Shown in pieces: positions 1 through 64,000 of a DNA stretch of 64,000 nucleotides; the stretch's first letter is position 1, and every line of letters starts with the position of its first letter. A model generated the notes under the pieces. It saw only the letters and a program-made list of their open reading frames with translations. It was not told the DNA's origin and did not search any database. Origin of the DNA: Planctomycetes bacterium syqfu (GTDB lineage: Bacteria > Planctomycetota > Phycisphaerae > Phycisphaerales > Phycisphaeraceae); assembly GCA_020974905.1 (NCBI GenBank), contig CP087563.1, forward strand, positions 6,076,001 through 6,140,000, in the 5' to 3' direction. Both the position numbers and the translations under genes were made by a program.

Positions 1-1
1 G

Positions 2-1075
2 CCAAAATGGTCTAAAAATAAAACTCGAGTAAGCCAAGTGGCCCAATTATTGGAAAAGCGGTTGCATCACGGGGATTATTTGCTGAAAGAGATACCCGCT
101 GAGCGTGAGTTAGCCAAGCAGGTGGGTGTCAGTCGGGAGACAGTTCGCAAAGCCGTTTCAGGTCTGATTGAGCGGGGACTGCTACGTCGTGAAGCCAATG
201 GCCGAATTCTTGTTCAGGAATCCAAAGAAGATGTCAGGCAAGTACGTCAGATTGCATTTTTGAGTAACTCATTTCCGAGCCCATATGTGGTACGTTGGCA
301 ACGTGCTATTCAGAAACTTACTCAGCAGCGCGGTTGGGTATGTCGTCATATCTCATTTGCCCATGAACATGATCCGTTGATTGATCAAACTATTAATAGT
401 TTTGATGGGACTTTCATGATGCCCGGCGGTCAACTCGACACCAGCGTTGTTCGTTCACTCAAACAGTCCAAGCGTCCACTGGTCATGTTGGATAGCGATT
501 TTTCCAAAGATGAGATTGTCAGTTTGTGGCTATCACCACCCTTGTTTATCAACAGGCTCTTTGATCATTTGCATGAGTTAGGTCATCGAAAGGTTGCCTG
601 CTTAAACACACAGGGAATGAGCCCGGTCATCGAAACATGGATCGGGCAATGGGAACAATGGAAAAGGATCAACCGTTGTGAAGGCCAACTCATCAACGAT
701 CCGGTTGCAGCATATGACATGCCTGAAGACTATGCCTATGAACTTGTCCATCGAATGATCAAAACAGGTCAATTGGACTGCTCTGCCATATTTTGTACGA
801 CCGGTGTGTCTGCGATTGCAGCCATACATGCTATTGCTGAATGCGGACTGGTTGTCGGGAAGGATATATCCGTTTGTGCTGCGTCCAGTCATGCAGGATT
901 GGCTCGCTACATCAATCCGTCTTTGACATGCATGATGGATGTCAAAGCGGATAAGTATCTCGATGTTTGCCTGGATTGGATCGAACAGGATGGCACCGAT
1001 TGGTGTGGCTCTTACCTGCTTGAACCACATGAACCCAATCTATTCATTGGGCAGTCTGTTGGCTCTGTGGTTTGA
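2..1075 (+). CDS. GntR-family regulator with LacI-type sensor domain (5' end cut by window)
   Basis: A sugar-responsive DNA-binding transcription factor. The N-terminus is a GntR winged helix, with the pattern IPAERELAKQVGVSRETVRK followed by a wing ending GRILVQ. The remaining ~270 residues look like a LacI/periplasmic-binding-protein sensor: IAFLSNSF opening, DGTFMMPGG, LGHRKVACLN, and an AIFCTTGVSAIAAI stretch. A GTG at 38 could serve as a start, but the frame is open to the window edge and the helix before the recognition helix already begins at that point, so the true start probably lies upstream. It sits before a pilin-like gene and a glycoside hydrolase, which fits local control of carbohydrate genes. 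The ligand cannot be told from sequence. Confidence 0.85.
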   Translation, partial: PKWSKNKTRVSQVAQLLEKRLHHGDYLLKEIPAERELAKQVGVSRETVRKAVSGLIERGLLRREANGRILVQESKEDVRQVRQIAFLSNSFPSPYVVRWQRAIQKLTQQRGWVCRHISFAHEHDPLIDQTINSFDGTFMMPGGQLDTSVVRSLKQSKRPLVMLDSDFSKDEIVSLWLSPPLFINRLFDHLHELGHRKVACLNTQGMSPVIETWIGQWEQWKRINRCEGQLINDPVAAYDMPEDYAYELVHRMIKTGQLDCSAIFCTTGVSAIAAIHAIAECGLVVGKDISVCAASSHAGLARYINPSLTCMMDVKADKYLDVCLDWIEQDGTDWCGSYLLEPHEPNLFIGQSVGSVV

Positions 1076-1132
1076 CCCGTTAATCCTTCGATTCTGAATC
1101 TCTTGACATTATGAATATTCAGGAGCAATACA

Positions 1133-1936
1133 ATGAAGCCCTCAAGACATGACGCATTCACGCTCATCGAATTACTGGTCGTCATTTCGATCATCGCTTT
1201 GTTGATTGCGATTCTCCTGCCATCGTTGGCAAGTGCGCGTAAGGCGGCCCGTAAGGCTATGTGTAGTTCCAACTTCAGACAGCTTGTCGTGCTTCAGACG
1301 GTGTATCACGAGGACAATGGCGAGTTCAGTTTTGCCTACTTACCCGGTGGATCGCCGCCTACGGGTTACAGTTCATTAACATCTCCGCCCAGTCTCTGGT
1401 GGCATAAGTTCTGGATGTATTATCTGGCTAAGGATCAACCGGGCTATAACCAACCTACCAGTAATGCTACGGTTTATACTGAGTTGACCAAGAATATCTT
1501 TCATTGCCCGGGTAATCCTGCATATGACCCCAGTGACCCGCAGCCAGGCTTATCAGCAACAGGTCGCAGTTGGATGTCCTACGGCATGAACTGGCATCTT
1601 GGTGCAGAAATCAAACACAAAAACTCCGCTGGATGGCGTGAAGGAGGCGGCAATCGCACCGACCGTATCGCCATCCCATCCGCCACATTGATGTTTATCG
1701 ATCTGGTGGGGCATCCCGTGATTCAGGAACGCTTGCCATTTTTTGACAACACCCCCAATAAGGTACGTGTCGATTACCCCCACCTTGGGGCTGCCAACGT
1801 AGGTTTCGTCGATGGGCATGTTGCATCACTGGATGAAACAACTGGCCGTGCTGCTGCCTATGTGTCCTATACCAAGAGTATCGTCAGTGAAAGTCCAAAG
1901 TTGATTGTCGAAAAACCCGCGACGCTTTCCTACTAA
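1133..1936 (+). CDS. Pilin-like protein with N-terminal methylation site and H-X9-DG motif
   Basis: An exported type IV pilin/type II pseudopilin-like protein of the kind that is greatly expanded in planctomycetes. The short basic leader ends in the prepilin cleavage/methylation signal ([20 protein letters not shown]), which would be cut and methylated by a prepilin peptidase and doubles as the membrane helix. The C-terminal part carries the H-X9-DG motif (PHLGAANVGFVDGHV), in which nine residues separate His and Asp-Gly. The start is well supported by AGGAG at 1121-1125, seven bases upstream. It lies 57 bases after the GntR regulator and just before a GH-A hydrolase, so it may be co-expressed with them. 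The role of these proteins is unknown; surface display or substrate capture is an inference. Confidence 0.88.
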   Translation: MKPSRHDAFTLIELLVVISIIALLIAILLPSLASARKAARKAMCSSNFRQLVVLQTVYHEDNGEFSFAYLPGGSPPTGYSSLTSPPSLWWHKFWMYYLAKDQPGYNQPTSNATVYTELTKNIFHCPGNPAYDPSDPQPGLSATGRSWMSYGMNWHLGAEIKHKNSAGWREGGGNRTDRIAIPSATLMFIDLVGHPVIQERLPFFDNTPNKVRVDYPHLGAANVGFVDGHVASLDETTGRAAAYVSYTKSIVSESPKLIVEKPATLSY

Positions 1937-1976
1937 AACGCTTGTAGGTTTCAATCTCTATTCGGGAATATTAAAA

Positions 1977-4499
1977 ATGACACACACCGTCATAAGCAAT
2001 ATACGTTCGTACACACTGATTGGTATTTTGATTTGCCTTATGATTTCCGGGGAGGGAAAAGCAGATACACAGGCCAATCAACTCAAACGGGTGATTCCGG
2101 TTTCGCCGTTTGATTTGGTGATTGAGCCGGATACGACAAAGCAACTGAGCTGGCATGTTGAACAAATCTCTGATGCAGTGACCTGTCTGATTTACAATTA
2201 TGATTTGAAGGTTGTCTCTGAGCAGATATTGACAATTGATACAAACACCAACCATTTGAGTATGCAGGTTAATCTGCCACGTGGCTACTACGAGATTCGT
2301 TTTCCAGATACGAGCCAGATTTTTGGGCTAATCAGTCTTGAACCGGCGGACGACCAGCAGAACGACCCTTTCTGGTGCGTGGATACTTCTTTGTCCTGGC
2401 ATCAGGGAGACTCCCGACAACGCCAGGCAGCTATCAACATTCTAGCGCGTCAGAAGATCAGTATGGTACGCGAACGCTTTGGATGGCCTGCGGTTGAAGC
2501 ATCGTCTGGTCAATGGAATTGGCAGACCACATCAAAGTATGAGCAGCTTCGCATGGACTTTGCCAAGGCTGGTGTATGTGTAACGGAGATGTTTCATACG
2601 GCCCCCAAGTGGACAGGTGCTGAAGCTCGAAACGCTTTCCCAACCGATTTGGTAGCTGTGTCTCAGTCATGGGCGACCATTGGCAAGCGATGGCAAAAGT
2701 CCCTTGCACAGATTGAGATGTGGAACGAACCGGATACCAATGTCTTTAGCGGGAACATGCCACCCGATCAATTGGCCAGTTTCTATGCAGCGATGGATTA
2801 TACGTTCTATAGCCACAAGATTGATCTGCCTCTGATTATGGGGGGATTGACCAATTCGGTTCTTCATCCCAATCGCGATTATCTACATATTTTTGAGCAC
2901 GCTGGCATCCTTGAACATATTGATGCATTTGCGTTTCACAATCACGATGAAGCCGCAAAACTGCTTGATGATATCCATACCTACCGGCAAATGTTCAAAC
3001 GATTAGGGCGCTCTGATTTGCCACTGATTAACAGTGAATCAGGTCGTGCATGGAAAAACGATCAGCTAGGTGATGATACGTTGGGTGCCCATCCCAGTAG
3101 CGAGCAAGGGCGATATGTCGCTCAGGAAACGGTGATGAAGGCGATTGATACACGTGCGGCCGGTATTGCGCAATTCTATGCTTTTGTCTACCCGTACTAT
3201 CAGGAAAATCGGGGCAACTGGGGCCTCGTGGATCGAGATGGTACGCCGACGCCTGCACTGGCTGGATACTTTAATGCCAAGCGATTGTTAACCAATGCAC
3301 ACTTTGTCGGCGAGTTAAAGCAACGTGATCCGTCACTCGTCAGTTCGCGTCTCTTTGAACGTGATGGGCGTTACATAGCTGTCCTCTTTACCGGGAAGAT
3401 CGGCCAGAATACTGTGATCCCCACTTCTGTGGATCTGGATTTACCATATGAGCAGATCATTGGTATTGATGGCAGAGTCTTGATGGTTCCCCGATCAGGT
3501 CGTATTCCTGTATCCGATGGGTTGGCTTATGTGTTACTTGAAAAAGGGGCGAAGATCGACAGCCTCGTCCGACAGGACACCGCATTGATGACATCATGGC
3601 AAACAGGTCACAAAGCCATTCCCCACGCAAACTCCGGGCCAACGCCTTCGCCGATCATTCTGCAAAGGCACCTGGTGACAGGAGAGGACAGCTTCTCGGT
3701 TGATCGTGGTTTGGTGGTCAAAGCAAGCGAAATAGCCAACATACCAATCAACTTGCGTATCTGGAACTTGGGACAAGACGATGACACATTGAACCTGCAG
3801 GCCCATCCGTTTAACCAATCCCAAGCACCGCTGGCCAGTCAATCGGTTCATATCAAAGCAGGCACGTATTCGCAGATCACCATGCACCTGGACTTGAGCG
3901 ATTCATTATCCGCCAGCAAACCTGCCTATGTGCAGATTGCTGCAATCAATCCCAAAACCAATATCTCACCCATCGCATTCTCCGTGCATCAGAACGCAAC
4001 ATCGGATCAATTACTCAATCCGTACCCCATGCAGATTGATTTACCCATCGCCAATCTCAAACGGTGGAACAACAACACCGCCAAGAACAGCGAGCTAAAC
4101 AAATTCAAACTTGGCGAAGATGGCTGGGGATTTGATGTCACCTTCCAAAGTGGTGGCAATTGGTGTTACCCGATGTTCGGTACGCATGGCATCAGCCTTG
4201 ATGGCATACAAGGCGTCTATGTCAAGGGACGTGCCATGCGCCCCGCTGCGGTCCGCGTAATTGTCTATCACAAAAACGGCGTGGCATTCTTCACGCCCGG
4301 TTCCATCTTCCCTGCTGACGGTAAGTGGCATCAAGCACTGATCAAGTTCGAAGATTTGAAGGTGATGAAGATGACAGCGCACCTGGGATCATCTGAATTG
4401 GACACCAGCAAGATTGTTGGCATTTGCCTCGGATTTAATAGTCTATTTCTGCCGGACAATCGGTTGGAAGTCGAACAGGTAAAATTAGTGGGCCAGTGA
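1977..4499 (+). CDS. Secreted clan GH-A glycoside hydrolase with C-terminal beta-rich domains
   Basis: A predicted secreted retaining glycosidase of 840 residues. The frame is open from 1905, but ATG 1977 gives a proper signal peptide (hydrophobic run TLIGILICLMIS, then GEGKADTQ); the earlier start overlaps the pilin gene and lacks a hydrophobic leader. The central domain is an (alpha/beta)8-type catalytic module: MWNEPD supplies a likely acid/base at Glu251 and INSESG a likely nucleophile at Glu354, as in clan GH-A families such as GH39 and GH5. Residues beyond about 560 look beta-rich, ending in a jelly-roll-like module (GDWGF-type DGWGFDVTF, then GKWHQALIKFED) that may bind carbohydrate. 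The exact GH family and substrate are not clear. Confidence 0.72.
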   Translation: MTHTVISNIRSYTLIGILICLMISGEGKADTQANQLKRVIPVSPFDLVIEPDTTKQLSWHVEQISDAVTCLIYNYDLKVVSEQILTIDTNTNHLSMQVNLPRGYYEIRFPDTSQIFGLISLEPADDQQNDPFWCVDTSLSWHQGDSRQRQAAINILARQKISMVRERFGWPAVEASSGQWNWQTTSKYEQLRMDFAKAGVCVTEMFHTAPKWTGAEARNAFPTDLVAVSQSWATIGKRWQKSLAQIEMWNEPDTNVFSGNMPPDQLASFYAAMDYTFYSHKIDLPLIMGGLTNSVLHPNRDYLHIFEHAGILEHIDAFAFHNHDEAAKLLDDIHTYRQMFKRLGRSDLPLINSESGRAWKNDQLGDDTLGAHPSSEQGRYVAQETVMKAIDTRAAGIAQFYAFVYPYYQENRGNWGLVDRDGTPTPALAGYFNAKRLLTNAHFVGELKQRDPSLVSSRLFERDGRYIAVLFTGKIGQNTVIPTSVDLDLPYEQIIGIDGRVLMVPRSGRIPVSDGLAYVLLEKGAKIDSLVRQDTALMTSWQTGHKAIPHANSGPTPSPIILQRHLVTGEDSFSVDRGLVVKASEIANIPINLRIWNLGQDDDTLNLQAHPFNQSQAPLASQSVHIKAGTYSQITMHLDLSDSLSASKPAYVQIAAINPKTNISPIAFSVHQNATSDQLLNPYPMQIDLPIANLKRWNNNTAKNSELNKFKLGEDGWGFDVTFQSGGNWCYPMFGTHGISLDGIQGVYVKGRAMRPAAVRVIVYHKNGVAFFTPGSIFPADGKWHQALIKFEDLKVMKMTAHLGSSELDTSKIVGICLGFNSLFLPDNRLEVEQVKLVGQ

Positions 4500-4544
4500 T
4501 GGCGCAAGTGTTGTGAACGAACTTTGCTGGCAATGCAGGCTTGT

Positions 4545-5226
4545 TCAGTGCCATGTATGAATCGGATCACTGCCTTGTTTCATCAGTTCCTTTGCAGCTT
4601 CGTAAGGCAGGTTCACCAGTTCAAGCTTGGCCGATGTATGGAAATAGTTGTTCTCATCAAGGTTGTCATGGCCGGCGGTCTGCCAGATTGGATGCTTATC
4701 AAATAAAGCATCGCAGGTTCCAAGGAACAGAGGTGTATTGGTTTGAATGACGAACACAAATGGGTTGAACTGCTCGTTGGCTGCATAGCCATACCAGCTT
4801 CTGGGTAGGGCAGGTTGCGTGCTGCTTCATGATCACGATTACCGGTATTCCGTGCACATCAATAACGCGTTGGAATGAACGATCCGACGCAGCTTGCCAT
4901 TCGGATTCTCCCAGACACTGTGTGTTCAGCGGCATGACGATTGACAATCAGCTACGGTTCCGGGAACCATCAGGTTGAAAAACTCCATGGTGTGTGTCAA
5001 GTTTATGAGCATGAGCTTTTACCTGCCAACGGTATTGGCCGCGTGTAGGATTGTAATCAATTGTGAAAATCCACTTGAAATATTTCCCTTCAGGTACAGG
5101 TATTTTCAGCCTGGACAGCCAACTTTTCGCCGCGGTCTGCCAGCCAAGATCACTGCACTCTCTTTGAGAGTTCGAATTTGCATTTGCCCCAGTGTTTGGC
5201 CAGATCGTGCATCCCAGTTTCAACAT
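4545..5226 (-). pseudogene. Possible frame-shifted gene remnant
   Basis: Between the GH-A gene and the ROK gene about 1 kb has no intact reading frame. On the minus strand, several pieces read like protein in successive frames: 5226-4948 (IPVPEGKYFKWIFTIDYNPT), then a short piece around 4905-4845 (ENPNGKLRRIVHSNALLMC), then about 4800-4545 (WYGYAANEQFNPFVFVIQTN onward). Stop codons and frame changes separate them. I do not recognise the family. The compositional quality of the pieces suggests a decayed gene rather than random sequence, perhaps a carbohydrate-related one given its neighbours, but this is only a judgement by eye. The rest of 4500-5508 shows nothing else. Confidence 0.35.
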
Positions 5227-5508
5227 GGTGGCATTGCGGCACGGTTGGCGAAATTGATCAGACGAAATGTCTGTTTGGTGGTGATCGTTTTGAGTCCAAC
5301 TCTCGATGGAGCGGGACGGAGGTTTCTGCGCATATATGCATATAACGGATGTCGTTTTGATCAGGGCATTTCATTCAGTGCCAGACGTGTATTGGATCAT
5401 GCTCCTGAAGTTGTTCTCAATGGTCAGACAATGCGCAGGTAGCGACGCATGTTCTCTGCCCCAAACCTTGGACAGTTTCCACAGACTGAGTTTGTCATCT
5501 AGCTTGTT

Positions 5509-6624
5509 TTATTCAGCAACCGTGTTGAAATAAATCTTTGCCAGTGCCAATGCCGCACCATTAGCTGAAGGTTGGGTGTCGGGTTCGATCCAATGCTGCA
5601 TTTGCATACGGCAAGCAAACTCACGCAGACTTTGATCCCGGATTTGATCCATCAGTGTGTTGATGTACGTCTGTGTTTGAGGCAGGTCGGTCATGATGGT
5701 GACATAACTGGGACGACAGAAATTCACCGCATTGGCCAAACCCATCACAAGTAATTCTGTCATCTGTTTGACCGCAGGATGGGGGGATACGTTAACAAGT
5801 TCGGATTGCAGATTTTCATTACAGCCATGTTGTTTGAGATAGGCACTGCTGAAAATCCGTTCAAGACAACCGTTGTGGCCACAGTAACAGTGTGGCGTCT
5901 GAACTGGAAAGCGTGTATGCCCCAGCTCATTGGAACAGGTGATGCACCCACGGATGGGATGTCCATTGATCAGCAAGGTTGCTCCAAGCATGCCATCGGA
6001 GAGCAGGATGAGCAGGTGGTCATGGTGTGGATCGTCGGAATGTTCAAGAAGCCAACGTGTCCCAAGCGCATTGGTCAGATTGTCGAATACCAGTTTGTGT
6101 TCGGTCTGTCGATCCAACGGCTTAAGCGATACCTGTTGCCCATCTGGCCATGCAGAGCTGGACAGGACTTTCAGTTGATTCTGATCCATCATCCCGGGTA
6201 TGGAAAGCCCTGTCATGATGGTCTTGGGCGAGATCATTTGTTTAATCAGTTTTTTACATGTCGTAAGAAGTTTACTTGCATCCTTCACGGGGGTGATCGT
6301 CGGAGGATCAAGGGGTTGGCCAAGCAGATTGTAACGACCACAACTCACACTGCCAGGGACAATGGAAGCACCAAGGACGTGGCGTGATTCGGTATCAATT
6401 TGAAGCGACACACTGGGCCGACCACGGGGCAAGGTGTACAGGCTTGACTCCCGCACCAGACCCAACGCCAATAATGTGCTGACATCCTGCCCGATGGTGT
6501 TTTTACGACATGCCATCAGGCGGTGCAGATCCGATCGGCTGCAGTCTCCCATCTTTCGGATCAGATCCATTTCCTGAGAAAGACGAGGAGGAATGTATTG
6601 TGGTGGCGTCAGTAATTCGGTCAT
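5509..6624 (-). CDS. ROK-family transcriptional repressor
   Basis: A ROK protein (371 residues) with an N-terminal winged-helix DNA-binding segment (MGDCSRSDLHRLMACRKNTI and following) and a C-terminal ROK sugar-binding fold. The zinc-binding signature is present as CYCGHNGCLE, preceded by ELGHTRF, and the C-terminus has the usual NGAALALA. The glycine-rich phosphate-binding segment typical of ROK kinases is not evident (IVPGSVSCGRYNLLGQP occupies that place), so it is more likely an NagC/XylR-type regulator than a sugar kinase. It is divergent from the fucosidase gene to its right, which makes that gene a plausible target. No operator could be singled out in the spacer. Confidence 0.82.
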   Translation of the reverse strand: MTELLTPPQYIPPRLSQEMDLIRKMGDCSRSDLHRLMACRKNTIGQDVSTLLALGLVRESSLYTLPRGRPSVSLQIDTESRHVLGASIVPGSVSCGRYNLLGQPLDPPTITPVKDASKLLTTCKKLIKQMISPKTIMTGLSIPGMMDQNQLKVLSSSAWPDGQQVSLKPLDRQTEHKLVFDNLTNALGTRWLLEHSDDPHHDHLLILLSDGMLGATLLINGHPIRGCITCSNELGHTRFPVQTPHCYCGHNGCLERIFSSAYLKQHGCNENLQSELVNVSPHPAVKQMTELLVMGLANAVNFCRPSYVTIMTDLPQTQTYINTLMDQIRDQSLREFACRMQMQHWIEPDTQPSANGAALALAKIYFNTVAE

Positions 6625-7442
6625 TTAAACATTATGTTCGTTTTGCCTTCAAAGAGCTATTGATAATATAGTAACATATGCGATGCAATATGGCAGCACG
6701 GTATGAACTTGATTAAAACTGGCAGACTGGTTTGTGCTGACCATCCAGGGGTAACCCGTTGATCTGTTGTGTGATGGAGATGAGTACCTGCTGGTTTGCA
6801 ATGGAGTCAGACCATGGCAAGACACATCAGTAAAAGTGGCGCCTCAGTGGTGGGATTACACCACATTGGATGAACTGTTGCTGGCTCAAATGGTCGCATC
6901 ATGATCCCTTCGCAGGCAAGGGCAATTCACTGAATCATCTCATCAAGTATTGGGTCGCAGAAGGTCAGATGACCTATGGCGGGTTTATCAGCAAGGTTCA
7001 GTCTGTCACACGTCATGGGCTTGAGGCACAGTTGATTTGCTTTACACTGAAGGTGGATGTTGTACGTGTGACCAACTTGCCTGAAGCATCAACGGATCCT
7101 ATTTGTCCTGTATTGATGTTTAATTGCGATGGTCCGCCGGAGTTGAATATGACAGGTGGGACGCGCGTACCAACGGTTGCTAATCTGCCTTTTGATTCGT
7201 GCTCCAGTGATATTGTGTATTCGTATTGCAGACGTACCCGTTATGGGATCGCGCAATCTGATGAACCATCAATACTGTTGTTTGTTTTATCATCTTTAAT
7301 CAGAAAACCAACATTGATGACTGCTGGTCGTGCTATACCATGAGCTTGGTCAGGATATGATGATTAATTTTATCGACACGCCTTTCGGCTGCCTGATGTT
7401 GTGACTTGCAGTGACCGTGTTTCATGGTGTGGAGATTCAACG
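6625..7442 (+). other. Long spacer, possibly holding a gene remnant
   Basis: About 800 bases between the divergent ROK and fucosidase genes. The first ~100 bases are AT-rich and probably hold promoters. A plus-strand frame runs 6870-7343 (157 codons) without an evident ribosome-binding site and with unusual composition (many Cys, Ile and Ser). Just before it, another frame reads DYTTLDELLLAQMV and then stops. It may be a degraded coding segment. I cannot assign a family and do not regard it as an intact gene. Confidence 0.3.
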
Positions 7443-8669
7443 ATGATGATGCCCGAGCGTCTGGAGTGGTTTGCTGAGGCCCGGTATGGTTTGTTTATGC
7501 ATTGGGGGTTGTACAGCGTTCTGGGGCGTGGGGAATGGGTCTTTAACCGTGAACGTTGGGAGATGGCAGACTATGCAAAGCTTGCTGGCCAGTTCTCCGC
7601 GGAGCATTACGATCCCAGGACATGGGCGAAGATGGCTTGCGATGCGGGCATGCGCTATGCCGTTTTGACCAGCAAGCATCACGAAGGGTTTTGTCTCTGG
7701 GATTCAAAGACCTGCTCGTTTAATGCAACCAACAGTGCTGCCAAACGTGATCTCTTTGGTGAGTATGTTCAGGCATTTCGTGATGCCGGTTTGAAAGTCG
7801 GTGTCTACTATTCCTTGGGCGATTGGTACAACCCGGATTGGACACGTGGTTTTCAAGGTGACGAAGCGGCATACCAACGGTTCATGGATTACACCCGCGC
7901 TCTACTCACCGAACTCCTCACCGACTATGGCAAGATCGATATTCTCTGGTACGACCTGCCCCAATGCTATACCGCGCTGCAATGGCAGGCGGTTGATCTG
8001 AACCACATGCTCCGAAATCTCCAGCCGGACATCATCATCAACAACCGTGCTTACACCAGTGAAGACTTCGGCACCCCCGAGCAGCACATCGCAGCAGCAC
8101 CGGTCGGTCGACTATGGGAAAGCTGCATGACCCTCAATGGACACTGGGGTTACTCTCCCTATGACGCCGAATACAAATCACCCAAAGACATTGCAGTCAA
8201 CCTGGCAACAGTTGCCTCCGGTGGCGGGAATCTGCTGCTGAATGTCGGACCTGATCCGCAGGGGCGCATCCCCGAACAGGCGCAGCAGATTCTCAGGCAC
8301 GTCGGTGATTGGCTTAAGCGTAACGGTGAAAGCATCTACGATGCCTCGGATCGTCACAGCCTGAGTTTTAACCTCTGGGGACCGGTCACCGTACAGGGCC
8401 ATAGCCTCTATCTGCACTTGAAAAACTATTGGGGCAACGAACTGATCGTCGGCGGACTGATCCCCAACGTCCTTGATGCCAAAGTGCTTTCAACCGGCCA
8501 ACCGTTAACCGTCACACGTCGTCATCACCAAATCATTCTCAGCGGTTTACCTGCCCAATCACCTGATGACATCATGACGGTGATCAAACTGCAACTTGAT
8601 GCCAAGCCCGAGCACGATATCAGTCGCGTGATCGGTGCAGCAGACATCTTCCCCCAACTGATCAACTAA
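7443..8669 (+). CDS. Alpha-L-fucosidase (GH29)
   Basis: Hydrolyses alpha-linked L-fucose from glycans. The family pattern is strong throughout: GLFMHWGLYSVLGRGEW near the N-terminus, LTSKHHEGFCLWDSK, YYSLGDWYNPDW, KIDILWYDLPQ (Asp171 is the expected nucleophile), and the C-terminal SGGGNLLLNVGPDPQG block. The start was set at ATG 7443, six bases after GGAG(A) at 7431-7435; an in-frame GTG at 7401 lacks such a site and adds non-family residues. At 408 residues it is the short GH29 form without an obvious C-terminal binding module. No signal peptide is visible, so it may act in the cytoplasm on imported oligosaccharides. Ten bases separate it from the beta-helix gene, so the two are probably one operon. 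Confidence 0.93.
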   Translation: MMMPERLEWFAEARYGLFMHWGLYSVLGRGEWVFNRERWEMADYAKLAGQFSAEHYDPRTWAKMACDAGMRYAVLTSKHHEGFCLWDSKTCSFNATNSAAKRDLFGEYVQAFRDAGLKVGVYYSLGDWYNPDWTRGFQGDEAAYQRFMDYTRALLTELLTDYGKIDILWYDLPQCYTALQWQAVDLNHMLRNLQPDIIINNRAYTSEDFGTPEQHIAAAPVGRLWESCMTLNGHWGYSPYDAEYKSPKDIAVNLATVASGGGNLLLNVGPDPQGRIPEQAQQILRHVGDWLKRNGESIYDASDRHSLSFNLWGPVTVQGHSLYLHLKNYWGNELIVGGLIPNVLDAKVLSTGQPLTVTRRHHQIILSGLPAQSPDDIMTVIKLQLDAKPEHDISRVIGAADIFPQLIN

Positions 8670-8679
8670 CACGCATGCC

Positions 8680-10680
8680 ATGGCACAACTCACTGAACAA
8701 ACCCAGACGCAAACTCTCCAGCAACGGTTCGATGATGCCAGGCCTGGGCAATGCATCTCGCTTGATCAAGGCGTCTATCACCTGGATCAAACGCTGATCC
8801 TCAAACAGGGGGGGACCGCTGCCGAGCCACTGGTCATTCAGGGCAAACCCGGTGAATGTGTCGTGCTGCGCGGAGATGCACCCCTGCCCGGGCAATGGGA
8901 GTCGGTTGGAGATGACTGCTGGCGGATGGCAATGCCTCGCACATTCGATAAAGCCATCGGTGATCTGTTTGCTGGTGATGATTGCCTGACTGAAGTTGAA
9001 AGTCTTGATCAACTCAAACCGCTTTGCTGGGGTTATCTGCAAGCTCAGCCGTTTGCGTATCCAACGCGTCCGATCAACAAAGCATCTCTGATTCACAGCG
9101 ATGACCAAGGCGTCTTTGATCTGGATGTGATCACATCCAGCGATCCGTCTACCAACCAACGCCACGTCCTGCGGACTTACGTCCATTGCTCCGAATCATG
9201 CGAAGGCTCACTGCATCTGGATAACACGCGCCCGACTCCCGGTACGGGGCAGTGGCCGATGGCGATGATCAATGACTTCTACGGATACCGTCGTGCTGAT
9301 GAGGACTTTACCAAACGCAAGCAACCCATGGCCGTCTACGTCAATGGCAAAAAACAATCGCAATGGAATCAGCATTCTCCATTGCTGAATAACATCCCCT
9401 GGCAAAAGGGTTGGAACGAACTGGTCATCCTCCTTGATACACAGGTCGGACGCTCGCATCGTTTCAAACTCACCGCCTCGACACATCATTGGCATGCAAA
9501 TTCTCAATCTGGTTTAACTGCTCATCCGGATAAGCAGTTGCCAACCACCATGCCCGATGTTGATGACGGCTTGATCATCACAACCTTTGAACATGGACAA
9601 GCAGGTGATGTTGACAGCCAATATGTCTACGTCAAGCTTCCTGATGGGCAGACACCGCAAAGCATGCAACTCACCGCGTCTCAGATCCCATGCCTGCTGA
9701 CACATGGCAATGAGCCTTGTAAACATGTGGTTTTGCGCAATCTCCATTTTGAACGGGCGACGGCCAACCCAAAATTTGCCATGGTCGATCTGCTGGAGCA
9801 AGCCTCCCATTGGACCTTTGAAAACTGTCACTTCAAGCACACCACAGGCGGCTGTATCAACATCGAAAACGGATCGCGACACAACATCCAATCCTGCAGC
9901 TTTGACCACGTGGGGTGCACAGCGATTCAAGCATGGGCTAGGCAGCATCAACGTGTCCATGAATTGACGATTCGTGATTGCAAGTTCACACGCTGTAACC
10001 AACGTGGCTTTGGACTGGGTTGGCATGCGGCCTGTGTCAAGATCTGTCGTGCCTGCGAATGCCTGATTCAAGACTGCACCCTGTCCGACAGTAATGCACA
10101 TGGCATCTGGTTGGATTGGGAATGCCAAACCAATCACATCACGCATAACCGCATTGATCACTGCACCTGCTCAGGCATCTTTCTCGAAGCCTCGCGTTGG
10201 AATAATCGCGTGACGCATAACCACATCAGTCACACGCAAACCGGCCCCTTCGGTGGCAACGGCATCTACATGCATGACACTTCCGATAGCTACATCGCGC
10301 ACAACATCCTCGAACACAATGCAGACTTCGGTCTACGCATGGGACTGGCAACCAATCGTAAACTCGATTACGGCATTCCCATTCGTCGCTGTGGCAATGT
10401 CATCATCCACAATGTCATGCAACACAACGGTCAGGCAGCAATGGATGTCCCGCAGGAAATTCCAGGCAAAGTTGGTAATCACTACGATCACAACGTCTAT
10501 TATCCTGCCCGTTTTGTGTTGGTTGATCCTGAAGACAAAGACAAACTCTTTAACGCGGAGACCGGTAAATCCCCCGAGATCCGACGATATGAAGTTGAGA
10601 GTTTAGCGGAGTTTCAAGCCATGACCGGTCAGGATCAAAACAGTTCGGATCAGTTGCTGTCACAAACGCCATCCATATAG
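8680..10680 (+). CDS. Right-handed parallel beta-helix protein, likely glycan-active
   Basis: A 666-residue protein whose second half (from about residue 350) is a run of parallel beta-helix coils rich in N-x-I/H-N-x-I/x-H-C patterns (GCINIENGSRHNIQSCSF, NAHGIWLDWECQTNHITHN, NGIYMHDTSDSYIAHNIL). The N-terminal segment (PGQCISLDQGVYHLDQTLIL, then VIQGKPGECVVLRGDA and GQWESVGDDCWRMAMP) resembles beta-helix glycosidases and lyases such as the GH141/GH120 group. A beta-sandwich-like insertion lies in between. No signal peptide is seen, like its partner fucosidase ten bases upstream, so both may break down fucose-containing oligosaccharides inside the cell. The family and catalytic residues are uncertain. 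It could instead be a non-catalytic binding protein. Confidence 0.7.
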   Translation: MAQLTEQTQTQTLQQRFDDARPGQCISLDQGVYHLDQTLILKQGGTAAEPLVIQGKPGECVVLRGDAPLPGQWESVGDDCWRMAMPRTFDKAIGDLFAGDDCLTEVESLDQLKPLCWGYLQAQPFAYPTRPINKASLIHSDDQGVFDLDVITSSDPSTNQRHVLRTYVHCSESCEGSLHLDNTRPTPGTGQWPMAMINDFYGYRRADEDFTKRKQPMAVYVNGKKQSQWNQHSPLLNNIPWQKGWNELVILLDTQVGRSHRFKLTASTHHWHANSQSGLTAHPDKQLPTTMPDVDDGLIITTFEHGQAGDVDSQYVYVKLPDGQTPQSMQLTASQIPCLLTHGNEPCKHVVLRNLHFERATANPKFAMVDLLEQASHWTFENCHFKHTTGGCINIENGSRHNIQSCSFDHVGCTAIQAWARQHQRVHELTIRDCKFTRCNQRGFGLGWHAACVKICRACECLIQDCTLSDSNAHGIWLDWECQTNHITHNRIDHCTCSGIFLEASRWNNRVTHNHISHTQTGPFGGNGIYMHDTSDSYIAHNILEHNADFGLRMGLATNRKLDYGIPIRRCGNVIIHNVMQHNGQAAMDVPQEIPGKVGNHYDHNVYYPARFVLVDPEDKDKLFNAETGKSPEIRRYEVESLAEFQAMTGQDQNSSDQLLSQTPSI

Positions 10681-10771
10681 CCCGGTCATCTTATCCGGGA
10701 TGCCCTGGTCGAATGGCGCGTTGATCGCAAGCCGTTTTGATTGAAGCCAACAGGTCACAAGACAGATGCAA

Positions 10772-11971
10772 TCATTCCTGAGCTAACGAAGCTTTGAAGA
10801 TCGCTTCAAACTTCTGCGCGGTGATCTCATCGACCGCATGCACAAAGTGGCCATCCGATTGGAAGTTGGCAAGGTCTGCAGTCGGCGCATACTCATGTGT
10901 GCTCACAAAGGGGATGTTGTTTTGTTTGAGCGTGTCACCTAATTCCTGATACAGGTGATCCGCAAAGCCACGATCATTGATGACATAGACAATCGGCAGA
11001 CGCCCATCTTCGCGGACTTTCTTTGCCCAATCCACCACGAGATAACGCGCGGTGTCGATAATCCCCGTTTGAGGATTAAAGCCATCAACGGTGTGATATT
11101 TCGCTTGCATGGCCTGCATATGTCGCTGCCCCCATGCACGTCGGAGCATGCGACCGATCGCGGATTGGTCGGTAATACAGGCATTAAACGTCGTCGGATC
11201 AAAAAAGGCATCATGCTCACTGACATGGCTGATGAGCTTTTCCCACTTGGCGGGATCATTGAGCGTATCGCGGAATTGCTGCATGGAATGGATTGTCGGA
11301 TCAATGACGTTGAGCTTGCCATCGACGACTGAGTAACGTGGGAACATGAACGTATAAGGCCGTTCAAAACTCCAGGTCATGCCTGCGATGGTGTCCAGAT
11401 AGGGCAGTGAACTGGCGAGAATTCCCAGCACGCAGACCTTGGCGTCATGCTTGTCGCGATCTTCCAGATACATCGCATAGGAGTGATTCAGCGGCGCGCC
11501 GGGACCGAGGATCATGCGCATGGTCAGTGAATCATTCTGCTTGGACCAGGTGTTACAGGCATGTTGCGTGAAGCTTTGGCCGTAGACAGCGATGAGTGTG
11601 CCATCGGGATTGGCAGCAGTGGTTGGGCGCGTTTTGCCATCATCCATCCAACCTGCCAGACTCACCGATGCGGTGTTGGCATTGGTATCACCGACCATGT
11701 ATCGGATTTTACCTTCGGTGGAGCGACCGTATTCAAAGTACTGCTGCAAACGCGACGGTTTGGCGTCGGGTGCTTTGGGATAGGGGAAGAGTACGTTGAT
11801 GCCGATGTCCATCACCAGTAACCAGATCAACACCCACAGCATCAGCCATGCCGCACGGATGGGTGCAGACTTGCTTGCTTTCACGCCACCCTTGGCCGCT
11901 TCCACGGGGGAAACTTCCGGGGCTTTGGGGGTGAGGTTAGAATTGGAAGTAGATGAATTGGACGGGGGCAT
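10772..11971 (-). CDS. AlgJ/AlgX-like polysaccharide O-acetylation protein
   Basis: A membrane-anchored SGNH-hydrolase-like protein of 399 residues. A Pro/Ser-rich cytoplasmic N-tail is followed by one transmembrane segment (AAWLMLWVLIWLLVMDIGI), then an extracytoplasmic domain with YGQSFTQHA where SGNH proteins have GDS. A C-terminal block (VYVINDRGFADHLYQEL, then DGHFVHAVDE) supplies a candidate Asp/His pair. Its gene overlaps the end of the MBOAT gene by 35 bases, and ATG 11971 follows GGGA at a normal distance. In alginate and cellulose acetylation, an MBOAT channel passes acetyl groups across the membrane to an AlgJ/AlgX-like transferase, so this is its probable role. The polysaccharide modified is unknown. 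Confidence 0.72.
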   Translation of the reverse strand: MPPSNSSTSNSNLTPKAPEVSPVEAAKGGVKASKSAPIRAAWLMLWVLIWLLVMDIGINVLFPYPKAPDAKPSRLQQYFEYGRSTEGKIRYMVGDTNANTASVSLAGWMDDGKTRPTTAANPDGTLIAVYGQSFTQHACNTWSKQNDSLTMRMILGPGAPLNHSYAMYLEDRDKHDAKVCVLGILASSLPYLDTIAGMTWSFERPYTFMFPRYSVVDGKLNVIDPTIHSMQQFRDTLNDPAKWEKLISHVSEHDAFFDPTTFNACITDQSAIGRMLRRAWGQRHMQAMQAKYHTVDGFNPQTGIIDTARYLVVDWAKKVREDGRLPIVYVINDRGFADHLYQELGDTLKQNNIPFVSTHEYAPTADLANFQSDGHFVHAVDEITAQKFEAIFKASLAQE

Positions 11972-13568
11972 TGCTGGTTCCCATGAAGATGATAAAGATC
12001 ATCAGAGCATACAGCCCCGCACGGATCGGCACGGGGAAACGTTTGTAAAAACAGGTGTCCTTGAGGTTGTATTCGGTCAGTTCATAAACGATCAACACCA
12101 GCACGCCAAGCATGCCAGCGAGGGTGGGTTTGCGCATGGTCAGGTGCATGCTGCTCGCTCCGAAGTCGGTGAGCAGTTGGCCGGTGAAGCCGACGATCTG
12201 TTCAAAACTCACAGCCCGGAAGAGTAGCCAGCCGTAACAGGTGACGCCGAAGAAAAAGATCATGTTGAGCATGCCCAGGATGCGCTGCTTGATGGTGATG
12301 CCGATTTCTTCCTGACCCGCACGTCGCACGCCGATTCCCAGCAGGCGGTAGATGCAGAGAATCGCGCCTTGGTACGCACCCCAGAGGACGAAGTTCCACG
12401 CAGCACCATGCCAGAGTCCGCCCAGGAGCATGGTAAGTGACAGATTGCGATAGACCATGAACTTGTTGCCACGGTTACCGCCCAGCGGGATGTACAGGTA
12501 ATCGCGCAGCCAGCTTGAAAGACTGATATGCCAACGCGTCCAGAATTCGCTAGGTGTCCGTGAGACGTAAGGCAATTTGAAGTTGGTCATCAGCTCAATG
12601 CCCATGATCTTGGAACAGCCACGCGCGATATCCGAATAACCTGAGAAGTCGCAGTAAATCTGGATCGCAAAGAGCACCGTCGCCACAATGATGTCCAATT
12701 GCGTCACATCACCTTGCGTGAGATACACACTGTTGACCGCGATGGCAACACTGTCAGCCACACCGATCTTCTTGAACAGGCCCATGAGAATCAGGAAACA
12801 GCCTCGCGAGGATTGTTCCCAATCGATCCTGCGTTCATGCAGAATGCTTGGCAACAGATGCGTCGCGCGTTCAATCGGGCCAGCAACCAACTGCGGGAAG
12901 AACGAGACAAACAACGCAAAGTCCAGAAAGCGATGCGTCGGTTTGAGATGGCCACGATAAATGTCAATCGTGTAGCTCATCGTCTGAAACGTGTAAAACG
13001 AAATCCCCACCGGCAGGACAATGTCCAATCTAAAGTCCGTGGCATGCATGCCCATCGACGTGATGACGCTCTCGGCTGAGTCGATGAAGAAGTTGCAGTA
13101 CTTAAAGAACCCCAGCAGTCCGAGGTTTGCAGCCATGCTGATAAACAGGAATACACCACGTCGGCGGTGTTCTGGTAGTTTGGACAGCAGGGGGTAAAGT
13201 GCGTTACCCGCGATTACCAGCAGCAGCACATAGCCGCAGTATTGCCAACCGACGAAGTTCTGGAATTTGGATGCCCAGTCCGGCGCTTGCCAATTGATTC
13301 CCAGAAACGCGATGGCAGAGAGCAGTGTCCACGCTGAGGCTTTGGCGCGATCGAGCCTGGTGAGTTTGCCTTCATCGATCATGATCCCCGACGAGAAGTC
13401 GATGGCGGTTGAGAGCACAATCAAAAACAGGAACCGTTCATCCCACCATCCGTAGAACAGATAGCTGGCAGCAAGTAGCATCATGTTCTGCATGCGCAGG
13501 TTAAGCAGTCGGTACAAAAGATAGACCGTTGGCAGGAAAATCAGAAATTCAATCGAATTAAAGGCCAA
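11937..13568 (-). CDS. MBOAT-family O-acyltransferase (AlgI-like)
   Basis: A polytopic membrane acyltransferase of 543 residues that would move acetyl groups to the periplasmic side for polysaccharide O-acetylation. The N-terminal FNSIEFLIFLPTVYLLY and LLAASYLFYGWWD patterns, SFYTFQTMSYTIDIYRG, PSEFWTRWHISLSSWLRDY and LGGLWHGAAWNFVLWGAYQG are all hallmarks of the AlgI/DltB branch. The last of these holds the catalytic His. The start is TTG at 13568, preceded by AAGGA six bases upstream. It is the first gene of a two-gene operon with the AlgJ-like gene, whose start lies inside its 3' end, implying translational coupling. The family assignment is firm; the substrate is not known. Confidence 0.92.
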   Translation of the reverse strand: MAFNSIEFLIFLPTVYLLYRLLNLRMQNMMLLAASYLFYGWWDERFLFLIVLSTAIDFSSGIMIDEGKLTRLDRAKASAWTLLSAIAFLGINWQAPDWASKFQNFVGWQYCGYVLLLVIAGNALYPLLSKLPEHRRRGVFLFISMAANLGLLGFFKYCNFFIDSAESVITSMGMHATDFRLDIVLPVGISFYTFQTMSYTIDIYRGHLKPTHRFLDFALFVSFFPQLVAGPIERATHLLPSILHERRIDWEQSSRGCFLILMGLFKKIGVADSVAIAVNSVYLTQGDVTQLDIIVATVLFAIQIYCDFSGYSDIARGCSKIMGIELMTNFKLPYVSRTPSEFWTRWHISLSSWLRDYLYIPLGGNRGNKFMVYRNLSLTMLLGGLWHGAAWNFVLWGAYQGAILCIYRLLGIGVRRAGQEEIGITIKQRILGMLNMIFFFGVTCYGWLLFRAVSFEQIVGFTGQLLTDFGASSMHLTMRKPTLAGMLGVLVLIVYELTEYNLKDTCFYKRFPVPIRAGLYALMIFIIFMGTSNAPVQFIYFQF

Positions 13569-13689
13569 TTCCTGTCCTTGTTGCGCGATGGATAGACGTA
13601 CTGTTATGAGTACTATCGGACAGAAAAGCCAGCGTCTTTTGGGTCCGCCGGAAAGTTATACGTGTGCAGTGTCAGCAGTGGACGATGTA

Positions 13690-14040
13690 TCAGATGCCAC
13701 GTTCAAACTGCTTCTTCGCCCAACTCCATGCGGCGACCGTGGTGGGGAATCCGACGGTGTTCATCGCCTGGACAATGGCCTGTTCGACTTCGGCTTCGGT
13801 GGCACCAGCCTGCATGGCTTTTCGGACGTTGGCTTTTAACGCGGACTCAAGACCAGCACCGACACATATGCCGACTTTGATGAGCATGCAGGTTTTCTTA
13901 TCCAACGGGCCTGCCGCTTCGGCAGCAGCGGCGACGGACTCATGCGCATCACCCAACTCCGGGAATCGCGTGATAAACTGCTTGAACGTTCCAGGGAGTT
14001 TGGGATTGTTCTTGAGGTTATCGGCAGGGTTTTCAGACAT
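13690..14040 (-). CDS. Carboxymuconolactone decarboxylase-family (AhpD-like fold) protein
   Basis: A small all-helical protein of 116 residues from the CMD/AhpD superfamily, which usually forms trimers or hexamers. The core pattern is present (LDKKTCMLIKVGICVGAGLE, then ALKANVRKAMQAGATEAEVEQAI). The AhpD-type CxxC plus His redox centre is not complete: the second half of the motif has GLESALKAN, with Asn where many members have His. Peroxidase activity is therefore doubtful. The start was set at ATG 14040 because GGAG lies nine bases upstream; an in-frame codon at 14055 would overlap that site. It lies 120 bases upstream of the MBOAT gene in the same direction but need not share its job. Confidence 0.8.
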   Translation of the reverse strand: MSENPADNLKNNPKLPGTFKQFITRFPELGDAHESVAAAAEAAGPLDKKTCMLIKVGICVGAGLESALKANVRKAMQAGATEAEVEQAIVQAMNTVGFPTTVAAWSWAKKQFERGI

Positions 14041-14219
14041 GCGGGTGATCTCCAACTGTTACAGGTCATACAGAAGCTACCGTATCACAAAGAAGCATCA
14101 TAACACAGAGGATTGTCACTGGGCATGCGTCAATTTATGCCGAATGATATGAAGTACCTTTGGTCCGCGATCCAAGTGATCCATTCGGATTGCTGTGATT
14201 TTTAGATTTCGAGTTGATT

Positions 14220-15722
14220 ATGACTTCCCGTCCGTCCACGACTCTTCGCAAACTTGAGCCAGATGAGATCCCGCTGGGACAGCAGTTGCCATTCGACTTG
14301 TTTGATGAGTATGGCAGTCTGTTTAAACGTGCTGGCTTAACCTTGCGTAAACTCGATATCACCCGTTCCAAGGCACGATTGCGTTCAGGACTTTTCATTC
14401 GGATTAACGAGGAAGAGGAAGCCCAACGCAAGGCCATCGCCCAGGCATCCGCCCGACGCGTCAAGGCATTACAGGAGGGTGATCGACTTTCCCATGATGT
14501 CCTGGACATGCGTGGTCGACTCATTCAGGCTGCCGGCACACCGGTGACCCCGCAACTGATGCGATTCCTGAATCGAAGTGAGTTTCGGGCTGTTTGCGTG
14601 GAACAGGAAGTCGTCAAGCCGGAGGTCAACAAGGCGTCGCGCATCGCCCATGTGGGTGAGCCGGAGGATTTTTCCCCGTTTGCTGCTGCACAACTTGAAC
14701 AGGAAGTCCGCGGTCTGCTGCAGACGACCATCAAGACCCAAGCCGGTGCGGAGCCTGAAGAAAACCGTCTGGAACTCAAACAACTTCGAGAGGAAATGGC
14801 ATCTGCCCAGTCCAAGGTCAAGAGCAATGTTGCGCTGTTTGCTGAGTTAGCCAGCCAATCGCTCTCAGGCAAGGTGCCCAATCTGGTTGCAACGGAGTCA
14901 ATGGTTCATGACATGACGCGCGTGGTCGACAAGGACCCCAATCTCGCGCTACTGCTGATGGATCTGCACAACACCCATCAAGGCGACTACCTGTTTAACC
15001 ATGGCATGAACACCTCGCTGGTTGCCATGCGCGTGGCAGGGCGGTTGGGTTGGGATAAGCCTTCCATTCAAGCCCTGGGGGTTGCAGCACTTTGCCAGGA
15101 CCTGGGCATGCTTCAGATTCCCGATGAAATCCGCATGGCAAGACGGCCGCTGAAACCCGAAGAAATGCAATTCGTCCGGCAGCATCCGTACTTCACCGTC
15201 AACCAACTTCAACGCAGCGAACAACTCAATCCACTGACCATGCTCCTTACCTTTCAGTCACATGAACTGGCTGACGGCAGCGGTTATCCACTTCAACGAC
15301 ACACCGGCACGATTCATCCCTTGGCGCAGGTGCTTCATGCTGCGGACATGTTTTGTGCCATGACTTGCCCACGCCCGTTCCGTAAAGCGCATTCGCCGTA
15401 TCATGCTGTGGTCACGCTGCTGAATCACGCACGCGATGGCAAGCTCGATCGCATGGTCGCCCGCGCATTTGTCGACAGCGTCAGTCTCTTCCCCGTCGGC
15501 AGCTATGTCCGATTGAGTAACGGTAGCTCCGCTCGCATCATCCAATCCAACGGCCCAGCACACACGCGCCCATGCGTGCTCCCGCTTAACAGTGATGGGA
15601 CCGAAACCGATGTCACCTTGAACCTGCTCGAAGCGGACGATATCAAGATCACCGCTGCGATCACACCGCAGGCTGCCACCGGTCAACTCATCATGGAGCC
15701 CGAATTCAAACGGGCAGGTTAA
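14220..15722 (+). CDS. HD-GYP-type protein with degenerate metal site
   Basis: A 500-residue protein whose C-terminal half is an HD-GYP domain, the family of cyclic-di-GMP phosphodiesterases. The first His is kept (NHGMNTSLVAMRVA, His261), but the HD motif reads CQDLGMLQIPDEI, with Gln293 in place of His. The HHExxDGxGYP motif reads SHELADGSGYP, so its first His is Ser347. The final Asp is kept in HAADMFCAMTCPRPFRKA. Loss of two metal ligands suggests a cyclic-di-GMP sensor or an enzyme with altered activity. The N-terminal 200 residues are unassigned, with a helical, coiled-coil-like stretch around 165-205. Start ATG 14220 was preferred over TTG 14214. It may respond to second messenger near the polysaccharide acetylation genes; that link is an inference. 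Confidence 0.82.
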   Translation: MTSRPSTTLRKLEPDEIPLGQQLPFDLFDEYGSLFKRAGLTLRKLDITRSKARLRSGLFIRINEEEEAQRKAIAQASARRVKALQEGDRLSHDVLDMRGRLIQAAGTPVTPQLMRFLNRSEFRAVCVEQEVVKPEVNKASRIAHVGEPEDFSPFAAAQLEQEVRGLLQTTIKTQAGAEPEENRLELKQLREEMASAQSKVKSNVALFAELASQSLSGKVPNLVATESMVHDMTRVVDKDPNLALLLMDLHNTHQGDYLFNHGMNTSLVAMRVAGRLGWDKPSIQALGVAALCQDLGMLQIPDEIRMARRPLKPEEMQFVRQHPYFTVNQLQRSEQLNPLTMLLTFQSHELADGSGYPLQRHTGTIHPLAQVLHAADMFCAMTCPRPFRKAHSPYHAVVTLLNHARDGKLDRMVARAFVDSVSLFPVGSYVRLSNGSSARIIQSNGPAHTRPCVLPLNSDGTETDVTLNLLEADDIKITAAITPQAATGQLIMEPEFKRAG

Positions 15723-15882
15723 GCATCGCGTTTATCTCACATATCAATCTCACTCTCCTGTTTGCCATGAGCATTTGCCCCGGACGATGGTTTTTGGGAT
15801 AATTGCTGGGCTACATGGGACAGAGCGTTTGTCTGTTCTCATAAACCACGACGAATACAAGATTTTGCAAAAAGGACATGCT

Positions 15883-16443
15883 GTGAAGACACAGGAAATC
15901 CGTAGAGGTATGGCCGTTGAGATGGAAGGCTCCCCCTGGCTGGTGGTGACCACCGAGCAGGTCAAGCCCGGTAAAGGTCCGGCCTACATTCAGGTCAAAC
16001 TCAAGAACCTGATGACCGGTTCGCACATGGAAAAGCGTCTGCGTACCAACGAAACTATCGAACAGGTCAACCTTGACCGTCGTGATATGGAATATCTCTA
16101 CTCCGACGGCAGCGGTGGTATCTTCATGGACATGGAAAACTACGATCAAATCACCGTGCCCCAGGAAATCCTTGGTAACACGCTTGACTACATCAAGCCC
16201 AACGGCCAAATCATCGCACATGTCCTCAAGGGCTCTGTGATCAATATCGAACTTCCCCCCGTGGTCGATCTGGAAGTTACCGATACACCCCCGGGCATCA
16301 AGGATGCAACCAAGACCAACCAACTCAAGGAAGCCACCCTTGAGACCGGCTTTAAAACTCGTGTTCCTCCGTTCATCAAGATCGGCGAGATCGTCCGCAT
16401 CAACACGGACACCGGCGAATACCAATGCCGTGCGGGTGAATGA
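15883..16443 (+). CDS. efp: Elongation factor P
   Basis: Relieves ribosome stalling at polyproline stretches by binding between the P and E sites. All three beta-barrel domains are present over 186 residues, the usual length, with the classic C-terminal signature region (LETGFKTRVPPFIKIGEIVR and a final DTGEYQCR). The modified loop reads VKPGKGPAY with Lys31 at the tip, so the lysine-modified rather than the arginine-rhamnosylated type is expected. The start is GTG 15883 with AAGGA six bases upstream; the frame is open further upstream but those residues are not part of the family. It is followed by a strong terminator and faces a pilin-like gene, so it is probably a single-gene unit. Confidence 0.97.
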   Translation: MKTQEIRRGMAVEMEGSPWLVVTTEQVKPGKGPAYIQVKLKNLMTGSHMEKRLRTNETIEQVNLDRRDMEYLYSDGSGGIFMDMENYDQITVPQEILGNTLDYIKPNGQIIAHVLKGSVINIELPPVVDLEVTDTPPGIKDATKTNQLKEATLETGFKTRVPPFIKIGEIVRINTDTGEYQCRAGE

Positions 16444-16470
16444 TCACCAAACGAATCGTTAAGCAACTTA

Positions 16471-16513
16471 AACAGGTGTCGCGACCCCAACCTTGCGACA
16501 CCTGTTTTTTTTA
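16471..16513 (+). terminator. Rho-independent terminator after efp
   Basis: A perfect 12-bp stem (AACAGGTGTCGC pairing with GCGACACCTGTT) with a 12-base loop, followed by a run of T. It begins 28 bases after the efp stop codon. It sits between efp and the oppositely oriented pilin gene and may also limit transcription from the other side. Confidence 0.93.
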
Positions 16514-16542
16514 TGTCTTGAATGGGGGGATTGGACGGTTGT

Positions 16543-17367
16543 TTATCTGACCGTGTTACGGTTCTGCCGCCAGTTGGTTGGGACGTGGTTGTAGGTTGCG
16601 ACATGACCATCAAAAAATGCAGCGTTAAATGTACCCGACGAATACAGATCACTTTCGACGAGTGATGCAAAAGATGCCGCGCCGGGTAGCGGTTTGGATC
16701 GACTATGAATTGGGACCGGTGATGCCAGGTAGTAGTTGGACGTCTTGTTAAAGTCCATGTAGTTGGTGTATGGGTTGGCTGAAGACGGATTGTTCCATGT
16801 ATCAACAAATGCAGGGGATGAAGCCGGTGAGAGAATTTCAGATAGTCGGTTGGTCAACCAGTATATTTCCATGCCGTAGTCCGTGGCGACGATGCCACCA
16901 GCGCCATCAGCATCAGCAAGTTGCGCCCCCGTGATGAGGTCCGGTTGTGTTGGCGTATCGAGGGTGGCGTTCATCGCATACGTACAGTAGTTTGCAATAT
17001 CCGGATGCTTGATCTGGACTGTTGGGCAGATGAGCATTTTGCTGAGTTTGGTATTTGGATCACCCCGTTTCATGCTCTGATCCAATTGTCCGGTGATGCT
17101 CCATGCAAACCAGTATTGCATCACAGCGGTGACGTTCTGATTATTGGCTGGTGGCCAGAACGGTTTGGCGTAGGACAGTCGATCCTTCATGGCCATGGAG
17201 AACATCATTTCCGCATTGATCATCGCACGTTGATTGCTCTGACATTGCAATGTTCTGGCGGACGCACGCGCTTTGGATAGAGCAGGAAGCAGAATCGCAA
17301 TGAGGATGGCAATGATCGAAATGACCACGAGTAACTCAATGAGTGTAAAGCCATGTTTGCGTGTCAT
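16543..17367 (-). CDS. Pilin-like protein with N-terminal methylation site
   Basis: Second pilin-like protein of the window (274 residues). The leader MTRKHG is followed by the cleavage/methylation signal [20 protein letters not shown], which is also the membrane anchor. The C-terminal domain ends with [17 protein letters not shown], the Phe-x-DGH-V end of the family; the matching His lies further upstream than in the strict H-X9-DG form. AAGGA five bases before ATG 17367 supports the start. It is 20 bases downstream of the large LamG/beta-helix gene on the same strand, so the two are likely co-transcribed. The same pairing of a pilin-like gene with a glycan-active enzyme is seen at 1133-4499. 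Confidence 0.88.
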
Positions 17368-17387
17368 GGGATTCCTTTCGCTCTGGA

Positions 17388-19916
17388 CTAGCGTTGATCA
17401 AAGATGCGATACGCTGCGGACATTTTGGCAGAAGCTTTTTGGCATGTCAGGTTGGAATTGTTTTGACATGTTGGTACTGACGGCGTTGATTCAAAGGTGA
17501 TTGATGCAGGATGATCAGACTGGTTGTCAGTGATGTCCACTGAATCCGAAGCATGCACGAAGAGAGCATCGTCATAACCAGAGAATTGATTGCCCGTGAT
17601 ATGGACATTGCTGGATGATCCCAGATAAATCGCGTTCTGCCAGTACTGCAAATCATCTTTTTCACTGCGATGACGCAAGGCATCAAGCTGGGGGTTGCGC
17701 TTAAAGTGGTTGTTTGAAATGGTGATGTGCTGATGGACGCCTGGCGTGGGAGTGGGAGCCTGAGCGTAGGCGAAAATCGCTGCTGCAGCCGTGCCGTTGA
17801 ACTGATTGTTTCGGATCACGACTTGTCGACTGCTTGAACCTTGCTGAGAGTTACGCACGGGGTCCGCGTAGATACTGATGCCACTGAGTGTCTGGTTTGC
17901 AAACGTACAGTTTTCAATGAGTGCATCATGTGTGGAAACCAGTATCGCCCGAGCCCGATTGCCCGGGAAGTGTGTGTTACGCACATGCAGTTTGGCAAGA
18001 CGGCTGATGTCACATGCCAGGTCTCCGACTTTGACCTGGTTGGAAATGGTCTGGTTGAAGGTGACGATGTAGGCTTTTTGCGATGGATCGTATTGGGCTG
18101 CTTTGACCATCAAGGTTTGATAGGTCAGCAACGTGTCAGGGGTGACCAATTCAACTTGTCCGCCTGCAATGGGCAGGGGACCACGCCAGCCTTTGCGTGC
18201 TGCGATGACCAGTTGGTCCGAGCGTGGGATGGCACGAATCGTCATGTACTTGGTCCAGACATTGATGCCGTCATCCCCCATGGCCTGGTAGTGACTGTTT
18301 TGAATGTCGATTTTGCCTGAGCAACTACTGAACATCGTGCCGTCTGCCGTGGTCGACATCAAGCGATTGTGTGATGGACGAATCTGAAAATCATCCAACG
18401 TGATGTCTTGGCACATGCCTGCCATCAATGCCATCCCCGGTGCGGTGTGGACCGTCACAGATGACAAGGCAATGTCGCGACAGTGATGCATCTCAATGGC
18501 ATTAAAACCATAGACCGTATGACGAATGACAACTGGCGATCCGACCGGCCTTGTCAGTGGACGACTGCGTGTATACGTAATGCGAATCACTTGCGGTTTG
18601 ATCACGGTGACCGATGCAATGGCACTATCAAAGGTGTCGATATAACCCAGCGGATGGCGTGTCAGTGGATCGTAGTCCATGATGCCAGCGACTTGGATGT
18701 TCGCATCAATGGGATACTTTTTATCCACCATGATGTCCATGGAATTACTGCCCATAGCCATGATCTGACCTTCGGAGAAGGGGGGCTTGTCCCAGTCGAT
18801 CAGCAGGTTTTCGATACGGATGTTCTGTGATTCCCAAAATGTCAACGGTCTTGCGCTTCCATGAAAACACAGTAACGCTTCATTGCCTTCTATGGTGATG
18901 GATTGGCGGTCACGCAGCAGGATCAGGTGTTTACCCTCCGGCAATTGATCCGCGTCAATATCGTACTGACCTTTGGCAAGAACCAGATGAATGTTCGCCG
19001 AGTTGCCAAAATTTTTAACTGCAGTCAGAAATGCCTGTGTGTCATCTTTGCCATCATCCGGAATTGCGCCCAATGATGCGATATCAATTCGGTCAACAGG
19101 CGTTTGCCTGGAGACATGCTGGTCAAGATGGTGATTGAGAAAGCTCTCAGGTTTCAAGGCTGTGTCGCTGATGCGGATCTCGTCAAGCATGCCGTCAAAT
19201 GCAAAGTCTGGATTGGCCACCATGCCATGATCACCGATGATCAGCTTTCCGGTATTTTCAAGTGAATCAGGCAGCAGGGTTTTACCTTGGGCAATGTGAC
19301 TGCCATCAAGATAGAGATGGATCCTGCCATCGGTTTGGCGGGTGACTGCAAAATGGGTCCATTGATCCAGGGGAATGGGAGCCGTCGATCGGACCGCAGC
19401 CTGTTTTCTGACAGAAGCCGCAATGCGAAATTCCAACAATCCCTGTGCGTTGAGAAATAGCGCGTAACCCGTAGATGTTTTATCGCGTTTGAAAACAATG
19501 TGTCGCGTGGCTTTGGCTTGGCCGTATGTGTGCGGATTGATCCAGCCTTCAATAGTGAAAGGTTCGTTGGCTTTGAAATTCAAATAGGTATGATCACTGG
19601 TCTGAAGATAATCACCTTCACCAGCAGAACGTCCCGGGACCAATTGCATGCTGAAGTGGTTAGCGACTTGCTGTTTGTCATCCATAAAAGGACTTGGCAC
19701 TTTATCCAGACTGACCGGCATATTGATTGCACTGTCTTGCTTTAAATGAACCTGATGTCCTGAATGGTCACCTGATTGCGTGATCGACGCGTTGATCCCT
19801 TGGGCTTCCTCAAAACGCCAGTACGCAAGTGTCTTGGCCAAAGCAGATGAACCGCAGGCAAATGACAGGCATGTCACGACAGACAGAAACAGCATATATG
19901 TGCGAGAGTAATTCAT
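17388..19916 (-). CDS. Secreted LamG plus GH110-like parallel beta-helix enzyme
   Basis: An 842-residue exported protein. A signal peptide ([21 protein letters not shown]) precedes a LamG/concanavalin-type jelly roll at about 30-250 ([10 protein letters not shown] start, [44 protein letters not shown]). From about 270 a pectate-lyase-like helix begins ([18 protein letters not shown]). The helix carries features of GH110 alpha-galactosidases: [54 protein letters not shown] and [10 protein letters not shown], whose Asp548-Asp549 match the expected catalytic pair. It probably removes terminal galactose, or a related sugar, from extracellular polysaccharide. A perfect palindrome overlaps its likely promoter. 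The family call rests on motif memory, not a search. Confidence 0.68.
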
Positions 19917-19932
19917 AATTTTGACTAGGATA

Positions 19933-19948
19933 ATATTGTATACAATAT
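19933..19948. promoter_or_regulatory. Perfect 16-bp palindrome, GntR-type operator candidate
   Basis: ATATTGTATACAATAT is self-complementary over all 16 bases. Its centre, TTGTATACAA, fits the T-G-T-n-A-C-A spacing of GntR-family operators. It lies 17 bases before the start of the minus-strand LamG/GH110-like gene, and about 16 bases downstream of a minus-strand TTGACT (19964-19969) that could be a -35 box. A repressor bound here would cover the -10 region. The GntR/LacI-type protein at the left edge of the window is a candidate ligand-responsive partner, but this is inferred. Confidence 0.6.
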
Positions 19949-20145
19949 AGCATCGTGATTAAAAGTCAATGATGTGACATGAAAAATAAATCCATTCAGA
20001 TCAGCTAAGATGGTGTGCTTGGGATTGTCAGTCTGACGTTTGAGATTAATGCGATCAATTGGAAACTTCGTGCCGATGGTCATTTATCTCAGATGGGCTG
20101 ACTTGCTGGTTCAACAATTGGTCTTGTCTGGGATAAACTGACTTC

Positions 20146-20880
20146 ATGCACAAACTTTATCACGAACTTGCGTATCTCTGGCCGATGCTCTCACCGCCGG
20201 AGGATTACGAGCCCGAAGCCATTGCGATTCAGTCGGTCATTGATCGGTTTCTTAAAAGTGACCCGCAAGGCAAGCCGCTACTCGTGGAGATGGGGGCCGG
20301 TGGGGGGCATACACTTAGTCATCTCACGGAGTCTTTTGATTGCGTCGCGGTGGACATTGCCGACCCGATGCTGGTGAACTGTTCGCTGGTTTGCCCGGAC
20401 GCCAAAACGGTGAATGGTGATATGCGCACCGTGGAGCTTGGCAAGCTCATGGACATCGTGCTGATTCATGACGCGGTGGATTACATGCAGACCGCTGAGG
20501 ATGCCAGGGCAGCCATCAGCAATGCCGCCAAACAACTCAAACCCGGTGGCCTGCTCATCGTTGCCCCGACGTACACCACCGAGTCATTCGAAGATGATCA
20601 GTCGATCAGTGATGAACATGAAGACCAACAAATCAAAGTCGCTTTCACCAGCAAGGTGATTCGTGCGGTTGAAAACAAAAACCAATTCCTCATGCAGATG
20701 GTTTTTGACATCACCGAAGATGGCAAAACCGCAAGCTACACCGACGAACACCGCTGCGGACTCTTTGGTGAGTTTGAGTGGTTAGGCTGGATGCGCGAAG
20801 CAGGGCTCAAAGTTCACCTGGTGGATGAAATCGAAGAACTCGACGACATGCCCTGGCATGGTTTTGTCGGGATCAAATAA
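20146..20880 (+). CDS. Class I SAM-dependent methyltransferase
   Basis: A cytoplasmic SAM-binding enzyme of 244 residues. Motif I reads LLVEMGAGGGHTLSHL, followed by a motif II region with an acidic strand end (DCVAVDIADPML), NGDMRTVELGK, a motif IV region MDIVLIHDAVDYM and the post-core LKPGGLLIVAPTY. The C-terminal strand (WHGFVGIK) is also typical. The start of the protein (HKLYHELAYLWPMLSPPEDY) resembles small-molecule or glycine/sarcosine-type methyltransferases of this class, but the substrate cannot be named. It is an isolated gene, followed by a copy of the 82-bp repeat and then by the convergent btaB. Confidence 0.8.
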   Translation: MHKLYHELAYLWPMLSPPEDYEPEAIAIQSVIDRFLKSDPQGKPLLVEMGAGGGHTLSHLTESFDCVAVDIADPMLVNCSLVCPDAKTVNGDMRTVELGKLMDIVLIHDAVDYMQTAEDARAAISNAAKQLKPGGLLIVAPTYTTESFEDDQSISDEHEDQQIKVAFTSKVIRAVENKNQFLMQMVFDITEDGKTASYTDEHRCGLFGEFEWLGWMREAGLKVHLVDEIEELDDMPWHGFVGIK

Positions 20881-20924
20881 CAGTACAGCAGTTTGCATCA
20901 TTTTCTCTATGCGACTTGAAATTT

Positions 20925-21006
20925 GTCATTCCCGCGCAGGCGGGAATCCAGTGGCATGCAGTTAAAATAGCAAGTTCCACTGGACTCCCGCCTGCGCGGG
21001 AGTGAC
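20925..21006. repeat. 82-bp double-hairpin repeat, copy A
   Basis: First of six copies. Left arm GTCATTCCCGCGCAGG continues to CGGGAATCCAGTGG; right arm CCACTGGACTCCCGCC continues to TGCGCGGGAGTGAC. The two 30-base arms are near-perfect inverted repeats, and each also folds on itself around CCCGCGCAGGCGGG. It lies between the convergent methyltransferase gene and btaB. Confidence 0.9.
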
Positions 21007-21125
21007 TGAGGATGGAGATCTATTGTTTGATCTACTTTCGCCGAGTTCTGTTGACTCGGTTGTCTTTGCAGTATTGTTTGTTTGGGACACAGACCCGAAC
21101 CCGGTCAAGATGACCGGGCTATGTG

Positions 21126-21779
21126 TCATGCCGTGATCTGTGCGATGTATGCATACCGCGGCCCGACGGTTTGGATATTCAGATGCAATTGCTGTTGGGC
21201 AGCGACTTCACGCAGATAATCCAGCAACTCCGGGCGGAAGTGAACGCCGAACCAGCTAAGCCATGTTTGTAGACTCTTGGCAGCCAAGCGGGGCAGGTCT
21301 GCCTGATCCCAGAAGTCCACCACGTAAAGCTTGCCACCGGATTTGAGATTCGCCAACGCCGCATCAATGGCGTCGGGCCAAGTCGGCATCATTGACAGGG
21401 AGTAGGAAAAGAAGATCGCATCGAACTTCTCATCACGCATAAATAGCTTCCGGTGATCCAGATTTTCCGCATAGGCACAAACCAGCTTGGCGTCACAGTG
21501 GTGTTTGGCCAAACTTTTCTCGGCAGTCTCCAACATCACGGATGCTGCATCCAAACCATAGAGATGTCGGCCGGGATGTCGCTTGTTGAACTTGATGAGA
21601 TTTCTTGCTGTGCCGCATCCCATCTCAAGAACGTGATCACCAGGTTGGGTTTGCATCTGCGCGATGAGTCGATCGCGCCCCAGCAGGTAATACCGCCGAG
21701 ACAAATCGTAGACATGCCGGGTCAGACGATACATCCGATCCATGGCATGCGCGTGATTGTTGGTGAGGGCTTGTGTCAT
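21126..21779 (-). CDS. btaB: SAM-dependent N-methyltransferase, probably BtaB (betaine lipid synthesis)
   Basis: Likely catalyses the three successive N-methylations that turn diacylglyceryl-homoserine into the betaine lipid DGTS. The sequence is a class I methyltransferase (217 residues) with motif I DHVLEMGCGTARNL, an acidic strand end LYGLDAAS, and LKSGGKLYVVDFWDQADLP. The N-terminus (MDRMYRLTRHVYDLSRRYYLLGRDRLI) is typical of BtaB proteins, which dock near the membrane. The strongest support is context: it directly follows a clear btaA gene on the same strand. A GAAAACC/GGTTTTC hairpin ends only two bases before its ATG, and an inverted repeat separates it from btaA, so its translation may be separately controlled. 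Confidence 0.82.
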   Translation of the reverse strand: MTQALTNNHAHAMDRMYRLTRHVYDLSRRYYLLGRDRLIAQMQTQPGDHVLEMGCGTARNLIKFNKRHPGRHLYGLDAASVMLETAEKSLAKHHCDAKLVCAYAENLDHRKLFMRDEKFDAIFFSYSLSMMPTWPDAIDAALANLKSGGKLYVVDFWDQADLPRLAAKSLQTWLSWFGVHFRPELLDYLREVAAQQQLHLNIQTVGPRYAYIAQITA

Positions 21780-21781
21780 GA

Positions 21782-21798
21782 GAAAACCTGCGGTTTTC
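21782..21798 (-). promoter_or_regulatory. Hairpin abutting the btaB start codon
   Basis: On the minus strand GAAAACC and GGTTTTC pair around a 3-base loop, ending two bases before the btaB ATG. The stem would occupy the normal ribosome-binding position, and no clear purine-rich site is seen outside it. Whether it controls translation is untested. Confidence 0.4.
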
Positions 21799-21907
21799 AG
21801 GGAGTAGGGAGTAGTGAATAGGGAGCAGGAAAGACATTTGGCAATTGGCGATGATTAACCGCATGCTTTGTCTTGTTCTACTCCCTATTCCCTAATCACT
21901 ACTCCCT
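21799..21907. repeat. GGGAGTAG inverted repeat between btaA and btaB
   Basis: The left arm (21799-21829, AGGGAGTAGGGAGTAGTGAA onward) and the right arm (21878-21907, CTACTCCCTATTCCCTAATC onward) are near inverted copies separated by about 50 bases. The element fills nearly all of the space between the two genes. It is a different sequence family from the 82-bp repeat. Confidence 0.8.
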
Positions 21908-21911
21908 TGTT

Positions 21912-23147
21912 TTACTTATTCAAGTGATACATGTGGAACATGCCGTAAATCGCTGAGCGATCCTGATCGTGGAGTTCACGCGAGACTTCGCGGTCGTAGG
22001 CATATTGGCGCATCAGTTCACTGGGCAGTGCCGGTTCGATCGGGCTTCGATCACCGGCGGTGCGAAAGATCACGCGGCTTCCCGGTTGGCCGACGCGTGC
22101 CATTTCACCCCAGAGTTCAGCGATGACATTGGGGGGCATCCAGTCCTGCGAATCCAAGAGCACGAATCGGTTAAGCGAGTTGTCCGGCTGCTGATGCAGA
22201 TACTCGATGAGCGAGACGATATGCGTCTCGACATTCTGTGCATGGTCCCGCAGGGTTTGATAGTTCTCCTGACGGAGATAGGGGGGGAGAGCCTGTTTGC
22301 CCTGGTGATCGTAGGTTCTGCCGAAGGCTTGCCATGTGAAGTAGTTGTCTTCAAGCGGGAAGCCGCAGGCCAGTTTTCGCAGACGCTGTTCAAAGAGATC
22401 AACGATCTGCCCCTGTGAGTCATCCTTCATCACCTGGTGTTGCGATGGCGGGATGCCGAGGCTGAACACGGTGACGGGGAGTTTACCCAGGAAGCGGATC
22501 ATGCGGTTATCGAAGAACGGTGCAATGTCGCGTTCGTAAATCGCGATCTGTTCTTCGTGACTGGATGCTCGGAGAATCGCCTGCGGATCACGGCGGGTGA
22601 CCTTGGCAAGCAGATGCACAAAGCGAATGAACTGCCCAAGTTTGGAGTAATCGTAAAAGCCCTTGGCAAAGTAATGAATACGACGTTTGCCCATACGCTT
22701 GGAAATCCAGCGGCGTGATTCCCAGTAAGCACGCGTGGTGTCATCCAAATTCGGACGCAGGAAATCGTAGTACATCTGCACGTTGTCTTTGACATTGCCC
22801 AGTCCGAAGAACTGGTAAAAGTCATCGTAGTTGGGCAGATGCTTGATGCCTGCGAGTTTGAGTCGCGTTAATGACATGTGACAGATGTTCAGGTCGACTG
22901 CGACGATTTTCTCAGGCTTGTGCGCCAGGTAATTGAGAATGTTGCAGCCACCGGAACTGATGGCAAGGACGCGGCTTTTTTCGTCAAGCTGCATCGCCGT
23001 TGCGTCAACGCGGGGGTCTTCCCAAATCTGGTTGTAGACAAACCCGTTAAACCAGAGGGTGAACAGGCGCTCAAGCATCCCTGCCTTGGAAGCGGCCTTG
23101 TTGTGATGAACTGCTTTTTTCAGAAAAGTTTTGGTCGGTGATCGCAT
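21912..23147 (-). CDS. btaA: BtaA: SAM:diacylglycerol 3-amino-3-carboxypropyltransferase
   Basis: First enzyme of betaine lipid synthesis; it transfers the aminocarboxypropyl group of SAM to diacylglycerol to form diacylglyceryl-homoserine. The 411-residue protein has the DUF3419/BtaA hallmarks: FVYNQIWEDPRVD near the N-terminus, then VLAISSGGCNILNYLAHKPEKIVAVDLN and LKLAGIKHLPNYDDF for SAM binding, the central FFDNRMIRFLGKLPVTVFSLGIPPSQ block, and LNRFVLLDSQDWM toward the C-terminus. It is followed on the same strand by a methyltransferase that fits BtaB. Betaine lipids usually replace phospholipids under phosphate limitation; no Pho-type box could be identified by eye upstream. Confidence 0.93.
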   Translation of the reverse strand: MRSPTKTFLKKAVHHNKAASKAGMLERLFTLWFNGFVYNQIWEDPRVDATAMQLDEKSRVLAISSGGCNILNYLAHKPEKIVAVDLNICHMSLTRLKLAGIKHLPNYDDFYQFFGLGNVKDNVQMYYDFLRPNLDDTTRAYWESRRWISKRMGKRRIHYFAKGFYDYSKLGQFIRFVHLLAKVTRRDPQAILRASSHEEQIAIYERDIAPFFDNRMIRFLGKLPVTVFSLGIPPSQHQVMKDDSQGQIVDLFEQRLRKLACGFPLEDNYFTWQAFGRTYDHQGKQALPPYLRQENYQTLRDHAQNVETHIVSLIEYLHQQPDNSLNRFVLLDSQDWMPPNVIAELWGEMARVGQPGSRVIFRTAGDRSPIEPALPSELMRQYAYDREVSRELHDQDRSAIYGMFHMYHLNK

Positions 23148-23367
23148 CTCTGAACGTTTCCTTTGCTCAGCCTAAGCGTGTTGTTAACACGATACCATTG
23201 TGATGGCATGTGCACAGTGATGCCATGATATACGCGATTTTCTGTGCTCATATCCCCTTAAACGGATATTAGCGTTCTTTGCATGGCCTGCTAACAATGT
23301 CAGAGATTGATGAGTTCGAGCGTGATATATTGAAGCATGTTCTCAGGGATGATTGTAGAATGAGCGA

Positions 23368-23919
23368 ATGTCCCCAAGTCTTTCACGTTTGATTCTATCC
23401 GTCGTCTTTCTGGCATCCGTTGGGTTGGTGTTGTTTCTCACAGCGATGCTCAGTTTCGAAGTTTTAAATTTGCGTGATCCTGAAGCTGCGACATTGATGC
23501 TGCTGACTTCAGCAACGTATCTGATCATGGGTTGGCTTGGGATTTGGCGGGGTGCAGTCAAATGGACGCCTTGGCGTGGGACGGCTGTTGTGGTGAGTGT
23601 GGGGGTGTCGTTGTTGGTGGCTGCATTACCCGGTGCGCTGGTTCAGGTCATCATGGATTCGACGGCTGCGATGTTCGTCACCGCATGTGCCTGGGCCTTG
23701 CTCTGGCTTGCCAGTACCGCTGTGATCTGGCGTGAAACCAAAACCGAACGCATCGAGCGATTGAAAATGCTCGGCATCAACGCAGTCATCTGCCCCAACT
23801 GTGGCTATAACCTCACCGGCATGACCACCACCACCTGCCCCGAGTGTGGCAGCCAGTACACACTCGACCAACTTTACGCCCAACTTGCGCAGGTTGATAC
23901 CCAGGTCGACCAACTCTGA
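23368..23919 (+). CDS. Four-helix membrane protein with C-terminal zinc ribbon
   Basis: A 183-residue protein of unknown function. Four hydrophobic segments are visible (about 6-29, 40-60, 71-93 and 100-120), followed by a cytoplasmic tail with the zinc-ribbon pattern CPNCGYNLTGMTTTTCPECG. This CPxCGYNLxG ribbon is frequent in planctomycete membrane proteins, and a second example lies inside the giant membrane protein at 35631-41990. The start ATG 23368 has little sign of a ribosome-binding site. It is followed 33 bases later by another zinc-ribbon gene, so the two may be co-expressed. I cannot suggest a specific role. Confidence 0.72.
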   Translation: MSPSLSRLILSVVFLASVGLVLFLTAMLSFEVLNLRDPEAATLMLLTSATYLIMGWLGIWRGAVKWTPWRGTAVVVSVGVSLLVAALPGALVQVIMDSTAAMFVTACAWALLWLASTAVIWRETKTERIERLKMLGINAVICPNCGYNLTGMTTTTCPECGSQYTLDQLYAQLAQVDTQVDQL

Positions 23920-23952
23920 ATCATCACCCCGACATCATGCTGGAGAAACACC

Positions 23953-24318
23953 ATGAGCATGTTCAACGGCTTTACACCGCATCACCGTTCCCGTTTGGAT
24001 GACCAACTCGATCAGACCGCCAGGCACCAATCTCAGGACGCCCGTGCCGAGCTGTACGAGTTGGAAGAGCGGATGGACAAGCTGCAACTGGTGTGCATGG
24101 CCATGTGGGAAGTTATCAAGGAAAAGACCGACATGACCGAGGTCCAGTTGATGAGCAAGGTACAGGAGTTGGACCTGCGGGATGGCGTCGTCGATGGCAA
24201 GGTCACCCGCACCGTCAAGGACTGCCCGCAGTGTCACCGCCGGATGTCCCCACGCCATAAGCGGTGTCTGTATTGTGGCCACGAGGAACTCGTCGCCAGC
24301 GCGTTCGACGGGATTTGA
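23953..24318 (+). CDS. Small coiled-coil protein with C-terminal zinc ribbon
   Basis: A 121-residue soluble protein without a recognised family. Residues 14-75 are strongly helical and charged (ARAELYELEERMDKLQ, then QLMSKVQELDLRDG), suggesting a coiled coil. The C-terminal part has CPQCHRRMSPRHKRCLYCG, a four-cysteine zinc-ribbon pattern. The start is backed by GGAG about eight bases upstream (CTGGAGAAACACC). It lies directly after the membrane zinc-ribbon gene, so the two may be one unit, possibly acting in an assembly or protein-protein role. Function is not assigned. Confidence 0.7.
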   Translation: MSMFNGFTPHHRSRLDDQLDQTARHQSQDARAELYELEERMDKLQLVCMAMWEVIKEKTDMTEVQLMSKVQELDLRDGVVDGKVTRTVKDCPQCHRRMSPRHKRCLYCGHEELVASAFDGI

Positions 24319-24623
24319 TCACCATTTCGCTGCATCACTTGTGATACGTTGGCTTTACTGGTTTTCCAGATAAACACAATGATCATCACAAACCGTCCTC
24401 CGGACACGATTTTAAGCAACTTTCACTTGACGAAATCCCCAACCTGATTACAGTTATACGTATCCTTCCAAGTCCACCAAACTGGTGGCAACCCCGGCCC
24501 CCCGGGTAATTGGCCAAAACGAACCTGAACAAGCCGGGTTTGAATTCTTGCTCACAAGCAGGATAAACCGTTAAGCCGTACAATAACACGCCTTTGTGGG
24601 CTGACAGAGAGAAAGCATTGTCC
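24319..24623 (+). other. 305-bp leader region before the giant surface-protein gene
   Basis: No gene is visible here. The middle has a GC-rich segment (CAACCCCGGCCCCCCGGG) flanked by short complementary pieces, and the last 80 bases contain CTTGCTCACAAGCAGG. These could fold in a 5' leader, but I could not match any known riboswitch. The first in-frame start is a TTG at 24594; the ATG at 24624 is preferred. Confidence 0.4.
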
Positions 24624-27600
24624 ATGGCAAAGCACAGTTGGTTTTCCAGATTCACCCGCCGTTGGGGGCAGGCAATTTCGCAACGTTCACAGTCCCTGCG
24701 CACACGTCGCCGGGCTGCACGTAAACGCTTCGGTTCTGTGCACATGATCGAACCGCTGGAAGACCGTATGCTTCTCTCAGCCCCCACGCTCGAAGCGATC
24801 GACAACGTCACCGTTAATCACTCCTCGCCCCTGATCATCGGCTTGGATGGTGAAGATGCTGATGATGACAATCTCACGTATTCCGTCTCGATTGATGGCC
24901 AGAATCTCACTGCTGAGATACTCGGTGCCAATGATGGCGTGAATTACAACCGGTCTCTTGTGCTTGATGTCCAGTACACCCTCGGCGGCACCACCTACAC
25001 CGGCACCATGGTCTTTGAACTTTTCGAAGATCTCGTTCCCGATGCCACCGCACGCATTATCGAGATGGTTGAAGCAGGACATTATGACGACCTGGCTTTC
25101 CATCGCGTGATTAATAATTTTGTTATCCAAACGGGCAGCTACGAGTATGACAGTGGGTACACGGCAACCAGTCACAACTACAGTAGCTTTGATGACCAAT
25201 TCCATGTCGATCTGCAACACAACGACACGGGTATTCTCTCCTGGGCCAAACGCACCCCTGATGACTCGGCATCAACAGACTTTTTCATTACTGATCTTGA
25301 CCCAACCAATCAGACATCTGTGAACAACCTACGTAACCTTGACTTCAACTATTCCATCTTTGGTAAGATTGTCGAAGGCGAAAATGTGCTACAAGCCATT
25401 ACGCAGGTGAACACCGGCACGGTCAACGGTTTGTCCAACGCACCAACGACGGCTGTGACCATCACCGATGCCCGCATTGAGACCAACGAACAGAATGCTT
25501 CTTTGATGCTCAAAGTTGGTGATGATTATTCGGCTGGCGAAGAGGTCGAAGTCACCGTGACTGCTGATGACGGTAATGGTGGGACAACGTCACAAACTTT
25601 CACCGTTGTTTTGCAAACTGACAACGATGATGTCAATGCTCAGATCAACCAGAGCGAATATGGTGCTGATGATCAGTATTCAGAGAACGTCAATAACTCC
25701 GACCCCTACATCGCAACCATGAACGCTGTCGTGGTTCCCTTTGGCACGAATGTGTTCAAAATCCAAGGTGTTTCCTACGATGCGGATGGTTACAAAGATG
25801 TGGATTTCTCGCAGTATCTGACAGAGGGTGGCACAGCTCAGACCGGGACTGCAACCGAGCAGGTCTCCATAGCGATTTTTGACGGTGAGGTATTTTCTAC
25901 TGCTTCCCAATGGGCTAATTATCTGGATACCACACGCTATGCCATCGAAGATCTTGAAGCGTTGCCTGATGGTCTGACCTACACCAACAATACGAGTTCA
26001 TCGACACGTTTCACGGGATCGTCCTACAACTCATCCACCGGTACACTTAGCATTGAAATCAGCATGACACGCACCGATGCGTCTTTGGTTGGCGTGTACT
26101 ACATCATGATTGCTCGCTATAACGTGGTTGGTAGTCCGGTCAATGGTCAAGGTTATTACTCAACTGGTTTTGACACGCAAGTCGTCACCATGATTCTTCA
26201 ACCCGAGACACCTTCGGCTATCACGGTGAATAACCTCAACTCAGGGCAAACCAATGACAGCACACCCTCCGTCACAGTCTCCGGCCTAACCATTGGACTT
26301 GGCCTGCGGATTCTGGATGAAAATGACAATGTCGTAGGCGAACTGGATAACATCACCGATGCGACCACAACGCTGTCGATTGATGCATTGGCTGATGGCG
26401 CACACACGCTGCGTGCAGTGCAGTACGCAGTCAACGACAACACTGACGAAGAAGCGGTCAGCGAAGTGGCCACCAGCAGTGAATTCACTGTCGACACCGA
26501 AGCGCCCCAGGCTTTCACCGATGTCGCATTCACCGATGCTACCTCCGGCGTGCTTTACACCTATGATGTCGGACACCCCCAGGAAGATGACAGCAGCATC
26601 ACCTACTCACTCTCCGGTGCGCCTGCGGGGATGACCATTAATCCCGATACCGCGGAGATTACCTGGAACACGCCCACGGATTCACATTACCCGTCCGTGA
26701 CCTTCGACATCATCGCAACCGACACTGCAGGCAACACCACAACGGCTGAAGATGTCACCATCACCGTCAATAGCTTCGTCGATCTCTCCGGCGTGGTCTT
26801 CAACGATCTCAACGACAACGGCAATGCAGACTCCGGCGAAGGCATGGAAGGCGTTCTCGTCTTTGCAGACATCAATGGTAATAATATTCTCGATGAAACC
26901 GACATCGTCGATACCACCTCAGCATCCGGTTCCTATTCGCTACCCAATGTCCCGGCGGGCACCGTGGTACTCCATCAAACATTGGCGGACGGCTATGAAC
27001 AACAGTCGCCCAGTAGCGACCGCCTGACCATGGTCCAGGTGATCACCGATGGTGATGATGCAACAGTCAACAACCAGGCGACAACTGTTGATGGTCTGAC
27101 ATGGGCTGGCGCATTGGCCATGAGCAATGACGGCCTGTTTGTCTATGCGACCAGTGGTATCAGTGCTTCGAGTAGTGATGACGGCATCGCGGTCTTCTCA
27201 CGTAACCCCAATGACGGCACGCTGAGTTTCGTCCAATTTGTCGATGGTATTACCGAACTCAATGACCCCAATGCCATCACCATCAGCCCCGATGGTCGGC
27301 ATGTTTATGTCACCTGTGATAACGCAGGCAGCGATGGCATCATCATCTTCTCACGTGATCAAAACACCGGTGAACTCACCGAAGTCGGCTCCATCGTCGA
27401 TGGTGGACTTGATGCCGCAGGAAACACCGTGGGCAACATCGCTGGAACCGTCAAAGTTGTCGTCAGTAGTGACAATGAATTTGTCTATGTTGCCAGCCGA
27501 TTCGATGATTCGGTCTCGGTCTTTGAACGTGATCGCAATACCGGCAATCTAACGTTGGTACAGGAACTTTTCGATGCGGTTGATCTCAACGGTGCAAGTC

Positions 27601-29006
27601 AATTGACCCTCAGCCCCAATGGTGATTTCCTCTACGTCGGACTCTTCGAAGGCATTGCGGTTTACAGCATCAATGCGGCGACCGGGCTGTTGACCCATGT
27701 GGAAAATGTCGATGCAGACAGTCTTTCAGACATGCGTGAAATGGCCATTACCCCTGATGGCAAGTATCTCTACGCAGCCTCTAATTTTGATGGCAAACTC
27801 AATGTCTTCTCACGCAACACGACAACCGGTGAGTTGACCTTCCAATCCGCCACCAACACCTATGGTACGCCGTCCGGACTCACCATCAGCCCCGATGGTT
27901 CGAAGCTGTACATGACTGCGATTTTTGCAGACCAACTGCATGTGTTTGATATCCAGTCCGATGGTTCGCTGGTGATCAATCAGACATTGGAACAAGGTGA
28001 AGCTGACGATCTGGCTCAGACCGTCACAGGACTTGACGGCGCGGTGACCGTCCTGCTGGACCCGAACGGGCATGATGTCTATGTGGCATCGCGTGTCGGG
28101 GCTGGCAATATCAGTGTCTTCTCTGATCGCACCCGTGCGTGGACCGGCATTCCCTATGTCCGCGAAGTCACCCCGACTTCCAACAACCACACTGGGATTA
28201 ACTTTGCCAACACGCAGGTGACTGTTGATGTGGATGACGTGCAGTACAACACGCTCAACTACGATGCGGACAAACCGGAGGGTAAATCATTCAACGCACC
28301 CACCAATTGGTCGGATCAGCGAAGCACCATCAACGATATCACCATCACCTTCAACCGTGATCTGATCGATGTTGATAAGACAGCCATCACACTGACTCGT
28401 ATCTTTGATGTCGATGGCAGTCCAATCACCCAAACCGTGACGCTGAATGTCAACGACATCTCCGTGGTGGGGGACACACTGGTGATCAGCAATCTGGATC
28501 TGGTAGACGGCGTGTACGAAGTCGTCATCAGCACGGACTTCAACGCGGGCATGGACAGTGAGTACAGCACGTACTTCCATCAACTCAAGGGGGATCTCAA
28601 CGGTGACCGCCTGTTTAATGCAGTTGATCTTGCTTCCATGGTCTATTGGCAACAATTGGCAGCAGATACCGACAACTACGGCTTTGTCCCCGGTTATCTG
28701 GACATAAGCAATACCCTTGAGCAACCCACTCCTGACGGTCGCGTGGACACACATGATTTTTCTCAGTTCGTCTCTTACTTTGGCAACTTCATCCCACAGG
28801 ATGCCGTGCCGATCCCGGACATTATTCTCAGTTCGCTTGAATCTCAGCCCCCGGTGACGGCTGCCATGATGGCCTTTACTGCTCCCAAGTCGGCGTCATT
28901 GCAATTGGCCTGGTCGGATGATGAGGAGGAAAGCAGTGACAACACGCTGCTGGATCAACTGGATGATTCGAACATGGTGCTCCAGATGATTGCGTCGGAT
29001 GAATGA
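24624..29006 (+). CDS. Giant exported surface protein: cyclophilin, beta-propeller and dockerin-like domains
   Basis: A 1460-residue modular exported protein. A basic N-tail leads to EPLEDRMLLSA (43-53), the planctomycete-type leader of large exported proteins. Residues about 105-285 form a cyclophilin peptidyl-prolyl isomerase domain (GTMVFELFEDLVPDATA; FHRVINNFVIQTG with the catalytic Arg161). Then come cadherin/Ig-like segments (about 530-715), an SdrD-B-like domain (VVFNDLNDNGNADSGEGMEG, about 719-795), and a seven-bladed lactonase-type propeller (about 820-1170, repeats such as ITISPDGRHVYVTCDNAG). A further beta-sandwich leads to a dockerin-like pair (GDLNGDRLFNAVDLASM and DGRVDTHDFSQFVSYFG, about 1320-1392). 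It probably acts at the cell surface in folding or adhesion. A strong terminator follows. Confidence 0.85.
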   Translation: MAKHSWFSRFTRRWGQAISQRSQSLRTRRRAARKRFGSVHMIEPLEDRMLLSAPTLEAIDNVTVNHSSPLIIGLDGEDADDDNLTYSVSIDGQNLTAEILGANDGVNYNRSLVLDVQYTLGGTTYTGTMVFELFEDLVPDATARIIEMVEAGHYDDLAFHRVINNFVIQTGSYEYDSGYTATSHNYSSFDDQFHVDLQHNDTGILSWAKRTPDDSASTDFFITDLDPTNQTSVNNLRNLDFNYSIFGKIVEGENVLQAITQVNTGTVNGLSNAPTTAVTITDARIETNEQNASLMLKVGDDYSAGEEVEVTVTADDGNGGTTSQTFTVVLQTDNDDVNAQINQSEYGADDQYSENVNNSDPYIATMNAVVVPFGTNVFKIQGVSYDADGYKDVDFSQYLTEGGTAQTGTATEQVSIAIFDGEVFSTASQWANYLDTTRYAIEDLEALPDGLTYTNNTSSSTRFTGSSYNSSTGTLSIEISMTRTDASLVGVYYIMIARYNVVGSPVNGQGYYSTGFDTQVVTMILQPETPSAITVNNLNSGQTNDSTPSVTVSGLTIGLGLRILDENDNVVGELDNITDATTTLSIDALADGAHTLRAVQYAVNDNTDEEAVSEVATSSEFTVDTEAPQAFTDVAFTDATSGVLYTYDVGHPQEDDSSITYSLSGAPAGMTINPDTAEITWNTPTDSHYPSVTFDIIATDTAGNTTTAEDVTITVNSFVDLSGVVFNDLNDNGNADSGEGMEGVLVFADINGNNILDETDIVDTTSASGSYSLPNVPAGTVVLHQTLADGYEQQSPSSDRLTMVQVITDGDDATVNNQATTVDGLTWAGALAMSNDGLFVYATSGISASSSDDGIAVFSRNPNDGTLSFVQFVDGITELNDPNAITISPDGRHVYVTCDNAGSDGIIIFSRDQNTGELTEVGSIVDGGLDAAGNTVGNIAGTVKVVVSSDNEFVYVASRFDDSVSVFERDRNTGNLTLVQELFDAVDLNGASQLTLSPNGDFLYVGLFEGIAVYSINAATGLLTHVENVDADSLSDMREMAITPDGKYLYAASNFDGKLNVFSRNTTTGELTFQSATNTYGTPSGLTISPDGSKLYMTAIFADQLHVFDIQSDGSLVINQTLEQGEADDLAQTVTGLDGAVTVLLDPNGHDVYVASRVGAGNISVFSDRTRAWTGIPYVREVTPTSNNHTGINFANTQVTVDVDDVQYNTLNYDADKPEGKSFNAPTNWSDQRSTINDITITFNRDLIDVDKTAITLTRIFDVDGSPITQTVTLNVNDISVVGDTLVISNLDLVDGVYEVVISTDFNAGMDSEYSTYFHQLKGDLNGDRLFNAVDLASMVYWQQLAADTDNYGFVPGYLDISNTLEQPTPDGRVDTHDFSQFVSYFGNFIPQDAVPIPDIILSSLESQPPVTAAMMAFTAPKSASLQLAWSDDEEESSDNTLLDQLDDSNMVLQMIASDE

Positions 29007-29058
29007 TGTCTCAGTCATTGACGTGTTGATTGTTCGATGATGCCTTGGAATGAAAAAC

Positions 29059-29095
29059 AACCGTCGGTGTTCGATTTCGAACACCGACGGTTTTC
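29059..29095. terminator. Bidirectional terminator
   Basis: A perfect 16-bp stem (AACCGTCGGTGTTCGA and its complement) with a 2-base loop, followed by TTTTCTTT and preceded by an A-run. It sits between the giant surface-protein gene and the convergent thioredoxin-like gene and would serve both. Confidence 0.93.
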
Positions 29096-29117
29096 TTTGA
29101 ATTCAACATGGTGAGGA

Positions 29118-29351
29118 TTAACCGAGGTCTGCAAGGTCAGCACCGTGATTAATGTGCATCACCTGATCGTTAATCAGCAATGCAGGGACGGATTTCACAC
29201 CCTTGTTCCGGGCTTCATCAATCCGGTTTGCTTGCTCGCCCAGGTGCACGATGTCGACTTTGTATCGGTTGGTATCCAGGGCGTCGACGATGGTCTTTTC
29301 GGCGCTGACGCAAACCGGGCAACCAGCATGGTAGAATGTCGCTTGTAACAT
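29118..29351 (-). CDS. Small thioredoxin/glutaredoxin-like protein
   Basis: A 77-residue minimal thioredoxin-fold protein. It opens with a beta strand and the active-site pattern FYHAGCPVCVSAEK (CxxC), and has the cis-proline region as VKSVPALLINDQVMHIN. The start ATG 29351 is supported by GGAG seven bases upstream; the frame is open to 29438 but the extra residues do not fit the fold. It is divergent from an HxlR-type regulator with only 132 bases between them, which suggests redox-linked control. It may pass electrons to a partner peroxidase or reductase that is not in this window. Confidence 0.82.
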   Translation of the reverse strand: MLQATFYHAGCPVCVSAEKTIVDALDTNRYKVDIVHLGEQANRIDEARNKGVKSVPALLINDQVMHINHGADLADLG

Positions 29352-29483
29352 GGTTTTCTCCTTTTCAAGCGGGTTATGAGACGGGCATGAACATTCATGC
29401 TTATGAACGTATTTTGGAGATGAGCAATCACGTAACAAGACGGTTACGAATCGGTGTGATACTTACCAACAGGTACAAATTCA

Positions 29484-29825
29484 GTGACAGACAGCAATAG
29501 AAAAAATGCAAAAAAATCTGACCTGACCGTTCGTCACATGGTCGAGAGCATTGTGGGCTGCAAGTGGTCGATGGGGGTGCTCGATGCCATTGATGACGGG
29601 GTGCATCGACCGGGCGAATTGCAGAAAACCTGTGCGGGGATTTCCACGAAAGTGCTCAATGAAAGGTTGCGCAAACTCTGCCGATTTGGGTTGATCGAGC
29701 GTGAAGCTTATCCAGAGATCCCACCGCGTGTGGAGTATCACCTGACGACGCGTGGGAAAAAGTTTGTGCCGATTCTTGATGCGATCCGTCAACTACAGGA
29801 CGAATTGGAAGACACAGGCAGTTAA
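29484..29825 (+). CDS. HxlR-family winged-helix regulator
   Basis: A 113-residue DNA-binding protein, probably dimeric. The HxlR pattern is clear: VESIVGCKWSMGVLDAI, then GELQKTCAGISTKVLNERLRKL, and YPEIPPRVEYHLTTRGKKF. Cysteines at 26, 50 and 66 are candidates for thiol-based sensing, as in YodB/HypR of the same family, although their positions are not the same as in those proteins. The start is GTG 29484. It is divergent from the thioredoxin-like gene, and regulators of this family commonly control the divergent neighbour. Redox or electrophile sensing is therefore likely but inferred. Confidence 0.87.
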   Translation: MTDSNRKNAKKSDLTVRHMVESIVGCKWSMGVLDAIDDGVHRPGELQKTCAGISTKVLNERLRKLCRFGLIEREAYPEIPPRVEYHLTTRGKKFVPILDAIRQLQDELEDTGS

Positions 29826-29893
29826 ATACGTCCGGTAACTTTTTGACTCCCAGTTTGCATCCGACGGGCGATATCACCGATAATACAATCTGG

Positions 29894-30262
29894 ATGAAAC
29901 GGACCTCTGTCATTTCGCCTGTACTGCTATTGACCATCGCCGCAGCGGTGGGGGCTGGCTACATGCCCGCAGAGGATCCGCTGCGCTTCATTGATCCGAG
30001 CAATGTCCAATCGCTGGTCTCCAGTGTGCGATCGCAGCGTCAGGCTGCCCGACATTGGCTTAACCAGGTGGTCAAACATTTCGGGACCGCCAAGCAGCAT
30101 CAGCAACACGCAACGCATCCTGCCATCCAAGGCCCGATCACAACGGCCTTGGCAACGTTGCATCTGTATCCCCATGCCCATCATCATCGCCAGCGAACCA
30201 TTGTGCATCATCAACGTGCCAATGCCTGGCTATTGAATCTCCCGCCGCCTGCCTGTCTCTGA
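29894..30262 (+). CDS. Small exported His-rich protein, function unknown
   Basis: A 122-residue hypothetical protein just upstream of secA. ATG 29894 gives a signal-like N-terminus (MKRTSVISPVLLLTIAAAVGAGY). The mature part has an unusual number of histidines and glutamines (HFGTAKQHQQHATHP; HLYPHAHHHRQRTIVHHQ), which could bind metals. A start at 29843 is possible but adds 17 residues ahead of the signal. No family is recognised. The gene may be real or a chance frame: His-rich composition can arise from CAT/CAC-rich sequence. Another small His-rich membrane protein lies directly after secA. Confidence 0.5.
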   Translation: MKRTSVISPVLLLTIAAAVGAGYMPAEDPLRFIDPSNVQSLVSSVRSQRQAARHWLNQVVKHFGTAKQHQQHATHPAIQGPITTALATLHLYPHAHHHRQRTIVHHQRANAWLLNLPPPACL

Positions 30263-30360
30263 TACAGGTTGTTTGTCCCACACTTTGACCCCGGTCGTTT
30301 GAACACCGGCGGTTTGCATTCTGATTCAATAGCTTTTACCAGTCATAAAGGGTTTATCCC

Positions 30361-34482
<4,122 letters not shown>

Positions 34483-34510
34483 TAAGCCGTAACATGAAAC
34501 GGTGTCACCT

Positions 34511-34592
34511 GTCACTCCCGCGCAGGCGGGAGTCCAGTGGAACTTGTTGACGTTTGCATCTGCCACTGGATTCCCGCCTGCGCAGGAATGAC
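34511..34592. repeat. 82-bp double-hairpin repeat, copy B (opposite orientation)
   Basis: Lies 28 bases after the secA stop codon. Here the left arm carries ACTCCC/GGGAGT and the right arm ATTCCC, the reverse of copy A, so the element is inserted the other way round. One stem base has changed in the right arm (CGCAGGAATGAC). Confidence 0.9.
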
Positions 34593-34727
34593 GAAACGGA
34601 TTTGATGTGGCGTGAACCAACAACTAGTTTGTTTACCCGCATTGCCGCAAGCGTCCTATGACCGACTTGCGATACATCATCGCACGCGGTTTAATGGTCG
34701 AATCATCAGGATTACAGGAGTTCACAC

Positions 34728-35033
34728 GTGAAACGCATCATCGGCATTATGGTTGGTTTGTCCCTCGGTTGGTTGGCAGCAGGCTACGTTTTCGCAGAGC
34801 CGCACGGCGGACATCAAGCCGCCGAAGCTGCACATGCTCATGGTGAAAGTGCAACCACTGCCGTTTCCCAGATCGCCGAAGGCGCCGTCGCCGGTGCACC
34901 GTGGCTAAGCTTCGTATTGGTCTTTGCTGTGTGTCTCTTTGGTGCAGGCATCTTCGTCAACGTCATGGGTTGGGCCAAACCTGAGCCGATGGAAGACGAA
35001 CACGATGATCATGGGCATGACGCGCATCACTGA
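34728..35033 (+). CDS. Small membrane protein with His-rich ends, function unknown
   Basis: A 101-residue protein with a start at GTG 34728 (AGGAG at 34716-34720, seven bases upstream). An N-terminal signal or membrane segment (IIGIMVGLSLGWLAAGYVFA) is followed by a His/Ala-rich stretch (EPHGGHQAAEAAHAHGES), one transmembrane helix at about 60-83 (LSFVLVFAVCLFGAGIFVNV) and an acidic/His-rich tail (DEHDDHGHDAHH). The His-Asp pattern suggests metal binding at the membrane surface. It lies between secA and another membrane-protein gene, 22 bases from the latter. No family is recognised. Confidence 0.65.
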   Translation: MKRIIGIMVGLSLGWLAAGYVFAEPHGGHQAAEAAHAHGESATTAVSQIAEGAVAGAPWLSFVLVFAVCLFGAGIFVNVMGWAKPEPMEDEHDDHGHDAHH

Positions 35034-35055
35034 TTGACAGCATTGGGAGTGTGCC

Positions 35056-35634
35056 TTGCCTGAGAATCAATTCGTCATCGATCCGAAAAACTATCGCCTG
35101 GATCGACGTTTGTTGACAGGATTGAGGCTTGCATTTCTGGTGTGGTTGCCGATGACTTTGTTGGTAACCTTTCTCTGCCTTGAGGACATTGATGCATTTA
35201 TCACTGTTTGGCTGATCGTCGCTTATCTGGGCGCGTTTGGCATCACCTATCAACTTCTCATAGCCAAACGCAGAAATATCCTTTTCGTGGAGGATAATGC
35301 GCTGGTATTGATAGGACTGCGATGGATTCCGGGGGGCAGGGTGGTGATCCCCAGAAGCAAATTGATCGCATTGGAACTCGATCGTGATGGCGATGGGGAT
35401 AAACGTTCGTATGTTCGCCTATGCTTGATTTACCGCTTTCTCAGATGGCAAAGGCGTATTTATCTGGCGTATCTGGTTGATACAAAAGGCAAGCATCAAA
35501 TCTTTCGCCAAATGCGGGATTTCCTTGCGTTACATGGCTACAAATCAGTGATCACAAAGCAAGCCAATCATCCGGGCCGGCTATGCTGCTGGTTTTACAA
35601 CACCACGGACATTGCGTCACACTCTGACGCTTAA
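35056..35634 (+). CDS. Membrane protein of unknown function (PH-like C-terminal half)
   Basis: A 192-residue protein with two transmembrane segments near the N-terminus (about 26-45 and 48-68) followed by a soluble domain (ILFVEDNALVLIGLRWIPGG, then VVIPRSKLIALELDRDG and a final helix FRQMRDFLALHGY). The strand pattern resembles bacterial PH-like membrane proteins, but this is a fold-level guess. The start is TTG 35056, six bases after GGGAG, which is better placed than any ATG. It follows the small His-rich gene by 22 bases and so is probably in its operon; its stop overlaps the end of the convergent giant gene by four bases. Confidence 0.65.
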   Translation: MPENQFVIDPKNYRLDRRLLTGLRLAFLVWLPMTLLVTFLCLEDIDAFITVWLIVAYLGAFGITYQLLIAKRRNILFVEDNALVLIGLRWIPGGRVVIPRSKLIALELDRDGDGDKRSYVRLCLIYRFLRWQRRIYLAYLVDTKGKHQIFRQMRDFLALHGYKSVITKQANHPGRLCCWFYNTTDIASHSDA

Positions 35635-38600
35635 CTCTCCCAATCCTTTACCCCGTCGATGACTTTGTTCATCTCGTTTTTCTTTTTCTCAAACAATGTG
35701 AACACTGTGATGATGGCGATGCCCAGCGCGATGCCTGCGACGTACCATATCCATGTCCAGCCCATGTTCGTCGCAGCATGCCAGATCATGGTCAGTAGAC
35801 TCAGACACAAAAAGCCGGTGCCCAGGAACAGGTACGAGCGGATGCGTTTGGCAAGGCCGATGAAGATACCGACGATGGATAAGCCTGCTAACACCAGTGG
35901 CAACCACGGCGCCTGCGCAACACCAATGAGAAACACATCCAGCGTTGATGAGAGATAAATCGCAAGCAGGCATCCATAGTGAATGAACCGCGACTGATCA
36001 TCGCTGAGTTGTTTACGGTTCAGATAACCGGCAGCAAGAATCGTCAGGGCAAGCGGGATGATCCAAAGCTGCGGGTGTTGGTTGATCCCCAAGCCCGGCA
36101 CGCGATGCAGCAAGTACCAGAGACTGCCGTTAAGTGCCAACGTCGCGAGAATGCCCAGTGCAAACGAGCGTTTCATGACTGCGAGCACCAGGTAAACTCC
36201 ACCGACGGCAAGTAGGATCAGCGAGTAGTCAATCACACTGTTACCAAGGAAAATCTCGACACATGCAACCAATGGTAGCCATGTCCCCGTGTTCATTAGC
36301 GGCTTACCTACTACGCCCAGATTCCGACGCAGACATTGGTGGCCGATGGCTATACCCGCAAGCGCAATCCCCAATACCACCAATGGCCAGTATGCAGCGA
36401 CCAAGCCTTTGAACATCCATGGCATGGTCAGTTTCAAATGCAAAGCCAGCATCCCCCCGAGTACCTGGGCAGCATACACATACAGTTGCTTGTATGAATG
36501 AGGCAAGGCCAGGGGATCAAATCGCTCCTTGATCGCAAAGAAAATAAACGCGACGATCAACACGCTGTCGCAGGCAATCATGCTATATGTCAACATGCTT
36601 GAGAGCGGCAATTGACGGACACCCAACAGTGTCGCCAACTCAAAACCGGAAACATAGAGCAACGCGACTGCACCCAACATGGTTAGAAGCGAATAGGCCT
36701 GTTTGCAAAGTGTCGGCCATGCGTTGGGATCGCGTGTCTCCACGCTTTGATCAATTGCGTGTCCTCGCGGTAGACGACTGACGAACCAACTCATCAGCAG
36801 TGTCAGGAACGTATAGGTTTGCAGATAACCGATCACGCGCATCGGCCAGATCGCCTGGCTTCCCGGTTCAATCCAAATCCAACTGACTTGCAGGGGCAAG
36901 AGACACAACAGGGTTAGCGTGTAAGCCCGCAGACTCTGCCAACGATCCTGCTTTTGCAAAAGCATCATAGCCAACGCATTGATCACAGGCAGGGCACAAC
37001 CAAGACTCCGTGCCGTCAAACTTGGGTGAACCAGGCTGATCCCGATCCCGCAGAAAATCGACAGGATGGAAAACACCGCGTTGGCATAAGGGATGACGGC
37101 ATTGTCAGCAAGGATGTCTTGCAATCGCTGCTTTTTGTGTGTGATATAAAGCACGCCATTTGTCAGCAGAACATAAGCCGAAACCATCAATGCCAGAATC
37201 AACTCAATGGATTGTGGTGGGATCGGGATGGCGGATAACACATGGATCAATGCCATCAAACCCAACGCGTAGAGATAGCCGGGAACCTGTTTTCTGAAGG
37301 TCTCTCCAACACAGGCCATCGCCAACAACCCCGTGAGTCCGATGGCGATCCAGCTTGTGATTGCGGTATGCATAATCGGGTTGGCGACATCGCCATGTTG
37401 CGTTGCGATCATGCTAAAGAGCAGTTGCCCGGAGGTGATGGCAAGAAACAGTGTCGAAGCAATCAACACCATGTGATGAAAAACGGGTAAGCCGCGATCA
37501 GCCGTTTCGGATAAGCGCGCTCTGAGATATTTCCGATCAATCCATAACCATGCCAATGCACAGGCCAATAGGGCAGCCAGATTCACATGCACCAGATTGA
37601 TGATGTACGAAACATCCGGCATATCTGAGAGATTGATAGCTAACTGGTCAAAGCTGATCGAAACACCAATGCATGCCGCTAATCCACCAAGATAAGCAAA
37701 ACTCCGGCGTGGTGCCCATGCACCCAACACCATACTCAGGGCAGTGATCCCCAGGCAAATGCCCATCGACCACCACGGACTTTGAGGATCATGCCAACCG
37801 CCACGTAATGCAAAGAGCATGCCCAGACAGATACAAGTGATGATGGAACTCAGCGTCATCCAGCGTGCTTTGTGACGTTTTTCAGCGGACGCCCAATCAA
37901 TCTTGCTTGAGACGTGATCGATGGTAGTGCTGATCGTATCTCCACATTCCGGGCACGTGCCGTTACCCGTCAGTCCGCGAAGATTGTATTGGCATTGGTG
38001 ACAGTGCAGGTCATGTACGATGGCTGCATGGCGGTTGTCATTGAATGTGGCAATGGTTTGATAAGTCTCCAGCCAAGATTTGTCCGAACCTTCTCGACCT
38101 TCGCGTCCCATGACAAACAACATCATCCAACCCGCGATCACCCAGCCGACCGAGAGTGTGTGATAGCTCAGCCAGTTGCCGGTGTCCCACGGCGTGACCA
38201 GCAGACTGATCATGATCACGCTCATCATGCACCAGAAGCCAACGGGCATGTGATGGCCATGTTTTCGACTTCGAATCTGCGTTAAAGCCCATTCCACAAG
38301 GATCAAACTGCCGACCGCCCAGAGATTGCCGAACGTTGGCAGCAGGTCTACCCCGTCGACTGGCGCGATGAAGATGGCCAAGCCACCCAGGAACATACCC
38401 ATGCAAAGTGAGATGCGACCCAGCAGTAATGGCCATTGCGGATACTGATGACGGATCGCTGGTTTGTTCAGGCCCCTGGCAAGTAACTCCCATGTCAAAG
38501 CCAATACTGCCGAGACGACCGCATTGATCTGAACAAGAAACGCAATGCCACTGATCCAGTTGTTGATGTCACTGAATGCAAAGATGCTCGCTTCGATCGC

Positions 38601-41600
38601 CAGCACACTGATACTTGTCAGTGTGGCGGCAACAGTCGCATACATCCGCTGCGCTTTGGCCAATCCCAGCATGATGATGGAGCAGAGGATCAGTAAGATC
38701 GGGCCGTACATCATGCCATGCAACATCAGGAATGGATAGGTAACATCCGCGAGTATATTGGTGAAAAGGGTGTCGGTGGTTTGTGGAAACTGGACCAACG
38801 CCAACATGCACCCCAACGTCAACACTAAGGCAGGCACCGCAGTCAACGCAAAACACCAGCTGATGTTGCGGTCACTTTGTAGTAGTTCGATAGACGAATT
38901 GCCCTTGTTTTTCAGGCGTTTGGGGATGAGGATCAACGCAGTGACGGCTGCAAGACAGCTTCCTGCAAGTAACCAACGCCAGACATTAATCACGTGATAT
39001 TGCGTGACGAATTGTGCGGCAGTGATCGCGGTAGCAGTGAGCCAACAGAGACTCAAAGCAACGCTGCTACTAATGCGATATCGGTGGAAATACCGGGTTG
39101 CAAAAATCAAAACAGTGATGCCAAGCACTAGCCATGACAGTACGCCTGCAGCATCCAATGCAGAACTGTAGGGATACGCTTCGGAGCCGGGCGGGTAATG
39201 TGCAGCCCCCAGTTCATTGAGAACATGAACGCCAACGCTCCAAACGCCGAATATGACTGAGCAAGTTAAAGTCAGCCATGCCAAGGCATCATCAAGCAAC
39301 GGGAACGGCGCATTGACCACGCGGTCAAGATGATGGGTGATGCGCGAAAGGCGTGATGTTTGATCAACATCTACCTGTGTGCGTTTGGCAATGAGCAGTC
39401 GGATCAGAAGCCATGTGAAGCAGACTCCGCCGACGATCAGACTTTGAATTTGCCAATACGCGGGGGCATGGATGAGTTGTTCGTAGGCAAAGGTGTTGGC
39501 TTGAGAATTGGAGAGATAATGATGACTCGAACACAGCAAGGCAACGAGACCAACTACCTGACTCACACTGAACATGCCCAGTGATGTCATGCATAAGCCT
39601 AGGACCATCCAGAGTCCGGCAATCCAGAATAATCGGAGATTAAAAGCGCCCAGGCTCTCAGGCGAGAGTTGCATGCAAAGTAAGCCACCTGCAATTGTCG
39701 ACAATCCCATCGCGCAGAATGCCCATGGCATGCGGAAATGTTTTTCAAGTTTCGTACGATGGCGACGTTTCATGGGCAAGCATGTGAACACAACACCGGC
39801 GGAGCAAAGGCTCGCGCCGATGAGCAAGCTGGTGACTCTGCTGAATTGCGTCAAGGGTTGCGCGTAAACCAGCCACTGATACAACGCAGCCTGCATGAGT
39901 CCGGCGCTACATATGGTCAGTGCGGGCAAACGCAATTGCCATGCTGCCAGCAGGGTGATCAGGCTGTATAACGCGTAATACCAAGTGATATGTTCCGGAT
40001 CACCTTCACTGCCAAAACCTCTGCCGGTGATGAGCATGATGCTTAAAAGTCCGAACAAACCCGCGATTAGCCAGTCTCCCCGGAAGTGCTTGATCAGACG
40101 TTTGCGCAGATGCCATTGAGCCAACCCGATGCAGATGAGGATCGGGGCGATCAGTGCTTTGCCAGTGAGAACGGACATGAGTTTTTGTACTAGTTCTTGC
40201 GCGTTGTCCATCTCCCAGGCAATGTGCCCGGTGAGCAGATGAACCAACAGTAGCCAAGCCAAAGTCAGCCAACCCATCGCCAAATGGTTCGGCCAAGTGT
40301 TGGTCACATTAAAGCGCAGACTCACGCGACGCAGCACCAGCATCACAACCATGTTGATCAGCAGCGTCGGCAAAAGCATCATCGGGATCGGCCACGCCAA
40401 GCCCGTAGCCAGAAGCATCACGGTGCTGCATGCCAAGAAGATGCTGGTGTTGATGGTGCGTTGCTTGGCGGAGAGTTCAAATGGACCTTGCCAGAGTATG
40501 TAACTGATCATCAAGCCCGGTAGAGTTAACACACTAAGCAGGGGGGCAATGTGTTCGATGGCTTGCACATATGCACCAGTGAGATGGATCGTCAGCCCCA
40601 GCGGCGCAATGCAGGCAAAGGTCTGTGTAAAGAGCATGAATAACAAATGCTTTGACCTGGCATCATCGCTGCATGTTTTCTCCGAGTCTTCAGTTTGAAG
40701 CTTAAACTGCCGGACCATCTTCCAACTGGCCAGCAGGGTGACGATCAGATACAGGCCAATGATCAGACCGCAGATGAGCATCAGGTTGGCTGATTCGTGA
40801 AGCAAAAGGAATTGGAGCAGTAAACTCATGGTGGCAATGGACACAAAACCAGCAGTTTGAATCCGGGGCGAAATCGGCATGATCACGCGCGCTGCAAGAT
40901 AGGTCAGCCATGCGAAAATACCGACGGATAACGCCTGCGTGATGAGTGTCCAATGACCAACGCTTTGCTGATTGAATGAAAAGGCCGCAAAAGCTAGCAG
41001 GTTCAAAGGCACGAGTAGCGTTGCAATACTCAGGATCGCTCGGCCTGTCGTGGGGACTTTCCAGCGGTGATGCACGAACAAACCCGCGCCGAATAAGGCA
41101 GCATTGACCGTGGTGAAAATCATGAACTTGAGAATGGGGATGGCTTGAATCTGTGACCACAGGCTGATCACCAATGCGGCTGAGCAGCAGATGATCAACA
41201 TGCCACCGATGAGTTCGCCCCAGCGAATGTTTTTCTCTGCCATGAACGTTGCCAACACTTCACCCAAGGGGCGTGAGGGCTTGGCAGGTGGTGCCGGGGG
41301 TGTTGGTGTCGGATGTTTGGGGGTATCAGGAAAGGTCGGTTTTGCATCACCGGTTGATGTCGGCAGGTTGGTTTGATCGATGGCAATGTGATGAAGTTTT
41401 TCCTGTTTCTGCGTCAACGTCTCCAATAAATCTTCCGCAGCGTTTTGGATTGGTGATTCTTCGATTGGGGATGCAGGTTGGGGGGCTGGTTTTTCCTCTG
41501 CCGGTTCATCGATTTGAACCCAATGCAGGTTTTCGTCATTGCCAGATTGACTCTTGCGATCATCGGACGCGGTCTGCGTTTCGTTTGGGTTTTGCGTATG

Positions 41601-41990
41601 CTCGACACGTTCGGCCAAAGGCGTTGGCTCTGCTGCTGACGGAGTTGCTTCGTTGAGAATCTTTTCGGTCCATGGCCGGATGTTAGCTGCTTTGGAAGAT
41701 TGACTTGGTGTTGTACTGCCTTGCGCAGTGATGCGATGTTCCGACGAAGTATCTTCGGCGATGGCGTTGAGCAGTTGCAGATGCGTCTCTTTGTTGATCA
41801 GACCCTGATCCAACAGACGCTTGGCATAGCGTGCTGCTGCAGTGCGATCGTTGGCAACAGTCGGTTCAAACGTCGCTTCATTGCGTGGCTTACCCAGTCG
41901 AAAGACCCAGGCGACGACAACCCACATGCCATGTCCCAGAAGCATAATGATCAGTAAAACGAAGAAAAGCCCGAAAAGCAACTCGCCCAT
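35631..41990 (-). CDS. Giant polytopic membrane protein with embedded zinc ribbon
   Basis: A 2119-residue protein made almost entirely of hydrophobic helices, several dozen by eye. The N-terminal ~230 residues are a cytoplasmic Pro/Glu/Thr-rich linker after one helix, with a short helical motif (RYAKRLLDQGLINKETHLQLL). The membrane region opens with AEKNIRWGELIGGMLIICCS. Near residue 1328-1350 a cytoplasmic zinc ribbon CHQCQYNLRGLTGNGTCPECG interrupts the helices, and the protein may be built of two or more related halves. It resembles very large DUF2339-like membrane proteins in architecture. Its function is unknown. It stands alone on the minus strand, and the 235-bp spacer to its left probably holds its promoter. 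Confidence 0.85.
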   Translation of the reverse strand: MGELLFGLFFVLLIIMLLGHGMWVVVAWVFRLGKPRNEATFEPTVANDRTAAARYAKRLLDQGLINKETHLQLLNAIAEDTSSEHRITAQGSTTPSQSSKAANIRPWTEKILNEATPSAAEPTPLAERVEHTQNPNETQTASDDRKSQSGNDENLHWVQIDEPAEEKPAPQPASPIEESPIQNAAEDLLETLTQKQEKLHHIAIDQTNLPTSTGDAKPTFPDTPKHPTPTPPAPPAKPSRPLGEVLATFMAEKNIRWGELIGGMLIICCSAALVISLWSQIQAIPILKFMIFTTVNAALFGAGLFVHHRWKVPTTGRAILSIATLLVPLNLLAFAAFSFNQQSVGHWTLITQALSVGIFAWLTYLAARVIMPISPRIQTAGFVSIATMSLLLQFLLLHESANLMLICGLIIGLYLIVTLLASWKMVRQFKLQTEDSEKTCSDDARSKHLLFMLFTQTFACIAPLGLTIHLTGAYVQAIEHIAPLLSVLTLPGLMISYILWQGPFELSAKQRTINTSIFLACSTVMLLATGLAWPIPMMLLPTLLINMVVMLVLRRVSLRFNVTNTWPNHLAMGWLTLAWLLLVHLLTGHIAWEMDNAQELVQKLMSVLTGKALIAPILICIGLAQWHLRKRLIKHFRGDWLIAGLFGLLSIMLITGRGFGSEGDPEHITWYYALYSLITLLAAWQLRLPALTICSAGLMQAALYQWLVYAQPLTQFSRVTSLLIGASLCSAGVVFTCLPMKRRHRTKLEKHFRMPWAFCAMGLSTIAGGLLCMQLSPESLGAFNLRLFWIAGLWMVLGLCMTSLGMFSVSQVVGLVALLCSSHHYLSNSQANTFAYEQLIHAPAYWQIQSLIVGGVCFTWLLIRLLIAKRTQVDVDQTSRLSRITHHLDRVVNAPFPLLDDALAWLTLTCSVIFGVWSVGVHVLNELGAAHYPPGSEAYPYSSALDAAGVLSWLVLGITVLIFATRYFHRYRISSSVALSLCWLTATAITAAQFVTQYHVINVWRWLLAGSCLAAVTALILIPKRLKNKGNSSIELLQSDRNISWCFALTAVPALVLTLGCMLALVQFPQTTDTLFTNILADVTYPFLMLHGMMYGPILLILCSIIMLGLAKAQRMYATVAATLTSISVLAIEASIFAFSDINNWISGIAFLVQINAVVSAVLALTWELLARGLNKPAIRHQYPQWPLLLGRISLCMGMFLGGLAIFIAPVDGVDLLPTFGNLWAVGSLILVEWALTQIRSRKHGHHMPVGFWCMMSVIMISLLVTPWDTGNWLSYHTLSVGWVIAGWMMLFVMGREGREGSDKSWLETYQTIATFNDNRHAAIVHDLHCHQCQYNLRGLTGNGTCPECGDTISTTIDHVSSKIDWASAEKRHKARWMTLSSIITCICLGMLFALRGGWHDPQSPWWSMGICLGITALSMVLGAWAPRRSFAYLGGLAACIGVSISFDQLAINLSDMPDVSYIINLVHVNLAALLACALAWLWIDRKYLRARLSETADRGLPVFHHMVLIASTLFLAITSGQLLFSMIATQHGDVANPIMHTAITSWIAIGLTGLLAMACVGETFRKQVPGYLYALGLMALIHVLSAIPIPPQSIELILALMVSAYVLLTNGVLYITHKKQRLQDILADNAVIPYANAVFSILSIFCGIGISLVHPSLTARSLGCALPVINALAMMLLQKQDRWQSLRAYTLTLLCLLPLQVSWIWIEPGSQAIWPMRVIGYLQTYTFLTLLMSWFVSRLPRGHAIDQSVETRDPNAWPTLCKQAYSLLTMLGAVALLYVSGFELATLLGVRQLPLSSMLTYSMIACDSVLIVAFIFFAIKERFDPLALPHSYKQLYVYAAQVLGGMLALHLKLTMPWMFKGLVAAYWPLVVLGIALAGIAIGHQCLRRNLGVVGKPLMNTGTWLPLVACVEIFLGNSVIDYSLILLAVGGVYLVLAVMKRSFALGILATLALNGSLWYLLHRVPGLGINQHPQLWIIPLALTILAAGYLNRKQLSDDQSRFIHYGCLLAIYLSSTLDVFLIGVAQAPWLPLVLAGLSIVGIFIGLAKRIRSYLFLGTGFLCLSLLTMIWHAATNMGWTWIWYVAGIALGIAIITVFTLFEKKKNEMNKVIDGVKDWES

Positions 41991-42225
41991 GTCAGCCCCG
42001 ATCCGCTGAACCTGTCTGATTCAGATGCAATACATGACAGATGCTGTCTGTTCAGACAAACAACACATGCGCGCAGCGATTCACTGTTTGGATTGCAACA
42101 TGAAAGACAGGTTTTGAAAGGTCACCCGAGAAATCGTAATGACACCATCATCGCAGATTTGTCAAAAAAGACAAACATGGCTTGAGGTTTTTGCCCAGAA
42201 TTTTTTGTGTCTGATGATGGGAAAA

Positions 42226-44418
42226 TCAGAATTGCAGGCGGTCGCGAACCAGCTGGCGGATGCTGGTCATCCACTGATAGAGCAACGGGCGTTTGGGCAA
42301 GGTCATGCGAACATAAACACGTTCACCGAGCAACGCTGGGGCAGCAATGAGTTGGCCCTGCTGCATCGCAGGTTGCATCTCTTGGGGTAACTCCAGCCAG
42401 AGTTCAAACTGCGGACGCAGGGTTTTCTGTCCCTTGGGGTCTTCGGGATCCATGGCAATCTGACCGCCGGCATTCTTGCTTAACGCAGGATGAGGCAGGT
42501 AGCTTCGCCCCGAGTCAAATGCCATGAGCAGGTTGCTTTCATGCACCTTTTCGACATTGCCCACGGTCCGCAATTCCACCTTCTGGATTTGCTTGGACAT
42601 GGCCGCTGCACTTTGCGATTGGCTGACCAATGCCGTAACGCGCAATTGGGAGAGATCAGCAATACGAGCGATCACTTGACCACGTTGGACGTACTGGCCT
42701 TGCAATTGCTTAAAGTCGGCAGCGATGAGCGTGCCGTCCTGTGACGCGGTTAGTGTCAGGTTATCGATACGATCCTGAATGTCCGCCAACTCTTCGAGGA
42801 TGACACCTTTCTTGGCGTTGGCAATTTTCATGTCCACGAGGTCTTTGATCATGGCCATGCGTTTTTCAATGTCGAGTTTGACCAGTTCCGATTCAAGCTC
42901 AGCCTTGCGTGCCTGCAGTTCAGGATTCTCGGTTTTAAGCAGCGGATCACCGGCTTTGACCTGTTGACCGGGTTCGACGTAGATATCGGTGACAAAGCCG
43001 TTGGTTTGGACTGCAACGTCGGTCCGCTTGGCAGACTCAATGACGCCTTCGGTGCGCTTGTGTTCATCAACCTTGATCACGCCGATGCCGATGAACGCAC
43101 CGATGAGAACAATAAACGTCACGGCAATGGCACGCTTGCGTTGTTCACCGAGTTGCCCGCTGGTAAAGAGCCAGTGGAAGAACTTGGAGCAGGGGACAAT
43201 ACACCATGCGATAAAGGACCATGCACCGAGGAGCAAGCCGATGGTCAGCAGTTGGCCGGAGATAAAGAGGATGATGCCAGCCAGAACGAAGAAGCGGTAG
43301 ATTTGTGACGCGATACCGTAGAGAAGCAGAATCCACTGTTCACCTGCCGCCGTTGCGACCGGTTGAGCATTCTCCATGCCGTAGGCAAAACGCTGGACAA
43401 GCCAACGGGTGTGCCGGGTCGCGCGGTCATACATGTTGGGTACTTCCAGGAAGTCAGCGAGCATGTAGTAACCGTCGAATCGCAGCAGGGGGTTGGCGTT
43501 AAAGAGAATCGTGGTAAACGATGCCATGAAGACGATGTTGTACGCAAGTTGGGCGGTGAGTGATCCGGGGTTGTTGGCCGTTTCGTGAAGCCAGACGAGC
43601 GCAGCACCGCCTGCGACTGCAAGTTCAAACATCATCCCCGCAGCATTAACCAGAAACCGATGCCACCGACTGGCAAAACTCCAACTGCTAGTCGCATCGA
43701 CAAACGGCGCGGGCATCATGATCAGCATCATCACACCCATCTCAGGTACCGCACCGCCGAAGCGTTTGCAGAGGATGCCATGCCCAAATTCGTGAATCGC
43801 CTTGGTGATTAAAAACAGCAGGATCATCCAGCCCCAGTTGGCGGGAGCGAGCACGCTTTCAGCGTCATTCACAAATTCTCCGACATGCGGTAGGAACTGC
43901 CAGAGACAATAGGCCAACCAGATAAACCACAAGCCCAACCCGACTTTGCTCAGCAGGGGTTTGAATAACGGCAAACACCAGGATAAAAAGCGATCCGGGT
44001 TAATCAGCGGGATACGGACAAAGAGAATACTCATTGCCTGGCCGGTCCACTGTTTGAGTTTACGACGGTTGGATCGATCCAGCAGCGGTTTGGCGTCGAC
44101 GGGTAAGTCCACACGCAAGAGGTTGGATTGGTTGAGTTGGCCGAGGATGTGGATCACTTCATTCTGCGTCGGCGCCATGTCAGCATAGCGGTCCGTGGTC
44201 AGACGCCAAGCTTCGTCGACTTGACGTTTACCATCAAGCAGTCCGACGAAGTGATGTGCCACCGGGTTGAGTCGGAAGAAGTTGTTACTGATTGGATCAT
44301 GGACCACATACCAGTGTTCACCACGAAAGAGTTGCCGCGTCATCTGCACGTGCGGCCGCAGTGTCGGGGTGAGTCGACTGACGCGAGACCAATTTTGACT
44401 GAATGTGGGTCGTTCCAT
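42226..44418 (-). CDS. PqqD-like / M50 metalloprotease / HlyD fusion protein
   Basis: A 730-residue membrane protein with three parts. Residues 30-110 look like a PqqD-type winged helix (WYVVHDPISNNFFRLNPVAH, then LLDGKRQVDEA), the fold that binds peptide precursors. Residues about 150-430 are a polytopic M50 site-2-protease domain with HEFGH (His209, Glu210, His213) and NANPLLRFDGYYML (Asp315), so the metal site is complete. From about 450 a HlyD-type adaptor begins (VQTNGFVTDIYVEPGQQVKAGDPLLK, a coiled coil, then the matching half VQRGQVIARIADLSQLRV). It is the last gene of a three-gene adaptor operon and may process and export a peptide or protein. No ABC or RND pump gene is present here. 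Confidence 0.82.
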   Translation of the reverse strand: MERPTFSQNWSRVSRLTPTLRPHVQMTRQLFRGEHWYVVHDPISNNFFRLNPVAHHFVGLLDGKRQVDEAWRLTTDRYADMAPTQNEVIHILGQLNQSNLLRVDLPVDAKPLLDRSNRRKLKQWTGQAMSILFVRIPLINPDRFLSWCLPLFKPLLSKVGLGLWFIWLAYCLWQFLPHVGEFVNDAESVLAPANWGWMILLFLITKAIHEFGHGILCKRFGGAVPEMGVMMLIMMPAPFVDATSSWSFASRWHRFLVNAAGMMFELAVAGGAALVWLHETANNPGSLTAQLAYNIVFMASFTTILFNANPLLRFDGYYMLADFLEVPNMYDRATRHTRWLVQRFAYGMENAQPVATAAGEQWILLLYGIASQIYRFFVLAGIILFISGQLLTIGLLLGAWSFIAWCIVPCSKFFHWLFTSGQLGEQRKRAIAVTFIVLIGAFIGIGVIKVDEHKRTEGVIESAKRTDVAVQTNGFVTDIYVEPGQQVKAGDPLLKTENPELQARKAELESELVKLDIEKRMAMIKDLVDMKIANAKKGVILEELADIQDRIDNLTLTASQDGTLIAADFKQLQGQYVQRGQVIARIADLSQLRVTALVSQSQSAAAMSKQIQKVELRTVGNVEKVHESNLLMAFDSGRSYLPHPALSKNAGGQIAMDPEDPKGQKTLRPQFELWLELPQEMQPAMQQGQLIAAPALLGERVYVRMTLPKRPLLYQWMTSIRQLVRDRLQF

Positions 44419-44435
44419 GTTTGATTCAATTTTTT

Positions 44436-44466
44436 ACCGCCAAGACGCCAAGGTCGCCAAGGTCGG
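44436..44466. repeat. Single CGCCAAG-type repeat arm
   Basis: ACCGCCAAGACGCCAAGG followed by TCGCCAAGGTCGG, in the 91-bp gap between the GAF-HlyD and M50-HlyD genes. It matches the outer arms of the inverted repeat at 53425-53630 but has no second arm nearby. Confidence 0.7.
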
Positions 44467-44509
44467 AAGAGTTTGTTTTATTTCCGAACAAACGTGATGG
44501 TCTGATGTT

Positions 44510-46555
44510 CTACCACCACATCCACAGGCGGACCATGTCAGCAATGCGATGGGTTGCGACCCACCAGATTTTGCGTTTACCCATGTCGATGCGGGCCAGG
44601 CCTTCCATGCCCGGTCGCATCCAGTTGGCACGTTGCCAGACATCATTGTTGGTGCCCGGTTCCACGGGACCTTTGCCGGTCTCCGGGCCGCTGGCTGATG
44701 CTGCGCGGTAGAGGATGCCTTGGAAAATCACGGTGTCATCTTCTTCGTACTCAGCCGTTTTGGACCAGTCGGCGGTCGCAAAGCCACTACGGATTTCAAA
44801 GACGTTCTGTCCATTGATCGGTGTTGCAAGGGGTACGATTTGTCGGACCATGAAGCGGAAATCCTGATCCGGCTGAGATCGTGTGGTCAGATCACCTTCG
44901 GGCAGCCCGCCGGTTTCGTGGATGTAATTTTCGATGGTGTCGATGTCCTGTTCGTTGACGCGCAGGATCGGGATCAAGTCTGTCAGCGGGGCGACTTCGA
45001 ACATGGCTTTGCCTTTTTCGACCACACCACCGACTTTGTCATACCAGTCACCGGTGAGAACCACGCCGTCAATGGGGCTTCGGATGCTGGACTTTTCGAT
45101 CTGGTATTTGAGCAGATCAATGCGTGCCTGCGTCTGATTGATGGCTGCGGCAGCCTGCTGGGCTTCAGCAATCTTGTTTTCAGCCCGAGCCTTTTGACGT
45201 TGCAATGAGTACACATGCAATTGGCTGGTGGCTTCGCCGAACTGGAGTTTGAGTTCCGCGGTGTTGAGGATCGCCAGAATCTGTTTTTTAACGACCTTGT
45301 CACCGGGACGAACTCTGACTTCGTCCAGGTCACCTTCGTATGGTGCAGGGATGATGCGTTTGGATTGAGCTTCCATGGTGAAGTCCGCGGAGATGCGGTA
45401 GGGCATTGAGCCGACGAAGACGTAGATCAACGCTGCCATGATGACAACGCTGAGCATCTTCCAGCCAACGTGCTTGGGACCGACCACGTAGGAGGCCAGC
45501 CACTTGACGGAGTTCCATGCGTGGCCAATGAGCCAGCGGTCGGATTCGTAGCGGTCAGCCAATTGCGGAGCAGCGACGTCAGCGATGAGTTGCAGTTGCG
45601 TGACGAGCAGGCCGTCGAAGGGCTCTTCGCGTTCGAGGGTTAACACGCCGATCCAATCATCACGCAGGCGAAGCGGGATGGAAACGATGTGGCTGCCCTT
45701 GTCGTTTTGCAATAGTTTCTTGTGTGAGTAAATCACCGCTTCAGCCAGCAGGGGTTCAGCATTTTCAGGAACCGGATAGACGACCGGCTGCTGTTGATCG
45801 AGGCATTCGCCCATTGCCACTTCCATCTGGCGGACGTATTCGCTGTGTCGTTTGAGTTCTTCGGTGTCACTCATGGCAACGACATTGATGCCTTTGCCTT
45901 TGACCCAGCCGAGCGTGACGCGTGAGCATTTGAGTTGTCTTGCCAACTCATTGACCAGATTCATCCCCGCGCCCTGAAAGCCTTCTGCTTCCTGAGTCGT
46001 ACCCAGCAGTGCGACGGCATTGCGGACATTCTGAGCATCCTGCTGAGCAATACGTGCCGATTCACGTTGAAGAAAGACTTCGTACAAACCCGCAGCCATT
46101 TCACGCATGGGGACGGTTGCTGTGATCGTCGACGGATCCTGACAGTCGGCGACGACGGTGGTGACACCTGCGATTTTGCCTGCTGCGCGGATCACGGTGA
46201 CGAACACGTGAGCGCCGATGCCTTGCTGATCTTCCTGACCTTCCGGTGAGACTTTGAGCACATGCGATGTCTGACGTTCAAAGCCACTCTTGGCGCTCTG
46301 TGAAAGCAACTCGCGAATCGCTTGGGCGATCTGATCACCTTCGAGTTTGTTGGGCCAACTGTTGAGGATGATCGGTTCGTTGTCCTTGCCTTTGACCCAG
46401 AAGGCGCCATATTCGGCAGCAACGATCTTGCATTGCAGGTCCAGCATCGCCTGGTGGAAGGTCGGCAGGTCCGGGGCATTGTTGATCTTTTCAATCAGGC
46501 CACCCCAGCCTTTGTTCGACGGTTTATTGGTTTGTTGTGTGGGGATTTGTGTCAT
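44510..46555 (-). CDS. GAF-domain HlyD-type membrane adaptor protein
   Basis: A 681-residue protein joining sensing and transport modules. The N-terminal ~360 residues are cytoplasmic, with one or two GAF-like domains (QCKIVAAEYGAFWVKG; ELARQLKCSRVTLGWVKGKG; VSIPLRLRDDWIGVLTLER). A single transmembrane helix follows at about 375-395 (MLSVVIMAALIYVFVGSM). Then comes an extracytoplasmic HlyD-type adaptor: PAPYEGDLDEVRVRPGDKV, a coiled-coil hairpin (RQKARAENKIAEAQQAAAAI) and SSIRSPIDGVVLTGDW. It begins six bases after the stop of the smaller HlyD gene, so it is in that operon. GAF ligand and transported substrate are unknown. Confidence 0.83.
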   Translation of the reverse strand: MTQIPTQQTNKPSNKGWGGLIEKINNAPDLPTFHQAMLDLQCKIVAAEYGAFWVKGKDNEPIILNSWPNKLEGDQIAQAIRELLSQSAKSGFERQTSHVLKVSPEGQEDQQGIGAHVFVTVIRAAGKIAGVTTVVADCQDPSTITATVPMREMAAGLYEVFLQRESARIAQQDAQNVRNAVALLGTTQEAEGFQGAGMNLVNELARQLKCSRVTLGWVKGKGINVVAMSDTEELKRHSEYVRQMEVAMGECLDQQQPVVYPVPENAEPLLAEAVIYSHKKLLQNDKGSHIVSIPLRLRDDWIGVLTLEREEPFDGLLVTQLQLIADVAAPQLADRYESDRWLIGHAWNSVKWLASYVVGPKHVGWKMLSVVIMAALIYVFVGSMPYRISADFTMEAQSKRIIPAPYEGDLDEVRVRPGDKVVKKQILAILNTAELKLQFGEATSQLHVYSLQRQKARAENKIAEAQQAAAAINQTQARIDLLKYQIEKSSIRSPIDGVVLTGDWYDKVGGVVEKGKAMFEVAPLTDLIPILRVNEQDIDTIENYIHETGGLPEGDLTTRSQPDQDFRFMVRQIVPLATPINGQNVFEIRSGFATADWSKTAEYEEDDTVIFQGILYRAASASGPETGKGPVEPGTNNDVWQRANWMRPGMEGLARIDMGKRKIWWVATHRIADMVRLWMWW

Positions 46556-46561
46556 GGCTGA

Positions 46562-47380
46562 TCAGTTCGAGACCTTCTTTTGAGGATCGGTAAAGCTGAC
46601 AACCACCTGGCCGCCGGCGGGGTGATGTGCGTCGTTGGCAAACTCCACGCGAACCAGGCGTGTGTTACTGGCTGAGTCAGCAACGGAGGCCAAATGCACG
46701 ATCGTGCCTATGATAGGTTTGTCCAGTTCATTGGCTAATCGCATCTGAACCCATGCCTTGTCACCGACATTTAAAGACGTGGTATCTTCTAAAGCCACGG
46801 GCACGTCCACGCGCAACGGGTCGGTCACCACCAACTCCACCATGGGTTGAAGGTTTTCCACCACTTCGCCAACGTCCACAAGAATCTGCTCGATCACGCC
46901 ATCCATCGGGGCGCGGAGTGTGTAGCTTTCGTGACGGGCCTCGGTGATCTGTAACTGACGTTTGGCTTCGTCCTGTTCGCGACGTGCTTTTTCGACAGCG
47001 AGTTTCTGGACGGCCGTGGTCAACTCTGCTTTTTTGAGTTCAAAGGGGACTGCTGCGTTTTTGGCAACCAGTTCACGGGTCTTGGCTTCTTCGGTTTCCG
47101 CCAATTCCAATGAAGCCTTGGCCTGATCGATCTCAACGGTACTTTCAGCACGGAACCGCCAGATTTCGATTTGAGCCAAGCCTTCCTTGTCTTCCAGTTC
47201 AATGATGATGTCGCCTTTTTTGACCACATCACCCGGATGGACATGACGCTTGAGCACTTTGCCCGGAACGGTAAAGCCCAGCCTCAAATCGTGACGCGCC
47301 TTGCTGACTGCTTCGATTTGCCCGAAGCAGTTGGCTGCACTGAGGCAACAGATACAGAAAATCGTCAGATAGTTTCTCAA
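46562..47380 (-). CDS. HlyD/RND-type periplasmic adaptor protein
   Basis: A 272-residue exported adaptor of the membrane-fusion type. A signal peptide (NYLTIFCICCLSAANCFGQ) precedes the lipoyl-like half-motif GFTVPGKVLKRHVHPGDVVKKGDIIIELED, a coiled-coil hairpin (EIDQAKASLELAETEEAK onward), and the second half SYTLRAPMDGVIEQILVDVGEVVE, then a beta barrel. I chose TTG 47380, preceded by GGGAG; an ATG at 47434 with a G-rich site is a fair alternative that lengthens the n-region. It is the first gene of the operon with the GAF-HlyD and PqqD-M50-HlyD genes. It should join an inner-membrane pump to an outer-membrane channel. Confidence 0.85.
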   Translation of the reverse strand: MRNYLTIFCICCLSAANCFGQIEAVSKARHDLRLGFTVPGKVLKRHVHPGDVVKKGDIIIELEDKEGLAQIEIWRFRAESTVEIDQAKASLELAETEEAKTRELVAKNAAVPFELKKAELTTAVQKLAVEKARREQDEAKRQLQITEARHESYTLRAPMDGVIEQILVDVGEVVENLQPMVELVVTDPLRVDVPVALEDTTSLNVGDKAWVQMRLANELDKPIIGTIVHLASVADSASNTRLVRVEFANDAHHPAGGQVVVSFTDPQKKVSN

Positions 47381-47597
47381 AACAACGTGTCTCCCAAAAT
47401 ACAAGTCGACAAGGGGGTTGCCGACCTGGCACATGTGTAAGTTTCCCCCGTTTGTGCCAGCTTCATTACAAATGAGCATTCATCGCTGAATATTGTAACG
47501 AGAATCGGTTCTTTGCGTGTGATTTTCCCCCGATTGCCGGAATGGTTTATAATCTTTGGCTCCCACGCAGTCTACAGCCAAAGGATTCGAGCCATAC

Positions 47598-49001
47598 ATG
47601 AAAATTGACAACAAACTCAAACCCAGTGATCTGACTGTAGCCATTGAAAAAGTTCTGACGCTTGCAGCACGCAAAGTCAAGTCCATCGACAAGTCCTGGA
47701 AGCCCGAAAGTGGTACGCCTGTCTTCACCGTCAAGGGCCAATACACCTCCATGGGCTGGACCGAATGGACGCAGGGCTTTATGTTCGGCAATATTCTCCT
47801 GGCAGGTGACGGCCTCGACGATGCCAAGCTCATGAAACTCGGCACCGACCGCACCCTCCAGTACATGCTCCCCCACGTCACGCACATCGGCGTCCATGAC
47901 CATGGGTTTAACAATCTCTCAACCTATGGCAATATCATCCGCCTGATCCGTGAAAAGAAGATGAAGGACACTGCGGGTATCGAAGAAACCTGCAAGACCG
48001 CCGTCGCAGCATCCGGTGCCGTGCAGGCCTCCCGCTGGTCCGGTGTCCGTCAGGAGTTCAAGGATAAGCACTCTGCCAAGACGCGTATGCTCGGCTATAT
48101 CTATTCCTTTAACGGTCCGCACTCACTGTTCATCGACACCATGCGCACCACGCGAATCCTCGGTGTTGCCTGGCAACTTGGCCATGTCCTGATGCATGAA
48201 AATGATCGTGCTGCGGACCTGCTTAAACGCTCCGTCCTTCACGGCCTGACCACCAGCCAGTACATCGTCTATCACGGTGATACCGAAAAGACCTACGACG
48301 TCGCAGGACGCACCGCCCACGAAGGCACGTTCAATCGCAATGACGGTTGCTTCCGTGCTCGCAGTACACAGCAAGGCTACAGCCCGTTTAGCACGTGGAC
48401 CCGCGGTCTTGCCTGGGCCATGCTCGGTTATGCTGAGGAACTCGAATTCTTCAAGACCATCACACCTGCCAAGTTCAAAGAGGCGACCGGCCTGAACAAG
48501 ACCGATGTGCTCAAGGTCTACGAAAACTGTGCAAAACAAACCTGTGATCACTACATCAAGGACTGCACCAGTCTCGATGGCATCACCTACTGGGACGACG
48601 GTGCCCCGAACCTGCACAAACTTGGTGATTGGCAAAATGCTGACGCTGATCCGTACAACGATCACGAACCCGTTGACGCTTCGGCATCCGCCATTGCTGC
48701 ACAGGGCTTGATCCGCCTTGGCAAATATCTCGGTGCGACCAAAGGCAAGAAATATCTCCAGGCCGGTCTGACCGTTGCCAAGACACTTTTTGACACGCCG
48801 TATCTCTCCACCAAAGCCAATCATCAAGGCTTACTGTTACACAGCATTTACCATTGGCCCAATCACTGGGATCATGTCCCAGCAGGCAGCAAGGTTGCCA
48901 ACGGCGAAGCGAGCATGTGGGGTGATTACCACCAACTCGAACTGGCGATCCTCATCCAACGCCTTGGAAACAAGGGTAAATACCCGACGTTCTACCTGTA
49001 A
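47598..49001 (+). CDS. Unsaturated glucuronyl hydrolase (GH88-type)
   Basis: Predicted to release the unsaturated uronic acid that polysaccharide lyases leave at chain ends. The 468-residue (alpha/alpha)6-barrel protein has the two expected catalytic-site aspartates: VHDHGFNNLSTYGN (Asp101) and LFIDTMRTTRILGVAW (Asp180). It also has the family block QQGYSPFSTWTRGLAWAMLGYAEELEF. No signal peptide is seen, so it would act in the cytoplasm on imported oligosaccharides. The start is ATG 47598, since the frame before it lacks family residues. A KduD-like or FabG-like SDR gene follows, which may act on the released keto-sugar. A short palindrome starts at its stop codon. Confidence 0.87.
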   Translation: MKIDNKLKPSDLTVAIEKVLTLAARKVKSIDKSWKPESGTPVFTVKGQYTSMGWTEWTQGFMFGNILLAGDGLDDAKLMKLGTDRTLQYMLPHVTHIGVHDHGFNNLSTYGNIIRLIREKKMKDTAGIEETCKTAVAASGAVQASRWSGVRQEFKDKHSAKTRMLGYIYSFNGPHSLFIDTMRTTRILGVAWQLGHVLMHENDRAADLLKRSVLHGLTTSQYIVYHGDTEKTYDVAGRTAHEGTFNRNDGCFRARSTQQGYSPFSTWTRGLAWAMLGYAEELEFFKTITPAKFKEATGLNKTDVLKVYENCAKQTCDHYIKDCTSLDGITYWDDGAPNLHKLGDWQNADADPYNDHEPVDASASAIAAQGLIRLGKYLGATKGKKYLQAGLTVAKTLFDTPYLSTKANHQGLLLHSIYHWPNHWDHVPAGSKVANGEASMWGDYHQLELAILIQRLGNKGKYPTFYL

Positions 49002-49016
49002 AACCGCTTGTGGTTT
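49001..49016. repeat. AAACCGC-type palindrome at a stop codon, copy 1
   Basis: AAACCGCTTGTGGTTT starts on the last base of the GH88 stop codon and is followed by AGCGCCCCC. It shares about 25 bases with the copy after xylA at 55790, which also lies just after the gene end. Confidence 0.65.
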
Positions 49017-49093
49017 AGCGCCCCCGGAAGTTGATGGCTTATGTTTTGTGATCCACAGATACAACCAACTTCCAAATAAATAAACACTCCAAG

Positions 49094-49129
49094 CCCGCGA
49101 ATCTCCCAAGGTTCGCGGGTTTGTTTTTT
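49094..49129 (+). terminator. Rho-independent terminator
   Basis: CCCGCGAA and TTCGCGGG pair around a short loop and are followed by TTTGTTTTTT. It is about 90 bases after the GH88 gene and ends that unit before the SDR gene. Confidence 0.88.
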
Positions 49130-49186
49130 ATGCTAAAATGCCCGTCTTCCCTACAGCAGACACGCAAAATGCAAATGAGGTATCGC

Positions 49187-49969
49187 ATGTCTCAACAACC
49201 AGTCAGAACCACCATCGTCACCGGTGGCAGCCGTGGCATCGGTCGCGGCATCGCTGTGTCACTTGGCGCTCAACGCTACAACGTGGCGATCAACTACAAC
49301 TCCAACTCCGCTGCTGCCGATGAAGCTGCCAAGCTTGTCGAAGAAGCTGGCGGTAAAGCCATCACCATCCAGGCGGACATCGGCAACCGTGATGATCACA
49401 AGCGCCTGCTCGGTGACACGCAGGATGCCTTTGGGCCAATCGACCTGCTGGTTAACAACGCTGGCATCGCCCCGACCGTTCGTGCGGACTTGATGGAGAC
49501 CAACGAAGAAAGTTTCGACAAGCTCATTGCGGTGAATCTCAAAGGCCCGTTCTTCCTGACCCAGCTCATTGCAAACCACATGCTGGAAAATAAAGACAGC
49601 TACAAAGTCCAGCCTGCGATCGTCAATATCAGTTCGATCTCTGCGGACACTGTGAGTGTGAACCGTGGTGAATACTGCATCTCCAAAGCCGGCGTTGCCA
49701 TGACCACGCAGCTTTTTGCAGCTCGTTTGGCGGTTGAGGGCATTGGCGTTTACGAAATCCGACCGGGCATTATTGCGACCGACATGACCGGCCCGGTGAA
49801 GGAAAAATATGACAAGTTGATTTTTGAAGAAGGACTCCTGCCGATCCCACGTTGGGGTAAGCCTGAAGATATTGCCAACGCCGTGCAGTCCATTGCTGAT
49901 GGTCACTTCACCTATGCCACCGGCCTGGTTATGCACATCGATGGTGGTTTCCATATTCAGAGACTGTAA
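49187..49969 (+). CDS. Short-chain dehydrogenase/reductase (FabG/KduD-like)
   Basis: A 260-residue NAD(P)-dependent oxidoreductase with all classical SDR motifs: cofactor loop TGGSRGIG, LLVNNAGIAPT, the catalytic Ser in VNISSISA and YCISK (Tyr and Lys), and the C-terminal YATGLVMHIDGGFHIQRL. The start is ATG 49187 with GAGG six bases upstream; an open frame to 49121 adds no family sequence and overlaps the terminator. The substrate cannot be read from sequence. Being next to a glucuronyl hydrolase it could reduce a keto-uronate (KduD-like role), but a beta-ketoacyl synthase gene follows as well, so an acyl substrate is also possible. Confidence 0.92.
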   Translation: MSQQPVRTTIVTGGSRGIGRGIAVSLGAQRYNVAINYNSNSAAADEAAKLVEEAGGKAITIQADIGNRDDHKRLLGDTQDAFGPIDLLVNNAGIAPTVRADLMETNEESFDKLIAVNLKGPFFLTQLIANHMLENKDSYKVQPAIVNISSISADTVSVNRGEYCISKAGVAMTTQLFAARLAVEGIGVYEIRPGIIATDMTGPVKEKYDKLIFEEGLLPIPRWGKPEDIANAVQSIADGHFTYATGLVMHIDGGFHIQRL

Positions 49970-49984
49970 AACAAGACATTTTTT

Positions 49985-50155
49985 TACCACAGAGACATAG
50001 AGACACAGAGAAGAAAAGGTAAGAGAAACACACTTCCGTCATTCCCGCGAAGGCGGGAATCCAGTGGCATGTAGTTGACGTCTGCATTTTCCACTGGACT
50101 CCCGCCTTCGCGGGAATGACGAAAAAAACGCTGTGACGCTGTGTCTCTTTGGTTC
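49985..50155. repeat. ACAGAG-type inverted repeat with an 82-bp-family element (copy C) nested inside
   Basis: The outer arms are TTACCACAGAGACATAGAGA onward (49985-50010) and CGCTGTGACGCTGTGTCTCT onward (50129-50155). Inside lies copy C of the double-hairpin repeat at 50038-50120, with GCGAAGG and CCTTCGC in place of GCGCAGG and CCTGCGC. The two arm changes match each other, so pairing is kept. One repeat has apparently entered another. Confidence 0.85.
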
Positions 50156-50172
50156 AACATTAATAAAACGAA

Positions 50173-51285
50173 ATGCCCTCATCCCGCCACATCATTATCA
50201 CCGGCATCGGCCTGATCTCACCGTTGGGATACAGCGCGTGGGAGACGTTCAGCAATTTGCTTGCAGGACGAACACTGCCCGACCGCATGGCTGAACTGCC
50301 CGAGGATATCCATCCCCTGGAACTGGCCAAGGTCACCGGGAGTATCGGGATTTCCCATGGCACGATGACGGACCCCGCGGTGGAGCTTGCAGAACGCGCC
50401 ATCCGTGAAGCCTGCACACAAGCTCGAATTTCACCAGAGGGTTTGGCAGTGGTCACCGGCGCAAGCAAAGGCGCGGTGACACGGTTTTTCAAAGAGCCAC
50501 AAAACGTAGTCCTCGGGCCGCATGGTTACTGGGCTTCGGAGTTAACGCGACGGCTTAAACTCGGGCCGGTGAAAAACATTGTCGCTGCGTGTGCATCGGG
50601 GTTGTATGCGGTACATCATGCCAGACAGATGCTCCTGATGGGGCAGGTCAAGCGTGTCTTGGTGGCGACCGCTGAAGCAGCATTATTGCCACACTTCATT
50701 GCAAGCTCACAACGTCTTGGCATTCTCGCCAAACTCACCAAAGCGGATTATATTGGTCGCCCCTTGGATGAAGCGCGTGATGGGTTCATGCTTTCGCAAG
50801 TCGGTGGTGCGGTTCTGCTCGAAGCGACGGACAAGCTTAAACGTGGTGATTGGCAGTTGCTCGATACCGCGGTTGGATGTGAAGCGCACGACATGATCCG
50901 ACCTGCGCCGGGGATGCCGGTGTTAACACGGTTGGCTGAGCAACTCATCGGTGACCGTCACATTGATTTACTCCATCCCCATGCCACCGGCACGCGTGAT
51001 CAAGACCCCATGGAGTTGGCGGTGTATCGCAAGCATGCGCCCGATGCTGATGTCTATGCCAACAAGGGCGCACTGGGGCACACGCTAGGCAGCAGTGGGT
51101 TGGTGTCTCTCATTTTGGCGTGTCTGTGCGCCAAAGCCAAACGCCGTCCGCCGATGCCGTGGTTGCAGTCACCCATTGAGCCACAGATTCAAGCGCAACT
51201 CAGGCAGGGGGATTACAGCACGCATGCGATCTTTGCCACGGGTTTTGGCGGTCACGTCGCCGGCGCGGTGATGGGGCGTGTGTGA
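50173..51285 (+). CDS. Beta-ketoacyl synthase
   Basis: A thiolase-fold condensing enzyme (370 residues, slightly shorter than FabF at ~410) that joins acyl and malonyl units. The complete Cys-His-His triad is present: Cys140 in VAACASGLYAVHHA, His270 in LLHPHATGTRDQDPME and His303 in NKGALGHTLGSSGLV. The N-terminal IIITGIGLISPLGYSAWETF and the C-terminal THAIFATGFGGHVAGAVMG are family-typical. It stands after an SDR gene with a repeat-filled gap, and no acyl carrier protein gene is nearby. It could take part in fatty acid or specialised lipid synthesis, but the product is unknown. Confidence 0.9.
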   Translation: MPSSRHIIITGIGLISPLGYSAWETFSNLLAGRTLPDRMAELPEDIHPLELAKVTGSIGISHGTMTDPAVELAERAIREACTQARISPEGLAVVTGASKGAVTRFFKEPQNVVLGPHGYWASELTRRLKLGPVKNIVAACASGLYAVHHARQMLLMGQVKRVLVATAEAALLPHFIASSQRLGILAKLTKADYIGRPLDEARDGFMLSQVGGAVLLEATDKLKRGDWQLLDTAVGCEAHDMIRPAPGMPVLTRLAEQLIGDRHIDLLHPHATGTRDQDPMELAVYRKHAPDADVYANKGALGHTLGSSGLVSLILACLCAKAKRRPPMPWLQSPIEPQIQAQLRQGDYSTHAIFATGFGGHVAGAVMGRV

Positions 51286-51349
51286 TCAACCATGATGCCA
51301 GTGAATTAGAGCACATCAGATCATTAATCTCCATGCCATCTCTCATTTT

Positions 51350-51432
51350 GTCATTCCCGCGCAGGCGGGAATCCAGTGGTATTCTGGTAACGCTTGCAGA
51401 TTTCACTGGACTCCCGCCTGCGCGGGAGTGAC
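51350..51432. repeat. 82-bp double-hairpin repeat, copy D
   Basis: Same orientation as copy A (ATTCCC left, ACTCCC right), between the convergent ketoacyl synthase and UPF0434 genes. The inner end of the right arm has TCACTGG rather than CCACTGG. Confidence 0.9.
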
Positions 51433-51561
51433 GAAAAATGGAGATTATTTATTTGAATTGCTGTAGAGCGTTCACTCACTGCATGACTGGTATTGCGTCA
51501 GCTTTCATTTGATTGAGCACCGGTGCTCAACGTGACGAATCATCAATTCAGATGCTTACTC

Positions 51562-51816
51562 TCACTCGACGATCTGATCCTTGAAGGCTTTTTTGAATTC
51601 ATCGAGTGTTTTGAAACCTTCGGGGAGTTCGGCTTCGTCAGCAAGCAGCGCTGGAATGCCATCGATGATCGGATATTTGAGGCCACCGACTTCGGAGACG
51701 AGAAACTTGCCTTCCTGTCGGAGTTTGGATCGGGTGAGTGGGCAGACGACACATGCCATGACAGCCGGGTCGATGGTCGGGCTTGCGGGGGTGGGGCTTT
51801 CGGGGGAGTTACTCAT
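51562..51816 (-). CDS. UPF0434/Trm112-like small protein
   Basis: An 84-residue protein similar to the UPF0434 (YcaR/Trm112p-like) group. Typical features are ACVVCPLTRSKLRQEG, then LVSEVGGLKYPIIDGIPALLADEA. Relatives act as small partner proteins of methyltransferases or remain uncharacterised. Only the first CxxC pair is present, so a full zinc site is doubtful. The start is ATG 51816, with GAGG six bases upstream. It begins eight bases after the glutamine amidotransferase stop codon, so the two are almost surely co-transcribed. Confidence 0.85.
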   Translation of the reverse strand: MSNSPESPTPASPTIDPAVMACVVCPLTRSKLRQEGKFLVSEVGGLKYPIIDGIPALLADEAELPEGFKTLDEFKKAFKDQIVE

Positions 51817-51824
51817 GATGCACC

Positions 51825-52529
51825 TCAAGCGTGAAAAAGCAGTGTCGAGATCATATCACAGAGACGATCGCCACGACGACGGTAGTTGTGGTAATGCTCA
51901 TCACACTGGGCAATGATCGCATCCGGATCAGCGCCATTGCTGGTTACGAAATCCGACTTGGCGAAGTATTCAAGTTGTGAGCGGTTCCATTCAAAGTGGT
52001 ACTGGAAGGCGTAGGTGGTCATGCCCACGCGGAAGGCTTGATTGGAACAGGCCAGTGATCCTGCCAGGGGAACGCCTTCAGGTGGGAGCTTGGTGACCTG
52101 TTGGCCGTGGAGATGAAATTGCATGCAGTCCCATGCCTGTCCTGCCAGCAGGGCGTCGGTGGTGCCTGGGAAGGCGAGTTTGACGTTATGCCAGCCTATT
52201 TCCGGGGCATCCATTTTGGACACTTCACCGCCGAGTGCCGCCGCGATAAGTTGGGCTCCCAGACAGATGCCGACGATCGGTAAGTCCTTGTCGTAAGCTT
52301 CTTTGATGATTGCCAACTCCGGCTTCATCCAGGGGATCGCGTCCTGTTTATCGACATTCATCGACCCGCCCATGATCACCAGCCCGGTGATGCCATCCAG
52401 ATCGTCAGGCACATGGGCCTCCGAGTCATATAGCGGCACGGTAATCAGCTTGTGGCTACGTTGTTGGAGAAACTGCCCCAGAACCGCTGAGGGCTCATCT
52501 TTTTCGTGTTGAAATACAAGTATGCTCAT
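51825..52529 (-). CDS. Class I glutamine amidotransferase-like protein
   Basis: A 234-residue GMP-synthase-type glutaminase domain. The nucleophile elbow is IVGICLGAQLIAAAL (Cys89), the oxyanion region is LVIMGGSMNV, and the His/Glu pair lies in TTYAFQYHFEWN. A central EIGWHNVKLA stretch is typical of stand-alone family members related to GuaA N-terminal domains. It likely hydrolyses glutamine or a gamma-glutamyl compound. The start ATG 52529 begins the conserved MSILVFQHEKDE; the longer frame runs into the repeat-rich spacer. It is divergent from the QueC-like gene and leads an operon with the UPF0434 gene. Confidence 0.88.
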   Translation of the reverse strand: MSILVFQHEKDEPSAVLGQFLQQRSHKLITVPLYDSEAHVPDDLDGITGLVIMGGSMNVDKQDAIPWMKPELAIIKEAYDKDLPIVGICLGAQLIAAALGGEVSKMDAPEIGWHNVKLAFPGTTDALLAGQAWDCMQFHLHGQQVTKLPPEGVPLAGSLACSNQAFRVGMTTYAFQYHFEWNRSQLEYFAKSDFVTSNGADPDAIIAQCDEHYHNYRRRGDRLCDMISTLLFHA

Positions 52530-52614
52530 GGCAAAAGGATTGCCGGATTTAGGCGATCTGTCAAGCTGATACAGGATGGATATTCGGTTTGCTGATTTTC
52601 TGTAGCCAGGGGTT

Positions 52615-52675
52615 GTGCGCTGCTCGCGATATTGTCGCTGCGCTGCTCGCGACATTGTCGCTGCGCTGCTGGGCA
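52615..52675. repeat. Tandem 23-bp repeat with flanking inverted ends
   Basis: About two and a half copies of a unit CGCTGCGCTGCTCGCGACATTGT lie in tandem (written here from position 52636, 23 bases; key parts CGCTGCGCTGCTCGCG and ACATTGT). They are flanked by AGGGGTTG and CAACCCCC, which pair. It is between the divergent amidotransferase and QueC-like genes. Confidence 0.7.
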
Positions 52676-52773
52676 ACCCCCGGACCCCCGAAAGGCAAAA
52701 AAGACAGTAAGACAGGTTCGGCATCATCCCGACAGATTGAACGAATCTCACCTTGGTGACCGATAACAACTCT

Positions 52774-53406
52774 ATGGCCAAGTTCGACACCATGATCCTT
52801 AACTCCGGCGGGCTGCGCAGTCTCGTGGTGACTGCCATGGCGGTCCGTGAAATGGATCCTGAACTGGTCGTCTTGGTTCACTATGCTCAGCGCCAACCCA
52901 ACAGCCGACATCGCACGGAAATGATGGAGAAACAGGCTGAGCACTTCGGCATTCAGACCATCGTCCGCAGCGAGATGGCCAGTTTGATCCCACGTCCGGG
53001 CACTGCCGTGCGGGATGACAATGAACCTTCACCGCCGACGTTTTACCGTCCCCAGATTATGCTCGCTGCTTTGGCCCAGGCCATTGAGTACAAGGTCAAG
53101 CGACTGATCATTCCCTATCAGTGCAATGCCATCCACAAACAGATTGCCAAAATCACCGAACAATCAACACTGGTTCAGCACACCGCCGAGTTGGAATTTG
53201 AAGGCGAACTGCCACCTCTGGACATGCCTATTCTGGATATGACCGACCGCCAACTTGTCGAACTCGGTGGGCAGATGGATGTCCCCTGGGCCATGAGTTG
53301 GAGTTGCCTGCACACCGGTGATGTTCCCTGCGGTGGTTGTCAGGCCTGCATCCGTCGCGCCCAGGGCTTCAAAGAAGCAGGCATCGCTGACGGGCATGAT
53401 GCTTGA
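52774..53406 (+). CDS. QueC-like PP-loop protein with altered loop
   Basis: A 210-residue relative of 7-cyano-7-deazaguanine synthase. The C-terminal zinc cluster is intact: SWSCLHTGDVPCGGCQACIRRAQGFKEAG with Cys178, 186, 189 and 192. The P-loop at residues 11-16 reads SGGLRS instead of SGGxDS, so the Asp that helps hold pyrophosphate has become Arg. The rest keeps the family layout (VVLVHYAQRQPNSRHRTEMMEKQAEHF; RPQIMLAALAQAIEYKVKRLIIP). It may have lost ATP-dependent ligase activity or have a new role. No queD, queE or queF gene and no defence genes lie nearby. The start is uncertain; GTG 52753 is the alternative. Confidence 0.8.
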   Translation: MAKFDTMILNSGGLRSLVVTAMAVREMDPELVVLVHYAQRQPNSRHRTEMMEKQAEHFGIQTIVRSEMASLIPRPGTAVRDDNEPSPPTFYRPQIMLAALAQAIEYKVKRLIIPYQCNAIHKQIAKITEQSTLVQHTAELEFEGELPPLDMPILDMTDRQLVELGGQMDVPWAMSWSCLHTGDVPCGGCQACIRRAQGFKEAGIADGHDA

Positions 53407-53424
53407 TCTATTTTCAAAGTATTT

Positions 53425-53630
53425 TTGAACCGCCAAGACGCCAAGAACGCCAAGTTTTCAAGGCAGAGAAAAGCAGCATATTTACCACAGAGAACACAGA
53501 GTCCACAGAGGGAAAGACATAAAGAATCAACATCGATTCAATGCCTTAAACTCTGTGTTCTCTGTGGTAAAAATATCTTGGTATTTATCTCTTTCCGACC
53601 TTGGCGTTCTTGGCGTCTTGGCGGTTCAAT
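53425..53630. repeat. Nested inverted repeat: CGCCAAG outer arms, ACAGAG inner arms
   Basis: Outer arms TGAACCGCCAAGACGCCAAG onward (53426-53454) and CTTGGCGTTCTTGGCG onward to GGTTCA (53599-53629) are inverse copies. Inside them lies a second pair: TTACCACAGAGAACACAGAG (from 53482) and CTCTGTGTTCTCTGTGGTAA (to 53570). It separates the QueC-like gene from the convergent AraC gene. Confidence 0.9.
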
Positions 53631-53648
53631 CATGCCTTGAAACAAGAC

Positions 53649-54491
53649 TCAAATCCGCTGCCGACGTCTATACGCTGCAGGGCCCATGTCGTAGTGTTTG
53701 TTGAACACACGTGAGAAGTAAAAGCGGTTGCCAAAGCCGGTGTCGTGGGCGATCTGGTCGATGGAGTTCTGCGTGTAGATCAATTGCTTGGCAGCTTCGG
53801 AGATGCGGCGTTCCTGCACGTACTGGGCAGGCGTCTGGCCGACACATTCGCGGAACCGGCGGATGAAGTAGTCTTCACTCATGTGACACATGGCAGCAAG
53901 GTCCGCATTGCCAATCGTCGAGTTGTAATGTTCGTCGATGTACCGCACCGCCGGTTGCACCGCCTGCTGCGATGCCATCGCCTGGTCGCATAGCTTGGCT
54001 TTGTCATTGGGCAGTTGCGCGAGCAAGTCGGTGAATGCCCAGTAAAGCAGACTCTTGCAACGACAGAGCATGGAGGCGCTACTGGTCTGTCCATCTTCCA
54101 TCGCCTGACAGAAGGACAAAAACGCCTTGTCACGCACCATATCCGCAGGTAGCTCAAAGGGTCGATCGAACACTTGTCGGATCAGGGCAGGGGGAATGCC
54201 GACCACGTCAAAATGGATGTAAAAGTGGCCGATGTCCTGCTTGTTGATACACGAGTAGGCAACCCAGCCGGGGATGATGTGAATGCGTCCGGGCGTGATG
54301 GGGTGATCACCATGGGCTGAATGAATCATGGCCCCGTCTCGATTATTGATATACAGCCGCCAGAAACTATCCGTGGCATGTCGGGCGGTCCATGACGAAT
54401 CGATGGTCGTCATGGCAACACATAGCGAGCGGATCGAGAGTCGATCACCGACCGACAGTTGAGCAATGATTCGGGGGTGCCTTGGTGCCAT
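53649..54491 (-). CDS. AraC-family transcriptional regulator, probably of xylose isomerase
   Basis: A 280-residue activator-type protein. The N-terminal half is a cupin-like ligand-binding domain (DSFWRLYINNRDGAMIHSAH; ITPGRIHIIPGWVAYSC; GHFYIHFDVVG). The C-terminal ~100 residues hold two AraC helix-turn-helix units (TIGNADLAAMCHMSEDYFIRRF and QIAHDTGFGNRFYFSRVFNKHY). It is divergent from xylA with 113 bases between the genes, the usual arrangement for a sugar-responsive regulator and its target. A pentose is therefore a likely effector. The shared spacer is AT-rich but I could not define half-sites with confidence. Confidence 0.9.
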   Translation of the reverse strand: MAPRHPRIIAQLSVGDRLSIRSLCVAMTTIDSSWTARHATDSFWRLYINNRDGAMIHSAHGDHPITPGRIHIIPGWVAYSCINKQDIGHFYIHFDVVGIPPALIRQVFDRPFELPADMVRDKAFLSFCQAMEDGQTSSASMLCRCKSLLYWAFTDLLAQLPNDKAKLCDQAMASQQAVQPAVRYIDEHYNSTIGNADLAAMCHMSEDYFIRRFRECVGQTPAQYVQERRISEAAKQLIYTQNSIDQIAHDTGFGNRFYFSRVFNKHYDMGPAAYRRRQRI

Positions 54492-54604
54492 ATCGGGATA
54501 GGATACAAAGAACTTTTTAGACTTGCATCGGTTTTTATTTGTTATAGACTATTACTAAACTTGTTCAACGCTTTATGTCCATAGTCAATCAAGGAAATTC
54601 AACC

Positions 54605-55783
54605 ATGGCCAAGATCGATCCTTTCATGCCGACCCCCGCTGACAAATTCACCTTCGGACTTTGGACCGTGGGCAAGACCGGCGCCGACCCGTTTGGCGGG
54701 GATGTCCGTGAACAACTCACCCCTGCCCAGATCGTGGACCTGCTGGGTAAAGCAGGCGGTGTGTATGGCGTGAACTTTCACGACAACGACCTGATCCCCA
54801 TTGATGCGACCGAAGCCGAGGCAGCGCAGATCAAGAAGGATTTTCGTGTAGCACTTCGCCGCAACAAGCTCAAGGTGCCGATGGCAACGACCAATCTGTT
54901 TTCCGACCCGGTTTTCAAAGATGGTGCCTTTACCAACAATGACGCAGAGATTCGCGCTTATGCCATCCAGAAGACGATGAACGCCATGACGCTGGGTAAA
55001 GAATTCGGTGCGTCGACCTATGTCTTCTGGGGGGGCGGCGAAGGCACGGAGTCCGATGCCACCAAGGACCCGGTCGTCGCAGTCAAGCGGTTCCGTGAAG
55101 CGATCGATTTTCTCTGTGAGTATTCCATCAGTGAAAAGATGGGCTACAAGTTTGCCTTCGAAGCCAAACCCAACGAGCCGCGCGGCGACATGTATTTCTC
55201 CGTCACCGGCTCGTATCTCGGTTTGATCCCCACGCTCAAACATCCTGAAATGTGTGGCGTGAATCCCGAGTTTGCTCACGAAACCATGGCAGGTCTCAAC
55301 TTCGTTCACCACGTTGCCCAGGCTTTGGAAGCAGGCAAGCTTTTCCATATCGATCTGAACGATCAAGTCCCCGGTCGCTACGATCAGGATTTCCGTTTTG
55401 CTTCGGTAAATTACAAATCCAACTTCTTCCTGGTGAAGTTACTCTCCGACTACAAATACAAAGGCATGAAGCATTTTGACAGTCATGCTTACCGCCAGTC
55501 GGACTATGGCGACGTGCTGGAGTTTGCCAAGGGCTCGATGCGGAATTGGAAGATTCTCGAACACAAGGTCAAGCAGTTCAACGCGGACAAGAAAATCCAG
55601 AAGCTGCTTAAGGACATTGATCGCCAAAACGCCAAACTCAGCAAACTCACGGGCAAGTTCACCAAAACCAACGCCAAAGCACTGCTCGCTGCGGACCTTG
55701 ATCGCGTGAAGCTTGCAGCCAAGCCGATGCCCTATGAGGAACTGGATCAACTCGTCGGCGAACTGATCATGGGCGTCCGCTGA
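54605..55783 (+). CDS. xylA: Xylose isomerase (short, actinobacterial-type class)
   Basis: Converts D-xylose to D-xylulose using two divalent metal ions. The 392-residue TIM-barrel protein matches the short class I form: KFTFGLWTVGKTGADPFG, VNFHDNDLIP (His59 and Asp62), the metal-binding FAFEAKPNEPRGDMYFS, GVNPEFAHETMAGLNFVHH, and LFHIDLNDQVPGRYDQDFRF. The start is ATG 54605 with AGGA nine bases upstream; an ATG at 54575 lacks a site. It is divergent from the AraC-type gene, which probably controls it by xylose. No xylulokinase or xylose transporter gene is in the window. The C-terminal segment (about 330-385) is helical and Lys-rich. Confidence 0.95.
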   Translation: MAKIDPFMPTPADKFTFGLWTVGKTGADPFGGDVREQLTPAQIVDLLGKAGGVYGVNFHDNDLIPIDATEAEAAQIKKDFRVALRRNKLKVPMATTNLFSDPVFKDGAFTNNDAEIRAYAIQKTMNAMTLGKEFGASTYVFWGGGEGTESDATKDPVVAVKRFREAIDFLCEYSISEKMGYKFAFEAKPNEPRGDMYFSVTGSYLGLIPTLKHPEMCGVNPEFAHETMAGLNFVHHVAQALEAGKLFHIDLNDQVPGRYDQDFRFASVNYKSNFFLVKLLSDYKYKGMKHFDSHAYRQSDYGDVLEFAKGSMRNWKILEHKVKQFNADKKIQKLLKDIDRQNAKLSKLTGKFTKTNAKALLAADLDRVKLAAKPMPYEELDQLVGELIMGVR

Positions 55784-55789
55784 ATCATT

Positions 55790-55807
55790 TAAACCGCTTG
55801 CGGTTTA
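55790..55807. repeat. AAACCGC-type palindrome after xylA, copy 2
   Basis: TAAACCGCTTGCGGTTTA, a perfect 8-bp stem with a 2-base loop, six bases after the xylA stop codon and followed by GCGCTCCCC. It matches the palindrome at the GH88 stop codon at 49001. Confidence 0.7.
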
Positions 55808-55833
55808 GCGCTCCCCCAATTTCAACTACAATG

Positions 55834-55872
55834 CACGTTGACCGTCACCTGTCGGTCAACGTGTTTTTTATT
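55834..55872 (+). terminator. Rho-independent terminator after xylA
   Basis: CACGTTGACCG and CGGTCAACGTG pair around an 8-base loop and are followed by TTTTTTATTTT. It closes the xylA unit just before the VOC-family gene. Confidence 0.93.
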
Positions 55873-55901
55873 TTCCAATCAAACATGAAATGAGTCACAA
55901 C

Positions 55902-56309
55902 ATGGCCTTTATCCACCACGTCGGTTTTCACTGTCACGATGTCAAGAAACAGAAAAAGTTTTATGAAGACGTCTTCGGTTACAAGTGCGTCAAGGTGTTC
56001 AAGCCCGGTGAACCTGACGAGTTTTACATGCTCCGAAACGGTGAATCTTGCCTGGAACTCTTCCCGGTCAATGGCGTGAGTCCGGATGCGCGTGGCGGTG
56101 AACAGGCTGTGGGATTCAAACACCTGTGTTTTCAGGTCGATGATCTTGATGCGATGATTACCAAGGTTGAGTCATATGGCATTAAGGTCGGTCCCAAGCG
56201 CGACTGCTCGGCCCATGTCCCCGGCCTGGTCAACTGCTTCTTCGATGATCTTGAAGGCAACGTCATCGAAATGCTTATCGGCTGGACGGATGATCCCAAC
56301 GCTGCGTGA
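55902..56309 (+). CDS. VOC-family (glyoxalase/dioxygenase-fold) protein
   Basis: A 135-residue protein of the vicinal oxygen chelate superfamily, with two beta-alpha-beta-beta-beta repeats. Visible features are FIHHVGFHCHDVKKQKKFYEDVFGY, LRNGESCLELFPVNG, AVGFKHLCFQVDDLDAMI and FFDDLEGNVIEMLIGW, giving likely metal ligands His6, Glu49 or nearby, and the last Glu. It could be a lactoylglutathione-lyase-like enzyme, a ring-opening dioxygenase or a binding protein; the short form does not decide. Start ATG 55902 was chosen over 55890 because GAG lies seven bases upstream. It begins just after the xylA terminator. Confidence 0.85.
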   Translation: MAFIHHVGFHCHDVKKQKKFYEDVFGYKCVKVFKPGEPDEFYMLRNGESCLELFPVNGVSPDARGGEQAVGFKHLCFQVDDLDAMITKVESYGIKVGPKRDCSAHVPGLVNCFFDDLEGNVIEMLIGWTDDPNAA

Positions 56310-56404
56310 GTCTTTGCCTTGATTGAAGAACAGAACATGCAAAATCATCGATGAACATGAGCACCAGATGTAAATCTGGTGCAGGATCGACATCGCAATA
56401 ACAC

Positions 56405-56445
56405 AAAAAAAACCTGCACAGACATGGCGTCGGTGCAGGTTTTTA
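56405..56445. terminator. Bidirectional terminator between the VOC gene and murA
   Basis: An A-run and AACCTGCAC pair with GTGCAGGTT and a T-run around a 13-base loop. It can end transcription from both convergent genes. A separate 9-bp hairpin (GCACCAGAT with ATCTGGTGC) lies some 40 bases to the left. Confidence 0.92.
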
Positions 56446-56466
56446 ATTGACTGTATTCGTCGGGTA

Positions 56467-57780
56467 TCAGACCGCGTCGATGTTCACGCGTTCGATGTCT
56501 GCACCGAGTTCCTGCAAGGTTAATTCCATGCGTTCGTAGCCGCGATCAAGGTGGTAAACACGGTTGATGGTGGTGGTGCCACGTGCTGCGAGTCCTGCTA
56601 AGACCAAGCCTGCAGAGGCACGCAGATCCGATGCCATGACCGGTGCGCCGATGAGTTCGCGCACGCCGGTGACGAGTACACTCGGACCATTACGGATGAG
56701 ATTAGCCCCCATACGCAGCAGTTCTGCTACATGCAGGAAACGGTCAGGGAAAATCTTTTCGGTGATGATGGAGTTGCCATCCGCTAAACACAGCAATGCC
56801 ATGATCTGGGCTTGAAGGTCTGTCGGGAAGCCGGGGTGGGGTTGCGTGGTCAGTTGGACCGGTTCAAGCCGACGTGACGAAGCGATGCGCACGGTTTGGC
56901 GAAGCGGGTCGGTTTCGTCAATGGGTTCGAGTTCCACGCCGATGAACTTGAGACGGTCGACCACTGCGGAGAGGGCATCAACCGGGCAGTTCTCCAGAGT
57001 GACATCACCGTTGGTGATCGCACCTGCCATGACGTAGGTACCTGCTTCGATGCGGTCGGGCATGACGGTGAAGTCCACGCCGGTGAGCGAATCGACACCT
57101 TCGATGGTGATACGCGGCGAGCCGGCGCCGGTGATGCGGGCACCCATCTGGTTGAGCATGTCAGCCAGGCCTTCGATTTCCGGTTCGCATGCTGCGGACT
57201 CAATGATGGTGGTGCCTTGGGCAAGGGTCGCTGCGGACATCACGTTGGCGGTACCCAGTACGGTTGAACCGAACGGCCCACCGAGAAACAGGCGTGTGCC
57301 CTGGAGTTTTTTGCCTTTGGGAAGCGATGCGACGATGTAGCCTTCATCCAGGTGAATCTGTGCTCCGAGGGCTTCAAGACCACGCAGATGCAGGTCCACC
57401 GGGCGGTCGCCGATGTTACAGCCACCGGGCATGGACACACGGGCCTGCCCACGTTTGGCAAGCAGGGGACCGAGGGTGCAGATGCTCGCACGCATGGTTC
57501 GGACGATGTCGTAATGGGCAGTGGACTTTGAATCGTCGTTGGCATGGAGGGTGACATTGCGCCCCTTGCCATCGTCCCCATCACGTTGGGTTGGGCAGCC
57601 TAGTGAGTCGAGTAACCGCTGCATATTGCGGATGTCCGCGAGGTTGGGACAATCGCGCAGGATGACAGGTTGGTCGGTGAGCAGGGCCGCTGCCATGAGC
57701 GGGAGCGCTGCGTTTTTCGAGCCGTTAATGCGTACCGTGCCGCGGAGTCGTTTTCCGCCCTGAATGATAAATGCGTCCAT
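56467..57780 (-). CDS. murA: UDP-N-acetylglucosamine 1-carboxyvinyltransferase (MurA)
   Basis: First committed enzyme of peptidoglycan synthesis; it adds enolpyruvate from PEP to UDP-GlcNAc. The 437-residue protein has RINGSKNAALPLMAAALLT near the N-terminus with the conserved Lys, the active-site loop MPGGCNIGDRPVDLHL (Cys121, the fosfomycin target), FTVMPDRIEAGTYVMAGAIT, and the C-terminal DLRASAGLVLAGLAARGTTTI. ATG 57780 starts the conserved MDAFIIQGG; the upstream frame to 57816 is not part of the family. Its presence fits a planctomycete that makes a peptidoglycan wall. It stands alone, with a terminator at its 3' end and an ACGCAGAG-type repeat upstream. Confidence 0.97.
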   Translation of the reverse strand: MDAFIIQGGKRLRGTVRINGSKNAALPLMAAALLTDQPVILRDCPNLADIRNMQRLLDSLGCPTQRDGDDGKGRNVTLHANDDSKSTAHYDIVRTMRASICTLGPLLAKRGQARVSMPGGCNIGDRPVDLHLRGLEALGAQIHLDEGYIVASLPKGKKLQGTRLFLGGPFGSTVLGTANVMSAATLAQGTTIIESAACEPEIEGLADMLNQMGARITGAGSPRITIEGVDSLTGVDFTVMPDRIEAGTYVMAGAITNGDVTLENCPVDALSAVVDRLKFIGVELEPIDETDPLRQTVRIASSRRLEPVQLTTQPHPGFPTDLQAQIMALLCLADGNSIITEKIFPDRFLHVAELLRMGANLIRNGPSVLVTGVRELIGAPVMASDLRASAGLVLAGLAARGTTTINRVYHLDRGYERMELTLQELGADIERVNIDAV

Positions 57781-57885
57781 GTTGGATGTTGTCGCAGATT
57801 CATCACACAAAAGCAACCCGACCGCCGAGCGAGACAGGGCAAAAGATGGTAAAACATGTGGGAAATTTGAATGAACAAGACGGAT

Positions 57886-58030
57886 TTAACCGCAGAGACG
57901 CAGAGGACGCTGAGATAGGACAGGAAAGATAGTTGTTGATTGCTGATGCGAAAACAACATGAACAATCAATTCAAATCTGGCTTGTCAACCTGTTTGAAC
58001 TCTGCGTACTCTGCGTCTCTGCGGTAAAAA
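57886..58030. repeat. ACGCAGAG-type inverted repeat
   Basis: Arms TTAACCGCAGAGACGCAGAG onward (57886-57914) and CTCTGCGTACTCTGCGTCTC onward to GCGGTAAAAA (57999-58030) are inverse copies with about 85 bases between. It belongs to the same general family as the ACAGAG arms at 49985 and 53482. It fills the spacer between divergent murA and apt. Confidence 0.85.
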
Positions 58031-58064
58031 TGTCTTGAAAGAAAATTGCACCAAGGAAGCACAC

Positions 58065-58583
58065 ATGCTCGAACTCGAATCACTGATCAAGGACGTCCAG
58101 GATTACCCCAAGCCCGGGATTGTTTTCAAGGACATCACGCCGTTGCTCGCCAGCCCCAAGGGTTTGGCGATGTCGGTTGAACAGATGGCCAACCCGTTTC
58201 GGGGCAAGGGCATTGACGTGGTGGTCGGTGCTGAGAGTCGCGGTTTTATTTTTGGTACCGCCATTGCCCAGGCTTTGAGCGCTGGTTTTGTGCCGATCCG
58301 CAAGCCCGGCAAACTCCCGCGTGAAATCCGCAGCATGGAGTATGCATTGGAGTATGGCACGGATAAACTTGAAATTCATGCCGACGCCGTGAAGCCCGGC
58401 CAGAAAGTGCTCATGGTCGATGACCTGCTGGCAACCGGTGGCACACTCGACGCCTGCTGTCAGTTGATTGATGGTCTGGGTGGCGAGATCGTTGGCATTA
58501 CCGTTTTGCTCGAATTGTCCTTTTTGCCCGGTCGAGATAAAGTCAAACGCTTCGGTGATGTGCATGCTGTGATCAGCATCTGA
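58065..58583 (+). CDS. apt: Adenine phosphoribosyltransferase
   Basis: Salvages adenine by joining it to PRPP to form AMP. The 172-residue protein shows the family pattern: IKDVQDYPKPGIVFKDITPLLA at the N-terminus, VVGAESRGFIFGTAIA, FVPIRKPGKLP, and the PRPP-binding loop VLMVDDLLATGGTLDACCQL. The start is ATG 58065, with AAGGA seven bases upstream; an ATG at 58035 adds ten non-family residues. It is followed three bases after its stop by the CPBP-protease gene, so the two form an operon. Identification is firm. Confidence 0.96.
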   Translation: MLELESLIKDVQDYPKPGIVFKDITPLLASPKGLAMSVEQMANPFRGKGIDVVVGAESRGFIFGTAIAQALSAGFVPIRKPGKLPREIRSMEYALEYGTDKLEIHADAVKPGQKVLMVDDLLATGGTLDACCQLIDGLGGEIVGITVLLELSFLPGRDKVKRFGDVHAVISI

Positions 58584-58586
58584 CAT

Positions 58587-59360
58587 ATGGCATCAAAAAC
58601 GCTTTCATCCAAAGAAGCACCACCACCCCGGTTGCCCAAGGGCCATTATTTCAAAGCTTCGCAGCGCCCTTTGCAGTCGTTGCTGTTCCTCCTGCCGTTC
58701 ATTTTGATCTATGAATTCGGGATGTGGTATTTCGCAACGCACTCACCGGATGGCGTGGCAAGGGACATTTACGCGCGGGCGTTACTGGAATATTTCTTCC
58801 GACTCTTTGATATCACCGGCTATTACCTACCGGGCTTGATGGTGGTCATCGTGCTATTGACGATGCACTTTTTCCAGAAGGATCGCTCGGAAATTCCCAC
58901 GCGGACATCGACATGCCTGTGGATGGGGGCGGAGTGTCTGGCGTTGGCGTTCCCGCTATTCATCTTTGCGATGGTCCTGGCCAAGGCGAATTTGGCGATG
59001 GCTCTGCAGGCACCTGCCACGGAGTTGCATTGGTCTGCGCAACTGGTCTACTCATTTGGTGCTGGGATTTACGAGGAATTACTCTTTCGGCTGATTCTCA
59101 TCGTGATCCTGCATATGGTGCTCGTCGACGGTCTGAGCTTACCCAAAAAGCCGACGAACATGGTGATCGTGCTGATCTCCGGGCTGGTGTTTTCGCTGTA
59201 TCACTTCTCCGATGCCAACCCGTTTGATTGGTTTAAGTTCACCTTTTACACCGGGGCTGGCGTGTACTTCGCGCTCATCTACGTGGTCCGCGGGTTTGGG
59301 ATCGTGGCAGGGACTCACGCGTTGTATGACGTACTGGTGGTCCTGCTGAAAATGATGTGA
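58587..59360 (+). CDS. CPBP-family intramembrane metalloprotease
   Basis: A 257-residue multipass membrane protein of the CAAX-protease/bacteriocin-processing (Abi) group. The catalytic motif is GIYEELLFRLILI (Glu163, Glu164, Arg168), followed by the second His motif FSLYHFSDANPFDWFKF and the third, GTHALYDVLV. Seven or so transmembrane segments are visible. Such proteins cleave within or near membranes, or serve in immunity to self-made peptides; the target is unknown here. It starts three bases after apt and so relies on the apt promoter. Many planctomycetes have similar genes, but its link to apt is probably only positional. Confidence 0.88.
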   Translation: MASKTLSSKEAPPPRLPKGHYFKASQRPLQSLLFLLPFILIYEFGMWYFATHSPDGVARDIYARALLEYFFRLFDITGYYLPGLMVVIVLLTMHFFQKDRSEIPTRTSTCLWMGAECLALAFPLFIFAMVLAKANLAMALQAPATELHWSAQLVYSFGAGIYEELLFRLILIVILHMVLVDGLSLPKKPTNMVIVLISGLVFSLYHFSDANPFDWFKFTFYTGAGVYFALIYVVRGFGIVAGTHALYDVLVVLLKMM

Positions 59361-59392
59361 GATTGAATCATTTACAAGCCGTCTACCATTTC

Positions 59393-59463
59393 GTCATTCC
59401 CGCGCAGGCGGGAATCCAGTGGCATACTGTTGACGCCTGCATCTATGTCTGCGCGGGAGTGAC
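59393..59463. repeat. 82-bp double-hairpin repeat, copy E (shortened)
   Basis: The left arm is complete, but the right arm has lost its inner half: only TGCGCGGGAGTGAC remains after CTATGTC. At 71 bases it can still form the first hairpin. It lies between the convergent CPBP-protease and TIM-barrel genes. Confidence 0.85.
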
Positions 59464-59517
59464 GGGAAGTACAGCGTCATCGTGGAGATAGTTCATCCGC
59501 GACATCATGCACGAATC

Positions 59518-60228
59518 TCAGTCATACAAATGTTCAACCGCAAACGCCTGAGCTGCATTGACCAATTCGTCGGGAATCTGTTCGTGTTTAATGACCGATT
59601 CGATGATGATGGGGACTTTGGCATCCACGCGTGGTGCGATCCGTTTACAGGCTTGAATGGTGGCAACGTCCAGGCCCCAGTGTTTACCTGCCATGTCGAT
59701 GCGACTTAAATGAATTTCCTTGAGTCGATCCACAAAGCTGGCAAGCATGGCAATGGCGACCGACATCGTCGAATCCACCTGCCTGGCATGGGCAACATCA
59801 AAACACCAACTGGCTTCGGGGAGCATCTGGAAATATTCGAGCATTTCCGTTGCTGTGCGTCCCAGCGGTTTACGGTGATCCGAATTTTCAATGCACAGAT
59901 AATGTCCCAGGTCCCGCCATGGTTTGGGATCTTCAATCAGATCCGGATGGACGATGATATTCCACTTGCGCTTGGCAATGGGCTCAAGCATGTCACAGAG
60001 CGTCTGTGCATCAAGGTTCACGAGTTTGCTTGGCGCGTGAAACGAAACACTGCGAAAGTCCGAGACATCCAACCCGTCTTCCAAGGCTTTGAGCAATGGG
60101 GGCAGTTCGTGTTCACGCAGCGCAGAAAGTTCGATGACATCGATGTTGTAAGAACGCAGGACATCGATGGCATGCCGAAAATCACCTTTGGCCAGACTTC
60201 CGCTAGAGAATCCAATTTGCCGTTTCAA
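59518..60228 (-). CDS. Sugar phosphate isomerase/epimerase-like TIM-barrel protein
   Basis: A TIM-barrel protein of the AP-endonuclease-2/xylose-isomerase-like superfamily, about 236 residues. Typical strands are IGFSSGSLAKGDFRHAIDVL, VIELSALREHELPPLL, SVSFHAPSKL, IIVHPDLIEDP, YLCIENSDHRKP, WCFDVAHARQVD, IHLSRIDMAGKHW and VPIIIESVI, giving a full set of candidate metal ligands (His, Glu, Asp). I favour TTG 60228, which overlaps the upstream stop as TTGA and has GGAGG eleven bases before it; the ATG at 60252 lies inside the upstream gene. It is coupled to the nucleotidyltransferase gene. Substrate unknown. Confidence 0.78.
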   Translation of the reverse strand: MKRQIGFSSGSLAKGDFRHAIDVLRSYNIDVIELSALREHELPPLLKALEDGLDVSDFRSVSFHAPSKLVNLDAQTLCDMLEPIAKRKWNIIVHPDLIEDPKPWRDLGHYLCIENSDHRKPLGRTATEMLEYFQMLPEASWCFDVAHARQVDSTMSVAIAMLASFVDRLKEIHLSRIDMAGKHWGLDVATIQACKRIAPRVDAKVPIIIESVIKHEQIPDELVNAAQAFAVEHLYD

Positions 60229-61313
60229 AAGATACCATACCTCCGAATGCATTGTGCCAATGCCTGATGATCGTCAAGAAACAGGGCTTCAAGCGCTTCG
60301 TTAAACGTTTCACCCAGTTGTTGGACTTCATCAAACAGTTCGTTACCCGTAGCCGTCTGTGGAGTCAGTTGCGTCAGCGTCCGGCGAGAGGGTGGGTCAT
60401 CGAGAATCGCCAAAAAGCGATCGTATGCACCAAGCAGTCGCCCAGCTGTTTGCGGGGAACTTAATTGTAACAGGGCATTGCACAGTCGATCCAGTGGGGT
60501 CAGCGAGACCTGCTTCAAAAGGACATTGACCAACCGGGATTCGGGGTGTTCGTGATCAAAGAGATGGGTATCAGCGTTGGCTTCCTGGAGTTCACAGGCA
60601 AAGCACATCAGCAGCCCCGAAGCGAACATGAGTTTACGCGACAGTCGAAGTTTACTTTTACGCAGCGCCCATTTGTGATTGGGACTGTCCCAGGCTTTCT
60701 TGGCATAGTCCACGGCCATGGTTCGCCAATAGCGCACGATGTCGTTGAGCAAAAAACGTGGGACTTCCAACGCGGCTTTCTCATCGGTCAATGCCATCGG
60801 CAAGCCGTCATGGACATAACGCTGCAAAATCTGTTTCAGAACGCGCTGATGCACGACACTACCGACAATGGCGGTGGACTCAAGAATCATCAGCAAGCGT
60901 CGGGTCTGGTTGATGTTGGTGTCTTCCTGCCCGCCGATCTGGTGGATCAGATCATGGCTGAAAGTCATGTTGCCAAACGTGCCGGTGTTGCCGGGTTTGG
61001 CCAGATCAAGCTCTGCAAGGATGTCGCCGACGCGTTGAGCAACACGGTAATGCTGCGGGTTGGCGCCGGTGTCCAGCAGCAAAGTCCAATCGACATCCGA
61101 GCCGCTGGTCCACTCGTTACGAGACAATGAGCCGAACACCACCAAGGCTGCATCGCTGGGGATGAGGCCCGAGTCATGTTCTGCAATGGCATCGTGAATC
61201 TGCTTACGGATGGCGGGGGCGTTTTGTCTGGCGCGGGCGATTGCTGGCCAGTGTTGTTGCCACTGCGTGCAAAGTCCGTCGAACCCGGATTGGTCGTTGG
61301 TCGCGTGAGCCAT
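60225..61313 (-). CDS. Nucleotidyltransferase-domain protein
   Basis: A 362-residue protein with a polymerase-beta-type nucleotidyltransferase core. The key motif is VVFGSLSRNEWTSGSDVDWTLLLD, which has the GS..R and DxD pattern that binds nucleotide and metal. The rest is helical (RRLLMILESTAIVGSV; LLNDIVRYWRTMAVDYAKKAWD; KLRLSRKLMFASGLLMCFA), like the substrate-binding regions of DUF294-type nucleotidyltransferases. It starts at ATG 61313 and its stop overlaps the start of the TIM-barrel gene by four bases. This pairing suggests that the two act on the same compound, but I know of no described pathway for it. The natural substrate is unknown. Confidence 0.78.
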   Translation of the reverse strand: MAHATNDQSGFDGLCTQWQQHWPAIARARQNAPAIRKQIHDAIAEHDSGLIPSDAALVVFGSLSRNEWTSGSDVDWTLLLDTGANPQHYRVAQRVGDILAELDLAKPGNTGTFGNMTFSHDLIHQIGGQEDTNINQTRRLLMILESTAIVGSVVHQRVLKQILQRYVHDGLPMALTDEKAALEVPRFLLNDIVRYWRTMAVDYAKKAWDSPNHKWALRKSKLRLSRKLMFASGLLMCFACELQEANADTHLFDHEHPESRLVNVLLKQVSLTPLDRLCNALLQLSSPQTAGRLLGAYDRFLAILDDPPSRRTLTQLTPQTATGNELFDEVQQLGETFNEALEALFLDDHQALAQCIRRYGIF

Positions 61314-61487
61314 GTGTGTAACAGTGTAAAGATTCTCAAACCGGCTGAAAAGCCAATCACCGCCTTGATTGTCACAAGCGTTACAGACGAATCTGATTTG
61401 AATCCAAGTGATAAGCAAAATTTGCCTTGCTTGACTTCAAATCTTTTGATTGGGTTGGAGAATTATTGATTGAAATGGAAAGCAAAT

Positions 61488-62318
61488 ATGACGATGAAAA
61501 CTGCGATTTTATTGGTAGGTGTGCTGAGCATCACCGCCAACACCGCCATGGCCAGTCCGATTGTGGATGGCCGGTTTGATGCTGGTGAAGGTTACAACTA
61601 TTCGGTGAGTATTGACCCGAGCAGCTACAACGTGGATAAGAATCCCGGTGATCCTGCAACGATGTATTTCTTTCAGGACCCCTCGACCTTCAACCTGTCG
61701 GTCTTTGTGAGTCTGCCAACGACATACGTGGATAACAGCTATGGCGTGAACGCGGTGGGTTGGACCAACAAGGGACATTCCTTCAAGGACCTGCTCAATA
61801 GTGACAAGGCCGACTTCACCGTCAGTATCAACAATCAAACCGTGCTGCAATTCGGTATTGACTATCTCTATCAACCCAAACACTCGGACGCATGGTTTGC
61901 GGGTGTGGATGGCAATGATGGTTTTACCAGTGATGACAATGCTGTCCTTGGTGCTGCAACATCCATGCAGTACAACCTTGGTTTGGCGGGTGCATCGGAT
62001 TACCTTGAGAACTCACCCAACGCCTCCAGTGACAGCTATGACAACAGCGCATTGGTGGATTGGATTTTTGAAGCGACCTACGAATTTGAGATTGATGGCG
62101 ATGTGCTGGGTAATCAGTTTGTCTTGGGTGATGGTGAATGGCTTAACGGTTTTGAACTGTATCTGGATGACCTGCATGCCTCGCCCAACAAGCGATCCGA
62201 GTTTGCAGGCATCACGCCACCGCCACCTTCAGCGGTTCCCGAACCGTCTTCTGCCGCCTTGCTTGGGTTGGCTGCGATGGGATTGCTCGCGCGTCGTCGC
62301 CGCAGTTCACGTCGCTAA
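61488..62318 (+). CDS. PEP-CTERM sorting-domain protein
   Basis: An exported protein of 276 residues. A signal peptide (TAILLVGVLSITANTAMA) is followed by a beta-rich body with many Asp, Asn, Ser and Tyr residues (DGRFDAGEGYNYSVSIDPSS), and a C-terminal PEP-CTERM signal: VPEPSSAALLGLAAMGLLARRRR, i.e. Pro-Glu-Pro, a hydrophobic helix and an Arg cluster. Such tails are recognised by an exosortase and are linked to extracellular polysaccharide. No exosortase gene is in the window. The body may be a lectin- or enzyme-like domain that I cannot place. Start ATG 61488 (GGAAA upstream) and ATG 61494 are both possible. Confidence 0.88.
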   Translation: MTMKTAILLVGVLSITANTAMASPIVDGRFDAGEGYNYSVSIDPSSYNVDKNPGDPATMYFFQDPSTFNLSVFVSLPTTYVDNSYGVNAVGWTNKGHSFKDLLNSDKADFTVSINNQTVLQFGIDYLYQPKHSDAWFAGVDGNDGFTSDDNAVLGAATSMQYNLGLAGASDYLENSPNASSDSYDNSALVDWIFEATYEFEIDGDVLGNQFVLGDGEWLNGFELYLDDLHASPNKRSEFAGITPPPPSAVPEPSSAALLGLAAMGLLARRRRSSRR

Positions 62319-62375
62319 GTGATGAACAAAACTTGATCATGTATAAGGCACGTTGGGTGATCCTGGCGTGTCTTT

Positions 62376-63461
62376 TCAATTGGCAAAGGCACGGGCGACC
62401 GCATCATGTGTGATCTTGCCAGCACGCATGTTCAGCGCGGAGGCAAAGGCCGGATCGCTGGCAATGAGTGTGTCCAGATCGGTGTTGGCCAGCTTGAGCA
62501 CATACGGCTGCGTGGCATGACACAACGCCTGCGTACTCGTGCGACCCACCGCACCGGGCATGTTCGAAACACAGTAATGCACCACGTTATCCACGATGAA
62601 TGTCGGATCAGCATGCGATGTTGGTTTTGATGTTTCGACACAGCCACCCTGGTCCACGCCCACGTCCACTATCACGCTGCCGGGTTTCATGGTCTTGAGC
62701 ATGTCCCTTGGGATAAGCACGGGTGTTCGACCACCGGGGATGAGCACCGCGCCGATGATCAAGTCCGCCCGCGCTGCATACTCAGCAATGGCATGCGGGT
62801 CGGAGTACACCGTGTGGACATTGGGGGGCATCACGTCATCCAGATATCGCAGGCGATCCAGGTTGATGTCCATGATCACCACCCGCGCCCCAAGACCTGC
62901 AGCGATGCGCGCTGCATTGGTCCCGACCACGCCCGCACCAAGTACCAGCACTTCACCGGCTTCGACACCGGGTACGCCACCAAGCAGAATCCCGCGACCC
63001 ATGGTCGGTTTTTCCAGGTACTTGGCACCTTCCTGAATCGACATTCTGCCTGCGACTTCACTCATGGGGGTGAGCAGGGGGAGTGTGCCATGCGCGTCGG
63101 TGAGTGTCTCGTATGCCACGGCGGTGATGCCTGCATTCAAACACGCCTGCGTTAATTCATGGCTTGCTGCAAAGTGGAAATAGGTGAAGACGATTTGATC
63201 CTGTCGCAGCAACGGCCATTCGTCTTTGAGTGGTTCCTTGACCTTGACGATCATCTGCGCTTGGCCAAAGACCTCTTGAGCGTTGTCGATGAGTGTGGCG
63301 CCAGCTTGCTCATAGTCGCTGTCTTCATAGCCACTGCCGACACCTGCGTTGGTTTGGACGAGGACCTGGTGTCCTGCCTTGGTGAGTAACTCCACGCCAA
63401 CGGGAAGGACTGAGACGCGATATTCGTGTTGCTTGGTTTCTTTGGGGATGCCGATGATCAT
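62376..63461 (-). CDS. ald: Alanine dehydrogenase
   Basis: Reversibly converts L-alanine to pyruvate and ammonium with NAD. The 361-residue protein begins with the family-typical MIIGIPKETKQHEYRVSVLP and has VLVQTNAGVGSGYEDSDYEQAGA, SEVAGRMSIQEGAKYLEKP, the NAD-binding VLVLGAGVVGTNAARIAAGLGA, and VIVDVGVDQGGCVETSKPT. The start is ATG 63461, with GGAGG seven bases upstream. It is a single gene on the minus strand, and copy F of the double-hairpin repeat lies in its upstream spacer. It probably links amino acid and central carbon metabolism; no regulator is nearby. Confidence 0.96.
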   Translation of the reverse strand: MIIGIPKETKQHEYRVSVLPVGVELLTKAGHQVLVQTNAGVGSGYEDSDYEQAGATLIDNAQEVFGQAQMIVKVKEPLKDEWPLLRQDQIVFTYFHFAASHELTQACLNAGITAVAYETLTDAHGTLPLLTPMSEVAGRMSIQEGAKYLEKPTMGRGILLGGVPGVEAGEVLVLGAGVVGTNAARIAAGLGARVVIMDINLDRLRYLDDVMPPNVHTVYSDPHAIAEYAARADLIIGAVLIPGGRTPVLIPRDMLKTMKPGSVIVDVGVDQGGCVETSKPTSHADPTFIVDNVVHYCVSNMPGAVGRTSTQALCHATQPYVLKLANTDLDTLIASDPAFASALNMRAGKITHDAVARAFAN

Positions 63462-63565
63462 GAGGTGACCTCCATACTGCTTGTTGGACCGATCTCCATT
63501 ATGCATTACGCAGGTTCATGTCGCAATGGTTTTAGAGCAATTCATACAATTAAACTTCACATCCC

Positions 63566-63648
63566 GTCACTCCCGCGCAGGCGGGAGTCCAGTGGAACTT
63601 GCAAGGGCGCACAGAATACCACTGGATTCCCGCCTGCGTGGGAATGGC
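63566..63648. repeat. 82-bp double-hairpin repeat, copy F (opposite orientation)
   Basis: Oriented like copy B: GTCACTCCCGCGCAGG left arm, ATTCCC right arm, ending in GGGAATGGC. It lies upstream of ald and a few bases after the end of the last minus-strand gene. Confidence 0.88.
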
Positions 63649-63659
63649 GAAATCAACGT

Positions 63660-64000
63660 TTACTTGCGTTTGCGGCTTTGAATCCACTTGCTGATGGCTT
63701 CCTTACGGGTTGCCCATGCATTGGGTTCCATGCGAACGCTCAGGAATTTGGCATACATCCCTGTGAAAATCTCTGCGATGCGACGACACGAAAGAATGCG
63801 TGCTTCGATGACTTCACGCGGTGACTGGGCTTCATCCGGATCAGGCAATTTTACGGATGAGAGAATCATCATGTCTGCTTGGAAGGTCAGTTCCCATTGT
63901 TCGTTGGAGCCTTCGTCAGCGACGATCATGCCTGCCTTGCGAGGCCACTTGCCGGTGACCAGTGCGTCAGCCGCTTCGACCAGTCGCGTCGGACCATCGC
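63660..64000 (-). CDS. Unknown protein, cut by the right window edge
   Basis: The C-terminal 113 residues of a longer protein; the frame is open to the edge, so its start is outside. Visible sequence includes TRLVEAADALVTGKWPRKAG, EQWELTFQADMMILSSVKLPDPDEA, ARILSCRRIAEIFTGMYAKFL and a basic end (KWIQSRKRK). The segment is mostly helical with no membrane span. I do not recognise a family. A shorter reading beginning at an internal ATG (63929) is unlikely because coding-like sequence continues upstream of it. Confidence 0.65.
   Translation of the reverse strand, partial: DGPTRLVEAADALVTGKWPRKAGMIVADEGSNEQWELTFQADMMILSSVKLPDPDEAQSPREVIEARILSCRRIAEIFTGMYAKFLSVRMEPNAWATRKEAISKWIQSRKRK

Follow-up and report, generated by a model that had tools for sequence, protein, structure and literature searches.

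Gene organization of an M50/HlyD operon in a planctomycete genome and its linkage to a second SecA and to proteins of the LEPR-XLL type

Results

Organization of the operon

The studied window comprises 64,000 nucleotides of a planctomycete genome of 7.38 Mb, which is assembled into a single contig. Three intact genes are situated on its minus strand, in the order of transcription an HlyD adaptor, a GAF-HlyD protein and a PqqD/M50/HlyD fusion; order, strand and domain families agree with the initial annotation of the locus. The adaptor gene (46562..47380) is separated from the GAF-HlyD gene (44510..46555) by a spacer of 6 bp, and a gap of 91 bp lies between the latter and the fusion gene (42226..44418).

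Concerning the first gene, a periplasmic adaptor of the HlyD/MFP type with 272 aa (RND_mfp 3.9e-36, HlyD_3 2.1e-17) is obtained if translation begins at a TTG codon at 47380. The open reading frame itself runs to 47479, such that position 47380, assigned initially as the end of the gene, is not the end of the frame; it is nonetheless the likelier start, because a signal-like peptide (LRNYLTIFCICCLSAANCFGQ) comes after it. The GAF-HlyD protein (681 aa, minus strand; GAF PF01590 2.1e-8, RND_mfp 4.5e-13) consists of a GAF domain (around residues 199-329), a single hydrophobic segment (around 367-385) and an HlyD part (around 390-580).

The fusion is found in 68 of the 294 sampled planctomycete genomes as well as in 80 named loci from many phyla. 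It is accompanied by the GAF-HlyD gene in most relatives, and adaptor homologs are located close to the module in many of them. The gene set is thus kept together, also across phyla, which argues that the operon is not a chance arrangement. As had been noticed from the sequence, no pump gene is adjacent to the operon in the window, and no ABC transporter gene lies next to it.

Domains and predicted structure of the fusion protein

The fusion protein of 730 aa matches PqqD (3e-6), HlyD_D23 (4.6e-14) and M50 (1.5e-5), of which the PqqD match exceeds its cut-off, whereas the M50 match of 24.9 bits stays slightly below the cut-off of 27.2. The M50 identity is backed by a match to the RRE-metalloprotease model of daptides, by the similarity of its AlphaFold model to RseP, and by its invariant active-site residues. 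The daptide model NF041824 matches residues 18-399 (E 4e-52) with 177.6 bits, which does not reach its equivalog cut-off of 300 bits. The zinc-binding motif HEFGH occupies residues 209-213 (43780..43794, minus strand), and Asp315 lies within NPLLRFDGYY (43474-43476, minus strand). H209, E210, H213 and D315 are invariant in homolog alignments of 30 and 56 sequences, such that the complete HExxH and the downstream Asp described at the outset hold throughout; HExxH is likewise present in all 58 fusions longer than 650 aa that were called in the 80 named loci.

The AlphaFold model of the entire fusion, computed with the 56-sequence alignment, reaches a pLDDT of 89.8, and residues 1-106 modelled alone reach 93. 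The N-terminal RRE/PqqD domain (residues around 20-101; 44116..44361, minus strand) is predicted as a winged helix of three strands followed by three helices, which bears out the earlier description of this part as PqqD-like. It resembles B1 RRE proteins of lasso peptides whose structures were solved with a leader (6jx3, 5v1v, 5v1u), with TM values by target of 0.67-0.73 and Z scores of 9.4-9.7 (0.70-0.73 and 9.5-9.7 for 6jx3 and 5v1v). PqqD itself is also matched (5sxy; Z 8.4, 89 residues aligned). The top ranks, however, are taken by the C-terminal domains of GdmN and of enzymes resembling it; the fold is therefore not confined to leader binders, and function is not given by the fold alone. 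Considering the leader-bound structures together with the linkage to LEPR-XLL proteins (see below), we infer that the predicted RRE domain may bind a leader peptide.

Residues 190-325 of the predicted model match RseP (7w6y; Z 10.5, 131 residues, rmsd 3.2). The periplasmic part (residues around 447-730; 42229..43080, minus strand) has a predicted fold matching MacA and MexA, with Z scores for residues 448-720 of 15.9-16.4 (MacA) and 14 (MexA) and Foldseek values of about 1e-12. When the PDB was searched by sequence with the fusion, adaptors of the MacA type were the sole notable matches; RseP and the RRE proteins were added by the fold comparison.

Two findings had been named beforehand as speaking against a peptide-processing system, i.e., an N-terminus that is not PqqD-like and a separation of the genes in relatives; both points were examined, and neither was encountered.

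Secondary SecA and outer membrane genes

In most close relatives, the gene following the fusion encodes a SecA of 630-750 aa with DEAD, P-loop and preprotein cross-linking domains, yet with little or no wing/scaffold domain; in 13 of the planctomycete genomes it is situated directly 3' of the fusion. The genome containing the window possesses two SecA genes, one in the window and one far from the operon. The former (30361-34482) encodes a full-length SecA of the housekeeping type with 1373 aa and a wing domain, and it was set aside as the motor, the fusion-adjacent SecA genes of relatives matching the other copy best. This second copy (SecA2, 664 aa; genome positions 438333-440327) in turn finds its best matches among those SecA genes of relatives that directly neighbour the fusion (56% in G077, 50% in G095, and others), which indicates that the genome does encode the motor, but at a distance from the operon. 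The same split is found in a sister metagenome-assembled genome (MAG) with a fusion that is 53% identical, where the adaptor operon and the SecA2 locus (SecA2 61% identical) lie on different contigs, whereas both are together in most relatives. The transport partner, supposed initially to be missing or encoded elsewhere, hence appears to be a SecA-type ATPase encoded elsewhere in the genome; an ABC or RND pump is not supported, since it is SecA that recurs as the energiser in relatives.

Genes of the TolC family (OEP) accompany the module in many relatives. None is adjacent to the operon studied here, and 24 OEP matches are found elsewhere in the genome.

Giant open reading frame beside SecA2 and candidate substrates

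The SecA2 locus (438333-501310) is organized as SecA2, a small ORF, a DUF3467 gene (E 4.5e-17) and an ORF of 19,805 aa (441893-501310). This giant contains one cysteine and begins with a basic N-terminus, followed by ...NHELETLEPRVLLTTLVGG, in which LETLEPRVLLT is found. In the sister MAG, the order is SecA2, DUF3467 and an ORF of 5,596 aa carrying LEPRVLLT (N-terminus ...LTLESLEPRVLLTTLHGG). Judged by its sequence, the LEPRVLL motif of the giant corresponds to the LEPR-XLL domain of NCBIfam (NF012209), with a score of 12.4 bits that stays below the cut-off of 17 despite the literal motif. A Sec signal peptide in its N-terminus was considered and rejected, as hydrophobicity is too low (maximum 19-residue mean hydropathy of 0.8 in the first 100 aa); ordinary Sec targeting is therefore unlikely.

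A candidate substrate exists in the window as well. A protein of 1470 aa (24594..29006, plus strand; genome position 6100747) matches NF012209 at its N-terminus with 17.5 bits, i.e., above the cut-off. Its basic N-region is followed by the leader LEDRMLLSA (24756-24782; IEPLEDRMLLSA) and then by cyclophilin, Ig and beta-propeller domains. Several further N-termini of the LEPR type occur across the genome, as opposed to one fusion and one SecA2, a proportion that fits a general export route.

Linkage of LEPR-XLL proteins to the fusion

The presence of LEPR giants beside SecA2 in both the studied genome and the sister MAG prompted three tests of linkage. Among the 294 planctomycete genomes, the fusion is present in 36 of 39 LEPR-positive genomes and in 32 of the 255 others (p=7.5e-24), LEPR being counted as NF012209 matches over the cut-off and one of 40 tallied genomes, which was unlisted, being entered as negative. 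The Fisher p-values treat genomes as independent; phylogeny is considered in the family-level test, where co-occurrence is likewise found (19/2/11/60, p=3.7e-10). In the assemblies of three LEPR-positive planctomycetes no fusion was detected, a profile search yielding fragments of HlyD only, and it should be noted that MAG assemblies are incomplete. Conversely, no LEPR match over the cut-off is found in 32 of the planctomycete genomes that carry the fusion, and variant leaders (LEER, LEDR, LESR) are situated near only some of these modules, e.g., LEERIVLDAV, MEERIVLDGV and LESRILLCAA.

The association was replicated in the alphaproteobacterial family of Histidinibacterium, where, among 198 genomes, the fusion is present in 18 of 19 genomes with strong LEPR matches vs. 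8 of 179 others (p=1.8e-18). In this family, 16 of 22 LEPR ORFs end at most 3 kb from the fusion gene, the two lying on the same strand in 15 of these cases, and most of the LEPR genes encode 4,000-18,000 aa.

The third test concerned a prediction for other phyla at loci whose upstream giant ran past the fetched DNA, such that the genomes were then searched. At 10 loci, the reading frame of the giant contains LEPR at residue 26-102, with distances of 3,521-14,338 aa from motif to stop; the giants of three further loci were left out, as their contigs end. Of 156 long ORFs in the surroundings of the modules, 18 carry the motif in their N-terminal 130 aa; it is absent from all 381 module genes and from 514,053 internal residues. 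ORFs were called by a longest-ORF heuristic, by which antisense ORFs hide some module genes in GC-rich loci.

An alignment of 30 leaders shows the pattern [LFVI]-E-[AP]-L-E-P-R-[IVL]-L-L-[SDT]-[AG]. A leader peptide of the LEPR type reads LEALEPRILLSA.

Discussion

Proposed export route and alternative explanations

We consider it likely, with a probability of roughly three in four, that the proteins of the operon form one half, located in the inner membrane and periplasm, of a SecA-powered exporter for LEPR-XLL proteins that resembles type I secretion systems (T1SS). With somewhat less assurance, it also seems probable that this constitutes a distinct secretion system, in which an RRE-guided intramembrane protease-adaptor and a second SecA recognise LEPR-XLL and export giants of up to 19,805 aa, which would rank among the largest bacterial surface proteins; on the same reading, it would be spread over planctomycetes, verrucomicrobia, proteobacteria, nitrospirota, fibrobacteres and others.

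The cargo would be tagged by a basic N-region followed by [LFVI]-E-x-L-E-P-R-x-L-L-[STD]-[AG]. In the cytoplasm, the RRE domain of the fusion may capture this leader in the manner of RREs of RiPP systems, and ATP hydrolysis by SecA2 would drive the unfolded chain over the inner membrane, either via SecYEG or via the membrane region of M50. The intramembrane protease would then cut the leader, and the HlyD parts of the fusion, of the GAF-HlyD protein and of the separate adaptor could form a periplasmic duct to a channel of the TolC type. DUF3467 possibly escorts the cargo, and a role of the GAF domain in the route is conceivable.

The idea from which the analysis started, i.e., processing and export of a small RiPP-like peptide, with RRE binding a short precursor, M50 cleaving it and HlyD passing it on, retains its RRE-protease logic: the RRE fold is recovered in the predicted model, and the RRE-M50 part finds its nearest matches in the daptide protease model NF041824 and in YydH/LiaK. 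Yet the daptide score remains under the 300-bit threshold, and neither the conserved small precursor ORFs expected nearby nor RiPP tailoring genes could be recognised around the operon or in relatives, where SecA, TolC, DUF3467 and giant ORFs are the recurring neighbours. The likely cargo is thus a long or giant LEPR-XLL protein and not a small peptide, and we regard this explanation as unlikely. Somewhat better, but still with rather low odds, fares the assumption that the module finishes or anchors proteins of the ordinary Sec route, LEPR-XLL being a tag that serves to anchor or sort the cargo, which the HlyD parts would tether at the envelope. SecA2, as a relative of SecA, could feed SecYEG, and only sequence and fold identify the HlyD parts as adaptors; the lack of a classical signal peptide in the giant and the TolC-family genes that go with the module in many relatives argue against it.

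A sensory function, with GAF as the signal sensor, M50 for regulated intramembrane proteolysis and scaffolds formed by the HlyD parts, would be in accordance with the frequent occurrence of GAF and site-2 protease domains in signalling and with the regulatory role that Kamneva et al. (PMC4452313) suggested for the GAF protein. It is nevertheless very improbable, as it leaves the linked SecA2, TolC and LEPR giants unexplained, and the neighbourhood showed no recognisable anti-sigma or transcription-factor substrate. We give hardly any credence to an ordinary tripartite efflux set with its ABC or RND pump located elsewhere: the adaptor domains do match RND/MFP families, but the ATPase recurring in relatives is SecA and neither ABC nor RND, and the protease and RRE of the fusion are absent from efflux pumps.

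The proposed export of LEPR-XLL proteins by a second SecA would suggest a way by which proteins of 5,000-20,000 residues that lack a classical signal peptide might be released from the cell, and it would extend leader recognition by RREs from small peptides to giant proteins. Neither a cargo of the module described in 2015 nor the function of a second SecA in Gram-negative bacteria had been established; joining both with LEPR-XLL offers a testable answer to either question.

Comparison with known systems

The gene set is not new. Kamneva, Poudel and Ward (PLoS One 2015, PMC4452313) reported a secondary SecA_DEAD together with M50/HlyD, GAF-HlyD, HlyD and sometimes OEP genes as a T1SS-like module from planctomycetes, verrucomicrobia and proteobacteria; SecA was put forward there as the ATPase, M50 was considered to be a possible pore, and the biological role was called unknown. 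The M50/HlyD protein, the adjoining GAF-HlyD gene and a short secondary SecA_DEAD are all found in the genome studied here, such that the initial view of an undescribed system has to be given up. To judge from the literature covered, what is new is the link to LEPR-XLL proteins as the probable cargo; the text of that study names neither a PqqD/RRE domain nor DUF3467 nor a substrate of the LEPR type; a further difference is the separation of SecA2 from the operon in our genome.

The proposed substrates, i.e., LEPR-XLL (LEPR-8K) proteins of NF012209, are encoded by the gene at 24594 of the window and by the giant ORFs next to the module. In the literature covered, to which NCBI's own description of NF012209 did not belong, no link of this domain to a secretion module or export route was found; one Vibrio genome paper mentions a LEPR-XLL protein of about 8,000 aa.

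With type I secretion (HlyB-HlyD-TolC), the module shares adaptors of the HlyD family, a TolC-type channel in many relatives and a large cargo poor in cysteine. There are also differences: an ATPase of the SecA type replaces the ABC transporter, an intramembrane protease and an RRE are added, and the signal of classical substrates is C-terminal, whereas the leader is N-terminal here.

The fusion of RRE to M50 is shared with the daptide protease MpaP (NF041824) and the epipeptide protease YydH/LiaK. MpaP, an RRE-S2P homolog, was assigned the removal of a leader, the precursor motif being ELExMEAP; RRE-dependent processing by MpaB requires Leu(-7) and Met(-4), and cleavage occurs after Pro (PMC10036551). 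ELExMEAP and LEALEPR exhibit an identical phi-E-x-phi-E spacing; by analogy, RRE would be expected to keep the LEPR leader at the membrane for cutting by M50. In contrast to these proteases, our fusion possesses a C-terminal MacA-like adaptor domain and scores below the equivalog cut-off. Its companions are SecA2, adaptors and giants, whereas those of daptide systems are RiPP enzymes; daptide precursor and tailoring genes were not recognised among the neighbours of the operon.

A second SecA devoted to long surface proteins is also known from Gram-positive bacteria, where the accessory SecA2/SecY2 system serves serine-rich repeat adhesins. The SecA2 described here shares with it the putative dedication of a second SecA to long proteins, but it has little wing/scaffold domain, is paired with M50-HlyD adaptors and belongs to Gram-negative cells.

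The gene directly downstream of the operon (window positions 35631-41990, minus strand) encodes a multi-helix membrane protein of 2119 aa, which contains a CxxC zinc-ribbon-like stretch inside the chain and for which the family search returned no match over the cut-off; at the same place, relatives possess SecA2 or other genes. On the plus strand of the window, an SDR oxidoreductase-like ORF is followed by a ketosynthase-like ORF (49121-51285), and the two may belong to a cluster for fatty acids or polyenes.

DUF3467 genes adjoin SecA2, GAF-HlyD, or the giant ORF in a recurrent arrangement (loci L080:13142-13567, L037:6719-7177, L054:12550-12933, and L229:18285-18659), and their product may be a dedicated cargo escort. 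In syqfu, the giant ORF is intact (contig G000:C1:441893-501310; loci L099-L101 and L212) and encodes 19,805 aa, an exceptional length among bacterial ORFs. Its product is rich in D, T, G, and S, possesses a single cysteine, and exhibits a metzincin-like HELGHLLGFNH region close to the C-terminus. A 94-aa frame with the motif LEPRVLLSG one residue past a stop codon (L222; G000:C1:2280905) is possibly a broken LEPR gene.

Concerning the SecA proteins, the SecA-like partner is strongly diverged in two loci, L069:11157-13109 and L154:12170, in both of which the rest of the module is intact; the former yielded a SecA_DEAD match of only 9e-23 and, in the domain search, no SecA P-loop match. The window itself encodes a housekeeping-type SecA of 1373 aa (30361-34482, plus strand) with enlarged domains, the P-loop domain match covering 299 residues versus 205 positions in the model. 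Such a structure agrees with published findings of re-arranged SecA domains in some planctomycetes (Kamneva et al. 2015, PMC4452313).
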